Positions 1 to 64,000 of a DNA stretch of 64,000 bases are shown one piece after another. The notes beneath the pieces were generated by a model. That model did not search any database and was not told the DNA's origin. It saw only the letters and a program-made list of their open reading frames with translations. This stretch comes from Pseudeuparius sepicola (Eukaryota > Arthropoda > Insecta > Coleoptera > Anthribidae): positions 54,814,560 through 54,878,559 of the forward strand of contig OY987301.1 in the NCBI GenBank assembly GCA_963920635.1, given 5' to 3'. Made by a program: the position numbers and the translations under genes. Numbering within the stretch: the stretch's first letter is position 1; each line of letters starts with the position of its first letter.

Positions 1-1702
1 AGGTTTTTTTTTGGATTTTGGAACCTCCTATAATAGTGTCATATTATATCCCTGGAGCATGGGTGAAATTTTGGGAAAATTTCTTGTGGGTAAGAGGGGA
101 ATGTTACGGTTTTTATTTTCTTGGCGAAAGTGCCGGGTCACTGGGTACTTTTAAGCAAGGAGGTTCTTCCATCCTTGTTGGTTCTGCGTCGTCGTCTTCG
201 TGTTCACCTTCCATGCGGTTCAGTCTTGCTTCGACGTTTGAACGATGAATGGCAGTAGATAATTTTGTGGAATTGTTCGAGAAGTAAATTGATTGTCTTT
301 CACAATTATCGTATTTTCCTCATTGGCCTAATCGGTTTGGAAGTGCCTATTGGCTATTTTGGAGGCTTGCGAAGATTTACCTTGGTGGAAGAGGGATTTA
401 GTTGCCAGTTTCTTCAGACGTTCAACTGTTGTTTCCATGACATTCTAGAAGGTCATCGGATTTTGTGGATTGTGAATCCAATTTAATTTAGGTTTGGAAA
501 CCCTCAGGAAGAGGTAATATTTAGTTTGATATTGTAGTTTTGGGCTAATTAAACTAATATGCTAATTATTATAGAGTTACCCGGTATACCTTTAGAAGTA
601 CGAGCTGAAGCAAGCTTGTGTCGTCGTAATCCAGCAACAAAGATCGTCAAACCACGCACAATAATAATAGAAGAGATTATGTAATCACAACAATCGTTTG
701 TGCAGGGATTTGTGCAACCATAGCAGCCGCAGCTAAGTCACTGTGTTTGATGTTTGTGAAGTCTTGCTAACAAAGTGTTTAGTGTGTGCCATCATAATTT
801 CCCCATACTTAGGGGTATCTATATTATTTTATTTAAGATTTTATAATTGTTGTTTTATATGTATTATTCTCACTGAAATCACAAATCACTATTGGTACCT
901 GAATTCTTGTGATCCCTAAACGTATAGCGCTATACATCTGGGTAGTTATATAACTGTAGTACCTGGATAAAATACATAATAATTATTTACATAAATTATA
1001 TTTTCCATTTCTATAATAAATAGTAATCATTAGGTACTTTATTTTGGACTCGGGGTTGTGGGTTTTCGAGGTTTTATTAACAACCATCTGCGAGCCGATA
1101 GCTCGGGTGGGAAGTAGCTACTAGGTACACTTATATAAGATGAATTTCGTGGCGCCTAAATATTATCTGTTTATGCAATAAGCGAAACCCACTTTTAGAG
1201 GTTGAATTTTGGTTGGGTTTGAGTATTTAATGCCGATAACTATTACCCTGAGATAACCTGTCTCTAGCCAAATCTCCAACAGGCCAAACTACGTGGCATT
1301 GTTTGAGTGAAAAGGTATTTTCATCCCTCCTAAAACAACGGCAACACCGCGAAAATAACTTCAAGCTGACAGTATGTTCGGAAGCCATATTGGATGACGT
1401 AATTATAGGCGGAGATTTACAGGAAAAATAGGGGTTCTTACCCTTAATGATCGTAAAAAAATCTAAAAATATTTCTCTGTTTTCTTAAGCCACCCTCCGC
1501 ACGTGGTAAAATTTTTTGTACTAAGTGATAGTTAACCCTGTATATACATCCAATTTTGGTATTGATAAAACATCAACATAATTGTAAAAAAGTAAATTTT
1601 CCACCTTTTTTTCAATATTTTTCTTACAATTTAAAATTTTTCTAGCCCTGATGAAGGTCACGAAGTAGACCGAATGCTTGGTATTATAAAAAGAAGTTTA
1701 AT
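1..1702. other. AT-rich stretch without recognisable gene
   Basis: Only short open frames of up to 76 codons occur, and none shows a motif, a compositional signal or a recognisable family. No terminal repeat pairs were found within the stretch. It ends where the left inverted repeat of the mariner-type element begins. Confidence 0.6.
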
Positions 1703-2318
1703 ATACAGGGTGGCCCATTAGTGCGAGAAAGTACCAAAAATGCCCTTAGAAACGAGATATTAACAAAAAAATTTTTTTGGTATATAAGGGGAACCAAAGC
1801 ACCATATTTTAAAAATATTTTCAGTTATATAGGGTGTCCCAAGAAAACGTGGGGACAAGTGAGGTGATTTTTTTTTAAATGGAACACCCTGTATATTTTT
1901 TGCCTATTCGATTACACGCTTTTTGGCCTTTACAACGCCGTTTCATTTTTTTAAATACATTGCGGGGTTGCCAAGTTATTCACGAAAGTGTACAGCGGCC
2001 TTGATATTTCGCTTGGAAAAATTCCACTCGGTAGATTTACTAGTAGAAGGCTATCTAACATTCTTATGCAAAAATATTTGGAAAATATTATACAGGGAGT
2101 TCTACGCAGAGTGATACATTTAACATTTTTCAAAGACAATTACTCGAGATTTTTAAATAGAACACCCTGTATTTTATTCGATAGTACATTTCTAGCGCTA
2201 CAACTTTCATTGATGTAACTTGTGCCCTAAAGTTACCCGTTTTCCCAATATTACCTATTTTAATTAAAAATGAGCCAGTTTTGCGTTTTGCTAGTAGGCC
2301 ATGGCCAATGAGCACCAA
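1703..2318 (+). repeat. Left long TIR of the mariner-type element
   Basis: It pairs in inverted orientation with 3650-4290. It contains internal copies of the terminal motif (ACAGGGTGTTCC-like, reverse form GGAACACCCTGTAT) near 1831, 1887, 2091 and 2160. Subterminal repetition like this is often seen where transposases bind several sites. The small open frames inside it mirror those in the other arm, so they are shadows and not genes. Confidence 0.8.
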
Positions 2319-2425
2319 TTACCTACCATATTTTTCAAATTTCACTTTATTCGACTTTAACTGTAACTTCCACAAATAAAAGATAGTACTTAAAATATGA
2401 TAATAACTTATAATATTTGTAGAGT

Positions 2426-3539
2426 TTAAGGATTTATACAAATTCTGTAATACTGTAACAACAATAGTATGAGTAGCAGCAAACTTAAAACTAAAAAAGT
2501 CCACATTATAAAAAAATGTTCAAAATGTGCCCCATTAATTTCTAAACAAGCTTGTATTCTTTTGCCTAATGACCTATTCACCGAAGTTAAAACATCGTTA
2601 CTGACGTTTTGAAAAGCTTCTGTAATGCGCTGTTTCATATCATCTGGAGTAGTTGGAGCAGTTCGGTACACTGTGTCTTTGACATAACCCCACAGAAAAT
2701 TGTCCATCTTCGTCAGATCTGGCGATCGAGGAAGCCATCGAATTTGCCCGCCCCTTCCTATCCATCTTTCCGGGAACTGATTATTTAGGTGTTCATGAAT
2801 TTGTCCAGTATGATGGACTAGAGCTCCGTCATGCAAGAACCACATTCTCTCTCTGACATGAACAGGCAAGTCGAATAGTAAAGGTGGCAATTCATTTTGT
2901 AAAAATTCTAAATACACTTGGCCTGTTACTCTTCTATTAAAAAAGTAAGGACCAATGACGTAATGACCTAGTATACCACCCCAAACGTTTATTAACCATA
3001 TATTCTGGCTTCTTGTCCTTATCACATGCGGGTTATTATTAGCATAATAATAATACCATTTTTATGTATGTCTATAAAAAGTACATAATTAAAAAAAATC
3101 GGGTCTTCTTGGATTTTTTGTTGACCCCATTCACAAAAATTTACCCTTGACAAATAATCTTGGTGGCTTAACTCTTGCATCAGATGAATGTGGTAAGAGT
3201 GCATTTTATTTATTTTTTAAATATTCTTTGAACAGTAGTACGGCTTACGTCTGTTTCGTTGGCAATTGTTCTAGTGGAGATGTTCGGGTTTTCATTAATT
3301 TTTAAAAGCACATTTAGCTCAACGTCTTCAGTCAGTGCCGGTTTTGTCCTTTCAGTCTTTTCATACTGAACGTTCCCTGTCCGTGAAAAGCGTTCCATCA
3401 ATTTTTCAAATGCTTCTTTTCTAGGTTGTCTTCTGTCCGGATAGGCTTGCTGATAAAGTCTCATAGCGAGAAGACAGTTTCTATTAGCGTCGCCTAATAT
3501 AAATACCATATCCACTAATTCTGGTGTAGAGAAATTCAT
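2426..3539 (-). pseudogene. Mariner-type (IS630/Tc1) transposase, broken
   Basis: The gene reads leftward in three pieces. The first (3539-3210, 109 aa) is an N-terminal helix-turn-helix region of the DUF4817 type seen in insect transposases, with FSRTGNV and an NISTRTIANETDVSRTTVQ helix-turn-helix. A short degenerate middle piece (3204-3022) holds a possible first catalytic Asp (LFID). The third piece (3025-2426) holds the catalytic core, with WFLHDGALVHH for the second Asp and RSPDLTKMDNFLWG for the third. Frameshifts separate the pieces, so no full protein can be made. The last ~20 residues before the stop are hydrophobic and probably readthrough into non-coding sequence. Confidence 0.8.
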
Positions 3540-3649
3540 TTTTAAAATGAGAATTACTTATTTTACAAACACGTGTTACTAAAATTTTAATTGTCAACGT
3601 TTGACATCTAATACAGGGATAAATAAAAACAAAAGATCTAATGAATATC

Positions 3650-4290
3650 GGCCATGGCCTACTCGCAAAACGCAAAACTGACTCATTTTTAATTAAAATA
3701 GGTAATATTGGGAAAACGAGTAACTTTAGGGAGCAAGTTACATCAACAAAAGTTGTAGCCCTAGAAAGGTACTATCGGGTAGCATAATAAAATACAGGGT
3801 GTTCCATTTAAAAATCTCGAGTAATTGTCCCGTGAAAAATGTCAAATGTATCACTCTGCGTAGAACTCCCTGTATAATATTTTCCAAATATTTTTGCATA
3901 AGAATGTTAGATAGCTTTCTTTCTACCGAGTGGAATCTTTCCAAGCGAAATATCAAGACCGCTGTGATAGGTTTTGTTGGTACCTGAAATTTCATTTTTA
4001 TTTACACTTTCTTGAATAACTTGGCAACCCTGCAATTTATTTTAAAAAAATGAAACGGCGTTGTAAAGGCCAAAAAGCGTGTAATCGAATAGGCAAAAAA
4101 TATACCGGGTGTTCCATTTAAAAAAATCACCTCACTTGTCCTCACGTTTTCTTGAGACACCCTATATAACTGAAAATATTTTAAAATATGGTGCTTTGGT
4201 TCCCCTTATATACCAAAAATTTTTTTTTGTTAATATCTCGTTTCTAAGGGCAGTTTTGGTACTTTCTCGCACTAATGGGCCATCCCGTAT
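3650..4290 (-). repeat. Right long TIR of the mariner-type element
   Basis: Inverted copy of 1703-2318, including the internal CAGGGTGTTCCATTTAAAAA motif near 3796 and 4109. Compared with the left arm it has several short insertions and deletions, for example near 3950-4010. Confidence 0.8.
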
Positions 4291-4676
4291 ACACCTTTCT
4301 GGCTGAAAGACTCGTTATTTTATCTACTAAGTATAACTACACAGCCATAAACCAGCTATTTATTTAAACATTTTTGCTCCGATGTCCACATTCAAACCTT
4401 AACAACTCTAATAGGAGTCTTAATTTAAATAAAGTTTTAAACATTTTCCTTCAGCACGTAGCACGTAAATATTTATTCTAGCATAATTTCAATTTACACT
4501 GAACCTTCGCCGCGGTCACTAGATTTGTGACTCATAAAAGTGCCGCGATTGAATGGAGCTCTCTCAGTGATATATTATTCATACCACATTTAAACGGAAA
4601 TTAGTACGTTGCTTTAGTTCATCGCTATCGAATTGCGTATGCAATGCTACGGAAAATATAATCTATCTGAACGTAC
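4291..4676. other. Short non-coding spacer
   Basis: I see no motif or frame that can be supported between the mariner-type element and the PolB scrap. Confidence 0.5.
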
Positions 4677-4803
4677 GTGTTAATGAATTATTGTCAAACG
4701 GATCAATTTCTTTATACGGATACGGATAGCTTAGTTTATGAAATAAAAAGCGATGATGTGTACGATAAAATCATGAAGCGGGACTGCCATCGCTTTGACG
4801 CTA
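4677..4803 (+). pseudogene. Polinton protein-primed DNA polymerase (PolB) scrap
   Basis: About 40 codons include the polymerase motif C region (YTDTDSLVYEI), followed by a stretch that matches the equivalent part of the Polinton-2 polymerase (motif C at about 26645 on the minus strand), including the DVYDKIMKRDCHRFD portion. Nothing of the polymerase is recognisable on either side. A GC-rich, partly palindromic GCCGGCC-containing segment follows (4818-4862). With the PLA2-like ORF at 8.3 kb it may belong to one dispersed, decayed Polinton. Confidence 0.75.
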
Positions 4804-5087
4804 GTTGTTATATTAGAATGCCGGCCGCGCGTGAATTTGCGAGCGGCAAGCGCGGGGCCGGCCGGCTTGTATAAACAAACATGTTCGGTCGGTTTTATAT
4901 ATAAATAATTGTTTTTTACGATGCCGCAAATAAAGTTTGGAATCCGAATGATTTGTTTTATTTACAACAGTTTTGATGCTACGTTACTCATTATAAAATA
5001 CTGGGTGATATCCATCTCCTTTATTCCAATGAGAGAATTACAACGAGATATTTTCTACAGTATTTTTAGGGACCTTGATTTAGGGTC

Positions 5088-5228
5088 CTTGTTTTTTAAG
5101 GGCCCCCTTATTCTTAAAGGCCCTTGGTTTTTAAGGGTCCTTGGTTTTTAAGGGCCCTTGTTTTTAAGGAACCTTGGTTTTTAAGGGACCTTGATTTTTT
5201 AAGGGCCCTTGTTTTTGTGGACCTTCGC
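5088..5228. repeat. Minisatellite, ~18-20-bp unit TTTTTAAGGGCCCTTG
   Basis: At least seven imperfect head-to-tail units built on TTTTTAAGGGNCCTTGG. The core AAGGGCCCTT is itself palindromic. Confidence 0.85.
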
Positions 5229-5417
5229 ATTGGATTCGGAGGATGATTTGTGTTACAAGTTTTCTAAAAACAGTTAAAATGAGACATAGAATTGTAGTAC
5301 ACGTCGAAGTTAACTTTCAAATTACAACAATTCAGAATTCACCATGTTAATGTCCCCATGTTGATTTCACACAGAATGCTATATTTTTTGCTCTCTAAAA
5401 TATATGTGTTTATTTTC

Positions 5418-5500
5418 TAATTCCCCCCGCACAAGCATGTGGTTGCTTCTGGGGTACTCCTAGTTTGGAGTATTGTGAGGGTGAGAATTATTATTATTAA
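5418..5500 (-). repeat. Dispersed repeat, copy C (3' end with ATT-rich tail)
   Basis: Reverse complement of the sequences at 19235-19345 and 30926-31022. The shared core includes AGTACCCCAGAAGCAACCA and CTTGTGCGG, and an (ATT/TAA)-rich run marks one end. This looks like the 3' part of a SINE or a 5'-truncated non-LTR retrotransposon. The family is not recognised. Confidence 0.7.
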
Positions 5501-7089
5501 TTATTAATTAACGGTAAATGATGCCTCTGTAAGCTGAGCTCAAGCCCACGTTGGAAACGGGAGAATGCGGCTACTGTCTCTCCTAATACCGGCAAATGCG
5601 GCGTACAAACACCGTGAAATGGAGAAAAGAATAAGAGGAAGCCTCCTAGACAGGAACAAAGAAAGACGTAGTCCAGGTCAAGTGTTCTTCAAGTGGAAGC
5701 CACGTATGCCAAATTTATTATTGTCGTTTTTTTAAGTAGATGTCGAAATTCATGCCGAGAAGGTGAAAGAAATGATGATTTCCTAGTTGAGGTAACTACT
5801 GGTTCTTGTTTCCAATAGCCATTCAGAAGATAAATTTTGAACCCAAAATGTCAAAAGTAATGTTTGCTAAAATTTGCTAAAACAATATACGGGTGTCCCG
5901 TAATTCTGTACACGGTGTAATTTAAGTACGTTAAAATATGAGTATTTCAGAATAGTGATCCTCAGCCAATTATAAGAAAAAAGTTCATGTGCCCTAAAGT
6001 TCTTCATTTTCTATATACGGGGTGCTAAAATTTAAAAAAAAAACGTCTTTTGCTCATAACTTTTTATCCTTATTTCAAGTTAAAATTCATTGTCTTATCT
6101 TGAGACCACCAAAATAAAATTTGTCACGAAACAGCGGCAGATAGAAAAATAAGAGACACTTTTTGTTCACAATTAAATTCTCCATTCTCCTTTCTTCGAA
6201 ACTGCTACCCACCTTACTGTGGTGCAGGGACGTGTTCTTATTTTCATAAATTTATCGAACCACTTGCCCATATGTCCGTCACTGATTCAACCGACCTTGA
6301 AAACAGTACAAATAAGAAGGTTGTATCCACGTATGCTGTGCACTAAAAAATAAGGCATATTTGTTTGGCTCAGCTAATGTGTAGGTATAGAATTTTATTA
6401 AAACATTGCATTAAGCCAAGATATATTCGGAGATTTAAACTATTATTTTGATAACCTAAATAAAATTTGCCGAAATGAGAATTATTGAATGTAAAAAATT
6501 CACACAAAACATACCTTGCGCATGTTTAAACTCAAACAGGTAATTATTAATGGGCAGAAGTCTATTTATTATTTTTCCCGGCTTTCAACAAAACAAATTC
6601 GCGGAAACAACGCTGGCATGAAATTTTGAGTGCTATGTCAAATATTTGAAATTCTTTTGGCATTTTGTAAATGAATTGACAACTGGTCCGCCAATCCAGA
6701 CCAATTTCGCATAGGTTGTAATACATGGCCGCGTTTTTCATCAATTTTTATTCTGCAGTATAAATCATTGCGCAGTGGTTCCACGAGTGTTATTATAGGT
6801 ATCTGTATATCTGGTCTATGCCGTAGTAGTAACACCGGATACTACTTTCCGAATACACGCAGGCAATATGACCTCCGTTTTGGTTTCGTTGTTAAGTAAA
6901 TCGTGGTAGAACTTGATATCCAAAATAATAGTGCACCCATTATGGCAAATGAATTAAAAAAAATGAAGAACAAAATCAAAACCATAAAAATAAATATTTT
7001 AATCAGAATGGTGGAAGGCTGGAAACAATATAAAAAAGCAGTGGCAATTCATAAAGAGGAGTAGGTATGGCCGGTATTTGGAGCACCTC
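5501..7089. other. Intergenic DNA, no recognisable gene
   Basis: A terminal-repeat-like ATACGGGTGTCCCGTAA lies at about 5888, suggesting a scrap of another IS630-type element, but no partner end was found. Frames at 6562-6835 show no motif. Confidence 0.5.
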
Positions 7090-8280
7090 CCCTATATACC
7101 TATACATGGTGCGTCAAAATATAGGAAATCCAGAAAAGCCTTTCTCGTCTCATCACGTGAGAGCATTTTTCTTAGATGGTGATAGACTGGAAATTAGGTC
7201 TAACAAATCTCAACACTTGCCAAAATTCTGATCTCTGTTGTTTCTCCCAATAATAAGATCGAAAACAATTTTTTTAATTAAAACAAAATAGGCAAGGCCA
7301 AACTGTATTATACTAAATACTAAACCCCTCAATCTCAAAATGGCCTTATACTCACGTCTGGTCACATCCGACGCGCAGAGTTCCCAAAAGCCATTTTTCC
7401 TAAATGACATGCGGACTTAGTCAAAGAGTATTCTGAAAGATAATAAAGATAATACGTCAATATTCTGCGAAATTAGTTTGTTATAAAGATTGGATCCATA
7501 TGTGCTGATGCGAAACGTATTGTAAATAAGGTCGCAACCAGAGACGACTGCCGACCCGATAGCGTCTTAACATGTACAGATTTGCAGAAAAAGATTCATC
7601 AGCACTTTTCACACCTCCGCAAATATTTAATTGATCAGCACAAGTCATCATCAGCAGCAACAAAATTTAGAAATTAGGTCGCGGGCAGCGGCAAAGGGGA
7701 GAGGTATCAATGCCTGATACAAGATGTTTTCAGCGGTATACACCTCGATGTCAATTTATACGACTGTAAACAGGAATTAATCGTCGCATCACGTGACGTC
7801 TCGGATTTTTCTCAAATAGGTACATGGTGGGCAACAAAAATTATATACGTATAAAACATAGGAGAGCCAAAAAGGCGTTACTCTCTCTCATGTAGCGTCG
7901 CAGAATTAATAAGTAAAGTACAAGATTGGTAGAAATAACTGACATGTCAAATAATTATGTACAGGGTAAATCAAAACATACCACATCCAAAACAGTCATA
8001 CTCATCTCATCAAATAATAAAATAAAAATAATAGAAATTCATATACAGGGTGTGACAAAAACCAATGCAAGTTTCATCCCGTGACGTAGTAGTATTAAGA
8101 ACAATAGAGAGGGGTCAACAATTTATATAGAGGTTGCGTTAAAACGTATAAAAGCCAAAAGGCGTTACTCCTATCATTACGTGGTAGAATTTTTCTATTT
8201 TTTTACAGACTGTAAAAAGGGTCTTACTCGTCTCGACACCTGCTAAAATTCTGAACTATGCAATTTGTCCATTCAAAGCA
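7090..8280. repeat. Degenerate tandem array, ~150-200-bp unit
   Basis: Diverged blocks recur in the same order: (ACAT/ACAG)GGTG..CAAAA, then AGCCAAAAGGCGTTACTC, then CTCATCACGTGG-like, then a T-rich run and CAAAATTCTGA. Copies or part copies start near 7105, 7200, 7820, 7960, 8048 and 8130. Each begins with a short motif resembling the end of IS630-type transposons. Confidence 0.6.
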
Positions 8281-8324
8281 ATTTTTAAGTAAGATAGTGT
8301 GCCTTATAACATGAAAATAGACAG

Positions 8325-8720
8325 ATGAATGTTATGACGATTAGCTCGATGTTGTCTTTCACTGAAAAGAGTCTAGTAAACATCTTTATTAATAAGGTAC
8401 CAATAGAACTACATTTGCCCGGACACCGATTTTGTGGTCCAGGCATGAATCTGGAGAAAAGAATTAGTAGAGGCGACGTGGGCATAAGTAAACTGAACTC
8501 GTTTTGTAAAATTCATGATATTTCAAATCTAAAAAATAAATCGCTAGAAGAACGGCATAAGGCCGATAGGGAGTTGGAAAATCGCGCTTGGGAACGCGTT
8601 AAGTCAACCGACTCAAAACTTGGCGAGAAAGCTGCCGCTTGGTTAGTCAACACTGAAACAAAGACCAAACGAAAATTATTGGGCATGGGCCTGAAACAAA
8701 AACGACCCGTTTCATTTTAA
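8325..8720 (+). CDS. Phospholipase A2-like virion protein of a Polinton, stranded copy
   Basis: The 131-codon open frame resembles the PLA2-like protein of Polinton-1 (41508-41876). Both share a region of the form LHLPGHRFCGPG, which is the calcium-binding-loop motif (CGPG), and a Cys-x-x-His-Asp motif, here FCKIHDI, which carries the catalytic His-Asp of PLA2 enzymes including the parvovirus VP1 domain. Basic, lysine-rich sequence follows. In related elements this protein is thought to help particles cross membranes; that role is inferred. The first ~20 codons do not match the homologue, so the true start may have been lost or may lie near 8379. The frame is open, but the surrounding Polinton is decayed. 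Confidence 0.75.
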   Translation: MNVMTISSMLSFTEKSLVNIFINKVPIELHLPGHRFCGPGMNLEKRISRGDVGISKLNSFCKIHDISNLKNKSLEERHKADRELENRAWERVKSTDSKLGEKAAAWLVNTETKTKRKLLGMGLKQKRPVSF

Positions 8721-8811
8721 ACAGATATCATGAAAAAAGTTGCGAAATCTTTAAAAAAATAATTTGCTGAGAATGTCAGCGATGTGAAGAATCTTAGAAA
8801 TTCCAAGGTAT

Positions 8812-8955
8812 GCAATAGATTTTAAAACCAAAGGATCAATAGGAAACATTCGAGGGTTCTCAGAGCGTATATTACAGTCCGGAGTAATGCACGTCTCGAA
8901 TTTACATGTTGACATTTTTCAAGTTATAACCGTACATATTGTCACACTGGGCTGC
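8812..8955 (+). pseudogene. Polinton minor capsid (penton-like) scrap
   Basis: Reading from 8818 gives DFKTKGSIGNIRGFSERIL and onward. This follows the same pattern as the central part of the Polinton-1 minor capsid protein (DFTLKDSLGSLLGFEPRKL, near 40280 on the minus strand), including the following His-Val-Ser. Neither end of the gene is recognisable. It lies just downstream of the PLA2-like ORF on the same strand, so the two probably come from one decayed element. Confidence 0.6.
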
Positions 8956-10440
8956 GAGTATTCTGTAAGAACCCTGTTTCCTCTTGCGACTTGCCGGGAT
9001 CTTTGAGAGGGGATGGCTGGTTGCGGACGCTAGAGCAGATAGTCCGACACCGAGGTAACTTGGCGAATGGCGACAGTACGACTTTTAGGGGATGCATTCT
9101 GACTTAGGTGACAACTCTGGAGGGCGAGGGAGGCAAGTTTTACGCGACCGTGCGGATCTACGACTCACGGGTCGCTTACCCGGGGAACCCGGCTTCTTAG
9201 GGTGCGCCACCCGTTCCCCAAATCCCACAGCACCTGGCGGTACAGCGGCTCCAGTTTTAGCGCCAACAAGGGTGACTAAAAAGCCAATGCCCTTGCCGCT
9301 AACTGTTGGGATCCTTGCCTGCTTTTACCACGGTGACTAAAAAGCCGATGCCTTGGTTTCCACAGGGGAGCAATTGGTAATCAAGCAGTTGCTAAGAAGC
9401 TGATGCCATTGAAGCTCAGCTTTGAGGCTACCCCGAATTTTTATCCGTCGCTTCTGCTCAAACGGCGGTTGAATTTTGGTTTGTACTTTACTTATGAACT
9501 GTACCTTGTGTTTACATTATCGACTTTCCCTTATACGTTTGGCTAAGATGTTTTCTAAACTATCGGCTAATTGATATAGCCTGCCTCCAGGTGTAAATAT
9601 AATTAACTTGACTATTTAAATATAGATGGCTCTACTTTTGTGACATATATGCCCTCCTCAATGAGCCTTAGTGCACAAGGTCAAGCTGTTTGTCCTCTTT
9701 ACAATATAATATATTCTTTTTTACATATGTGTGTCGTTCTTTAATTCTTACTTAGTACCACTATCACAATTTAGTCATTGCCTTTATAGGAGTCCATCAG
9801 CCGTTTCTGCTACAGTTTTGTTTCCGCTTTCCATTTTCTACTATCTATCCGTCCATAATTCCATAATCGTTGTCATTTCCGGGGTCCTATTCCGGTACAC
9901 GTACTTTTTTAAGAGGCTGATGTTCCTTTGTAGGTCAGTCAATTCAACAACAACAAAAATGTCAGTGTAAGCAAAGAACCTAAACACTGTCCTAAATCGT
10001 CTTAGTCTACTTTTTTCTTTGGTAAATTCTAGTGCCAACATGAATTGTTAGTATTTATTCTTCTTATTTTAAAACATATATTTTTTTAATTTCTTCTTAA
10101 TATTCTGGCCACTAAACATTTCGAAATTGCTCACGTTGGTGCGACGGTGTCTGAGGGTCTTTATTGTACTGGCGTGCTGGCCTGCGGCCAAGGACCATCT
10201 TTCCATCAGAAAGAATCGGGGGAGCTGGAGCGTCCTCCGGGCTCCGACCCGGTTTGGGGTGGCTTCCTCATGGACCGTTGGTGTAAGCTTTACTTTAGGC
10301 AGCCAGTTCGAAGGTCTGTGCTTTATATCTATTATTATTTGTAATAAAATGATTTAAATAGTCTTTATTAAGTTCTAAGGTGTTATTCTTATATCTTTAC
10401 TATTCCACACTGAAAAAAACCCTTGATCCGTATCTATCTT
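8956..10440. other. Intergenic DNA, no recognisable gene
   Basis: A more GC-rich patch (9000-9480) contains two near-direct repeats of GGTGACTAAAAAGCC (about 9270 and 9331). The open frames at 9092-9340, 9731-9970 and 10127-10357 show no motif and are not called as genes. Part of 10050-10440 may be upstream sequence of the PLE. Confidence 0.5.
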
Positions 10441-10449
10441 ATGAATAAA

Positions 10450-10982
10450 TATTCCTAAGTATCATAAATGAAAATCATGTGTACTTTCAGCAGATATAGT
10501 CTTCAAGAACCTTCTATTAAGTTTACCTTAGAAATTGAAAATAATAATCAATTACCTTTCTTAGATGTTTCTATACTGAAATCAGATAGTATAGAAACTA
10601 GTGTCTATATAAAAACAACACATTATGCTAATAGATATCTCCATTTTAACTCCAATCATCATATTAGTGTTAAAAAAGGAGTCATTAAAAGTTTGTATGG
10701 CAGGGCTAAAGAGATTTGTTCTAATAACACAAAATTTTAGGAGGAAATTAAACATATAAAATATGTTCTTGAGAAGAATAGTTATCCTATTGAAATTGTT
10801 GAGCAAGTTTTTCAGGATTGCCAACAAAATAACAATGCTAATAGAATTAGAGAAATAAATCTGGTAGACCGACCAGTAAATTTAATTGTTCCTTATATTC
10901 CTGGACTATCAGATAAGCTAAAACGCATAGGCAATCGTTTTAATGTCAGAACAGTATTTAAAACCAAAAATACATTAAGATC
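10450..10982 (+). pseudogene. Penelope-like element reverse transcriptase, 3' part (interrupted by Polinton-1)
   Basis: The frame reads through ENNNQLPFLDVSI, then RYLHFNSNHHISVKKGVIKS, then YGRAKEICSN. This is the typical region after the catalytic RT motifs in Penelope-like elements. One in-frame TAG lies at 10738-10740, and the same frame continues to 10982 with KTKNTLRS. The upstream RT palm is absent, as in the common 5'-truncated copies. The reading frame continues across the Polinton-1 insertion into 47410, which supports the insertion call. Confidence 0.8.
10977..10982. repeat. Target site duplication AAGATC of Polinton-1 (left)
   Basis: AAGATC precedes the element's 5' AG and is repeated at 47404-47409 after its 3' CT. 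Six-bp duplications and AG...CT ends are typical of Polintons. Confidence 0.9.
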
Positions 10983-11532
10983 AGTAGTAAGTGAGTCACT
11001 TCAGAGCACTTTGACCTTTGACCTTGACCTCTAAGCCCCGCCCCCTGACCTTGGCCCCGCCCCCGACCTTGGACTTGGCCCCGCCCCCTTTGACCTTGAC
11101 AGCTGATCCTGATCAAGGTCAAGGCCATGACCTTGAGATCTCATGGTCATATGATCAAGGTCATTGAGGGTCAAGGTTATATGATCTAGGTCAAGGTCAA
11201 CCCCTTGACCCAGGTCAAGGTCAAGGTCATGAACTTGAGATCTCAAGGTCATATGATCAAGGTCATTGAGGGTCAAGGTCATATGATCTAGGTCAAGGGG
11301 TTGATGACCTTTAACCTTGACCTTTATCTAGGTCAACGTCATTGAGGGTCAAGGTCATTGAGGGTCAAGGTCATCAACCCCTTGACCTAGGTCATGAACT
11401 TTGACCTATGGGCCTTGACCTAGGTCATGAACCCCGCCCCCTTGAGGTCATGAACCTTGACCTAGGGACCTTGACCTAGGGCCCCCTTGACCTAGGTCAT
11501 GAACTTGGCCTAGGTCATGAACTTGGCCTAGG
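10983..11532 (+). repeat. Polinton-1 left TIR, outer part (TGACCT/AGGTCA array)
   Basis: Nearly all of it is a loose array of TGACCTTGACC, TCAAGGTCA and TGACCTAGGTCA, with GC-rich CCCCGCCCCC patches near the terminus. It pairs with 46860-47403. The TIR is interrupted at 11532 by the Jockey-like insertion and resumes at 17917. Confidence 0.9.
11523..11532. repeat. Target duplication TTGGCCTAGG of the Jockey-like insertion
   Basis: The same ten bases recur at 17907-17916. The right TIR of Polinton-1 has the uninterrupted version of this region, which confirms that 11533-17906 is an insertion. Confidence 0.85.
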
Positions 11533-11558
11533 TTATTATTATTATTATTATTATTATC

Positions 11559-11957
11559 TCGACTTAGCCCAAAAGGCATTCGCACTCCCTCTACGGGGAA
11601 CATTCACTCAGATCCCGGGTATCCCGGATACCAAAAGGATCTGGCTCGGACGAGACCCTTGCCATGTTATCGGGCCTTAGGTGACATTGATGTTGTCGGA
11701 CGATCCTGCATTCCCCATGAATTTCCTGACGGTTCGGGCTGTCGCAAGTAGTACCACTTTCTGCATGGACCTGTAAAGACTATCAGTTAGACCCAGCTTC
11801 TTGATGTTTCTCAGCAAACTTTTTGGTATAACACCAGTTGTTGACATGATGATTGGAATCGTCTGGACGTTCTCCATTTCCCATTGCCTTCTAAATCTTT
11901 GTACTTCGCGATCTTCTCGACTTGCTTCACACGCAGGTTGTTGTTGTTCGGGATGGC
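11559..11957 (-). mobile_element. Dong/R4-like retrotransposon end, short 5'-truncated copy A
   Basis: About 0.4 kb, nearly identical to the 3' part of copy B (11978-12925), and bounded on both sides by TTA repeats. It encodes only the last part of the restriction-like endonuclease region (ATGVIPKSL equivalent), with a short internal deletion near 11900 that shifts the frame. Confidence 0.75.
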
Positions 11958-11977
11958 CACTATTATTATTATTATTA

Positions 11978-12924
11978 TATCGACTTAGCCAAAAGGCATT
12001 CGCACTCCCTCTACGGGGAACATTCACTCAGATCCCGGGTATCCCGGATACCATAAGGATCTGGCTCGGACGAGACCCTTGCCATGTTATCGGGCCTTAG
12101 GTGACATTGATGTTGTGGGACGTTCCTGCATTCCCCATGAATTTCCTGACGGTTCGGGCTGTCGCAAGTAGTACCGCTTTCTGCATGGACCTGTAAAGAC
12201 TATCAGTTAGACCCAGCTCTTTTATGTTTCTCAGAAGACTTTTTGGTATAACACCAGTTGTTGACACGATAATTGGAATCGTCTTGACGTTTTCCATTTC
12301 CCATTGCCTTCTAATTCGTTCTTCTAAGTCTCTGTACTTCGCGATCTTCTCGACTTGCTTCACACGCAGGTTGTTGTTGTTCGGGATGGCCACATCAATC
12401 AGAGTTGTCTTCCTAGAAATTTTATCAACTATAATAAGGTCCGGTCTGTTATGGGCAACTCGTTGATCTGTCAGAACTGTACGATCCCAGTACATCTTGT
12501 AGTTGCTGTTCTCAAGAACAGGCTCCGGTGTGTAGCTGTAATATGGGACCCTCTCTGCCTGCACAAGCAGCAGTTTTTCCGCCAGTTCCTGGTGCAAGAT
12601 CTTGGCAACCGAATCGTGTCGTTCCTTATATTCCGTTGATGCGAACATCTGACATCCTCCTGTTATGTGCTGGATTGTTTCTGAAGTTGGGCACCCGTAT
12701 CTGCATCTGTCATCCACTACCGATGCATCTCCTACAATGAATTTTAGGTAGTTGCGAGTTGGTATAACATGATCTTGTATGGCCAGTAGGAAGCCTTCCG
12801 TCTCGGGGAACATTCGTCCCGAGGTCAGCCAATAGTTCGACGCTAACTTGTCGACATGTTCCTGGTTAACCTCATTAGGATGCCTCCCGTGCAGCGGCTT
12901 CCCCAACCACCTCTGTAGTTTATC

Positions 12925-12925
<1 letters not shown>
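11978..12925 (-). mobile_element. Dong/R4-like retrotransposon end, 5'-truncated copy B
   Basis: About 0.95 kb between TTA-repeat runs. It holds the C-terminal coding part (12906-12097) and a short 3' UTR ending GGCTAAGTCGATA followed by (TAA)n on the minus strand. Elements of the Dong type are known to insert into TAA repeats, which fits both copies lying in the (TAA)n tail of the Jockey-like element. Confidence 0.75.
12097..12906 (-). CDS. Restriction-like endonuclease domain of a Dong/R4-type retrotransposon (C-terminal fragment)
   Basis: The 269-residue open frame covers the end of an R2/R4-type polyprotein. It has a C..C.....H...C zinc-knuckle-like segment (CRYGCPTSETIQHITGGC, about residues 68-85). 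The PD-(D/E)xK-type nuclease core follows, with HNRPDLIIVDK, IDVAIP and the downstream K..KY, then a conserved ATGVIPKSL stretch (in this copy STTGVIPKSL). This nuclease nicks the target for priming of reverse transcription. The reverse transcriptase is missing because the copy is 5'-truncated; the ATG used at 12906 is only the first in the fragment, not the real start. Confidence 0.8.
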   Translation of the reverse strand: MGKPLHGRHPNEVNQEHVDKLASNYWLTSGRMFPETEGFLLAIQDHVIPTRNYLKFIVGDASVVDDRCRYGCPTSETIQHITGGCQMFASTEYKERHDSVAKILHQELAEKLLLVQAERVPYYSYTPEPVLENSNYKMYWDRTVLTDQRVAHNRPDLIIVDKISRKTTLIDVAIPNNNNLRVKQVEKIAKYRDLEERIRRQWEMENVKTIPIIVSTTGVIPKSLLRNIKELGLTDSLYRSMQKAVLLATARTVRKFMGNAGTSHNINVT

Positions 12926-12966
<41 letters not shown>

Positions 12967-13193
12967 AGTTGTGCTATTTCAAGCTTAACTTTTCTTCTAG
13001 GCGTTTCAATTTCGCCAGTTCCGCCTCATGCACCTGGCTATAATTATTTTCTTCTTGTGAAGGGTATTTTTACATTATCATTATTTTATATTAACCATTT
13101 TTTTAGCGCTGGTTAATGACTTTTAAGTTGGGTTGTACGGGGGTAGCTCAGTTAATATTTAATTTTAGCTCGTTAGAGATGTGTATTGCTTTT

Positions 13194-16100
13194 TTAACGG
13201 TGTATTATGTCACCTAAAAGTCTTGTTTTTCTTCTGTTATTGTGGTTAAAAATTGCTATATCTTCCATGCCTGGAGTCGTTGGTATTTTTTGTATAAAGT
13301 TTCTGGTTTTGTTTTTAATTATCTCTAAAATAGGGGTTGTATTAGTTTGGTCGTACAGTCTTTGTAGGGTAATTTCTCGGCTTTTCTTACCAGTTATTGT
13401 CCTTAGTACGTTATTTTCTATTACCTGTATTCGGTGGATGTTTTTATTTGCTGCCATACTATATATTTCGGCACCATATATCTGTACAGGTCTTACGTAT
13501 GCTTTATATAGGGTTAGCTTTAATTTTGTAGGTGGTGGTGAGTCCGGGACTATGTAAGGGTATATTACTCTGTAGGCTCCTTTAGATCTGTTTATTGTTT
13601 TTTTAATGTGAGGTTTGAAGGTAGTGTTTTTGTCAATTACAAGTCCTAGGTATTTAATTTCTCGGGTGGGGGTGATGTCATTGTTTTCGAATTTTGGTTT
13701 AATGTTGGGGATATTTCTTCTATTAGTGAGCCAAATAGAGTTTGATTTTGCCGGATTTATTTTAATTTTCCATTTATTGTAGTATTGTTGTAACTGGTTT
13801 AGTTGTTCTTGGACTCTATTGGTTGCTTGTCTAAATCTGGTGCTTGTAGCCATTATTATTGTGTCGTCTGCGAAAAGTATAGTTTCCGTGTTCCTTGTAT
13901 TAGGGATATCGTTTATATATATATATGTTGTATAGCGTAGGGGCTAGTACGCTCCCTTGAGGGAGTCCTTCTTTTTGCTTTTTTTTTTCTGATCGTGTAT
14001 TTTGGACTTGGATTTGGAAAGTTCTGTCTTCTAGGAAACGGTCGACTAATTGTGTTAGCTTGGTATCTATGTTGAGGTCGTCCATTTTTGTTATTAAGGC
14101 TTTCTGCCAAATGGTATCGTACGCTTTTTGGGCGTCAAGAGCTACCATTAGTGTGACTTTACCTTGATTTATCGTGTTAGTAGCTTTATCAATTACTCTT
14201 GCTATGGGCATTATTGTGTTTTTTCCCATTCTAAATCCGAATTGTTTTTGGTTTAATAATTGGTTATTTTCTAGATGGTCCTTTATTTTATCGTTAACGA
14301 TGATTTCAAGTAATTTCCCTATATTGCTTGTTAGCGATATAGGTCTGTAGTTGGTCGGATCTTGTGCATTTTTCCCCGGTTTCTTAATGGGGCAGATTAT
14401 AGCATTTTTCCATTGGGTTGGGAAATATATATTTCTATAGCATGCTTTTAGTATATAATATATTTGTATTTGTGTTTTCTTGGGTGTCATTTTTAATAAT
14501 TTTATGACTATCTCGTCTTCACCTGGGGCCTTATACGGTCTTTTGCTTCTAATTATTTTATTTAGTTGTTGAGGCGAAATGAACTCGTTACAATTTCTCG
14601 GTGGGTTACGGCTAACAACATCCATATATTTATCTTCTATCTCTTCGATGGTTTCATCATTAGACATATTTTGAGTTGATGTGTGTATGTTTTTTAATGT
14701 TTCTCCTATTAGGTTAGCTTTGTCTATGTCGGTTTTTGCTTCTACGCCGTTTGTGTTTCTTAGTGTTGGGATTTGAAATGCGTCAGGATCCCTTTTCCTA
14801 TTTTTTATAGCTTTCCAGACATTTTGGTTACTTTCTGCCGCCTTCTTAGTTCTTTTTTCCATATTTCTAAGTTATAGGAAAGTAATAATCCTCTCACATA
14901 ATCATCGTGTTGTTTCATTACGAGCCTGTCATCCTCTCGTCTAGTTCTTTGGAATTTTCTTCTGGATCTATTTCTTTCTCTTATTGCTTCCTTAATGTTT
15001 TCTGGAGTGTCATATTCAGTGGGTTGTCTTGTTTTAGGTATGTATCGATTTCTTGCTTCGATAAGTGTTTCGGTTAAGTTTTTAATTTCTTCGTCAATTT
15101 GTTCGTTGGTTTCTATATTTCTGTTGATTGGAATTTTTTGTTTTAGGAATTCGTGGTAGCCTAATATATTGTTTTTTTTTTTGTAATCATAAGTTTTATT
15201 TTCTTTAGGTTTTTCCAAGGTTATTTTTTGTTTAAGTACTATTTCTATTGGGTTGTGATCGGAGGAAAGGACTGTTAGTGATTTTATTTCATTTATATGT
15301 ACATTTAATGCTAGGGCAAAGTCAATGGTGCCCGGTGTGCCGTTTCCCGTAGGCATATGGGTGGGTTCATTGGGAAAGAAAATTTCCATTCCTATATTAT
15401 TTACTGTTTCTAGGAGATTTTCACCGGTTCTGTTGTTGGTAGGGCATCCCCACTCATAATGCCGGGCGTTAAAGTCTCCGAATATTATATGTTTTGTCGA
15501 ATTTTCGATTAAAGTTGAAATATCTTCTTTTAATATTTCATTATTTGGAGTTTGGTAGATGGTTGAGAGATATAGGTCATTAATTTTTATGGTTATGTTT
15601 TCACATTTTTGGGCTTCAATTTCGTATTCTGTATATTGGATGTTTTCTTTTATGTAGAGTATTAGTCCACCTGTTCTTGGGTTTTGTTGGTTTAATTTAT
15701 TGATTGTTCTGTAACGTCCAATGACGTCAAAACCTATAGACGTGGTGCCCCATTGTTAAAATGCCCTTTATTTTGACTCCAAGATTAAATATATCCATAC
15801 TACTCTAAAAACATGCTACAAACAAAGACAGAAAGTCAACCATCAACCAACTATACACCCGGTGATTTCCGGTTATAGTTCCTCCAGGATCACACTTAGA
15901 TATCGCATGTTTTTTCTTGCTTGGGGGCGCCGGAAGCATCGGAACCTCACCTGAAGACTCGGGGGATGGTCTAACGACGCCAGCCTCCGAGCCCAGAGTC
16001 GAAATAAGTTCGCTACGGCTCGACAAAAAGGGGCAATTTCTGACAATCTCGCGACATTTTCGGAATAATTTAATGGACCGCTTAGATTGTGATTAGTTCT

Positions 16101-16350
16101 GGGCGTCAAGCGTTTATCAAAACAAACCTGTCTATAGGTTTTGACGTCATTGGTAACGTCTTAATTTGGGTGTTCTTCTGGTGCCCAGTCGCGCTTCACA
16201 AATTCCTATTAAATCATAATTTTTCCCCTTAATGAATTCCCTAAGATCTTGTATTTTATTATATACACTGTTCGCATTCCAATTTAATATTTTGATATTA
16301 GTTTTGTGTTCGTTTTCGGGTTTAAATACCATATTTCTCTGCGATATCAC
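13194..16350 (-). pseudogene. Jockey-like ORF2: AP-type endonuclease and reverse transcriptase, broken
   Basis: ORF2 begins inside the ORF1 stop region (ATG at about 16332) with LNWNANSVYNK, the endonuclease N-terminus. A MITE (15718-16153) interrupts it, and the frame is continuous across the MITE if one TAACGT copy is counted. Endonuclease motifs continue with FGDFNARHYEWG near 15460 and GTIDFALA near 15330. The RT follows, with YRPISLTSNIGKLLE, DAQKAYDTIW, LPQGSVLAPTLYNIYI and FADDT at about 13870. Two further breaks are seen: one near 14855 and one in a (TA)n tract at 13914-13926 that carries one extra TA unit. The C-terminal part (13853-13194) is intact and lacks RNase H, as in the Jockey clade. 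Confidence 0.85.
15718..16153. mobile_element. 436-bp MITE with 24-bp perfect TIRs
   Basis: The termini are perfect 24-bp inverted repeats starting CCAATGACGTCAAAACC (15718-15741 and 16130-16153). The flanks are TAACGT on both sides (15712-15717, 16154-16159). The Jockey ORF2 frame is restored on removal of the MITE and one TAACGT. It has no coding capacity. The parent superfamily is not clear; a 6-bp duplication is unusual for the common MITE families. Confidence 0.85.
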
Positions 16351-17716
16351 ACATTATTCTAAGCTTCTCAATCTCGTCCAGGTCATTCGTTACTTTTTGT
16401 CTAATTTCCTGTACCATTCGCAGCATGGTCGTCAGGTTTAATTCTTCATTCAGTTTGCTTATTTGTTTAAATGTGTTAATAGTTTCGATCGCTCCTTCCC
16501 TGCTCTTTTGCGTAGCTGTCTTAATTGCATCTCTTTCCTGTTCGAGGTTTTTTACTAGTTCTTGGTCGTTTGCTTCTTCCATTTTAGTTTTCTCTTCTTG
16601 ATTTGTATTATTTGTTTTGTTGGCATACGACACTCCTTCTTCACGTAAGGCCGGTTTTTCTATGACTCTTGGCTTGTTTACTTGTCTCTTGTTCTTATTT
16701 TGATTTCTTTCGGCAAATTCTAGGTGTTTTATATATATTTCGCATTTCGAATAATTTGCTGTATGATTTCCGCTACAGTTCGCGCACTTTAGCTTTTCCT
16801 GGGGTTCATTTTTCCCCAGTTTACAGTCTGCGGTCCAGTGGCCTTCAGCACACTTTACGCATCTCGGGTTTCTCCGACATTGCATTGCCCCGTGACCAAA
16901 TTCTTGGCAGCGAAAGCATTGTGTTATTTTTCTTAATTTTATGTACTCTTCCCATCGGATTCTTGCATGCTGAACGCCTTTGATTCTCTTAACTTTATTA
17001 AGGTCTGTCCCTTGTTTGAAATATACTAGGTATGAATACGGTTTTTGTGTTCTTCCCCTCATCGTGATTATTTTTATGACTTCAAGGCTTTCTTCCGTCT
17101 CTAGGTCTTCCTTAATATTATTTTCATCCATCCCCGGGAGGGCCTTCATGACCATTCTTATTGGTTTTTCGTCTCTAGGTGTATAGCTAAAAAATTCCAG
17201 TTTATTGTGTTCCAAAATTTGCATTATTTTTATTCTAACAGCTTCCGTGTCACTGAAAAATTTTATTCTATTTCTCTGATAACCTATTTGGAAGGTTTTC
17301 CCCACTACCTTTTGTATACCTTGTACTGCATTATTAATGTCTAATGGTGAAGTAACTATAATAGGTGGAGGTTTTTTGTTTTCCCTTAAAGTCCCCTGTT
17401 CTACCTTATCATCCTTTTTTGCATTATTTTTATTTTCAGTATATACCCCTATATTTATCTCAGTTGTTTCCATATTTAAATTTTGGTTAGGATTAAAATT
17501 TTTATCATCTTTATCTACCCCCGTTTTATATTTTTTAACAACCATCTTACCCTTGTCAGGATCTTTATGTTTTTCCGGGTCCTTCTCTCCTTCTGCACCC
17601 TCGCTTTCTGATGTTGTTGCTGCTGGCCTCTTTCCAGTTTTTTTAACCATTGTTTTCTCAGTGTCCATTTCACTGTCAATTAAAATTTTCAGTCTTTGTC
17701 TATTATTTACACTCAT
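16322..17716 (-). CDS. Jockey-like ORF1, gag-like protein with CCHC zinc knuckles
   Basis: An intact 464-residue frame starting at ATG 17716. The N-terminal ~120 residues are charged and lysine-rich. An RNA-recognition-like central part follows (about 130-260). Then come CCHC knuckles: CFRCQEFGHGAMQC (about residue 267), CVKCAEGHWTADC (about 286) and CANCSGNHTANYSKC (about 312). The last ~100 residues are predicted helical and charged, possibly a coiled coil. Such proteins bind element RNA and form ribonucleoprotein particles. The stop overlaps the ORF2 start region (16332), the usual arrangement for reinitiation. Confidence 0.85.
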   Translation of the reverse strand: MSVNNRQRLKILIDSEMDTEKTMVKKTGKRPAATTSESEGAEGEKDPEKHKDPDKGKMVVKKYKTGVDKDDKNFNPNQNLNMETTEINIGVYTENKNNAKKDDKVEQGTLRENKKPPPIIVTSPLDINNAVQGIQKVVGKTFQIGYQRNRIKFFSDTEAVRIKIMQILEHNKLEFFSYTPRDEKPIRMVMKALPGMDENNIKEDLETEESLEVIKIITMRGRTQKPYSYLVYFKQGTDLNKVKRIKGVQHARIRWEEYIKLRKITQCFRCQEFGHGAMQCRRNPRCVKCAEGHWTADCKLGKNEPQEKLKCANCSGNHTANYSKCEIYIKHLEFAERNQNKNKRQVNKPRVIEKPALREEGVSYANKTNNTNQEEKTKMEEANDQELVKNLEQERDAIKTATQKSREGAIETINTFKQISKLNEELNLTTMLRMVQEIRQKVTNDLDEIEKLRIMCDIAEKYGI

Positions 17717-17906
17717 TTTTAATCACCGAAGCGCGAAAGTTCGCGGCCCGCGTCGCGGTGGCCACTACTGTAGGTTTATCAGTCTCTATCTTTTACTTTT
17801 ATAGCTCTAGATTCACCGAAATTCGCGAAAAACCGCGGCTGAACGCAGAGGACGCTATTCGATTTCGTCGCAACCCATTTACATCTCTCGTCTCTCCTCG
17901 TTCTTT
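17717..17906 (-). other. 5' UTR / internal promoter region of the Jockey-like element
   Basis: This segment lies between the ORF1 start and the target duplication. In Jockey-type elements it holds an internal promoter; no TATA box is apparent, which fits that. No coding frame is supported. Confidence 0.5.
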
Positions 17907-18226
17907 TTGGCCTAGGTCATAAACTTGACCTAGGTCATGAACTTGGCCCCCCCAGCCCCTAGGCCCCCGCCCAGGGTTCCGCCCCCGGCCCCGCCCTAGA
18001 AAATAACTATTAAAAAAGCCCCCCCGCCCCCCGCCCCCCGCCCAGGGTTCCGCCCCTGGCCCCGCCCCAGAAAATTTCTATTAAAAAAAAATACCAGGAT
18101 TCGGACCTAACATTCCAAAGCCAACATGTAAAATTCAATGCAGTGGGGGGGCAATACGACCTGTTGCTGGCGCAGGCCCCGCAGGCCCCGCAGGCCCCGT
18201 AACGTGTCTTAGGTCCAGAGGCTGAA
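17907..18226 (+). repeat. Polinton-1 left TIR, inner part
   Basis: It begins with the second copy of TTGGCCTAGG, the Jockey target duplication. It then contains TGACCTAGGTCATGAACTTG, two GC-rich CCGCCCAGGGTTCCGCCCC blocks, and a triplicated GCAGGCCCC just before the inner edge. It pairs with 46546-46860. The match ends at GAGGCTGAAGTTCAT, which lines up with the X2 junction on the right. Confidence 0.9.
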
Positions 18227-19234
18227 GTTCATTGCCGAGGCTGTGACGTCATTCTAGAAACTTACACAACATTTTTCTTGGAAATTCTAGAAACTTCTAC
18301 TGATTTAATACTTTTAAACAGGTACAAGAAATTGGTAAATTTAATGTAAACAAATTGGAGTAATTTTCTAGAAATTTCTACAATTTAATATATTTTAACA
18401 GGTACAAGAAAAGTGTTGGCAAATTTAATGTAAACAAATTGATGTAAGAAAGAAAACAAATTTATTGTTTTGCATAGGTTTATTCATTATTATTTTTACA
18501 CATATTTAAATATTCTTATTTTTTAGATTTTCGTCTCAATTTATATGACTTTGCTCCTACGTCATTTTTGCTGACAGATTTTTCTAGAAAATTTAAGCGG
18601 TTGAATATTGTAATGTCAGCATTTTCCTGGGAAATATGTGGCTGATGTCAGCATTTTCATTTCTGGGAAATACGGTATAATTTTCAAAATCACATTCCGG
18701 CAGGGTCAGCATTTTCCTGAGAAATACGGTATAATTTTCAAAAGCACGTTCCGGGAAAAAACCCTGATGATTCAACATCCGGTCATTTACACCGAAAATT
18801 CTAAAAAAGTGTTGCAATCATGTTCTCGACCCACTGAAAAAAGATTGCAATTCTAATTATTTGTCCTATATTATTTAACTAGAAGTCGTCGATCGTATTC
18901 ACACCAAAGTCATACGTGTTATTTTTCATGCTCTCGGCTTTGATATGCGCCCGCAAAAAGAAAGTACTTTTATTTTAGTGTAAATATTATTGGAATTAAC
19001 ACGAAACATGTACTTATTATTTTTCCTTAGCCGATGGCTGTTAAAAGTTCTTCTGAATGGAGGTAGCATTTCGGATTTCAGCAGAAAATTTGTTTACATA
19101 TTTGAACATGACCTCTATGGGAAAGTTTAGCATAATGAGTATGTGGGTAGAAGGTTTTGGCATATAGGTTTATGAAACTGTTTTTTTTATAAGAGTAGCC
19201 GCAAGCAGTCGTTAAAAGTTTTTGTAAAAATAAT
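18227..19234. repeat. Polinton-1 interior, left: two imperfect tandem repeats
   Basis: A roughly 85-bp unit is duplicated at 18287-18450 (ACAGGTACAAGAA...AATTTAATGTAAACAAATTG in each). A second imperfect repeat, with GTCAGCATTTTCCTGGGAAATA-type units, occurs about three times at 18613-18765. I see no coding frame. In an intact Polinton this position would hold part of the polymerase or capsid genes. Confidence 0.65.
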
Positions 19235-19345
19235 AATAATAATCCTCACACTCACAATACTCTAAACTAAGAGTACCCCCCAGAAGCAACCAAATGCTTG
19301 TGCCGGGGAGGGGTGGCAATTACTATTATTTTGTCTTCGTTGCCA
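19235..19345 (+). repeat. Dispersed repeat, copy B
   Basis: Same repeat as at 30926-31022 and, reversed, at 5418-5500. An (AAT)n run leads into CTCACACTCACAATACTC and on to CAATTACTATTATTTTGTC. Its presence shows that host-type repeats have inserted in Polinton-1. Confidence 0.7.
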
Positions 19346-20305
19346 GTTGAGGCTAGGGCCGACTTTTACCGATGGAGCTAGGATCGCATTCGCTCAAGTA
19401 ATATGGAAAACCTTAGAAAACCATAGTAATTACAGTGAGTGTAGGACAATTAGTAAATCACACAGATAAAGCTATTAAAGAGCAATACCGTGAATCTACA
19501 TTTTGTCCAGCGTTCTTGATCATAAGCGGTGCTTCACCATCGAACCAAGATCGACGACAGAAAAACATGCAGTCCAAAATAATTATACCAAATTTTCCAG
19601 TCTATTTTTTGTTGTTTGTGTTATACAGGGTGTAACTAAACGGATGGTCAAAAATGAAACCACGTATTCTTGGAGGCAAAATAAGGGCACTTCACATATT
19701 TTTTCTCATACGGGCCATAGCTTTTTTTACACAGAGCGTAGAAGTGTAGAGAAAAATACACATATTTCTTAGTATCTCTAGAAATATACGAGATATTTTC
19801 TTCAAACTTGGCGTGGCACACGTTCGGATGAGCCGTCAAACTTAAGGTTGATATGAAGCTTCTGAGGCCCCCAATTGCGGAGACACTGATTGTTATTAAA
19901 ATTAATTAGTTCAGAAAAATATGAATAACCCGTATAATCCCATTTTTTTACATTTGTTTTGAGTGGTAACTTCAATGGTTAAAAAAAATATCTCTTAGTA
20001 TTTTTTCATATTCGCAACCGTTTCTTAATTCTGAGAGTATTACAAAATAGCAGAATAGATGTCATATCTCCTTAGTCAGCAGTTTTTACATTCACATTTC
20101 CTATAATTTTCTAGAAAGTAAAAAGAAATATTCTTGTATTAACCTTGGAATAAGCTTTTTATAAATCTTAAAGGGAACCTCTAATTAAAAATAGCTTAGT
20201 AAAGACTTTTTCGAGAGATCATTTTTTCACTCTAATTTTTAATTAATATTTATATAAGTAGTAATAATTTCCTTTAATATATAATAATAAATAATATCTC
20301 CTCAT
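19346..20305. other. Non-coding stretch with an IS630-type end
   Basis: TTATACAGGGTGTAACTAAAC at about 19620 resembles the terminus of an IS630-type transposon, and AATAACCCGTATAA at about 19930 could be its partner, giving a ~310-bp MITE-like unit. The ends match only over a few bases. Nothing else is recognised. Confidence 0.4.
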
Positions 20306-20920
20306 CTACGGTTCATTTTCATCTGAATCTACAACAATCAATTCTTCTTCTGAATCTATAGCAATAACTTCATGTTCTGGATCTGTAACAATTCCTTCAT
20401 CTTCCTCAAACACATCTGTAACAAGAAAAAATAATAACTATATATCCCTCTATTTCCCATTTGTTTATCTATGCATCTATTTGTCTAACTAGCACTTTTA
20501 TGAATAAGAAAATATCAAAAAATGTCATAACTTTTTTAAATATTATTTTCTTGTAGCAATGTTTAACTACCTATTTAGCTATCACTTCTATGATAATAAG
20601 AAGAATGAAAAAAAAAATCAAGAATTTAACAATTTAGGTTATAAGATATTTTTTAAAAAACTTACCATTGTGTTCAATAAACATGTAGAACCAATAAAGA
20701 TTAATTTTCACTTTTAGGGTAAACTGACGTCCTAAGATGTTCCCCTGATATATTAATGAAAAATCATCTGGTGCTTGTGAATTATCAAGAGGGAATATTA
20801 TCATTGTCGGCCAACACTGTAACAATAAATTAAATAATAAATATTGTATGAGTTTTCACTCTTTGTACTTACACATTGTGGTGGCGGCAAACGGTCTCGC
20901 ACTATTTTGTTTGCAATTTC
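20306..20920 (-). pseudogene. 3' end of a spliced gene, three exons, identity unknown
   Basis: Minus-strand exons at 20920-20873, 20816-20666 and 20415-20306 are joined by clean junctions: donors TGT/GTAAGT and ATG/GTAAG, acceptors TTACAG and GTTACAG. Phases agree (0 after the first, 1 after the second), and the spliced frame stays open for about 103 codons to a TAG. The second exon contains WPTMIIFPLDNSQAPDDFSL. The third is a strongly acidic tail (DVFEEDEGIVTDPEHEV). The first exon runs directly into the end of element X1, so the 5' part is cut off. I do not recognise the family. It may be a captured cellular gene end or a spliced Polinton gene. Confidence 0.5.
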
Positions 20921-20924
20921 ATAT

Positions 20925-21030
20925 AGGTAAGAAATCACCTTACGTTACTTTCAACGAAGCGATTTCAACGACCCCCACTCCTTCTACTTCCACCTAACAC
21001 AATTTAATTAAATATTGCGCAATCCTGTGC
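20925..21030 (+). repeat. X1 TIR, distal to gene start
   Basis: 106-bp terminal repeat matching 38993-39098 (inverted) and both ends of X2. Confidence 0.85.
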
Positions 21031-21122
21031 TAGCTGTATAGCCTTATAATGGTACTGTAAGGAATAGTAAAAAATTAAAAAATAACTTTTTTTTACAATG
21101 TTTTAGTATTTATTAACACAAG

Positions 21123-23171
21123 TTAAGTACAATCACACACAAAATACAACTCTTTCCTTATTTCTTTAGGTGTATGTTTTATGACATCTAGTTTTATTCT
21201 TATTTTGTAGTTTAGATCTATATTCGAGTTCTCTAGTTCTTCCTCTAGCCAATAGTTAGATACAAACAAGGATTCCAGATTTTCAAATTGTAAAATGTAT
21301 CGAACTTTATTTCTATGTAGTATGTCTTTAATTCCCACAATAACTAGTTGTGTCCCTTCCCCTAACTCTTCGATTCTTCGACATTGACCAACTTTAACTT
21401 TTCCTTTCATTTCCAACATTGTAATATTATTAAAATGTTCGACTCCTTCCTGTGTGAAGGGGCTATCCTCTAAATTTTTCCATATATTAGATACAAATTC
21501 TAGTTTTTCTATTTTTGGAAATGAGTTACCATTGTAACTTGCCATTCCGTTAGTTTTAATTACACAAATCACTGCTTCTCTTGGCAAACAGAATAAGTCC
21601 ATGTCGTCATCGTAAGGGATTATAATGTATCCCTCCTTCTTAAGATCTTCTTTAGCCTTGTAAGCATTTAGAAAAACATTTTTATGGTACCCCTTAACGT
21701 AATACACACTTTTTGACCCCTCTTTTTCCCCCAAAACCCCAACATAGGGAAATTTCCCTTTGCTATTAACGGTAAATGCAGTAACCTTATATTCCCCACT
21801 GGTGTCTAGGTTTTTCCAACGAGACCCAAAATAAGGTTCAAGTTATTCTCTCAACTTTGCTATTTCCTGCTCAAACTCCAGCTAATGTTGGTGTTGGTTT
21901 TTAATCGCTTCTGTCTCTGCCAAAAATTCGATTCTTCTTCGTTTTAAATTTATTTCGTCCAATTCCAGCTTTCGCTTCTTAGCAGACAACACACTGATTC
22001 GAAATAAAGGTTTTATCTCTTTGACTGGATAAGAGCAGAGTTTATTCGTTAGATTGGTTCTTTTCCTTAATATTTTGGGTAGTAAATTAGTCGTATTCAC
22101 GAGGCCAAATTCTTCGAGGTGAATCTCCTTGGGGATGGTCGAGAAAAGGGTTGTCGATTTAGAGAAATACGTCTCACCACTCTTAATGTAACACTTGTGG
22201 TTAAAACTTACAATATCCTTATTCTCTTTATCCTCCACAACTTCTACGTAATTAATCGGTAAAAAATTGAAACTAAATGCAGAAATGACATATGAAATTA
22301 TTTTACTGCGAGACTTTGCATCGCTGGGTAAATTTATTTGCACTCCAGTTAATTTTTTGGTGTTACTGTTTCCCCAATAAACATATTGTAAAAGGTTCTT
22401 ATATACAAGGCAACAGCTGTTTTGTAAAGTGTCGCTCAATTTTTTCCACATGTTAGGTATAGAAACAGAATATATAGGGGCTTTATGGAAGTACTTTTTA
22501 CTGGAGTTTAGTAGAAACAGACAATCTTCTATCGGTTCAAATGTTTGCAGGATACAGTTATTTTCGATGTTGTAATTATAAATCGTAGCCTCCAATCTTG
22601 TTATACCATGTGTCTTTGCCAAATTGGAAGAAAATGTTTCCCTTAAGCGTGAATCGGGGCAAGCAATAAAATCGACAATATGGTTACCCAGCTGCTTGCT
22701 AACACCAGGGCTGGTCATTTGGCAAATAAACTTATTGTAAATTTTAACTCTTACATCAGTATTTACCATTGTTAAACAATCTATACCAACAGTTTTATCG
22801 TTATCTACAATTACGTTGCAATTCATCTTGTATTCTCCTTGGTAGCAGAAGTTGTGATTTGTAATCAAAAAGTCACTCATCTCTCTCTTGTTAAAAACAC
22901 CAGCAAAGTCTTGCGTAATGTCTAAATCCAGAAGATAGTAATGTTCCTTCCTAAGCTGGTTCAACGGGCGCGGTAGTTCTTCTAGTATGGTCTCAATCGG
23001 GGCGTCGGCCAACTCCACTTTGTACGGTATCCCAACAGGATCTTTTTATTTTTGCCTATTATTCTCCAAGTCTCTTTGTCCAACCACTTGCATAATTTTT
23101 TTCGACATATCACTTCCACTATTCAGTAGGTAAGGCAGCTTTGCTTTTACTCCATGTTTACCAGAAACCAA
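21123..23171 (-). pseudogene. Element X protein, Rep-like core, coiled coil and C-terminal domain (X1 copy)
   Basis: It continues from 38586 after Polinton-2. The longest open piece (23018-21882, 378 codons) has YYLLDLDITQDFAGVF (about residues 27-42), DVRVKIYNKFICQ (88-100) and THGITRLEATIY (136-147). The order Asp-x-Asp, then (K/R)xYNK, then RxE resembles replication initiators of the Rep_trans/phage gene-II type; this is inference from pattern. A Lys/Arg/Glu-rich coiled coil (KRRRIEFLAETEAIKNQ) leads into a TAG at 21882-21884 and, in the same frame, a further ~230-residue domain (to 21123) with no known motif. A second stop (TAA, about 21840) is private to X1. A short break near 23045 (poly-T) separates the first ~40 codons. 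Confidence 0.65.
23166..23171. repeat. Target site duplication AACCAA of Polinton-2 (left)
   Basis: Repeated at 38586-38591. Copy X2 has a single AACCAA (read on the minus strand) at the equivalent place, so the insertion point is confirmed. Confidence 0.92.
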
Positions 23172-24853
23172 AGTAGGTAAGCTATAAGAGTTCAAGCGCA
23201 ATTTTCCCATGTTAATCCTTATGGGCCTATAAATGGGTAAAAACATGACCAACCGCCCGCGACTTTGAATTTTCCGAAAATTTCCCGCGACTTGGGTTTT
23301 TTATTTTCAGAAGACATTTTCCGGGACTCCCCTGAAATTTTCTGTACTAAGAATTTTCCTCCAAAACCGAATTATTGCGCCGACAATTGGTATTACTAGG
23401 TCGAGGTAGAGGAAACCTATTATGGGTGACAATTACTATCGCCAGGGTCGATGTAACTGGGATAGCATTCGTTCCCCGGTTTTGAATTTTACAGTTAAAA
23501 GCGCGTTCGGTGGCTGAATGTCCCGATGCTTAGCGGGCGATATTTGCGGATAGGGTATTATACTGGGGGATCATTTGTGGTCAGGAGACTTTTCAGACTT
23601 TCTTTCTATGTGATCACAAGTGTTACTGAGGATTTTTCCTTTGAGTTGACAGAGCAAGTACCAAGAATTTTCCAATGATCCCCAGAGAAAATTTAAGCAA
23701 CCGAATTATTGTCCCATTACTAGGTCGAGGTGATAATTACTATTACTAGACTAGGGTCGATGGAAGTGGCATTCGACCGCAATTCCCCGGTTTTGAATTT
23801 TACAGTTGGACAACGTCCGGCTGGTGGCTGAATGTTCCGATGCTTAGCGGGCGATAGGATAGGGCGTTATACTGGGGGATCACTACAATTTCCACGCGAC
23901 TTTTTAGATTTTCATTCTCGGTAAGCTAGCGATTGACAGGCTGAATGTTCCGATGCTTAGCGGGCGATAGGATAGGGCGTTATACTGGGGGATCACTTGC
24001 GACTAAAATTTCCACGCGACTTTTTAGATTTTCATTCTCGGTAAGCTAGCGATTGACAAGTCGGTCGGGTAGTCAAGGTTCTTGCTCATACATAAAGGTT
24101 TTCGATGGTCAAAATTTTCACGAGACTTTTTCAGATTTTCATCTTCTTTAACCTACTAGGAATAAGTAAGGCACATCAAAAACGCAAGTGGTACTGAGAT
24201 TTTGGATAACTTATATTTCTGGGGCCCTAAAAGTTGGGCAGTTGAGAAAAAAATATGTTTATAATAGGCTTAGAATCAGCGTGAAAGTGAATAAGCTTGG
24301 TTTGAAAATATATTGCAAAACGTATCCTGATTCAAAAAATCGTGAGTTGGAGATATTTTTAGAGCATTTTTAACGAGAAATGTCACAAGTGTTACTGTGA
24401 TTTGATGAGTGAAAGGGATTTTCCGAATATGCATATCAGTTTATATGAGATATTTTTAGTGGATTTTAATGCCAACTAACAGTAAAACTCGTAAGTTTTA
24501 ATAGTCCAAAAACCATTCCCTCTAACATTTTAGGCCTTAAATAACGTAATGAAGCAGGTAGGGTTTCAGAGAAAAGGCTTCCCCCGACAAATTCGGGGTA
24601 CCTACGGTGTAAAAAATCCGATGGTTTTATGACCCGGCGGAACGTTATAGATTTAACTAGACTTTTTTATTATGACAGTGCTCCTTGGAAAGGAAAGTGA
24701 CTACTTTCTAATTAACAATTAGGAAAATTGATTTTTAATGAGAAGTTTAGAATTATAAATTATTCAGGAACAGTTGATTTATTTTCGGGGTAGGCTGAGG
24801 AAACGATCACCGCAGGGTATATAAGCGCGTGAAAAGCGCTCCCACGTTCAGTC
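23172..24853 (+). repeat. Polinton-2 left TIR
   Basis: It pairs with 36742-38585. Three subterminal blocks recur (about 23511, 23828 and 23939), each with GATGCTTAGCGGGCGATA and TATACTGGGGGATCA. The inner edge carries a TATA box and ends just before the start codon of the first gene. Confidence 0.9.
24815..24852 (+). promoter_or_regulatory. TATA/initiator promoter in the inner edge of the Polinton-2 left TIR
   Basis: GGGTATATAAGCG is followed about 25 bp later by TTCAGTC, an arthropod initiator (TCAGT), and then ATG at 24860. Because it is in the TIR, an almost identical promoter faces inward from the right end. Confidence 0.7.
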
Positions 24854-24859
24854 TTCATC

Positions 24860-25363
24860 ATGTCTCTGTTACTTGAGGTTGAACCTAATAGTTACGGTAT
24901 TCAACACACCAATGATGCATTAGTGTTGGGTCAGACAACTGTAACAATTGAGAATATTTTATGTGTTGGAGATAAAAAAATGAGTCTTACACCCGGTCTA
25001 TCACAACTGCTGTTAAAGAACCAGCCAAAGAATTTTGATGATAATGATTTAAAAATATATCGCCAATTGTTGATTGCTACAAATGCACACAAAAGGCGAT
25101 ATGGTAACAAATTTCGATTGAATCCAAGCAAGACGTGGAAATACAGAAACATTATATTAAAGCTATTCCCATCTAAACAAAAAAATGTTTCAAGAAAGTC
25201 TACTGTCGTGAGACCAGTACTTAAATGGGACGAAAATACCGATCCAAATGACACCGTCGATATGCTCAGGAATGCTCTAGAAAATGGAGAAGATAGTGAT
25301 ATTTATATAAATACCTTAATAGATATGAAAATTATAGTTGATCCAAGAAATAAAAATGACTAA
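24860..25363 (+). CDS. Polinton-associated protein (DUF8207-like family), Polinton-2 version
   Basis: An intact 167-codon frame with its own TATA/Inr promoter. Residues about 40-95 (PGLSQLLLKNQPKNF, then TNAHKRRYGNKF and SKTWKYRNIILKL) match in pattern the Polinton-1 protein at 42655-43445 (RGLCELLFKKRPKDF, THAYRRDYKEDG, TKSWKYKHLIGPML). Both end with a DPN(D/E)xVDxLR-type segment and an acidic-to-hydrophobic tail. The family is common next to integrase in insect Polintons; the name DUF8207 is from memory. The biochemical role is not known. It is shorter than the Polinton-1 version, lacking the basic N-terminal region. Confidence 0.75.
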   Translation: MSLLLEVEPNSYGIQHTNDALVLGQTTVTIENILCVGDKKMSLTPGLSQLLLKNQPKNFDDNDLKIYRQLLIATNAHKRRYGNKFRLNPSKTWKYRNIILKLFPSKQKNVSRKSTVVRPVLKWDENTDPNDTVDMLRNALENGEDSDIYINTLIDMKIIVDPRNKND

Positions 25364-25396
25364 GTAGATGCTCGTTTTATTTTAACACTTGTCAAG

Positions 25397-25550
25397 TGCA
25401 TGGAACCCCATGGAACCCCATGGAATCCCATGGAACCCCATGGAACCCCATGGAACCCCATGGAACCCCATGGAACCCTATGGAACCCCATGGAACCCCA
25501 TGGAACCCCATGGAATCCCAAGGAACCCCATGGAATCCCATGGAACCCGC
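25397..25550. repeat. 10-bp microsatellite CCCATGGAAC, about 15 units
   Basis: Near-perfect head-to-tail CCATGGAACC with occasional CCATGGAATC. It lies just downstream of the 24860-25363 stop. All three plus frames are open through it, which explains the apparent MEPHGTPWNP-type ORFs; these are not genes. Confidence 0.95.
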
Positions 25551-26088
25551 TTTACATACCATTCATTTCCCCACCACCCTAGAATGTAGAATGCAAGGTG
25601 CGCTTTTTTTACATGGTGTCCCCAGTAGGCCTAATCCATGTTCGAGCATGTATTAAATTTTAGATTAGTCAAATTTTGATTAACAGATATTTTGACGATT
25701 TTGGTTATCAGATTTTTTGATTTTTGGTTTCCTTCTCTCATTCAGGTTTACGTGATAAGAGGTCGGCACACACTTGAATTCAGGTGCTTAAAAAACAACA
25801 TATCTGTATTTTAATTTTTATTAGAGCAATATTACATTTATAACCCTATATAGTAAAAATACATTAAAACTATTCTACAACTATAATATATACGATAATT
25901 TATTATGGTTAACTATTATATATTTCTAAACCTATAGTTATATAGTCACATACAAATCATCGTTAACTAAAATTAAATTTGATTATAACGGGAGTGTAGT
26001 ATTACTGTTCTGGCATCGTTGCAATTTTTTATGTACGACTTTTTGATGCTTTATAATAGATATTTTTGCTACCATAATTAAGGTAAAA
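25551..26088. other. Intergenic spacer between two convergent Polinton-2 genes
   Basis: AT-rich, with no frame or repeat of note. It probably holds the 3' ends of the rightward small gene and the leftward polymerase gene. Confidence 0.5.
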
Positions 26089-29000
26089 TTAACCTATTTG
26101 GGAATAGTGACCCCAAGGGAGTGTTTCATAACCATGTAAAATATATCTTTTATCGTCATGAGGACTTAACGCGATCTTCGATTGTTTTATAGTGTAAACG
26201 GTGTGTTTCTCTGACCGAATCAAATTCTGATTAACTGTTTTTTCAATATTCTTCTCCAGACACTGTACATAATCATCAAAAGTGATTTTAGCTTTAACGA
26301 CTGATTTCTTAATCCCCTTAGCCTTCTTTGTAACTCCACCTTGTAACATGATCTCGGACATTTCATCCTCAGTAAATCCATTTTCCTGCAGTTTGCGTAT
26401 TTTCATATCTTCACTCTCATTAACTTTAAATGTGTACATTTTTGATCGTAGACCCACAAAATCAGTCATAATTCGTCCATTGTTTTCATCCCTCATCATT
26501 CCCAAAACTTTTTTGTTTACCAGAGGTATACCATATATGTTATCAGGTGAATAATCGCTGGTGTCAAAATATTTATGACAGTCTTGACGCATAACTTCGT
26601 AAATGTCGATGTTTTGAATTTCATAAATTAATGAGTCAGTGTCAGTATATGAAACTGTGCAATTGTTACCAAACTGAGGTTGCATGTACCCATAGTGAAA
26701 ATCATAGATAGTTGTTTTTGCTAGATCCAAAATACTCATACCAACGTAAATTGGCTTATTCATGAACACTTCAGATTTGTTTAATTCAATTGCTGCGAGG
26801 TTTTCACCGAAAATCATAGCAGACTTGAATTCAGGTTTGACGATAAGTGCCTCCGCACCATTCGACCTTCCCACTTGTTAACCAGTTTTATCACCGAATG
26901 TTTGTGGACATTTTCCATCGTTTTCACGAAGACTGCGTTATTCAGAAGTTTGTATAGATCTTTCTCAAAAGCGCTCGTCGCCTGGGCACGAAGTCTAGTA
27001 TTCAGGTCTATGTAGCTTTTCAACCATGCACTTTGTTTAAATTTAAGTACACGATGTATTTTCTTCAGGATAATACCGTTTGCTAAAACTTGTTTAAGTG
27101 TCCTGTAGTGAATCACGTACTTTTCTTTATTATGGAGGGTAGCCATTAATTTTTTCTCTCTTTTAGTCCCTTGTATATGTTGTGGGCAGAAAGGTAAATC
27201 TTTATGTTTATCATGGAGTTTCCCAGGGTACTCTAGATCAACTTCTAGAAAATACCCCATGTCAGAATTAACAGTTAAGTTTTCAATATTCAACCCCTGA
27301 ATCTCCCTATCATCTAACCATTTAAATCCAGCAAAAGGAAGTGGTTGTGACATAGCCCAACCATACTGATTGTTGATGTCAAAGTAAGTTAAATAGCTCA
27401 CAGGTTTCTGTGGATCATAATTGGACATGTATTTATTATTAGCCGTGGCGCGTCGTTTGGAACACTGACTGAGTCCACCACGTATTCCTTTCTCCACAAA
27501 CATTACTTGATAAATATCCGTTATTAATTCTAACTCCACTTGTGTGTACTTTAACATCGAATCCCATGTGTATCCAGGTAATGTGTAGTAGTGAGCGGGA
27601 TCTAGTTTGTGAGTTCTCATGCAGCTAGCTCTAAATGCTTCGAATACATCGGCTAGAAGCAATCTATCCGTTTTCAAATATAGGTCAGCATAATCATTTA
27701 ATGTTTTGCATTCACATTCGCTCCACACTTTCTGTGCGTGAGCATACTCTTTTTCATATATCGATCTTTCCTCCAGTTTGTTATAAAAACAGTCCTTAGT
27801 AGGTAGCTGACTGTGGTTTAATTTCTCCATACAATCCATAAAATCATATGGGAAAACACCTTTTCTTGTTAGAAGTTTGAAACGTGATTCGGGGAGTTCG
27901 GAGAAGTTGTCCCGGAGGATTGGGTACTCCGAAAGATTGGATGCCAAAGAATCTAATCCTGCCGACATAAATCGGAAACTATCTATAAAACGAAATTTCA
28001 CTAAATTATCAGGTATATGTTTGGTGAAAGATATATATTTTTCTTTATTGATAGGAAGCAACTCTACTCATCCCTCATCCTTAGCTATGCTCTTGATCAC
28101 GAAATGTGCATCATAATCTGACAGATTGTGGAAGACTACAGGTACAACGTGACTATCTTGGAAATTTATATTACAATCATCATGCGCAGCACCTCGGAAC
28201 TTTCCAGTTAAATGGTTATGGTCTCTGACTTTCTTTCCCGTGATGGGTTTCTCACAAATATGACACAATTTTGCATTGTTAAAGCTCTTCTTCTCATCCG
28301 CTGTTAGTCTATCCATCGGTAGAGGGCATAGAAAAACTGTCTCTAGATCCTCAGCCACTCCTCCTAGTTCTTTAGAAAACCATTCCATGCAATCTAACCC
28401 AGTGTAAGATCTGTAGGATGACAAGCTGTCATCATAACTACATTTAACATAATAGCCAACGCTGCAAGGCACATGCTTTTGGTATTTATTATTGTCGTTT
28501 GTTGCCCTGAGGAGACTTTCTATATCGGCATAAATTGTAAAGGGTACCATTTCCTTATTTTTGTAATTTTTAAATTTGAGGAATTTGCGATCTTGGATTG
28601 ACTAACTTTGCAATCGTTCATGTGTTTACAATCTTCATAATGCATTGTTAGCTTTTCCTCTGAGTTAAAGTAATGAAGGCATCGATCACAGAAGAATTTT
28701 TGCCCATTACATTTACTAAGCTGTGATGAAATTAGACGAGAGAGGTCTTTGATCCAGCAAAAATGATAACGAACGGTGGAATTATCATTACTTTCTTCTT
28801 CCTCTTCATAATAAGCATTTTGCACCATTAGAATATTGACATGTTTGTATACCTTATTTTTAGTCATGTAAATGGGCAAGGTGTGGAGCTTGTTTCGATG
28901 CTTTCGAAGAATGTAAACGTTTATTGACATATCATTAAGTTTTTCGAATTTTGGGGTCTGTTTAATGGTCATTGGGAAACATATTCCTTTCAAATTCAAA

Positions 29001-29858
29001 ACAGATGATGGGTGGGGGTATTTTGTTATACGCTGGGGATCTTTCTCAACTGGATATAAGTCACAGCCCAAGCAAAGCATAGGTTATCGTCATTCTTCAC
29101 ATTGATACAAGCATGTTTTGCCTTGATTGATTCAGGTAGCTCTATGTATGATGACCCCAACATTGGAGTAAACTTATTTATGTTTACACCTAGGTTGACT
29201 ATAGCCTTCAATGTCCAACCAGAGTCTCTTTCTTGGAATTCTTGAAGCTGCGTCAAAATAGGTGTTGCTATGTGCTGATCGAACCATTGGGTTAAGTCGG
29301 TATCTCGGTAGACCGGTGCGTTGGGTGTAGTGAAATATTTCATTTCCTCAATAACCATGTCAGCCTTCTGCAGCACAAATAGTCCACCGAACACTGCATT
29401 GATTTTTATTGCCTCTTCCTTTTTTAAGGCGTTGACAATACGTCGCTTGAACAAAACAAAACAGTCGTTGAGGAATTCGCCTGGGTCCTTGTGCTTAAGA
29501 TTTGAGATGACTCCAGTTCGAATGCGACATGCAAATGCAGTTTCCAAATCGCACCAGCTTACACGGTTTTTTACTGTTTCTTTTGCTACCCCAGCACCAC
29601 GTTTAATTTCATATTTAATTTGACTACACAGTGTTTCCACGTTGGCAAGAGTTGATAACAGTTTTTGCTTTTCTTCGCTGCTTTGCTTTTCTTTTCTTTT
29701 GCCTTCGCTGATTTTAGCTGTCGATTAATATGTCGAACTGCCTTCGTGCATTGGCGAAGGCCATCTTGAGCAGTTTCACCACTATATGATGCCTGTAGTA
29801 GACTCAGTATAGTGGCTATCTTGATGTATATAGATTTTAATACAGCTGGGGCGGGCAT
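26089..29858 (-). pseudogene. Protein-primed family B DNA polymerase (Polinton PolB), broken
   Basis: About 1,250 codons from ATG 29858. Regions in order: a helical N-terminal part with a lysine-rich segment (29700); a region with WIKDLSRLI and a C..C...H....C finger (about 28700); 3'-5' exonuclease motifs TIYADIE (about 28540) and HNLSDYDAHF (about 28110); an inserted CxxC...DHxHxTGKxRG..H..CN module (28260-28170) typical of this family; polymerase motif A DINNQYGWAMSQPLP (about 27360); motif B KLLNNAVFVKTMEN (about 26930); and motif C YTDTDS (about 26645). Breaks: frameshifts near 29610, 29050, 28535 and 26850, and an in-frame TGA at about 28066. It replicates the element with a terminal protein. 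No intact polymerase is present in the window. Confidence 0.9.
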
Positions 29859-29867
29859 GGTTCAAGC

Positions 29868-29915
29868 ACTGACTGAATTGGTGGTGAGCACCTCCTTTTA
29901 TACTACAAAAAGTTA
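29868..29915 (-). promoter_or_regulatory. Promoter of the Polinton-2 PolB gene
   Basis: On the minus strand AGTATAAAAGGAGG lies about 30 bp before TTCAGTCAGT, an initiator, and the ATG follows at 29858. This is the same TATA/TCAGT layout as the other genes of these elements. Confidence 0.7.
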
Positions 29916-29919
29916 ATTT

Positions 29920-32900
29920 CCAGGAAAAGGTCTTGTTTCATACATCTGACTCGCCAAGCCCTTCTTACTTGTGGTGAGGTGCCCCTTTTTCTACTTTTCC
30001 TAAAAAGGATTTTTTTTAAACTTTGCAAGTTTTAATCTAAGTTCAATCTATGGTGATAAATTTTCTCACAAAATATCAGCTGATTAATCGGAAAAGCGTT
30101 GTTCACAAAATCGACCTGTTCAACGTTTGTCATTTTCCAAAATCACAAACTCAACTTTAGCAACATGATTGAGAATTGAAGAGCACTTTTACTTGCACGA
30201 TTCAAAGCTTATATTCCTGAGGGTAATAATGTTGTGATTTACATTAAACTGAAAGTAAATCCAATATGGCTACCCAAGATGTCAAATTTCTGTATACAGG
30301 AAAGCACAAAAAATTTAAATAATTGTAGCGCGAATTGTGAACTTCGATAAGTTCATATTTTTTAGCGACACAAATCGCTAAATTGTAAAAAATCGATATC
30401 CAAAAAAATCATTAAAGTAATGTTAAAAAGAAATTTCTGGTTTGCATTTTTTAGTCAAAACGTTTCCCGAAAATTTGTCATTTCCTTTATGTTTATGGAT
30501 ACAAGCTTCAATGGTATCCAACTAGCTCAATTACACTAGTCAGGAATATTGTAATGCCCCTGTCATGTATGACAAAATAGTGAATAATTTCCAGGTGATC
30601 GCTGATCTTTCAAAAACGAATGGTAGTTTATTGTTAAATTTTCACATCTCACACATTCAAAATTATATATTTTTTAAATTGATAAAAATGTCATTCAAAA
30701 TTTGTTTTACAGAACATTTAGGCTACCTACATAAACATAAAGATGTTCTAGAATGTTCCAATGCTACTTTTAAATATTTCTACGTCGCAAAAGAGTATAA
30801 GAGGCAAAATGAGAATATTATTAACATTTTCATGCTTGATTGATCCTAATAGGAAAGTGCAGCTCGATTAGTACATTTTCTACATAAAACCAGTAATACT
30901 CCGTAGTACTCTTGTATTAAATAAATAAATAATAATTCTCACCCTCAAAATACTCCAAACTAGAAGTACCCCAGAAGCAACCACTGCTTGTGCGGAGGGG
31001 GGCAATTACTATTATTTTGTCATTTGCGGTATTACAATAACTATAGAAAAACAACTGATTGCCTAAGTATAAGCCTTGATTATGGATACCCTAGTTGGCC
31101 AATGTCTGACACTGGCATAAGAACATGATAGAAATTCAGTAGATACTGGCGAGAAATTTTGCAAAAATAAATTTATCCCGCTATTTTTTGGTAGGTTTTA
31201 ATAGAAGAAAATTAGTTGGCAGTGACTGGGCCACTTTAATTTTTAGCGCCATCTGTTGCTTGTATCCAGTATTGCTCTTGTATCCTTATGAATCTGTCAC
31301 ACATTGGCTAACTAGGGATTCCATAAACAAGGGTATAAGGTTGTACCTCCGCTGCCTGCAACGACACCGGAATGAACTGCTAGCAAAGAATTCTTAGATT
31401 TTGACACTGATTACACTTTACCTATAGATGTCTGGAGATTTCAAGATTCCATTCTAATTCTCATTAACCGTAATAATATAGTAAGTGCAAAAACAAGGAT
31501 AATTCTTAATGCATTACAAGAGTGTTTAGAGCGTGTCCCAGGTTTTTTTTATCAGGGCTTTGATATTTGGTTGAAAAACTCATTGTACCTGGGGTTGCTC
31601 ATCGTATATAGGTACCTAAACATTTTAATTTTTTTAGATTTGCTTAAATTTTTTTTTTTATTTAAATGATTCCGAATTTATGAAAAAATATTCACTATAC
31701 CATGCTCATAAATAGTAAAAAAGAAAATGACAAAAATTAAGTCCATCTAGTAGGTGCGCTTAATTTTTAATAACTGTTATTGAAATGGTGAATAAAAAAG
31801 AAGTTCAATTTTCCAGTTAGACTATCAAGCTAATGAAAAATATCAAGAGGAAAAACATTCTGAATTGATTTGCAGAAAATGATTTTTTTCTTTTTTAAAT
31901 AATGGATCTTGCAAATAAAAAACTTTTTAAAAACAAGCTTTTAAACTAATAAGAATAAAATAAGTTGATGTCATCGTTCATTACCAAATTGCGAAAAGCT
32001 TTGAAAATATACAAATTATTAAAGCTCGTGGTGAACCAAAAAGTTTCAAATGTGGCAGCCGCTATTATTATTTTCTTTTGCCAATTTCTTCAATTGTTGT
32101 TTATATAGTACAAAAACTAACATTTTATTTTTCAATGAAAATCGTTATAACAGTTTTTTACTTCAAAATACATATTTCGCCATTTCCTACACCAAAGAAA
32201 CATAAATTTGCATATTAGAGGAGGAGACTCTAATTTGAAACACAAATAAAAAATTTTGTATTAGACTACTTAGTGTATGACAAAAGAGTGATGCAAAGAA
32301 ACTAGGTATATTAAGAGATGTGGACAAATTATTGAAACTTTTTTACCCCATAAAAAAAGAGGTTGTCTAATTTGAGGCGGACTGATGTCCCAATTATGCA
32401 ATGCCTTTACCCATGAGAGTCCCATTTCGTGTGTTTTTTTAGCATCTGTTCACAAATAAAAATATTGTCTGGGTGCCTAATTTGAGTCTCAATTACAGAA
32501 CACGTTTGGTACCTGAAACCAGAAATTATAAATTTTCAGTATAAAAACAGCATTTAGATTAGTTATGGAAAATAGCAGCAAATAAATGTTTACATTTGTT
32601 AGAATGCTAAATGTTTAAATTTCATTACTGCTTAATTTGCTGAATTTTTTGTTATCTTGTTAATTGAGGGAGAAGTCGAGATAAAGTTAATTTTATTTAA
32701 ATTCCAAGGGTTTGGAGCCTATACATATATAGCAACCTATACCGCGCAAGAGAGACGTCTGACCGGGGTAATAAATTGGCAGCCATTTTTAACCCTAAAT
32801 GTGGCGGGAAATTTCAGATAATTTATACGGTGGGCTCCATAAATAATGTAATGTCTTGGTTGTCGTTTTATGTAAAATGGAAATTATTTTAGTTCAAAGT

Positions 32901-35900
32901 ACAACATAGGTCCAACATTTTTGTTGCTTTTAATTCTAAATTATTGCATTCGGGGAAACGAAGCAGTTAACTAGGTTGAGAAATTATACAACTTAAAACA
33001 ATATTTTAATCATAAAGAGAACTAATATAATTTTTATTGTGCATTATACCTTATACAATAGCTATAAATAATTACTTATAAAAAACATGAAAATATTTTT
33101 ATTAAGGTACCTAACATTTTAATACACTATTACTTGGTATAATTATTTGGATACTTTCAATAATAATAACCTATTTTCCAGGAACATATCTATACCTATT
33201 TAAGAATTTTTAGGCAGCTGGTTTTATTCCATAGAACTTTTTCTATTTGTTTAAAAAATTCAAGCAGAAGACAACTTGGTAACTTCAACTTCTACCACTT
33301 TAATCTTTGCTTCAAAAATACAAGTAAAGTGATTTCTAATTTCGCCTTTTCTTTGATAAGCTTCAATAATTTTGCTGGCGGTGATCAGCAGTTAACAGGT
33401 TTACATGCTGCTGCATTTCCTCAGTTAATTTGCTCCAGAAATGCGGCTCTCTTCGTCGTATCGTCCATGGATGACTGAGTATCCATTTTCTCATCTACAT
33501 GAGTTACTTCTTGAACTTCTTGAATAAAATATTATTGTCGATGACACCTAGAGTACTAAGCCACTTTCTAAATTCAGTTTCTTTTCTTGAAAACCTAAAA
33601 ATCAGCAAGAAGTCAGAAAACATATATGATAAAACAATATTATTTAGCAAAAAATTTATACATATTTACTTACCTATATGGAATGTAATTTCTGGATGTA
33701 AAAGTCTCTTTGCATTTGCATCAAGTCATGTTTTGATCTAGTAAATATGAAAACGAAAAGCTATTAACCATATAAAATGTAATAGAAAAAATCGCGATAA
33801 CTAAAAACGTATCTCTAAAAACATGTCACGGTGACTTTTATGATTTTACCGGCGCCTTCAAAAAGTATAATTTCATTCATACTATATAAAAAAATTTAAA
33901 CAATGAATAAGGTAGCCGCCATTCAAACTGTCAAAATAGGATTTAAAATGGAGGCGAATTTCTTATCGTTCCCTGCGCCTTGACGTGCGCAATAGTGCCA
34001 AAAGCGGTATAGGTATGTGGTTTAGAGCTATGAACATAAAAAGCACCCACGCGAACTTTCTTCCATCAGAAGACAAATGTATAATTACAATAAAAGGAGC
34101 TGATTTGTAACAGCCTATATAACCATATCTACGTGGAAAGAGAACTTTTGCAGTATTTAATTAAATATGGTGTCACTCAGTGCGATCTACCTTTTATTAA
34201 AACATTAAAAAGTTTTTTATTTTCAGTTGCTAGCTGCTTGGTTTTGAGTAAATTTATAATCACACACTGTTGGTATCAACTGTTTATATGCAGTTATTGA
34301 TAGAAACAATGAAAATTTTACGACGAAATCCTCTAAAATACATCAAAATTTTGTAAAATGAGCACAAACTGCTTTACCAACCAAGCTTTATTGTCCTTCG
34401 GACATAATTTTGGGCTCTATCAGCTGTTTTGCTGAACAGCCCAATGAGATATTATTAAACAATACCTCTAATACACACATAAAATGTTTTACACCTTACC
34501 ATGACTGTAAATACCAGTTTATTTACACTATCAAAAAACTTTATCAGTCAAATCACACTAAACATGCTTTTGTATAGAAACGAACTGAAATGCTCAACAA
34601 CCAATTTAAGACTATAGGGTTATTTTAATTAGTCTAGGCTATTTCTGTTGGCGTTACATATCCGTTAATATCAGGAGCTATCTCAAATTATAAGCACCTA
34701 TCTCAAATTTGGAGGTCTTCTATACAATTACTATTATTTTTGCTTTTCAAAGGTTTCACAATTTTGAAAACATTTTTCTGTACTATTTTTACGAATACGG
34801 ATCATACATCGAGTTTTGATTATAAAGTTTTATATATCTTCCCCGCCAAAGCTTTTAGATGCGGGAAATAATTTTTAGTACATAAAATCAAAATATAAAA
34901 TTTTAGATGAAAGTTCTGAAATTTATTATCAACATCCTATGATACATCAACATTAAATTAGGGTTTTTAAAAAACCTGGGTGGAAATGAACTTTTTAATA
35001 GGTTAAAGTTAGATAATTTGTGGGCTTAAAAGGACATATTAATTTAAATAACACACAACATTTCGGATCAATGAGGGTGATCAGACTGAAATAACTTTTC
35101 CTTAAATTGATTGTAGAGTTATGAATTGACAGAAAAATCACTCAGCTACGACTTTTGGGACGACTTAGTGCTTGCCCATGGGGTTAAACGATTTTTTAAA
35201 TTTTATATGAGTAATTAACTTAAAGGATAATTTTTCTGTAGCACAAATTTTCTGTAGCACAAATTGATTTCCAGAAAATTGAGCCTCGAACGAGATGTGG
35301 TTAAAATTTGAGCTATATCATCAGGTTTTTATCTCAATACCCATTCACAGCTTTTCCTTGATCAACAAGAAAAAGTTATTTCGGTCTACTGATTTGCATT
35401 ATCATTATTCCCAATAATATTAGTTTGTGATCAAATTTTAAATAAATTGTCCTGTCTTTAAGGAAATGACAAATTCTCGTTTCACTCTAAGCAATCAACG
35501 TTTTATAGACAAAATTTTATTTTAGACACATAATCACAAAATACTAATATTCTACTGTGAAAGAGGAATCGGAATCACGTGAAAACGAGGGTTTCAATCA
35601 TGCCCTGATAGGTATATTGAATAAAATATTTTTGCCTGGAAATTTTAGTTTTCAAAGTTGGGATGCTATATAAGTCCTATAAAACAACTATATTAATCGG
35701 GCGGCGGTTTTTATAAAATAGACTAATTACGCAACTCAAATATCTAATTTCAAATGGCGTACCTTCTTGGTCGGCTCTCCCCTTCGGTCCACAAGCACGA
35801 GATTGTTTTAGCTTACCGTAATTCCTAATTTGAACTACATTTACAAAACTGAATAAACGTAAGTACAAATTAATCGTTAAAACCAATTGAACAATAGACT

Positions 35901-36741
35901 GTTCCCACACCGGTAGCTTCGCAATCTTAGAACATCAAAACCAATCACCCACTACCAAAAGAATGAACAAAAAACGATTAAAGCACGCACTAAAAAAAAC
36001 ACCAAATAACCCCAAGCACTGCTCTAGAGACGATTAAACTATTATGTCTGTATCCGAAGCCTGAAAACTAAATAGGTATTTGTTTTCTCCACATCGGACT
36101 GTACAACCTTGTTCTCTGGTACAACCTCGCCAATCACACGCGCTACTTGCCAATCGATAATAAGGGGCGGTTCCCTTTTAATTGCTACCCCGTGGGCGAG
36201 ATGGCACTACCTACCCTGTTTTTACCTCTTTCCAGTCATTTTCATGTACACTAGCTCATAATCTTTCAGTTACATACTAACTTCTTCTATACACGCTTGA
36301 TATTCAGAAAAACCTTTAAACTATTTCATTATCCCTTAACGCATTATTATATTATACGTTTCGAAAAGCCAAAACCACCTATACATGCCCCCACTTCGAA
36401 TTCCATTGTTTCCCTTTGATAGTACAGCCAGAGTCCCCCTTTTGCCATTGCGAAATCGCCTAGCGAAAACCATAACATTCAAGATCGCTAATAATTAGCT
36501 AACTCGAATTCCTTTAGTACAACAATACACCTAGATTAGTGTAAGGGAAATTTCCTATATTTATTTTGTTAGTAACCTATCCCGGACCACAGGGACAGTC
36601 CTTCTATGAATTTGTCTACAAAAAAGGTTTTTCTCCCAAACCCTAATATAACCTGCTGCACGCCGAAATAACTCCTTTGTTATAAAATAGCATTGTACAA
36701 TCTATATTGACACGCAGTTTTGGTAATACACCATCGAGTGA
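29920..36741. other. Polinton-2 interior without recognisable genes (6.8 kb)
   Basis: AT-rich with only short open frames (for example 30565-30843 and 33499-33741) lacking motifs. No capsid, ATPase, protease or integrase remnants were recognised on either strand. A host-type dispersed repeat lies at 30926-31022. Two less AT-rich patches (32735-32800, 33930-34020) resemble promoter-type sequence but support no gene. The stretch may be heavily decayed Polinton sequence or acquired host DNA. Confidence 0.55.
30926..31022 (+). repeat. Dispersed repeat, copy A
   Basis: AATAATAATTCTCACCCTCA and AGAAGTACCCCAGAAGCAACC lead to CAATTACTATTATTTTGTC, matching 19235-19345 closely and 5418-5500 in reverse. 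An A/T triplet run sits at one end. Confidence 0.75.
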
Positions 36742-38585
36742 ATGTGGAGGCGCTTTTCACGCGCTTATATACCCTTCGGTGATCGTTTCCTCAGCCTACC
36801 CCGAAAATAAATCAACTGTTCCTGAATAATTTATAATTCTAAACTTCTCATTAAAAATCAATTTTCCTAATTGTTAGTTAGAAAGTAGTCACTTTCCTTT
36901 GCCAGGAGCACTGTCATAATAAAAACGTCTAGTTAAATCTATAACGTTCCGCCGGGTCATAAAACCATCGGATTTTTACACCGTAGGTACCCCGAATTTG
37001 TCAGGGGAAGTCTTTTCTCTGAAACCCTACCTGCTTCATTACGTTATTTAAGGCCTAAAATGTTAGAGGGAATGGTTTTTGGACTATTAAAACTTACGAG
37101 TTTTACTGTTAGTTGGCATTAAAATCCACTAAAAATATCTCATATAAACTGATATGCATATTCGGAAAATCCCTTTCACTCATCAAATCTCGTTAAAAAT
37201 GCTCTAAAAATATCTCCAACTCCAACTCCAACAGGATACGTCTTGCAATATATTTTCAAACCAAGCTTATTTACTTTCACGCTGATTCTAAGCCTATTAT
37301 AAATATAATTTTTTCTCAACTGCCCAACTTTTAGGGCCCCAGAAATATAAGTTATCCAATTACAGTTTTTAGGGTTTCAATCTTATTTTTCTACCGAATT
37401 CTAGTCAAACCCAAAGGAAAAATCCTTTTCCAAAATCTCAGTACCATTTGCGTTTTTGATGTGCCTTACATATTCCTAGTAGGTTAAAGAAGATGAAAAT
37501 CTGAAAAAGTCTCGTGAAAATTTTGACCATCGGAAACCTTTATGTATGAGCAAGAACCTTGACTACCCGACAGACTTGTCAATCGCTAGCTTACCGAGAA
37601 TGAAAATCTAAAAAGTCGCGTGGAAATTTTAGTCGCAAGTGATCCCCCAGTATAACGCCCTATCCTATCACCCGCTAAGCATCGGAACATTCAGCCTGTC
37701 AATCGCTAGCTTACCGAGAATGAAAATCTAAAAAGTCGCGTGGAAATTTTAGTGATCCCCAGTATAACGCCCTATCCTATCGCCCGCTAAGCATCGGAAC
37801 ATTCAGCCTGTCAATCGCTAGCTTACCGAGAATGAAAATCTAAAAAGTCGCGTGGAAATTTTAGTGATCCCCCAGTATAACGCCCTATCCTATCGCCCGC
37901 AAAGCATCGGAACATTCAGCCACCAGCCGGACGTTGTCCAACTGTAAAATTCAAAACCGGGGAATTGCGGTTGAATGCCACTTCCATCGACCCTAGTCTA
38001 GTAATAGTAATTATCACCTCGACCTAGTAATAGTAATGGGACAATAATTCGGTTGCTTAAATTTTCTCTGGGGATCATTGGAAAATTCTTGGTACTTGCT
38101 GTGTCAACTCAAAGGAAAAATCCTCAGTAACACTTGTGATCACATAGAAAGAAAGTCTGAAAAGTCTCCTGACCACAAATGATCCCCCAGTATAATACCC
38201 TATCCGAAAATATCGCCCGCTAAGCATCGGGACATTCAGCCACCGAACGCGCTTTTAACTGTAAAATTCAAAACCGGGGAACGAATGCTATCCCAGTTAC
38301 ATCGACCCTTGGCGATAGTAATTGTCACCCATAATAGGTTTCCTCTACCTCGACCTAGTAATACCAATTGTCGGCGCAATAATTCGGTTTTGGAGGAAAA
38401 TTCTTAGTACAGAAAATTGCAGGGGAGTCCCGGAAAATGTCTTCTGAAATTAAAAAAAAAAACAAGTCGCGGGAAATTTTCGGAAAATTCAAAGTCGCGG
38501 GCGGTTGGTCACGTTTTTACCCATTTATAGGCCCATAAGGATTAACATGGGAAAATTGCGCTTGAACTCTTATAGCTTACCTGCT
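36742..38585 (-). repeat. Polinton-2 right TIR
   Basis: Inverted copy of 23172-24853, with one more ~115-bp subterminal unit. The TCAATCGCTAGCTTACCGAG...AACATTCAGCC unit occurs three times between 37575 and 37922, whereas the left arm has two, and each arm has an additional outer block. The TATA box is also present here (about 36765-36775, minus strand), but no gene follows. Confidence 0.9.
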
Positions 38586-38921
38586 AACCAAGTTGGAAAA
38601 CTTACCCCTTAGGTAAAGATTAAATACACCACATACTTCTTTCTTAACGATAAAGCGCCCTTTATCCTTTCCCGCACAGTCTTCTAACCCACACAATTTC
38701 ACAAGCATTATATTATCGCAAAACGGTTTCGTTATTGGCACAAGATTGGAATCATCTCCCATCAGCAGCTCTTCTCCGGCAGTATAATTAATATTTCCAA
38801 CATCGGTAGCCAGGTTGTTGTCACATAAGTTTTATGTCAGCAACCACAGTCCGAACCGTTCGTTGGTTGGTTTAATTTTATTTCCAAAAAGTTGTGGAAC
38901 ACTGTAAACATTAGAAGACAT
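38586..38921 (-). pseudogene. Element X protein, N-terminal part (X1 copy)
   Basis: This is the 5' part of the X gene. ATG at 38921 is preceded by a TATA box (GGTATATAAACG on the minus strand) and initiator-like TCAGTTT. A nonsense TAA at about 38833 replaces a Glu codon present in X2. The frame then continues with MGDDSNLVPITKPFCDN and a Cys-containing segment (KLCGLEDCAGKDKG, VKKEVCG) until the Polinton-2 target duplication. The function of this N-terminal region is not known. Confidence 0.7.
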
Positions 38922-38992
38922 GTTGACCGTTTCGTTGAAACTGACAAACTGGACGAATGAGTAACACCTGACGTTTATATACCAATTAGGTT

Positions 38993-39098
38993 GCACAGGA
39001 TTGCGCAATATTTAATTAAATTGTGTTAGGTGGAAGTAGAAGGAGTGGGGGTCGTTGAAATCGCTTCGTTGAAAGTAACGTAAGGTGATTTCTTACCT
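38993..39098 (-). repeat. X1 TIR, promoter side
   Basis: Inverted copy of 20925-21030. The TATA box of the X gene lies immediately inside it (about 38972-38982 on the minus strand). Confidence 0.85.
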
Positions 39099-39833
39099 AT
39101 ATGATTGACGTTGAGTTTCTTGCAAAAGAGGATACTCGTGAAACTCCCAGCTTCTGAACGGGACTTCCAACTCCACATCTTTTTCGAGATACTTTAACAA
39201 TTGTAGACGTTCAAAGTCAGAGACAGTTATGTGGGGCACACGCCACAAAAGTTTGTTTAGTTTTACTTTGACAACATCCTGATCGTTGGATTGTATAGCA
39301 TTGATATCATTGTTGCTTCTGACCAGAACTAGCTCTTGACGTAAATTGAGAATGATCTTCTGAAAATCTTCTGCAAACCCAAGCAACACCTTGAGTGGTA
39401 TGCAAAAACTGAAATTACCATCTTTGTCAACTAGAACATCATCAGTTTCAGATGTCCAGCCTGCGTTTTGGAGTCGTTTGCAGTCACCAGGTGTAAGAGA
39501 ACAGTAGCCTTTCATGGTTGTCGTGATACCTGGATTGCGGACTCTATCAATTACTGTACCTGCCATTTCGAATCTGATTTCATCGAAAAGAAACGCCATA
39601 CCATTATTAACAAACTTAGCTGCTGATGAGGTCCCATCTGATTTTGTTAGCTTTCCTTCTATGTACAAGACACTGTCACCAGGTAAAGTATAGATGTCTT
39701 GCTGTTGAATGGGTATACGGATTTCATCGTTGTTATTTAAACTGGTGGCTGAGTAAGGCTGGTGTGTATGTAACTCCACATTTATAATGGAATTATCAAA
39801 CTCAGCTTTTTCTCTAACATTTAATACATCCAT
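39093..39833 (-). pseudogene. Polinton-1 major capsid protein (double jelly-roll), 3' part lost
   Basis: The frame starts at ATG 39833 (MDVLNVREKAEFDNSI). Recognisable Polinton/adintovirus major-capsid features are the N-terminal strand region, LPGDSVLYIEGKL, FLFDEIRFEMAG.VIDRVRN and PLKVLLGFAEDFQKIILN. About 243 codons are present, less than half the usual length. The gene is cut where the X1 terminus starts (39098), so the last residues and the stop come from X1. The missing C-terminal half is not found on the far side of X1. It would have formed the capsid shell. Confidence 0.85.
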
Positions 39834-39897
39834 TTTTTAATAAAATTACAATTTTTTTTTGCAACTGTTAGGAGATACTTGTGAGGTTGCGGTGCTG

Positions 39898-39918
39898 TTG
39901 GCTTGTTTATATACTCTC
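39898..39918 (-). promoter_or_regulatory. TATA box of the major capsid gene
   Basis: Minus-strand AGAGTATATAAACAAGCC lies about 70 bp before the ATG at 39833. The leader contains AACAGTTGC-like initiator sequence and an A-rich run just before the start codon. Confidence 0.6.
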
Positions 39919-39932
39919 TGGCCCGATTAAAT

Positions 39933-40673
39933 CTAAGACCCATTGTGAAGTTTCTTCAAATGCAATCTGACGGTTATTTCTTCTCCACGAAAATTTATAA
40001 GCTGTCCTGATTGGTCCACTACTTTGACAGCAATGTCACTTATGCGGTGATGTCTCACGGGTAAATAAATTACATTCGAGGGATTTTGAACTATTTTATA
40101 ACCTGGCGCGACAGTGGGAAAGAAAGTATGCAGGATGTGAACTGCTGTGTTGTTGCTATAAGAGTCTGATATCAAATTGTATTCCGCGTTAATTTTCGGA
40201 ATTTTAATTGGATGATCTGAGACGTGATGCTTGAATGCAACGAGTTTGCGTGGTTCGAAACCCAGCAGACTCCCCAAAGAGTCTTTTAGAGTAAAGTCTA
40301 TATCCTTATTACACTTAATCTCACATTTAAGAGTGTTGTTATTGGCGGTAATAGAAAGCAATATATCATTTTCACTGACAGTGTATACTTCATTGGAAGT
40401 AACTATTGGATCATCAGTAAATTTATTTGCTTTCAACTGTTACTGCAGATAGTTGTTAATGTCCTTAATTTCATAGGAGCCCTCTGGGATTTCGATATAG
40501 CGGTCGCTATCGAAATGGAGCCTATTATTGGAACGGTCAACGTTTGGGATCGAATTGTAGCTCTCAAAGTTGATGAGTCCCAAGACGTACTCTCCATTTT
40601 CCAAGTCTATAGGTGGGTATAAACTTGCTGACAATATTGACGTGTTGCCTGTTAACGTGAAAGTGTAAGACAT
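39933..40673 (-). pseudogene. Polinton-1 minor capsid protein (penton-like), one nonsense codon
   Basis: The start is ATG 40673 (MSYTFTLTG), preceded by a TATA box at about 40710-40722 and an A-rich leader. The protein has the family pattern LYPPIDLENGEYVLGLINFE in the first 50 residues, then YIEIPEGSYEIKDINNYL, the central DSLGSLLGF, and VVDQSGQLINFRGEEITVRLHLK at the C-terminus. An in-frame TAA (40440-40442) lies between Gln codons, and the same frame continues to 39933. The total is about 246 codons, a normal length for the single jelly-roll penton protein. Apart from this stop the gene looks complete. Confidence 0.85.
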
Positions 40674-40704
40674 TTTTTTTGCAACTGAGTTTGTTCTAAG
40701 CGGT

Positions 40705-40724
40705 GTGCGCTTATATACTTCCAT
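40705..40724 (-). promoter_or_regulatory. TATA box of the minor capsid gene
   Basis: Minus-strand AAGTATATAAGCGCACACCG is followed about 25 bp later by CTCAGTTGC (initiator-like) and then ATG at 40673. It overlaps the last codons of the protease gene. Confidence 0.65.
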
Positions 40725-41127
40725 ACAACCACGCGAGGCACAAGTGACCGCAGTTTACGGTGTCATAAGACTGGAATTTCTGATGATTGTACATAACTTG
40801 ACATTTGCCTCTTGAACACAGATATTTCACTACCTCCTTAGGCGGCCGGAGGTTGCCAAAGCTATCAAAATATTCGGCATGGTTCCTATATTTCTTATAT
40901 GCCGTCCAGTGCGTTCCCGGGCCAGCGTTATCATTCATATTAAGTACACCACACTCAATTCTGTGCACTCCATCCTTTGGTAATGTGTCACGCATGAAGA
41001 CTCCACGGAAATTATTAAGTTTTAATTGTCGAGCATATTTTTCAATATCTCCATTGGTTAATGCTCTTTTGGGTAAATCTATTGGAAGTTTTTTTTTGCG
41101 GATTCTTAAGAAAAAGCCCGAGACCAT
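40711..41127 (-). CDS. Adenain-like cysteine protease of Polinton-1
   Basis: A 138-codon frame with the C5/Ulp1-type layout: LTNGDIEKYARQL at the N-terminus, GVFMRDTLPK, the catalytic His in GTHWTAYKK, the acidic residue in YFDSFGNLRPP, Gln in KFQSYDTVNCGHLCL and the nucleophile Cys in NCGHL. Maturation proteases of this class cleave virion precursors. The 5' end overlaps the 3' end of the upstream small virion gene in another frame (41042-41127), probably because of small indels; the native start may be further downstream near PKRALTN. The core appears intact. Confidence 0.85.
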   Translation of the reverse strand: MVSGFFLRIRKKKLPIDLPKRALTNGDIEKYARQLKLNNFRGVFMRDTLPKDGVHRIECGVLNMNDNAGPGTHWTAYKKYRNHAEYFDSFGNLRPPKEVVKYLCSRGKCQVMYNHQKFQSYDTVNCGHLCLAWLYGSI

Positions 41128-41511
41128 TTTTTCTTTGTTTCAAGTACAGGCCTTTACCCAGAGCGATAGCTTCCATAGAGCGATTATGTCTCTTGCTTTC
41201 CTCTAGCTCTTTTGCCGCATCCTTAGCACTTGAAATAGCTTTTGCTATACCTGCTGCGCCACCAGAGAGCGCTCCTAGTGCACTAAGGCCTGCAAAAATA
41301 GGAATCAGAGGCAGCACACCTCCTCTCGTATAGGTATAGTTCTTGCTCGGGTGCGGATCTTGCGTCGATTTACTTTCTTAACGGTTGTCATAGCCATTTT
41401 AATTGCATCCTGCACAGAAGCAGGGTTACCATTCTTTAAAACACCACGCACTTGATCGGTTACTTGGCGAAATGTCAAACCCTTCCCTCTGCAGTCTTTT
41501 TTTACTTTCAT
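41042..41511 (-). pseudogene. Small basic/amphipathic virion protein (pVI-like) of Polinton-1, frameshifted
   Basis: ATG 41511 overlaps the PLA2-like stop (ATGA). The first part (to about 41330) is basic, with FRQVTDQVRGVLKNG and KVNRRKIRTRARTIPI. A one-base shift then leads to LPLIPIFAGLSALGALSGG, a Gly/Ala-rich amphipathic or membrane-active segment, followed by AIALGKGLYLK and NGLGLFLK. Polinton and adintovirus genomes carry one protein with these parts in this order, likened to adenovirus pVI/pX; the comparison is from memory. Because of the shift, the two parts are no longer in one frame. Confidence 0.7.
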
Positions 41512-41876
41512 TCTTCTTCTTTGTGAAGTCCCTTTTTGCAACCAAGACCCAATTTTACTTTAGCTTTAGCATTAGCTACGCCGTATGCTGCAAGTTTTTC
41601 ACCAATGCCCGCGTCTTTGGTCAACACCCTTTTTATAGCTTTGTCGGCGAGCAGTTGGTCGGCTTTGTGACGTTCATTCAGATCTCTGGTTTTAGAGTAG
41701 GATATGTCGTGCTCTCGACAGTAGTCATCCAGACCGTTGATGCCTCGCTCACCGTAAGCTAGTCGCTCCTGGAGCCGTGTCCCTGGCCCGCAGAACCTGT
41801 AGCCCGGAATGTGAAGCTCGAATGGGAGGTTACTGATTAGGTTGTTGAACACACCTCTACCTTGCTTGTGCGACAT
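41508..41876 (-). CDS. Phospholipase A2-like virion protein of Polinton-1
   Basis: ATG 41876 (MSHKQGRGVFNNL) is preferred over the upstream TTG because it follows the palindromic promoter at the same distance as the ATPase start does on the other side. Residues about 18-50 hold LPFELHIPGYRFCGPG (calcium loop) and LDDYCREHDISY (catalytic His-Asp). The rest is helical and Lys-rich. The domain matches the parvovirus VP1/invertebrate PLA2 pattern; in related elements it is thought to act on membranes during entry (family knowledge). The frame is intact at 122 codons and overlaps the next gene by ATGA. Confidence 0.85.
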   Translation of the reverse strand: MSHKQGRGVFNNLISNLPFELHIPGYRFCGPGTRLQERLAYGERGINGLDDYCREHDISYSKTRDLNERHKADQLLADKAIKRVLTKDAGIGEKLAAYGVANAKAKVKLGLGCKKGLHKEEE

Positions 41877-41886
41877 TGTGACGATT

Positions 41887-41935
41887 TCTAGCAAGGGACC
41901 ACGACTTATATATAAATAGGTGGTCCCTTGCTAGA
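41887..41935. promoter_or_regulatory. Perfect palindromic divergent promoter between PLA2-like gene and ATPase
   Basis: The arms TCTAGCAAGGGACCAC (41887-41902) and GTGGTCCCTTGCTAGA (41920-41935) are perfect inverted repeats around a 17-bp centre with TATATATA. The PLA2-like gene starts 11 bp to the left (ATG 41876) and the ATPase 11 bp to the right (ATG 41946). The symmetry implies one TATA region serving both directions with identical leaders. Confidence 0.8.
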
Positions 41936-41945
41936 ACTTTCAACA

Positions 41946-42638
41946 ATGAAGATCGTCGATGCTCAAGGTGGTAGTCTATGCATTGAAAACTATGACGTCA
42001 TATCTAAGATCAATCCGCAGAGGCATGGACTTTTATTACCATCAACCATCCGTTGTATTGTGTGCGGACCATCCAATTGTGGAAAGACTAACCTCATAAT
42101 AGAGCTGTTAATACATCCAAATGGTTTGAGATTCCAAAATGTGTATCTATACTCAAAGTCTCTCTATCAGCCAAAATATGAGTTTTTGCAGAAAGTGCTC
42201 TTGCCATTAAAAGGAGTTGGTCTCTTTTTATATAAAGACAGCGAAAACGTTGTTCTACCAACCGAAGCCAAACCTAATTCGGTGATAATATTTGATGATG
42301 TCGCCTGTGAAAAGCAGGACGTCATCCGAGAATATTTTTCTATGGGTCGTCACAGAGCGGTTGATTGTCTCTATCTCTGTCAGACTTTTGCGAGAATTCC
42401 GAAGCATCTGATCAGAGACAATGCGAACATGTTGATTCTATTCAAACAAGATGAAATGAATCTCAAGCACGTATACTCAGATCATGTCAATACGGATATG
42501 TCATTTGAAAAATTCAAAGAAATGTGTGGTCTGTGTTGGAGGGACAAGTATGGTTTCTTGGTGATAGACAAGGACAGAGATATTGAACAAGGTCGATATC
42601 GCCTGGGGTTCGATAAGTATATATACCCGATGCAGTAA
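41946..42638 (+). CDS. Genome-packaging ATPase (FtsK/HerA-type) of Polinton-1
   Basis: ATG 41946 is chosen because it follows the promoter; the TTG 18 bases upstream is only an open extension. The protein is about 230 residues, normal for the family. Walker A is CIVCGPSNCGKTNLI near residue 35-49 and Walker B is NSVIIFDDVACEKQD near 112-126. CLYLCQTFARIPKHLIRDNAN is the conserved segment after it. It is predicted to drive DNA into capsids. The frame is intact. A TATA-like GTATATATACC in its last codons (42617-42627) probably serves the next gene. Confidence 0.9.
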   Translation: MKIVDAQGGSLCIENYDVISKINPQRHGLLLPSTIRCIVCGPSNCGKTNLIIELLIHPNGLRFQNVYLYSKSLYQPKYEFLQKVLLPLKGVGLFLYKDSENVVLPTEAKPNSVIIFDDVACEKQDVIREYFSMGRHRAVDCLYLCQTFARIPKHLIRDNANMLILFKQDEMNLKHVYSDHVNTDMSFEKFKEMCGLCWRDKYGFLVIDKDRDIEQGRYRLGFDKYIYPMQ

Positions 42639-42654
42639 AAATTACACACCTACA

Positions 42655-43445
42655 ATGGATCCTCTGCTAACTAAGAAAATTGCAAATGCTCGCAAAGCGG
42701 TGAAGCGGAAGCTAGAAGCTTTGAAACGCAGTGAAATAGCCAATGAAATTAGGTTCGCTCCACTAACAAAACCTCTACGTGTCATTGCTGAACACGCTGA
42801 AAAAATTAAGCCAGAAAAATCTGAAGCAAAGAAGAAAACAGTTTTTTGGATGAGGATAGCAATGATACAATTAAAGAACTCGAGGACAGTAATTACTTGC
42901 CTCAAAACTACATAACCAATTTGATTCACGATACTGACAATAATTTTGATCATAAATATGGTGTTCGTTACAATATTGAAGAGAACGAGTTCTACATAGG
43001 CGACTCTATAATTAAAAGTGACAAGGATGCGTTTAAAATTGGAGAAGATTCCTACACATCCACACGTGGACTGTGTGAATTGCTATTTAAAAAGCGTCCA
43101 AAAGATTTTTCACCTGAAGATAAAAGACAATGGTTTACGATTCTAACTAAAACACATGCATATAGACGAGATTACAAAGAAGATGGTCCTATCTCACGCA
43201 GTACTAAATCATGGAAATATAAACATTTGATTGGTCCAATGCTGAAGAAATTTGGTGGCGGTCAGAAAAATATGGCGCTGGAAGTTAACAACCATCCCAA
43301 AGACTATATATTCTGGGATGACCCTAATGAGTTGGTTGATCGTTTAAGGTTATTGTTAGCATCATACCAAAGCGGAAATCACAGCCACCACAACGAAATT
43401 GTTTCTTTAATCGAGGAACTGCGTGAAGCTAATATTATAGAATAA
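42655..43445 (+). pseudogene. Polinton-associated protein (DUF8207-like), one frameshift
   Basis: ATG 42655 follows the ATPase stop by 17 bp. The first ~63 codons are strongly basic and helical (KKIANARKAVKRKLEALKR). An extra base in the T6 run at 42841-42847 shifts the frame; the gene then continues from LDEDSNDTIKELED to the stop at 43443-43445. The C-terminal half has RGLCELLFKKRPKDF and TKSWKYKHLIGPML, the family core shared with 24860-25363. The stop overlaps the integrase ATG (TAATG). The function is unknown; its constant position beside integrase suggests a structural or integration-related job. Confidence 0.75.
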
Positions 43446-43813
43446 TGAGTATGAAAAAGGATGTAGTAAAAGAACTGCACAGACAAGCCCGAATAAATTT
43501 TAAGCGTAGGAGAGTAATCACCCGTGGAATCGATGACCTCTTTCAGGTTGACCTTATGGAGGTAATTCCCTATGCAAAAGAAAATAGAGGGCATAAATAT
43601 ATTCTTGTTGTAATCGATGTTTTTTCTAAGTATGTGTGGGTGGAGCCTGTAAAAGATAAATCAGGTGAGGTCGTGACTAAGGCTATGAATACAATTTTTG
43701 AAATAAGCAACCGAATTCCAAAAAACCTGCAAAGCGATATGGGTAAAGAATTTTACAATAGCCACTTTAAAAAACTGATGCAAACCTATAATATTAACCA
43801 TTATTCGTCATAT
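43445..43813 (+). pseudogene. Polinton-1 retroviral-type integrase, 3' part lost at X2
   Basis: ATG 43445 overlaps the preceding stop. The rve-domain start is clear: DLFQVDLMEVIPYAKENRGHK with the first catalytic Asp, YILVVIDVFSKYVWVEPVKDK, and NLQSDMGKEF with the second Asp. The frame runs to INHYSSY and then into the X2 terminus. The third catalytic residue (Glu in the usual VVERFNRTL segment) and the C-terminal chromodomain-type region are absent. The sequence beyond X2 is the Polinton TIR rather than the rest of the gene, so a deletion accompanied or followed the X2 insertion. Confidence 0.85.
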
Positions 43814-43928
43814 AGGTAAGAAATCACCTTACGTTACTTTCAACGAAGCGATTTCAACGACCCCCACTCCTTCTACTTCCACCTAACACAATTTAATTAA
43901 ATATTGCGCAATCCTGTGCAACCTAATT

Positions 43929-43976
43929 GGTATATAAACGTCAGGTGTTACTCATTCGTTCAGTTTGTCAGTTTCA
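43929..43976 (+). promoter_or_regulatory. Promoter of the element X gene (X2)
   Basis: GGTATATAAACGTC is followed by TTCAGTTTGTCAGTTT about 25-35 bp on, an arthropod-type initiator. The same sequence is present in X1 on the minus strand before ATG 38921. It lies just inside the TIR. Confidence 0.65.
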
Positions 43977-43979
43977 ACG

Positions 43980-46321
43980 AAACGGTTCTAATGTTTACAG
44001 TGTTCCACAACTTTTTGGAAATAAAATTAAACCAACCAACGAACGGTTCGGACTGTGGTTGCTGACAGAAAACTTATGTGACAACAACCTGGCTACCGAT
44101 GTTGGAAATATTAATTATACTGCCGAAGAAGAGCTGCTGATGGGAGATGATTCCAATCTTGTGCCAATAACGAAACCGTTTTGCGATAATATAATGCTTG
44201 TGAAATTGTGTGGGTTAGAAGACTGTGCGGGAAAGGATAAAGGGCGCTTTATCGTTAAGAAAGAAGTATGTGGTGCATTTAATCTTTACCTAAGGGGTAA
44301 GTTTTCCAACTTGGTTTCTGGTAAACATGGAGTAAAAGCAAAGCTGCCTTACCTACTGAATAGTGGAAGTGATATGTCGAAAAAAATTATGCAAGTGGTT
44401 GGACAAAGAGACTTGGAGAATATTAGGCAAAAATACAAAGATCCTGTTGGGATACCGTACAAAGTGGAGTTGGCCGACGCCCCGATTGAGACCATACTAG
44501 AAGAACTACCGCTCCTGTTGAACCAGCTTAGGAAGGAACATTACTATCTTCTGGATTTAGACATTACGCAAGACTTTGCTGGTGTTTTTAACAAGAGAGA
44601 GATGAGTGACTTTTTGATTACAAATCACAACTTCTGCTACCAAGGAGAATACAAGATGAATTGCAACGTAATTGTAGATAACGATAGAACTGTTCGTATA
44701 GATTGTTTAACATGGGTAAATACTAATGTAAGAGTTAAAATTTACAATAAGTTTATTTGCCAATGACCAGCCCTGGTGTTAACAAGCAGCTGGGTAACCA
44801 TATTGTCGATTTTATTGCTTGCCCCGATTCACGCTTAAGGGAAACATTTTCTTCCAATTTGGCAAAGACACATGGTATAACAAGATTGGAGGCTACGATT
44901 TATAATTACAACATCGAAAATAACTGTGTCCTGCAAACATTTCAACCGATAGAAGATTGTCTGTTACTACTAAACTCCAGTAAAAAGTACTTCCATAAAG
45001 CCCCTATATATTCTGTTTCTACACTTTACAAAACAGCTGTTGCCTTGTATATAAGAACCTTTTACAATATGTTTATTGGGGAAACAGTAACACCAAAAAC
45101 TTAATTGGAGTGCAAATAAATTTACCCAGCGATGCAAAGTCTCGCAGTAAAATAATTTCATATGTCATTTCTGCATTTAGTTTCAATTTTTTACCGATTA
45201 ATTACGTAGAAGTTGTGGAGGATAAAGAGAATAAGGATACTGTAAGTTTTAACCACAAGTCTTACATTAAGAGTGCTGAGACGTATTTCTCTAAATCGAC
45301 AACCCTTTTCTCGACCATCCCCAAGGAGATTCACCTCGAAGAATTTGGCCTCGTGAATACGACTAATTTACTACCCCAAATATTAAGGAAAAGAACCAAT
45401 CTAACGAATAAACTCTGCTCTTATCCAGTCAAAGAGATAAAACCTTTATCTCGAATCAGTGTGTTGTCTGCTAAGAAGCGAAAGCTGGAATTGGACGAAA
45501 TAAATTTAAAACGAAGAAGAATCGAATTTTTGGCAGAGACAGAAGCGATTAAAAACCAACACCAACATTAGCTTTAGTTTGAGCAGGAAATAGCAAAGTT
45601 GAGAGAACAACTTGAACCTTATTTTGGGTCTCGTTGGAAAAACCTAGACACCAGTGGGGAATATAAGGTTACTGCATTTACCGTTAATAGCAAAGGGAAA
45701 TTTCCCTATGTTGGGGTTTTGGGGGAAAAAGAGGGGTCAAAAAGTGTGTATTACGTTAAGGGGTACCATAAAAATGTTTTTCTAAATGCTTACAAGGCTA
45801 AAGAAGATCTTAAGAAGGAGGGATACATTATAATCCCTTACGATGACGACATGGACTTATTCTGTTTGCCAAGAGAAGCAGTGATTTGTGTAATTAAAAC
45901 TAACGGAATGGCAAGTTACAATGGTAACTCATTTCCAAAAATAGAAAAACTAGAATTTGTATCTAATATATGGAAAAATTTAGAGGATAGCCCCTTCACA
46001 CAGGAAAGAGTCGAACATTTTAATAATATTACAATGTTGGAAATAAAAGGAAAAGTTAAAGTTGGTCAATGTCGAAGAATCTAAGAGTTAGGGGAAGGGA
46101 CACAACTAGTTATTGTGAGAATTAAAGACATACTACATAGAAATAAAGTTCGATACATTTTACAATTTGAAAATCTGGAATCCTTGTTTGTATCTAACTA
46201 TTGGCTAGAGGAAGAACTCGAGAACTCGAATATAGATCTAAACTACAAAATAAGAATAAAACTAGATGTCATAAAACATACACCTAATAGAAATAAGGAA
46301 AGAGTTGTATTTTGTGTGTGA
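43980..46321 (+). pseudogene. Element X protein, Rep-like (X2 copy), broken
   Basis: Aligning X2 to X1 shows one ancestral gene of about 780 codons. X2 has lost the start codon (8-9 bp missing near 43990). It then runs open through SVPQLFGNKIKPTNERFG, MGDDSNLVPITKPF and YYLLDLDITQDFAGVF to KIYNKFICQ. One base is missing at 44763, and about 28 bp are missing near 45030 relative to X1. The coiled coil KRRRIEFLAETEAIKNQ precedes the TAG at 45569-45571 shared with X1, and a private TAG follows. The C-terminal domain (45599-46321) has a private stop near 46083. X1 and X2 differ by few substitutions, so the family was recently active. The Rep assignment is inference from motif order. Confidence 0.65.
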
Positions 46322-46545
46322 TTGTATAAGTACAAGTTAAGACTTGTGTTAATAAATACCTAAAACATTGTAAAAAAAGTTATTTTTTAATTTTTTACTA
46401 TTCCTTACAGTACCATTATAAGGCTATCCAGCTAGCACAGGATTGCGCAATATTTAATTAAATTGTGTTAGGTGGAAGTAGAAGGAGTGGGGGTCGTTGA
46501 AATCGCTTTGTTGAAAGTAACGTAAGGTGATTTCTTACCTATATG

Positions 46546-47403
46546 AACTTCAGCCTCTGGACCTAAGACACGTTACGGGGCCTGCGGGGCCTGCGGGGCC
46601 TGCGCCAGCAACAGTTCGTATTGCCCCCCCCCCACTGCATTGAATTTTACATGTTGGCTTTGGAATGTCAGGTCCGAATCCTGGTAATTTTTTTTAATAG
46701 CAATTTTCTGGGGCGGGGCCAGGGGCGGAACCCTGGGCTAGGGGCGGGGGGCGGGGGGGCTTTTTTAATAGTTATTTTCTGGGGCGGGGCCGGGGACGGA
46801 ACCCTGGGCGGGAACCTAGGGGCTGGGGGGGGGGCAAGTTCATGACCTAGGTTAAGTTCGTGACCTAGGCCAAGTTCATGACCTAGGTCAAGAGGGCCCT
46901 AGGTCAAGGTCCCTAGGTCAAGGTTCATGACCTCAATGGGGCGGGGTTCATGACCTAGGTCAAGGCCCATAGGTCAAAGTTCATGACCTAGGTCAAGGGG
47001 TTGATGACCTTGACCCTCAATGACCTTGTCCCTCAATGACCTTGACCTAGATAAAGGTCAAGGTCAAAGGTCATCAACCCCCTTGACCTAGATCATATGA
47101 CCTTGACCCTCAATGACCTTGATCATATGACCTTGAGATCTCAAGGTCATGACCTTGACCTTGACCTAGGTCAAGGGGTTGACTTTGACCTAGATCATAT
47201 GACCTTGACCCTCAATGATCTTGATCATATGACCTTGAGATCTCACGGTCATGACCTTGACCTTAATCAGGATCAGCTGTGAAGGTCAAAGGGGGGCGGG
47301 GCCAAGGTCAAGGTCAGGGGCGGGGCCAAGGTCAAGGCTAGTGGGCGGGGCTTAGAGGTCAAGGTCAAAGGTCAAAGTGCTCTGAAGTGGCTCACTTACT
47401 ACT
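46546..47403 (-). repeat. Polinton-1 right TIR, uninterrupted
   Basis: About 858 bp. It starts at the X2 junction with GAACTTCAGCCTCTGGACC, has the GGGGCCTGC triplet repeat, two GGCGGGGCCAGGGGCGGAA blocks and then the TGACCT/AGGTCA array to the terminus. It shows the pre-insertion state of the left TIR around GGCCTAGG. Confidence 0.9.
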
Positions 47404-47409
47404 AAGATC
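47404..47409. repeat. Target site duplication AAGATC of Polinton-1 (right)
   Basis: Matches 10977-10982. Confidence 0.9.
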
Positions 47410-47787
47410 GATGCTATTTAAAACCAAACCATTTAATGAGGTACAAAGTTCAAAAAAATTGCATTTATAAAATTCCTTGCGAATGTGGAAAGTTCTATGT
47501 TGGGGAGACTTGTAAGCCATTTAGCGTTCGTTTAAAAGAACATAAAAATTATCAGGCAAAATCAAATTTCGAAGTCTAAAATATGTGAACACTCTTTTAT
47601 TAACAATCATAGGATTTTGTGGGATAGGTCCAGACCAATTCTCAAAGAAGAAGTAGGAAATAGACGAAAAATTAAAGAATTAGCATTTATTCTAGAAAAT
47701 ACAGACAATGGTGTTGCTGAATGTGCAGTGGAATTCAGTAAAATATTATTGCCACTGATTCAAAGAGAAGTTAGTATAAATAATTAG
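47410..47787 (+). pseudogene. Penelope-like element GIY-YIG endonuclease, right of Polinton-1
   Basis: The frame from the junction gives a KTKP motif that completes the PLE linker. After one shift comes NCIYKIPCECGKFYVGET, the GIY-YIG core with the characteristic Cys pair, then RLKEHKNY with the catalytic Arg region. After another shift come ICEHSFINNHR and LENTDNGVAECAVEFS, ending at TAG 47785-47787. The nuclease nicks DNA for PLE retrotransposition. The breaks show that the PLE was decaying independently of the Polinton. Confidence 0.85.
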
Positions 47788-48063
47788 ATAGAACGCAGGG
47801 TACAATATCAGACATGTGGCTAGGCTATTGTTTCTGTTGTCATGACATTTTAACCTGAAATTTATTAATCTGCCATTTCACTTTGACGTGACATGATCTT
47901 TAAGAAAGGAGGAAGATTTATTCTCCGAAAGCTTAGGAAACAAATTTGTTGAAGATATTTTTTGAACTACAAGTTCAAAGTTTATTTCATTTACTGTTAA
48001 TTTTCCAGGCAAAGAAGTTGTATTTTTAACCAGTTTGGTGGCGAAAAAACCAATTAAAATTCA
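47788..48063 (+). other. PLE 3' UTR and boundary with older Gypsy relic
   Basis: No coding frame. CTCCGAAAGCTTAGGAAAC (about 47925) resembles sequence often found at PLE ends, but I could not fold a convincing hammerhead ribozyme by eye. Confidence 0.4.
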
Positions 48064-48800
48064 GTGGATCTGTTTACGCAACAAATAAATTTTAGAAAAT
48101 GCTTTTTTGACTCATTTTCAAAATACGCCCAAGCTTATAACATAGAAGACAAAACAGAAATTACAATTCTAAATAAATTACGCCACTATTTTAGCCACCA
48201 CAACATTCCACGATGCATAGCTAGCGACGAAGGTAATGAATTTTCCAATAACGTATTTTATTCAAAATGCATAACGTTGAAATTCACTTTATTACAATAA
48301 ATAATCACAATTCTAACAACCCCGCCGAAAGACTCCACTCTACTCTAATCGAAAAAATACGAATATTAAAAGACTAAAATAAAGATGAAACACCCCGTAA
48401 CTTAATGACCACCTGCATCACAATCTACAACCAATCAATTCACTCTGCTACAGGCTACTCACCATTCTCATTATTATATGGACCATATGAACATGAAATC
48501 AATTTTGGCAAAGACTTAACCCTTTACGAAAATTACAATTCTAAAATAAAACAAGAAATAACCCCTTTCCTTGAGCACGTATATCGAAAAACGCACGAAA
48601 AACAGACAAAATTCCTCGAAAATCGAAACAAAAACCTAGAGACCCCTGACGTAAATATTCAACCTAACCAAACTGTTTACCCTAAGAAACTAAGACGAAA
48701 CAAAATCGACCTCCTTTATCAAAGCATTAAAGTAAAAGACGTCATTAAAAAAAATATAGGGAAAACAAACCACAAACAGACCCACAAATACACACATTAG
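48064..48800 (+). pseudogene. Gypsy-type integrase remnant
   Basis: SFSKYAQAYNIEDK and IPRCIASDEGNEFSNNVF match the rve domain, with the second catalytic Asp in SDEGNEF. After a shift, NNPAERLHSTLIEK carries the catalytic Glu. After further stops, SATGYSPFSLLYG and the C-terminal region follow (48405-48800). Similar to integrases of insect Gypsy elements of the 17.6/gypsy group. Confidence 0.75.
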
Positions 48801-48869
48801 ACAACTCAAAAGACCGAGACAAAACAATTCATTACAGGAAATTTAGAGAATGACGACAAAGTCTTTATT

Positions 48870-49925
48870 ATGCAACATATCCATGCTCTTGAGAACAATC
48901 AAGATAAACTGTTAACCACAGTAAATCATTTCGTTGTAGAACAAACCAATGAACGTTATAACAAATTCATAAACTCAATAAATAGCAACACTCAAAAAAA
49001 AGATAGAACATTTTCACAATATCACTACTCAAATACAAACTCTATTTACTTTACAAACAGAAATACACAATCTAAACAATCTCAATAAATTATTGCAAAA
49101 ACTTCTCAAAACTACCAACTTAGCTCAAATCAATCAACCAAACATAGAAATATTCAATTTAAATGAAATAAGAAAAATCGAAAATGAATTACTTACTATA
49201 TACGATGAAAAACAATTGATAATATCAAAAATACATCCGTTCGAAGTAATTGAGCGTTCAAAAATCTCGATATGTGTTACACAAACTCAATAACTCAATT
49301 TGTAATGATATTAAAAATCCCTATCCTAAGTCTTTCGATTCACACCCTTTTCCATATTTATCCATAAAGAAGATATAATTCTACTACCCCCTGCAAGATT
49401 CTACGGAACAATGGTACAAAGACTACCCCAAGAATAGGATAAATAAACATCTGTAAAAACCCGATCAACACACATTGCCAATTAGAAGAAATCAAACAAT
49501 GCAATACCGCAATAGTAAAAAATGCAGACTCTGCAAATGCAACTAGAAAACAAAGCAATATTAGTTGGAACCAACAAACCGACAATAATTATAGAAGAAA
49601 CCTGCCCAGACTTTACGCATCAAGAAGAAATAAGCAGCAGTGCAATAATATCGTCAAATTGCCAACTAAAAATAAATGGTATAATCTATTCATCTGCCGG
49701 AAAGAACATAGAGATCCATACACCACTCCTACAACACTAATCGCTACCGCCACAACATATAATTCAACTGAAAAATATGGAACAAACAGAAGACCTGCAC
49801 AAAATTCTGCCCATTACCCCGATTAACCTAATGAAGAAAACATCTTATGTACATATTTCATTGTCTATTGTAACCTTAGTTTTAATAATTATAACTTGTA
49901 TTCTATCTGTACCCCAGAGCCAAAC
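48870..49925 (+). pseudogene. Env-like membrane glycoprotein remnant
   Basis: The pieces lie in order. They include a helical region with HIHALENNQDKLLTTVNHFV and INQPNIEIFNLNEIRKIENEL, a Cys-containing ectodomain stretch near 49560-49680 (IIIEETCPDFTHQ, then SNCQLKING), and a final hydrophobic segment at about 49853-49912 (SLSIVTLVLIIITCIL) typical of a C-terminal transmembrane anchor. Multiple stops and shifts break it. The assignment rests on position after integrase, the anchor and the Cys pattern. It appears inactive. Confidence 0.6.
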
Positions 49926-49928
49926 TAT

Positions 49929-50319
49929 TGTCGTGAAAATTACAATCCCCCTGTAGATGAGATTTTTAATTAGGACAAACATTAATAAATTTATTCTACT
50001 GACAAAACAATATTGGTGGCCTCGCGTATCGAGAGCACGAATTGGCTCGACACTTGGGTGCTAGTGGCGTTCGGGGAAAGGTGGCCTGCCTGGTGGGAAG
50101 CACCATGCAGGGGTTGTTCCCCACATCAAGTGTAAAGAGGGTCCAAGTCAAGGTTTAAGTTACTCTTCAATTTCAAATTACAATTGTAAGTATTTCTTTT
50201 ATTTTTATTATTCTTTTTTATACTTTTATTTTCTATTTTTTTATAATAAATTATATTTGTTTTTCTGGAGTTGTCTTACTTGCCAAGGTTATGCATCCCC
50301 CCCCCCCCCCAACACGACA
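49929..50319 (+). repeat. Left LTR
   Basis: It pairs with 56898-57281. It contains a C-tract of about 14 (half that in the right LTR) near its end and a T/A-rich block with AATAAA-like sequence at about 50245, a likely polyadenylation region. Confidence 0.92.
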
Positions 50320-50321
50320 AA

Positions 50322-50339
50322 TGGTGGAGGCGCCTTGTC
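50322..50339 (+). promoter_or_regulatory. Primer binding site of the Gypsy element
   Basis: TGGTGGAGGCGCCTTGTC begins two bases after the LTR end. It would pair with a tRNA 3' end of the form GGCGCCTCCACCA. The tRNA identity was not determined. Confidence 0.55.
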
Positions 50340-50552
50340 TTTCTCGGAGTAAATTCTCCAAAATTTACTAGTTTCAGTTTCTCGCAAAAGGCAAAGCAGT
50401 TTAGTTGTGCTAGGCAACGGAATGTTGCCGACTAGGGAATCTAGTTAACTGCACTGTGGTCGTGTAATGCATAATTTTGGAAGTAAGAATTTTATTTTTG
50501 GTTTTTAGGGGCTATTTTTAATTAATTTTGAACGTTTATATTTCTCGCCATA

Positions 50553-51590
50553 ATGTCGGCTCCTACGATATCCCAAGCACAATCGTGCCTAGTTCCTGTT
50601 TTTCCCCCTTACGTTGCTCCTCCTATGTTCCATCCGTGTAAGACTATTTATCCCACTGATTTTATTAAGGAATTTAATAAAATTGCGGACTTTAATGGCT
50701 GGCATAATGGACATAAACTGACGTATTTTGGTGATTTTTTGGAAGGGTTTGCATATATTTGGTATGAAAAGTATAAGGGAAAGGAGTATAATTTTTCTAA
50801 GACATGGACTGACGTAGTTGTAGCATTTTTAGAGGAATTTGAGGATACCGAGTTGAGAAAAAAGTTGCTTGAGAAACTACAAAATTTAAAGCAAGACAAA
50901 TCGATGTTAGAGTATTATTTTGAACTTGTATATTTATACAATGATTACGATTCAACGATGAATGTAAAAGAATTTACAAAATTTTTTGAAAATGGGTTAA
51001 ACGAAGTTTCCAAATATCATTTATACTGGTTAACAAACGCAAAAGGGACGGAAATTACGTTGCAAGATTTAAAAAAATTTTCAAAGGTGATAGACAAGGC
51101 TCCTCAAATTCCACGTCAGTTGTTTACGCAGGATAGTGTGATCGTCTGTAATAGTTATGCCGCATTCGATGATCATTCAGAAATATTTACTGTCCAAGGG
51201 TTTATAAATGGAATAGTTTCGACAGTTATCATAGATACAGGGTCTAAAGAAAATATAGTGTCTACAGATTTCTCCAAAATAGTGATTTAAATAGCTTAAA
51301 CAGAGTTGCAACACATGTTGTAGGTGCTGGTGGGGGTAGACTCCTCGTTTTAGGAAGAAAAACGATTTCGCTAAATTTTAACAATTTTTTTACATCCTGT
51401 GAAGCTTTAGTCGTAAATAATTTTTCAGCTAATATTATTTTGGGAATGAAATTTTTAGTTAGTCATAAAGCAGTTATATATACCCATGAAGGAAAAATTA
51501 CTCTTAAAACAAATAATGATTCCACAACAATTTTTACAAATTCGAATTCCGAAAACAGCGAAATTCATGTTTTACAATTTCTTTAGAAAA
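50553..51590 (+). pseudogene. Gag and aspartic protease of the Gypsy element, one frameshift
   Basis: ATG 50553 opens a 245-codon frame. Residues about 30-150 form a gag capsid-like domain (FIKEFNKIADFNGW, then FGDFLEGFAYIWYEKY and LQNLKQDKSMLEYYFELVYL). The protease active site VIIDTGSKENIVS is near residue 228. A shift in the A4 run near 51276 ends the frame; the alternative frame continues the protease (VVGAGGGRLLVLGRK, ANIILGMKFL) to about 51585. Gag packages the RNA and the protease matures the polyprotein. Unusually, no CCHC knuckle precedes the protease. Confidence 0.8.
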
Positions 51591-51599
51591 TAAGGTTCC

Positions 51600-53541
51600 A
51601 AATGATTATTCTCCCAAAAGATTGCATCTCAACCGTAATAATTTTTTTAATAATAGAAATTACTTTCACAGCAGACATTATTTTAGGCCAAGGCCAAGTT
51701 TTAATTCATATAAACATAAACAATGGGCAAGTAGGCCACTGGATCATCGACGTAATAATTATTGTCGCAGTCGGCAAAACGCACGGGGTTCAAATTACAA
51801 AACTGTCACAGTTACCTTGAAAAACAAAATGCACAATTTTAATAACATGAACTACTCACGACAGAATATCAATAACAATAACAATTCTTTAAATTTCGAG
51901 GTCATGGTGTCTAAAATTACAGATTTTATTATTAACAAAAATGATGAAATAAATCGATGTTTCCAAAGCCAAACAAATTGCAAAGTACCTTCAACTGAAA
52001 CTCCATGCAGTACACAATCTTATCAATTTTTTCCTGATAGTTGTACAGATTTTAGAGGGAAGAATTTAAAAGTCAAATTAGCGGAATGTTTTGATGATTT
52101 ATTTCTCGTAGGTCAAGGGTATTCTTTGGCACATTGTGTAGCGGCTGATTTAGAAATGTCTAAAGGGATAGCACTAAAATTTAAAGAAAAATTTGGACGT
52201 ATTGATGAACTTAAAAGACAAAAGCAAGAAAAAGGTGGCTTAGCCGTACTGAAAGATCAATCGCGATTTATTTATTACCTAGTGACAAAAAGTTATTCAC
52301 GTGAAAAACCAACATATGAAAATTTGTGGGAATCGTTAAGAAAGCTTAAGGAACATGTTGTAAAATATAAAGTAAAAAAGTTAGCAATTCCAAGATTAGG
52401 GTGTGGTTTGGACCACCTTGAGTGGGATATAGTGGAAAATATTATTTCTTGTATTTTTAAAGACACAAACATTGAAATTTTAGTCTGTAAATTTAATCCA
52501 AATAAGGGCAAGAAACAAGAACATAATAAAATAAAGGCAAGTAAAAATATTAGTGAAACAGTTTTTTTAATAAGGGAACATTCACATCAAAAGGCAAAAG
52601 ATAAAGTCGAAATTAAACTTTCAATAAAAGAAGGCACTAGATTAGGAGCTTATGAAATCAAAAATGTATCTGTAAAAATTCTAGGGGAGTCACCACAGAA
52701 GCACGCACTAAAGCCAAATGAACATTATTTAATTAAAAGAGGTTTATTAATTAAGTCAAGAAATTTAATAACTCGGGGAAATGGTAAGATAGTACAGGTC
52801 AAGAATATGTCAAACATGCCTCAGGTATTACATAAGGGCGCCACAATTGCCTTTTTGCAAGAGGAAAATACTTTTATCGAGGAAAAAATTTATACCATAG
52901 GGGCGCAAGAGAGAAATGATCAAATTAAGTTAGAAAAAACTTATAAATTAGGAGCAAATTTAACAAAGAGAGAAGAAATTCAAGTCACACACTTAATAAA
53001 TTCTTATAGGGACGTTTTTGCCACAGAAGCTAGCGAGATGGGTTCAACAAATATAGTAAAGCATAAAATAGAATTAACGGAACATAGACCATTTAAAAGT
53101 AAACCATATAAAGTTTCGCAAAAAGAAAGAGAATTGATTGACACGCAAATTGAGGAAATGTTGTCTACAAATGTCATTCGTCCATCACAGTCACCATTTT
53201 CTAGCCCAATAGTTTTAGTAAAAAAGAAGGGAGAAAGTGAAAAAAAGAGATTTTGCATCGATTATAGAAAACAAAATGAGATAACCAAGAAATCAAATTA
53301 TCCCCTTCCTAATATAGAAGAGATTTTAACGTATTTTGGAAAGTCAAAATATTTTTCGACATTAGATTTATTCAGCGGTTATTGGCAAGTTGAAATGGAA
53401 GAATCTTCTAAGGAATATACAGCGTTTGGCACGGCTTATATGAATTTAATAAACTCCCATTCGGACTGTGTAATGCTCCTTCAACTTTTTCTGATCTTGC
53501 GGACAGAGTATTCAGAGGACTTAAATGGTCCAGTTTATTGA
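51600..53541 (+). pseudogene. Gypsy pol, first part: basic region, TARG1-like macrodomain, linker, RT N-terminal half
   Basis: Counting from TTG 51622 as 1, residues 1-60 are Arg/Asn/His-rich, a nucleic-acid-binding-like tail. Residues about 145-295 form a macrodomain of the OARD1/TARG1 type: LFLVGQGYSLAHCVAADLEM, KGIALKFKEKFG, RFIYYLVTKSYSREKPTYEN and AIPRLGCGLDHLEW. Lys223 (VTK) and Asp264 (GLD) match in kind and spacing (41 residues) the catalytic pair of human TARG1, which removes ADP-ribose from acidic residues. A beta-rich linker follows. The RT then starts (about 460 onward; FCIDYRKQNEIT, LDLFSGYWQVEM with the first catalytic Asp). A one-base loss near 53430 ends the frame before motif YLDD. 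Confidence 0.85.
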
Positions 53542-55696
53542 TTTATCTGGACGACATTATTGTGTTTTCTGAAACTTTTGAAGAGCATTTGACAAAATTA
53601 GAAGAAGTATTTGAGCGTCTAAGAAAAGCAGGGCTTACGTTGAAGCCAACCAAGTGCAATTTTGCCTCACCGGAAGTTAAAGTATTGGGTCACATTGTAA
53701 TCGGGGGTGTATTAGCGCCAGATCCAGAAAAATTGATGGCAATAGAAAATTTTCCAAAGCCCAAAAGCAAACGTAATGTGCAGAGTTTTTTGGGACTATG
53801 CAATGATTATAGGAAATTTATTAATAACTTCTCTAGAATAGCCAGGCCGTTGTACGAGATTACAAAAAATGACCCTGGATTTAAGTGGGGATGGGAACAA
53901 GACGTAGCATTTCAGCAATTGAAACAAAAATTAACAGAGTTCTAGTGCATTTTAATCCAAACGTGGGATGCGAATTGAGATCGGATGCATGCAAAGATGG
54001 GCTTGGTGTAATATTGTTGCAAGAAAGTAACGGGGAAATGCATCCAATAGCTTACGGAAGTAGAACATTGATAAAGGCCGAGAAAAACTATACTATCTCA
54101 GAGCTGGAAGCCCTAGGAATTATATTTGGATTAACTTATTTTAGGCATTTTATCTATGGAAAGCCTGTAAAGATAAAAACGGATCATCATGCCCTATGTT
54201 TTTTGAAAAAATCAGAAAATGCAGCAGGAAGACTTGCGAGATGGCTAATAAAATTAAATGAATTCGATTATGAAATAATTTACAAATCGGGAGCAAGACA
54301 TAAAGATGTAGATTGTTTATCGCGAAATGCAGTATTACCTCCACGAGAATGCGAAGAAGAGGAAAGTTTTGACATCCCCACATTTGCACTATCCAGTGAC
54401 AAGATGGCCGAGGAACAACAGAGAGATCCCAAAGTTAAAAAATTAATTGAAGCCGTGCGTGACCCAAATTCAGAAGGAATTGATATAGCCTTACGTAGAA
54501 GAGCAAAAAATTTTATACTAATAGATAATGTGTATAAGAAGAATCCATCAGTATCAGGGAACGAAGACTTGTTGGTAATACCAAGGCATTTGGTTCAAGA
54601 AATATTATTTTCAAATCACAATGAACCGTTGGCAGGACATTTAGGTATATCAAAAACTACTCAAAAACTTAAGGATAGGTATTTTTGGGATGGTCTACCA
54701 AAAGATGTAGAAAAATATGTTAAGGGTTGTCGGGACTGTCAAGCACAAAGGGGAATGACAAATAGGAAACCAACAGGGTTATTGCAACCAATTTCAGTGG
54801 GGTTGCCGTTTCAAAAGGTAGGAATAGATTTATTAGGGCCATTTAAAAAGTCCTCAAATAATAACACTTTTATAGTTGTAGCCACAGATTATGCTACTCG
54901 ATATGTCGAAATGGAAGCAATTCCTAATGGTAAGGCCGATACAGTTGCCAATTTTATTTTTAAAAATGTTATTAGAAACCATGGGTGTCCAAGAGAAATG
55001 TTGTCAGATAGAGGTCAAGTGTTTAGGTCAGAATTTTTGAATGAGTTGTTAAGAGTTATGGGTATAATTAAACAACAGACGACGTCATATCATCCGCAAT
55101 GTAATGGGGCGACAGAAAGAATGAATGCCACTATTGCGGCCATGCTTAGTAAATATACGTCTGAAAAACAAGATGACTGGGATCATTTCGTGCCACATGC
55201 GCAATTGGCATATAATACTGCTCCACAAGGTACGACAGGGTTGAGTCCATTCTTTTTAGTTTATGCTAGGCATCCTGTCCTCCCCACAGATGCCAGTTTA
55301 AATGAACAGGTGTTAGTATTCGAAAATATAAAAAAGATTAGGGACAGGGCATTGGCAGCAAGAAATTTAGCTGTAGAAAACATTGAAAAACAGCAACATT
55401 ACGACAAAAGGCGTTACGATGGCAACCATAGGCACGTGGAATTTAAACAGGGTGATAAAGTCAAAGTATTTACCCCCGTTAGAAAAATTGGCAGGTCAGA
55501 GAAATTGTTGCTGAAGTATTTTGGGCCTTACGAAATTATCCGTAAGTTAGGGCCAGTTACTTACGAGGTAAGAATGGGACTGACTAAAAATGCCAAGACA
55601 GATGTGGAGCAGGATTCTGGACTACCACGATCCCTGGAGCCCCGAGCCGGAAATTGCCGAGCCTTAAATTTCTTCCTCTTAGGGCATAGGTTGTAA
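53430..55696 (+). pseudogene. Gypsy pol, second part: RT C-terminal half, RNase H, integrase
   Basis: After the shift the frame gives LPFGLCNAPSTFSDLADRVF and IYLDDIIVFS (catalytic YLDD at about 53541). A second shift near 53940 leads to RNase H (LRSDACKDGLGVIL, ISELEALGIIFG, TDHHALCFL). The integrase then has an HHCC finger (HNEPLAGHLGISKTT to CRDCQAQRG), first Asp in VGIDLLGPF, second in LSDRGQVF and Glu in GATERMNAT, and a C-terminal GPY-like module (KYFGPYEIIRKLGPVTYEV). The last frame (53885-55696) is open over 600 codons. All enzymatic motifs are preserved; only the joins are broken. Confidence 0.88.
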
Positions 55697-56081
55697 TATA
55701 GTATAATAAGATTATTTTATTTATTTTTAGGTGGCCACCATATCTATAATTACAGCATAAGCAATTAAAAATAGTACAATAGATAGCTGTTAGATGTAGA
55801 AGATAAGGATTTAATATGACAAATCAGTGGATACATGACGATAATATGGAATGGAGCGAAAGGACTAGCAGAGAAGAAAAAAAGATAAATATCAAGTTTT
55901 CTCGAACGTAATATGAAAATTATTTTAGGTGGACAATTAGTATTGTACAATGGAAATTTACTATCAAAGGGTTGAAATAATTAATGACTCCTATTAAAAC
56001 TGCAGGTTATGTGTATATGAGAGAATGGATCTAAGAATGAATGTAAAGTCCTAGGCCTAGGCATTAATAAGAGTGATTTAA
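55697..56081 (+). other. Post-pol region of the Gypsy element
   Basis: Short frames only. No env signature, splice site or repeat was recognised here, and the same holds for 56220-56880. Confidence 0.5.
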
Positions 56082-56219
56082 ATGAATTGTCGACAAAAAA
56101 TGAAACGAGAAAAAAATTTCTTTAAATTAAACTGGTACCAGATAATAGTTATATGTATTTTAGTAGTAGCCGTGTCATGTATACCCACATATGTCATAGT
56201 AATTAAGAAACCCTCGTAA
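56082..56219 (+). CDS. Candidate 45-residue single-pass membrane peptide between pol and right LTR
   Basis: ATG 56082 opens MNCRQKMKREKNFFKLNWYQ, followed by IIVICILVVAVSCIPTYVIV, a clear hydrophobic helix, and a basic end (KKPS) before TAA. It lies where env would be in an env-bearing Gypsy element. It could be a relic of an env anchor, a small accessory protein or chance. No family is recognised. Confidence 0.35.
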   Translation: MNCRQKMKREKNFFKLNWYQIIVICILVVAVSCIPTYVIVIKKPS

Positions 56220-56881
56220 CCATAATGAATATTTTTTATTGTTTTTATTTCCTTACTTAAAAAACTGTATACCCTATTTAGTTGATTTTATGTATTTATA
56301 AAAAATTGTTTTTTCAATATCTTAGTAATGTCGTCACAAAGAGGCATACACGGGGATTGACAGAGGAAACACGGACACAAAATGGTTATGGTGGAGAAGC
56401 TGCGTTGTACTAAGGTTCTCACGTATACCAACGTGAGTAAATGGTTGGTACATAAATGGGGTCAATGATGACAAAATGGAAATGGGATCCCTAAAGAAGG
56501 CCATGGCATAGATGCAGTGGGAAACGCCAAAACCCCTGACTAAGCCGGCACTGCAAGATGGACCCGTATCCTGAGCTGTTACCAGAGCTGGTAAGGTCAA
56601 GGAGAATCACGAATAGAGAAGAGGTTTGAAGAAAAGAAGACAAAAAGACAAGTAACCTGCATGTGTCCAATGTTTTCCAAGTCTCCCATGTGTATCTGCT
56701 CTCAAAGAAATTTTGTTATGTTTAATTATTGTAAAAGCTAAATAATTTTTGTAAGTTTCTTTTCGCTTTCCGATTTTTTCTGTTAAGTATATTTTGCCAT
56801 TATTTTGTCAATATTTCAATTCAATTCCATTGTAAAAACCCAAGTGACGAGTCAAGCTTACTCGCTCGGGGCGAGCGATTC

Positions 56882-56897
56882 CGGAGGGGGGGAGTAT
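56882..56897 (+). promoter_or_regulatory. Polypurine tract before the right LTR
   Basis: GGAGGGGGGGAG lies directly upstream of the right LTR, the expected plus-strand primer position. Confidence 0.7.
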
Positions 56898-57281
56898 TGT
56901 CGTGAAAATTACAATCCCCCTGTAGATGAGATTTTTAATTAGGACAAACATTAATAAAATTATTCTGCTGACAAAACAATATTGGTGGCCTCGCGTATCG
57001 AGAGCACGAATTGGCTCGACACTTGGGTGCTAGTGGTGTTCGGGGAAAGGTGGCCTGCCTGGTGGGAAGCACCATGCAGGGGTTGTTCCCCACATCAAGT
57101 GTAAAGAGGGTCCAAGTCAAGGTTTAAGTTACTCTTCAATTTCAAATTACAATTGTAAGTATTTCTTTTATTTTTATTATTCTTTTTTATACTTTTATTT
57201 TCAATTTTTTTATAATAAATTATATTTGTTTTTCTGGAGTTGTCTTACTTGCCAAGGTTATGCATCCCCCCCAACACGACA
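56898..57281 (+). repeat. Right LTR
   Basis: It differs from the left LTR at a handful of sites (for example near 56955-56970, 57036 and 57203) and in C-tract length. Confidence 0.92.
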
Positions 57282-58600
57282 CTATGTTAAGTCAATTTTT
57301 GCTGAAAATGTGTTTTATATGTTATGTCCATCAGAATTACCTGCTTTTTATGTTGGTATTTATAGCGTCCACCTATCTGTATTAATAACAAAGTTAGATC
57401 TTTATGAATAATGTTAAGTCACTGTTTGCCTGCGAGTCACACTATGTTAAGGGACCTTGATATCATTTGCCTCATAGATGGCGCTTTTGTTTAATATGTT
57501 AAGTCCACATAACCTCATGTTCACATTGTTTTTATCGGCACGCCACGCCTCGTCGATGCGGCGCTTTATTGTGTTGTTTTTATGGTCTTTTTGAGTTAAA
57601 ATAACAAATTTCTAGCCAGATTGTCTTCAAGAATTGCTGGAATTTTTGAAATGCTGCCAAAAATTAGTAATAATTGAAATTCATTTTTTTTTTAGAAAAA
57701 ACACTGAGGTATAATTAAATAGTGATCCTCAATAGCTTAATTATATTTAGTGAAACCCTTTTTGCGCCCATAAACCTATTTAATAATTGTGGGGGATTAC
57801 ATAGTATTATGGACTTAACATATTTCGAAACTATCGAATTTAATTATTGAGTGGGACTTAATATAGTAATAATTAAAATTCATTTTTTTAGAAACAATAC
57901 TGCGGTATAATTAAATAGTGATCCTCAATAGCTTAATTATATTTAGTGAAACACTTTTTGCGTCCATAAAATTTAAAAAAATTTCACAAAAATATGAACG
58001 TCTTCAAAAGCTATTACCGTGGATTCCAAAAACCTTCTATGATTTTTACCGGAACTTGCCGCATGGTAAAGAACATTGTCATTTATTAATGACAATGTTC
58101 TTCACAATAAAAGTGAACAAAAATATATATAGTAAAGACCAGAATTAAGTGTTTTTTTAATAAAAATCTTATTTTGATAACTGTGTGCCTTTTGTTGTTG
58201 TTTGTTTTTTTTTAACTTAATATTATGTCAAGCCAATTTTGATTTTTTTCCCAAAGCCAAAGTATGTTAAGTCGTTTTGGAGAAAAACTCTATATATTTT
58301 TTTCAACAACTTCTAAACATTCCATAAAGTCGATGCGAATAACCTTGGGTTTTAAATTCAAACTTCTTACAATTTAAGTGGTTCAAGTTATGCACAACAA
58401 TACAGGAAAATATATTTTATACTCAATTATCTCAAAACTAAGTTTTTGGACTTAACATAGTTTGGCTCTAAGGTGCAGCTATTTATACTATATAATATTG
58501 TAAAGACAAACCAAAGATCACTTTTGATCAACTAAAAATTATTTACGAACCGAGGACGGTTCTCTATCTAAGGAAGGAGGAGTTATAGACCCCTCGTCAA
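57282..58600. repeat. Repeat-rich DNA with recurring TATGTTAAGTC and a ~110-bp direct repeat
   Basis: The short motif TATGTTAAGTC or its reverse recurs near 57283, 57409, 57442, 57497, 57820, 58262 and 58450. A segment with GGTATAATTAAATAGTGATC and CAATAGCTTAATTATATTTA occurs at about 57674-57776 and again at 57871-57968 (offset about 197 bp). The Gypsy element target CTAT lies in one copy of the short motif. A perfect hairpin GAACATTGTCAT/ATGACAATGTTC is at 58071-58100. No gene is supported. Confidence 0.65.
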
Positions 58601-59976
58601 ACCCTTAACTCATTAAGATAAGAACTATAATATAACCCACTAGCACCCTAAGACCATGTTCATTAGTTTGTAGAAATTCATCGCGAATAGTCTGTAGACT
58701 TTTGTTCCATCGAAATAAAGTTGTTTTTAAAAAGCAATTTTTCCGTTTCGATTCTTTAACTCGCGCATCGAAACGAAGTAGCGGTGGCGTGGCATTTTGC
58801 GGGTGGCATAGTGCCAGTCTGGTGCCAGTAGTCTCCAGCAAATTTAATTTTCAAGGGGCAAGCGGCTGGTGACAACGTGGATTTTGCATTGCAACTGCGC
58901 ACAAAGTATATATTTGTGAAGAAACATTCGAGACGACCAAGAATTTAACATAGGTCGTAGTTTTTCAAGTAACTTGCAAAATGTCACTTTCTTCATTCAA
59001 TAGAAAAGTTTAAATTTTTGGTCATCCAAGTTCAAATCTATTTTAAAACGTTAAAAATTTGGATGAACCCAATAGTGTTTTTTTTATCCTCTGATGATGA
59101 AGACGACATTTCTACTACTACTGATGAATCGGTGGTGACACCATTAATAAAATAACGTTGTTTGCCACTTTTACCACTTCGCCGCTACACCCACCGCCAC
59201 GTCAAATATTCACCATCCCTATGCCACGCACCATTCCAATACCACACCAATACCACACTACTTCAGTGCGTGCCTTGACTTAGGGGATGGTGTGAGCTAT
59301 CTGGTGTGGTGGTACAACCGAGGGGGCTGTTGATCTATACTGTTGGCAGTACTTCAGTAGAAGTCTCCATAGTGCATACAATTAAAACTTGTGAAATCTA
59401 TACAGGTAAGCCCAAAAATTATGTCGTGAGCTATTTCTGCTTGATTGCTTGATGATGGTAGGCTCGTGCTAATTGGGTAATGACTGGTACTGCTGGGTGC
59501 TCGGCGGTGGATCAAGTTCATGTTCCAAACTGTTATAGACAGTAATGTCTTCCAAATTACTGTTATTGACTGATTATGGTTCCTCCAACTTAGCACTCCA
59601 GGTTAATACTTCTTTTGCTTAACTTCAAACACCAAAAGTTTGTTTTTTGCACTCGACTTGCGTTTCGCTAACCATGTTAGCATCACCAGGAGATCATTAA
59701 ATCTAATCTACTTATTCCTAACCTATTATTACTGTGAACTACCTACTATATTATTCTTAGGTTTCTCGCTGTCAGTTTATTAATATGTATAAGGGGCTGT
59801 AGGGATTTGGTCCCTAATCTTTATTTAAACTAAAACTACATTTTCAAATTTCCAGACTTTCATAAGCATCTAAGAATCTCCTATCAGGTAGATACTTAAG
59901 TAATTTTAAATTTTCCCTTGTTATTATATGATTTATTTAAAAAGCATGTTCGGCTAGATTTTTCCAATCGATCATG
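58601..59976. other. Non-coding DNA, nothing recognised
   Basis: Open frames of up to 80 codons carry no motifs. A block at 58600-58860 followed by GGTGACAACGTGG might be an LTR end with leader sequence, but no partner LTR was found. Confidence 0.4.
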
Positions 59977-60120
59977 TTATAAATGTCCCATATGTTCGTT
60001 AAATCTAGTTTTCAAGGCACGTCTAGTTTGTTCAACATACTTTTTATTACAATCTGAACAGCTAACTGCATATATTCCACTGAAATTACTTCTGGGCGCA
60101 TTTATATGGGACCTATCTTC
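59977..60120 (-). pseudogene. GIY-YIG nuclease scrap of a second Penelope-like element
   Basis: The minus strand from 60120 reads SNFSGIYAVSCSDCNKKYVE, then QTRRALKTRFNEHMGHL and a stop. This is the GIY...YIG-type core (here GIY...YVE) with the Cys pair and the catalytic Arg (TRF) found in PLE-type nucleases. It belongs to a different lineage from the PLE at 47.4 kb. No reverse transcriptase is visible to its right. Confidence 0.7.
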
Positions 60121-62950
60121 GTAAAATCGAACCGACATGCGACATGGTCCCGGTTCGTCGAGTCGGCCGAGTTTTGTTTGGGTTAAAAGCCATAAATAAA
60201 GAGATTATGGTTAGGTGATGATATGTACCAACATGTCGGCGGCGTCGTCATGTTATAGTTTTAAGATAGCCGAGGTCTCGATATTGATGTTTCAAAGCCT
60301 TGGCTCCTAGGTGTTTTGTCACAGATGAATCAGATTCATCTGTGGCTCGGTGTTCTTTATTTCAAATCCAGAACAACAAATCCCCTTTTCATTGTGCGTT
60401 TATGTTTTTTATTCATAAATCAAAGTGACACACCAATTAGTGACGTGTACAATAAAATAGGTAAGTGTTACTAATAATACCAATCGTAGGTACTTTGCCA
60501 CAGCTATTTACATTGAAAAGCTGTTAAACTTGTAACAAGTTAACAGCTTGTGCACCTGGAATGCTGACAAATATTTATAACATGCAGAAACTTTGATATG
60601 GCATATGATTTCTATAACTTTTCCGCAAGAATAAAAAAGGACTCCAATTTGAATGGTCGTAGCATCGTAACGGTTCACATTAGAGACAAACAGTAAAGAA
60701 CTTTTTTGTAGCAAATTTATTCTAGATTATTTTTTATAATAGGTATTTTGTTGATAAAGTTGATGGTTTGGGAGATATTTGCAAAAAAACGCAAAATGGT
60801 ACCTTCTTAGGGACAGAAGGGCCAACGCCGACTTCGCTCGAGGGGGAAAACTTGGGAGAGTAATATCTGGGTCTAAATAAAGCGATTAAAGCAATTTCCA
60901 GCTTTCCACTAATTATTTCCTTATTGAGGCTTTTTTTCCGACTTGTCGCCTGGCCTACTATTGGGAATTGAGAAATTTGGTAGGTATCATTCTTGTTTGA
61001 GTACTACACCCCCTCAAAATCAAGCATATCGGCGGTGTCGCTAAAGAGAGACGCACCGACGCACCTGATACAAAATTTTTTGTTGTTATAAGGGTCCTAC
61101 CAAACATTTTATTTGTAGTTATAGTTCGTAAACATGACGATATGATTTCATCCTAGATTTGTGCAATAAAGTCTTGTTCCAAACCTGCCTTATTTGGAGA
61201 AAATGGTGGTTCCAAAGCTACTAAATCGACGTTTTCCTAACAAAAAAGGCTCTATAAATGCCTGACTGCATTAACGCATATTGTTCAGGAGTTACGAGAA
61301 AGTTTTCAAAAAGTAGGTTTTCAACTTCACTACGCGGAATTGTTTTCTTCTGATTTATTTTGCACATCTAGACTATTTAGTTGGTTGACTTCAAATCCGG
61401 AGAAGAGAGGAAACACCATGGGCTTGTTTCAACTGCAGTTCTGAATCGTTCCAGAACTGACTTGAACCCATCAAAACACAAGAAAATAATACTCCAGAAC
61501 TATTTGGCGAATCAGTTGATCGATAGCTGCAGCCGATAGCACAGTAGCTCTTATACTTACACTGTCACAAACAGCCATTCAGGTCAGCGTACAAGCTTTT
61601 GTCGTATGCTGCTGGGAGTAATGCCACAGCTTAAATATGAAAATTAAGCTGTGGTAATGCTTTGTTGAGAATATTTGACAAATCGGTTGAATTGTTTTGA
61701 TAAACATTACATTTAAAATATATATTACAGCAATGTGTAGGCATATACGTAAATTATTTTGTAATCACATCCTTACTTTCCTTGCATTCCCCAATTCATG
61801 TATACTAATTATTATTGTATTCTCATATTGTTGCCATGACGTGTAGGTAAAGCTAAATAGGCGGAACTTCAAACATTACCTTATTATAACTCTTGTGCCA
61901 ATGTTATATTTTTGACTTTTACCATTATTAAAGAATGTAATTTTAAGAACGCTAGTCACAGTTTAAGAAAGATTCTGCGCATTTTCAAGTTTTTAGTTGT
62001 CCGAATCCAAGGGTCTTAGAGAGATTTGGAATGATGGATTCTAACGAAGTATATCAACTCCTATATCATAAGACAAAGTTCGTTGCCAAATTCCACAGAA
62101 AAGGAAGAAATCGATAATAAGTTTTCCTACCGTGAGGCACTTGGAGCTCTCATGTATCTTATATAGGACTCCGAAGCCTCAAAATCATACCATTCTTTAC
62201 TGCACTAAAAACTTTGATGTGGTGGGTATGAGCGAAACCTGGCTCAATGAAAATATACTAAATATAATATGAAAGTTTAGTAATCCCCAGTTATGTAATG
62301 CAAAAAATAGTAGATAGCATACTTTTTATTTCATATTCCCTCTATTTAGTTTACCATTCGGATCAGCGGATCCGTAAACTGAATTACTAGATTCGAACAG
62401 GGAGAACTGTCTGATAATAAAAAAAAATTGAATATCGTATGCATTATTAATAAAGAGCAAGACTTCGTGCATAATATGATCTTTTTTCTAGGTAAAATTT
62501 GGTTTTGCAGTGATTTGCCTGCTTCGTAATTACCTTATTACCATTCGAAAAAAAAGGAGAATTTGGTCGCGACGTTATATCTTCTTTCTACTGTAATAAT
62601 ATTAAGCACAATCTACGATACTGTCCAGACTCCTTGAATGCCCCCATTTTCTATCAGGCTGTGGATTTATATACAGAGCGCCCATGGCCACTAGATACAT
62701 AGGGGAATCAAGAACCAGTTGACTGTGCGCCGCGCCGGCCGTCGCAAGCGGTGCCGAGGGAGAATACCAGCGTTGGAGTGTGCTTAATTTTTAAGCATTA
62801 TCGTTCGTCCGGACTACACGACGTTGAGATCATTCCCTGTAATTTTGGTTTTTGATGTTTAATCGGAAGTAAAATAAAAACATATCTCCAAAAAACACTC
62901 TTCCGAAAAAATAAAAAGTAATTCTACAAAAAACAAACGATTGCACACAG
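60121..62950. other. Intergenic DNA with two strong inverted repeats, no gene recognised
   Basis: Perfect palindromes occur at 60320-60344 (CACAGATGAATC, one base, GATTCATCTGTG) and, imperfectly, at about 60521-60551 (AGCTGTTAAACTTGT/AACAAGTTAACAGCT). A GC-richer patch lies at 62670-62780. No frame has motif support. Confidence 0.5.
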
Positions 62951-64000
62951 TTAGTGCAATAAATGTTCAAAGAGGCCACCATCTGCAGCTAGGCAATAAC
63001 CTAAACGGTCATAGAAACCTCTCCGAACATTTGCTAGTATGTTTGGAGTGATAATTTTAAATGAATTCGATATTTTCAATCGCAATTCGTCCAAATCGTT
63101 CGCCCTGTCTTCCCGGAAGCCATAAATTTGGTACTTTACGTATCCCCACAAAAAAAATCATTAGGGGATAAATCGGGCGAGCGTGCCGGCCACGCGATGG
63201 TTCCCCGACCACTAAGTAAATGATTCGGAAATACAGTATGTAAGTAATCTCGAACCACTCTGCAATTATGCGCCGGGCAACCATCTTGCTGAAACCAAAT
63301 TTCATTAAATCTGTGACCTGCAACCCGCCTAATTTCTGGAATGACTTGCTGTTGCAAAAGAGTCAAGTAAGTAGGGCCAGTTAGGTTTCCATCAATAAAA
63401 AATGGTCCGATCATATTTTCTCCGAGCATACCACCCCAAACGTTTACCTTTTCGGGGTACTGTGTTCGAAATTCATAATATTTATGTAAATTTTCCCGCG
63501 ATTAATAACGAACGATCGAAGGATTATGTCGGCCATGTAGGGGAAATAACGATTCATCAGTGACAACTATGTTGCTGATAAAATTGGGTTGACGGTTCAC
63601 CACATCCATAACCCATTCTTTTAAAGTAATCGTCGGGAAAAATTTCATGATTGTTATGGACTTTGTATGATCGGTAACCTTTTTTTTCAAATTTTTTCCA
63701 CTGCCTTACTTACGCCCAATTGCTCAGCAATAGCCCTTTCAGAAATGTGGGGATTATCATTAACTGTGGCACAAACCATTATTTCTATCATCTCCCGATA
63801 ATTATATCGGCCGTGGTTGTTGGGATGCCCATTTTTACTATGGCTTCGCGGAGTGACACATGCGTACGTTTCAAAATTTGAAATAATCCGTTGCACTGTA
63901 CATAAAGGTGGTACGGGCCTATTTTCAAATGTTTCTCCAAACATGTTTATTACTTGGCGAATACTGTTGCCACCATTATACCATTTAATTACCTGAAGTT
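62951..64000 (-). pseudogene. Second Tc1/mariner (IS630) transposase with DUF4817-type N-terminus, runs off the window
   Basis: The gene reads leftward and is open at the window edge; before ATG 63944 the same frame already matches the N-terminal domain (IKWYNGGNSIRQVINMFGET). Then come PHISERAIAEQLGVSKA (helix-turn-helix), FISNIVVTDESLF (first Asp), GENMIGPFFIDGNLTGPTYL, IWFQQDGCPAHNCRVV (second Asp), ARSPDLSPNDFF (third Asp, with a shift just after it) and a C-terminal WGYVKYQIYGFREDRANDL to the stop at 62951. There are at least three frameshifts and a stop. It is of the same broad family as the 1703-4290 element but clearly a different lineage. Confidence 0.85.

Follow-up and report, generated by a model that had tools for sequence, protein, structure and literature searches.

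A TARG1-type macrodomain in the pol region of a beetle Ty3/Gypsy element and in other retroelements

Introduction

Several LTR retroelements carry an enzyme domain related in kind or in position to the one described here. Epsilon-like endogenous retroviruses of fish contain reading frames for a macro domain or a CNPase (Basta et al. 2009, cited in PMC4977317), and Gypsy elements of orchids carry an AlkB m6A demethylase that is active in vitro (PMC9289625). In certain other LTR elements, a dUTPase occupies the interval between protease (PR) and reverse transcriptase (RT) (PMC6431247). Outside retroelements, the macrodomain of alphavirus nsP3 is likewise an infectious agent's own. In hosts, TARG1 (terminal ADP-ribose protein glycohydrolase 1, also named OARD1 or C6orf130) is a free-standing macrodomain protein that clears ADP-ribose off acidic residues, off DNA and RNA that bear it on a 5′ or 3′ phosphate (PMC8053099), and off thymidine in DNA (PMC8501950). 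At telomeres, DNA is reported to be ADP-ribosylated by PARP1, with TARG1 taking the mark off again (PMC11102865).

Here, we describe a locus in the beetle Pseudeuparius sepicola, within a 64-kb stretch of DNA that was analysed as a whole and that we call the window. The best explanation of its sequence is a Ty3/Gypsy lineage that carries a predicted TARG1-type ADP-ribosylhydrolase between PR and RT, so that what is a free-standing protein in the host is here built into the polyprotein of a retrotransposon. The fish retroviruses are likewise LTR retroelements with a captured macro domain, but they are vertebrate retroviruses, whereas the window holds a beetle Gypsy element. The orchid elements are likewise Gypsy elements with a captured eraser of nucleic-acid modification; they differ in being plant elements, in encoding the eraser as a separate ORF and in its chemistry. 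The dUTPase-bearing elements share the PR-RT interval with the window element but fill it with an unrelated enzyme. While macro domains in fish retroviruses and a captured eraser in orchid Gypsy elements are known, a macrodomain in a Gypsy element is unreported among the open-licence matches listed.

Results

The element spans 49929–57281 of the window, with gag, PR, macrodomain, RT, RNase H and integrase between its LTRs, all on the plus strand. The 5′ LTR (391 nt, 49929–50319) and the 3′ LTR (384 nt, 56898–57281) align with 380 matches, 4 substitutions and 7 gap columns, the same number by which a C run differs in length between them. The flanks carry the target-site duplication CTAT (49925–49928 on the left, 57282–57285 on the right). 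The low LTR divergence indicates a fairly young insertion. A putative primer binding site starting with TGG lies 2 nt past the 5′ LTR (50322–50334), and a polypurine tract (56883–56894) adjoins the 3′ LTR. Paired LTRs with a short target-site duplication, and gag followed by the order PR-RT-RNase H-integrase, place the element in Ty3/Gypsy.

The gag ORF (245 aa, 50553–51290) matches PF03732 at residues 62–151 (E 2.7e-9) and extends into the start of the protease, where the motif IIDTG (51228–51242) was recognized by eye. The remaining protease, with the motif ILGMKFL, lies beyond a frame break in another, stop-terminated frame (51271–51587); the protease was identified by eye, and gag, RT, RNase H and integrase by Pfam. 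A 639-aa frame (51622–53541) then encodes the macrodomain, a linker and the N-terminal part of RT without interruption. Within it, the linker (52537–52990) precedes the first part of RT (53218–53457; PF00078, residues 533–612). The last part of RT follows in a different frame (53538–53945; ORF list and Pfam), and then RNase H and integrase with H2C2, core and p58 C-terminal domains (53885–55696), of which the integrase core (rve) matches at 25.4 bits, under the Pfam cut-off of 32.6. Thus, the earlier note's placement of a macrodomain in a Gypsy pol between protease and RT is borne out by the LTRs, the target-site duplication and the domain order. Asn, Arg and His abound in the segment ahead of the macrodomain (51622–52030), which aligns with N-terminal parts of the beetle macrodomain proteins P0007 and P0013 in BLAST with the filter off, a low-complexity match that is perhaps due to chance.

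At least four frame changes interrupt the coding region: in the protease, ahead of the macrodomain frame, within RT and close to RNase H. The window element lacks the intact open frames expected of an active copy. Either this copy is defective or the frame changes are assembly indels; one of them could in principle be programmed. Because of these frame changes, the window copy gives no sign of present function, and a broken copy is what might be seen if a piece of host OARD1 had been caught once and carried along without any function, a point to which we return below.

The window contains other mobile DNA. The region 18000–46800 holds one DNA element of Polinton/adintovirus-like type, or two such elements nested, with a type B DNA polymerase (26817–28061), a double jelly-roll domain (39096–39833), an A32-type ATPase (41928–42635) and long inverted repeats of 95–99% identity (e.g., 21166–22432 versus 45021–46287). 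On the minus strand, a LINE-like element (12097–17716) comprises an RT fragment (13903–14862; PF00078) and an ORF1 with zinc knuckles (16325–17716) that was recognized by eye and has no Pfam match.

The macrodomain itself covers 52066–52536, as delimited by a custom profile, and its core aligns to human TARG1 over 52081–52485. In its predicted fold the domain is a macrodomain, and among macrodomain classes with solved structures it is nearer to TARG1 than to any other, DarG being its next structural neighbour. An alphavirus nsP3-type assignment was rejected, alphavirus macrodomains not being the closest. Lys223 (codon 52288–52290) aligns with TARG1 Lys84, which is described as catalytic and is required to rescue DarT toxicity (PMC8501950). 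At the other end of the pair, 41 residues away in the window frame, Asp264 (codon 52411–52413) aligns with TARG1 Asp125, which is catalytic as well. Both residues are retained in all of the LTR-element domains aligned (18/18). Profile, alignment, predicted fold and residue pair together confirm the TARG1/OARD1 class, and with it the identification and the Lys-Asp spacing given in the earlier note. The domain is predicted to have ADP-ribosylhydrolase activity.

Is the arrangement peculiar to this copy? A protein search with residues 140–310 of the window frame gave 55 matches among 398 candidates, and 11 of these 55 bear retroelement Pfam domains. All 11 matched at E 1.7e-26 or better and were also matched by the custom profile; with P0040 as the query, P0177 matched at E 2.8e-30. 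We distinguish four orders. Type A is that of the window: P0040 is open over 863 aa and consists of gag, protease, macrodomain, linker and a pre-RT segment, where its sequence ends. It shares 32% identity with the window element both in gag (over 174 residues) and from macrodomain to pre-RT segment (over 423 alignment columns). In type B, the macrodomain lies downstream of integrase (P0014, P0022, P0031, P0035 and P0039, with P0050 as partial kin and P0101 as an additional fragment). Type C reads RNase H-macrodomain-integrase (P0037 of the weevil Rhynchophorus and P0051 of the aphid Sipha flava), and type D macrodomain-protease-RT-RNase H-integrase (P0055 and P0177); P0018 and P0068, annotated proteins of the beetle Rhamnusium, share flanking sequence of type D. 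P0177 is open over 1238 aa and was found on 55 contigs. In P0144, an integrase zinc finger lies upstream of the macrodomain. The fragments P0018, P0068, P0101 and P0146 were assigned by eye.

The Pfam Macro model scores below its cut-off of 22 bits in P0014, P0022, P0037, P0040 and P0051 (18–21 bits) and gives no match at E ≤ 0.01 in P0035, P0039, P0050, P0055 and P0177, the macrodomain assignment of such Pfam-weak relatives relying on the protein searches and the custom profile. By these matches, Gypsy-type proteins hold the macrodomain at three places besides the type A slot. P0040 and the other retroelement macrodomains rule out a one-off chimera or an assembly join, the alternatives that the earlier note had named. 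A CCCH finger follows the macrodomain in the type B proteins P0014, P0022 and P0031 and in the fragment P0146 (Pfam matches that are weak and all below cut-off); a finger of this kind also occurs in ZAP/PARP13 (PMC4806868).

Chromodomains are located after the integrase C-terminus, and the type B macrodomain sits at just this position. The domain might accordingly act as a reader that binds ADP-ribose or poly-ADP-ribose and guides the integration complex toward chromatin that is damaged or PARylated, much as chromodomains guide chromoviruses, or that binds RNA without hydrolysis. Targeting by chromodomains has been described (PMC9289625), TARG1 binds RNA oligomers (PMC8053099), an RNAi-suppressor role has been proposed for the nsP3 macrodomain of an arbovirus (PMC6638189), and the varied positions in pol could mean that a binding module alone suffices. 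Retention of the hydrolytic Lys and Asp throughout the LTR-element domains aligned argues otherwise, however, and a domain placed as in the window is distant from integrase, from which the protease would probably cleave it apart. We therefore consider a reader or RNA-binding role quite improbable.

The point at which the domain entered pol can be seen from P0179. Of the pol relatives found it is the nearest (42% in RNase H-integrase, over 530 columns), and a custom profile search detected no macrodomain in it. Its protease can be aligned with that of P0040 as far as residue 128; near residue 169 begins a linker alignable to the window linker (from residue 345 of the window frame onward). In P0040, the macrodomain separates protease from linker. 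Because the linker of P0179 comes after the protease, we conclude that the type A domain was added at the protease-linker boundary. The lack of the domain in P0179, like the broken window copy, would suit a functionless passenger. Against this stand P0040, which keeps the same order and the Lys/Asp pair at 32% identity, the presence of the same domain class at other positions in pol, and the long open frame of P0177 on its many contigs; a passenger is the least probable of the readings that we weighed, and very unlikely.

Where did the domain come from? The earlier note proposed capture from a host OARD1-like gene. We inferred a careful tree of 62 rows, to be viewed with caution because 30 of 92 rows had been dropped beforehand as partial, second-copy, very long or redundant (including P0050 and P0055). 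In this tree, type D comes out as the sister of the window domain (99/85), and the window, type D, P0040, type B and PHD-like P0019 domains form one group of 11 rows (98/89), distinct from the OARD1 of Diptera as well as from host proteins of beetles and orthopterans; the join of P0040 and P0019 inside this retroelement clade is without support (91/6). The weevil type C protein P0037 is nested in beetle proteins beside one of the weevil Anthonomus (set of three, 98/80), and P0051 of the aphid falls together with P0046, P0049 and P0054 (99/90). The P0041 and window domains do not group. Five changes of a retroelement/host label are required on the careful tree. A quick tree of all 92 rows, distorted by the very long row P0021_2, did not recover the retroelement clade as one and left P0040 unresolved; it grouped the window domain not only with type D, but with P0011 (Diorhabda) and P0162 as well (supports 86–91).

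We compared alternative groupings by AU tests, whose p values are nominal because the groups were chosen after viewing a first tree. A single clade of all 14 LTR-type domains gave p 0.030, and one of the LTR-type domains with four LINE-like rows p 0.031. Four groupings were not rejected: the 12 LTR-type domains minus P0041 and P0144 (p 0.24), a sister pair of window and P0040 (p 0.096), both type C rows together (p 0.205) and P0037 with the clade of the window (p 0.36). At least two captures are likely, together with shifts of the domain from one Gypsy lineage, or one position in the element, to another; four captures are not proven. That P0037 stems from a second, later capture in weevils is favoured by the tree, not forced by it. 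Direct capture from the OARD1 of the window's host is unsupported: the careful tree puts the domain among retroelement macrodomains, and the quick tree is indecisive. Probably the window domain was inherited from a common ancestor or acquired from a different lineage of retroelements, not taken straight from the host, and this part of the earlier proposal is unsupported in its simple form; the capture seems to be an old one that the elements share or have handed on among themselves.

TARG1-type macrodomains also occur in proteins of other kinds. P0041 combines a macrodomain-RVP order with a stretch read by eye as CNPase and may be an endogenous retrovirus of the fish type. Judged via P0041 as a stand-in, the fish layout has the macrodomain before the protease, whereas in the window it comes after; a Pfam scan of the four main ORFs of the window element gave no CNPase family. 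P0046, P0049, P0054 and P0019 resemble LINE ORF1 proteins, with a GDSL esterase in P0049 and P0054 (on opposite sides of the macrodomain), a PHD-like part in P0049 and P0019, and a zinc knuckle in P0046. The best match of these LINE-like rows to the window's own LINE-like ORF1 is 28 residues at a zinc knuckle (E 0.008). P0178, P0042, P0047 and P0052 are DNA ligase proteins with the domain, called by Pfam and by eye in the last three; the ligase III-like P0178 has zf-PARP, ligase, macro and LIG3 BRCT domains, the macrodomain lying between ligase core and BRCT. Banna virus VP5 (P0043) also bears a TARG1-type macrodomain, perhaps a further viral capture of the class; in the careful tree it falls with an Arctopsyche (caddisfly) protein (100/97).

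On viral contigs, we found no relative for the window domain or for P0177. A search with alignment A1 gave 90 encoding stretches on these contigs, 80 of which were kept. At the 80 fetched loci, P0177, P0014, P0051 and P0040 had no match outside the macrodomain, so no element of their kinds was seen there.

Discussion

What might a TARG1-type hydrolase do in a Gypsy element? A domain of Gag-Pol is produced in the same proportion as RT and would enter the particle, and the macrodomain, being part of Gag-Pol, would thus be packaged together with RNA and RT. Host ADP-ribosyltransferases may mark the ends of the element's RNA, the ends or bases of its cDNA, or its proteins at acidic residues; the macrodomain would remove such mono-ADP-ribose, allowing reverse transcription and integration to proceed. 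Reverse transcription would expose substrates of the kind that TARG1 and DarG act on, DarG also acting on DNA, and the macrodomain in the ligase III-like P0178 fits a role at strand ends. For these reasons, we rank first a domain that strips host-placed mono-ADP-ribose from the element's own nucleic acids or proteins, to which we give nearly even chances. Nucleic acids need not be the target, since TARG1 also acts on proteins.

Gag-Pol is normally produced in low amount, which suits action within the particle better than action on a whole cell. This weighs against the reading that we place second, ahead of a reader or RNA-binding role and, last, of a passenger: that the domain acts on the host, reversing either the marks that PARPs set where the element integrates or those used in silencing and defence. 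The window, moreover, offers no pointer to a host target. In mammals, SIRT6 mono-ADP-ribosylates KAP1 to silence L1 (PMC4695847), so a hydrolase could undo silencing marks too. TARG1 is tied to the damage response (PMC8053099), and the fusion to a ligase III-like protein in P0178 implies a use of the domain close to strand breaks. Retrotransposition of LINE and Alu is inhibited by ZAP/PARP13, for which RNA binding and not ADP-ribosylation is described (PMC4806868). We regard host-directed action as unlikely, if well worth considering. The purpose proposed in the earlier note, to oppose PARP-dependent defence or DNA-damage signalling where the element integrates, is possible, but an action on RNA or cDNA of the element itself fits at least as well.

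By sequence comparison, the module is found at no fewer than four places in pol of Gypsy-type proteins, before the protease in a fish-retrovirus-like protein, and in GDSL/PHD proteins resembling LINE ORF1. This recurrence suggests that retroelements repeatedly need to undo host ADP-ribosylation. A broader proposal is possible, and we make it only tentatively: TARG1-type macrodomains would be a recurrent accessory module of animal retroelements, and host ADP-ribosylation a widespread, undescribed barrier to retrotransposition to which the domain is the counter-measure.

Findings on RNA and DNA ADP-ribosylation are mostly in vitro, and the cellular role of the modification was called unclear in 2021 (PMC8053099). 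Retroelements that carry, and apparently have repeatedly acquired, an enzyme of this type would indicate, on evolutionary grounds, that the modification is of consequence to elements that reverse-transcribe. The PR-RT slot, elsewhere that of a dUTPase, may be a general site for enzymes of nucleic-acid hygiene.
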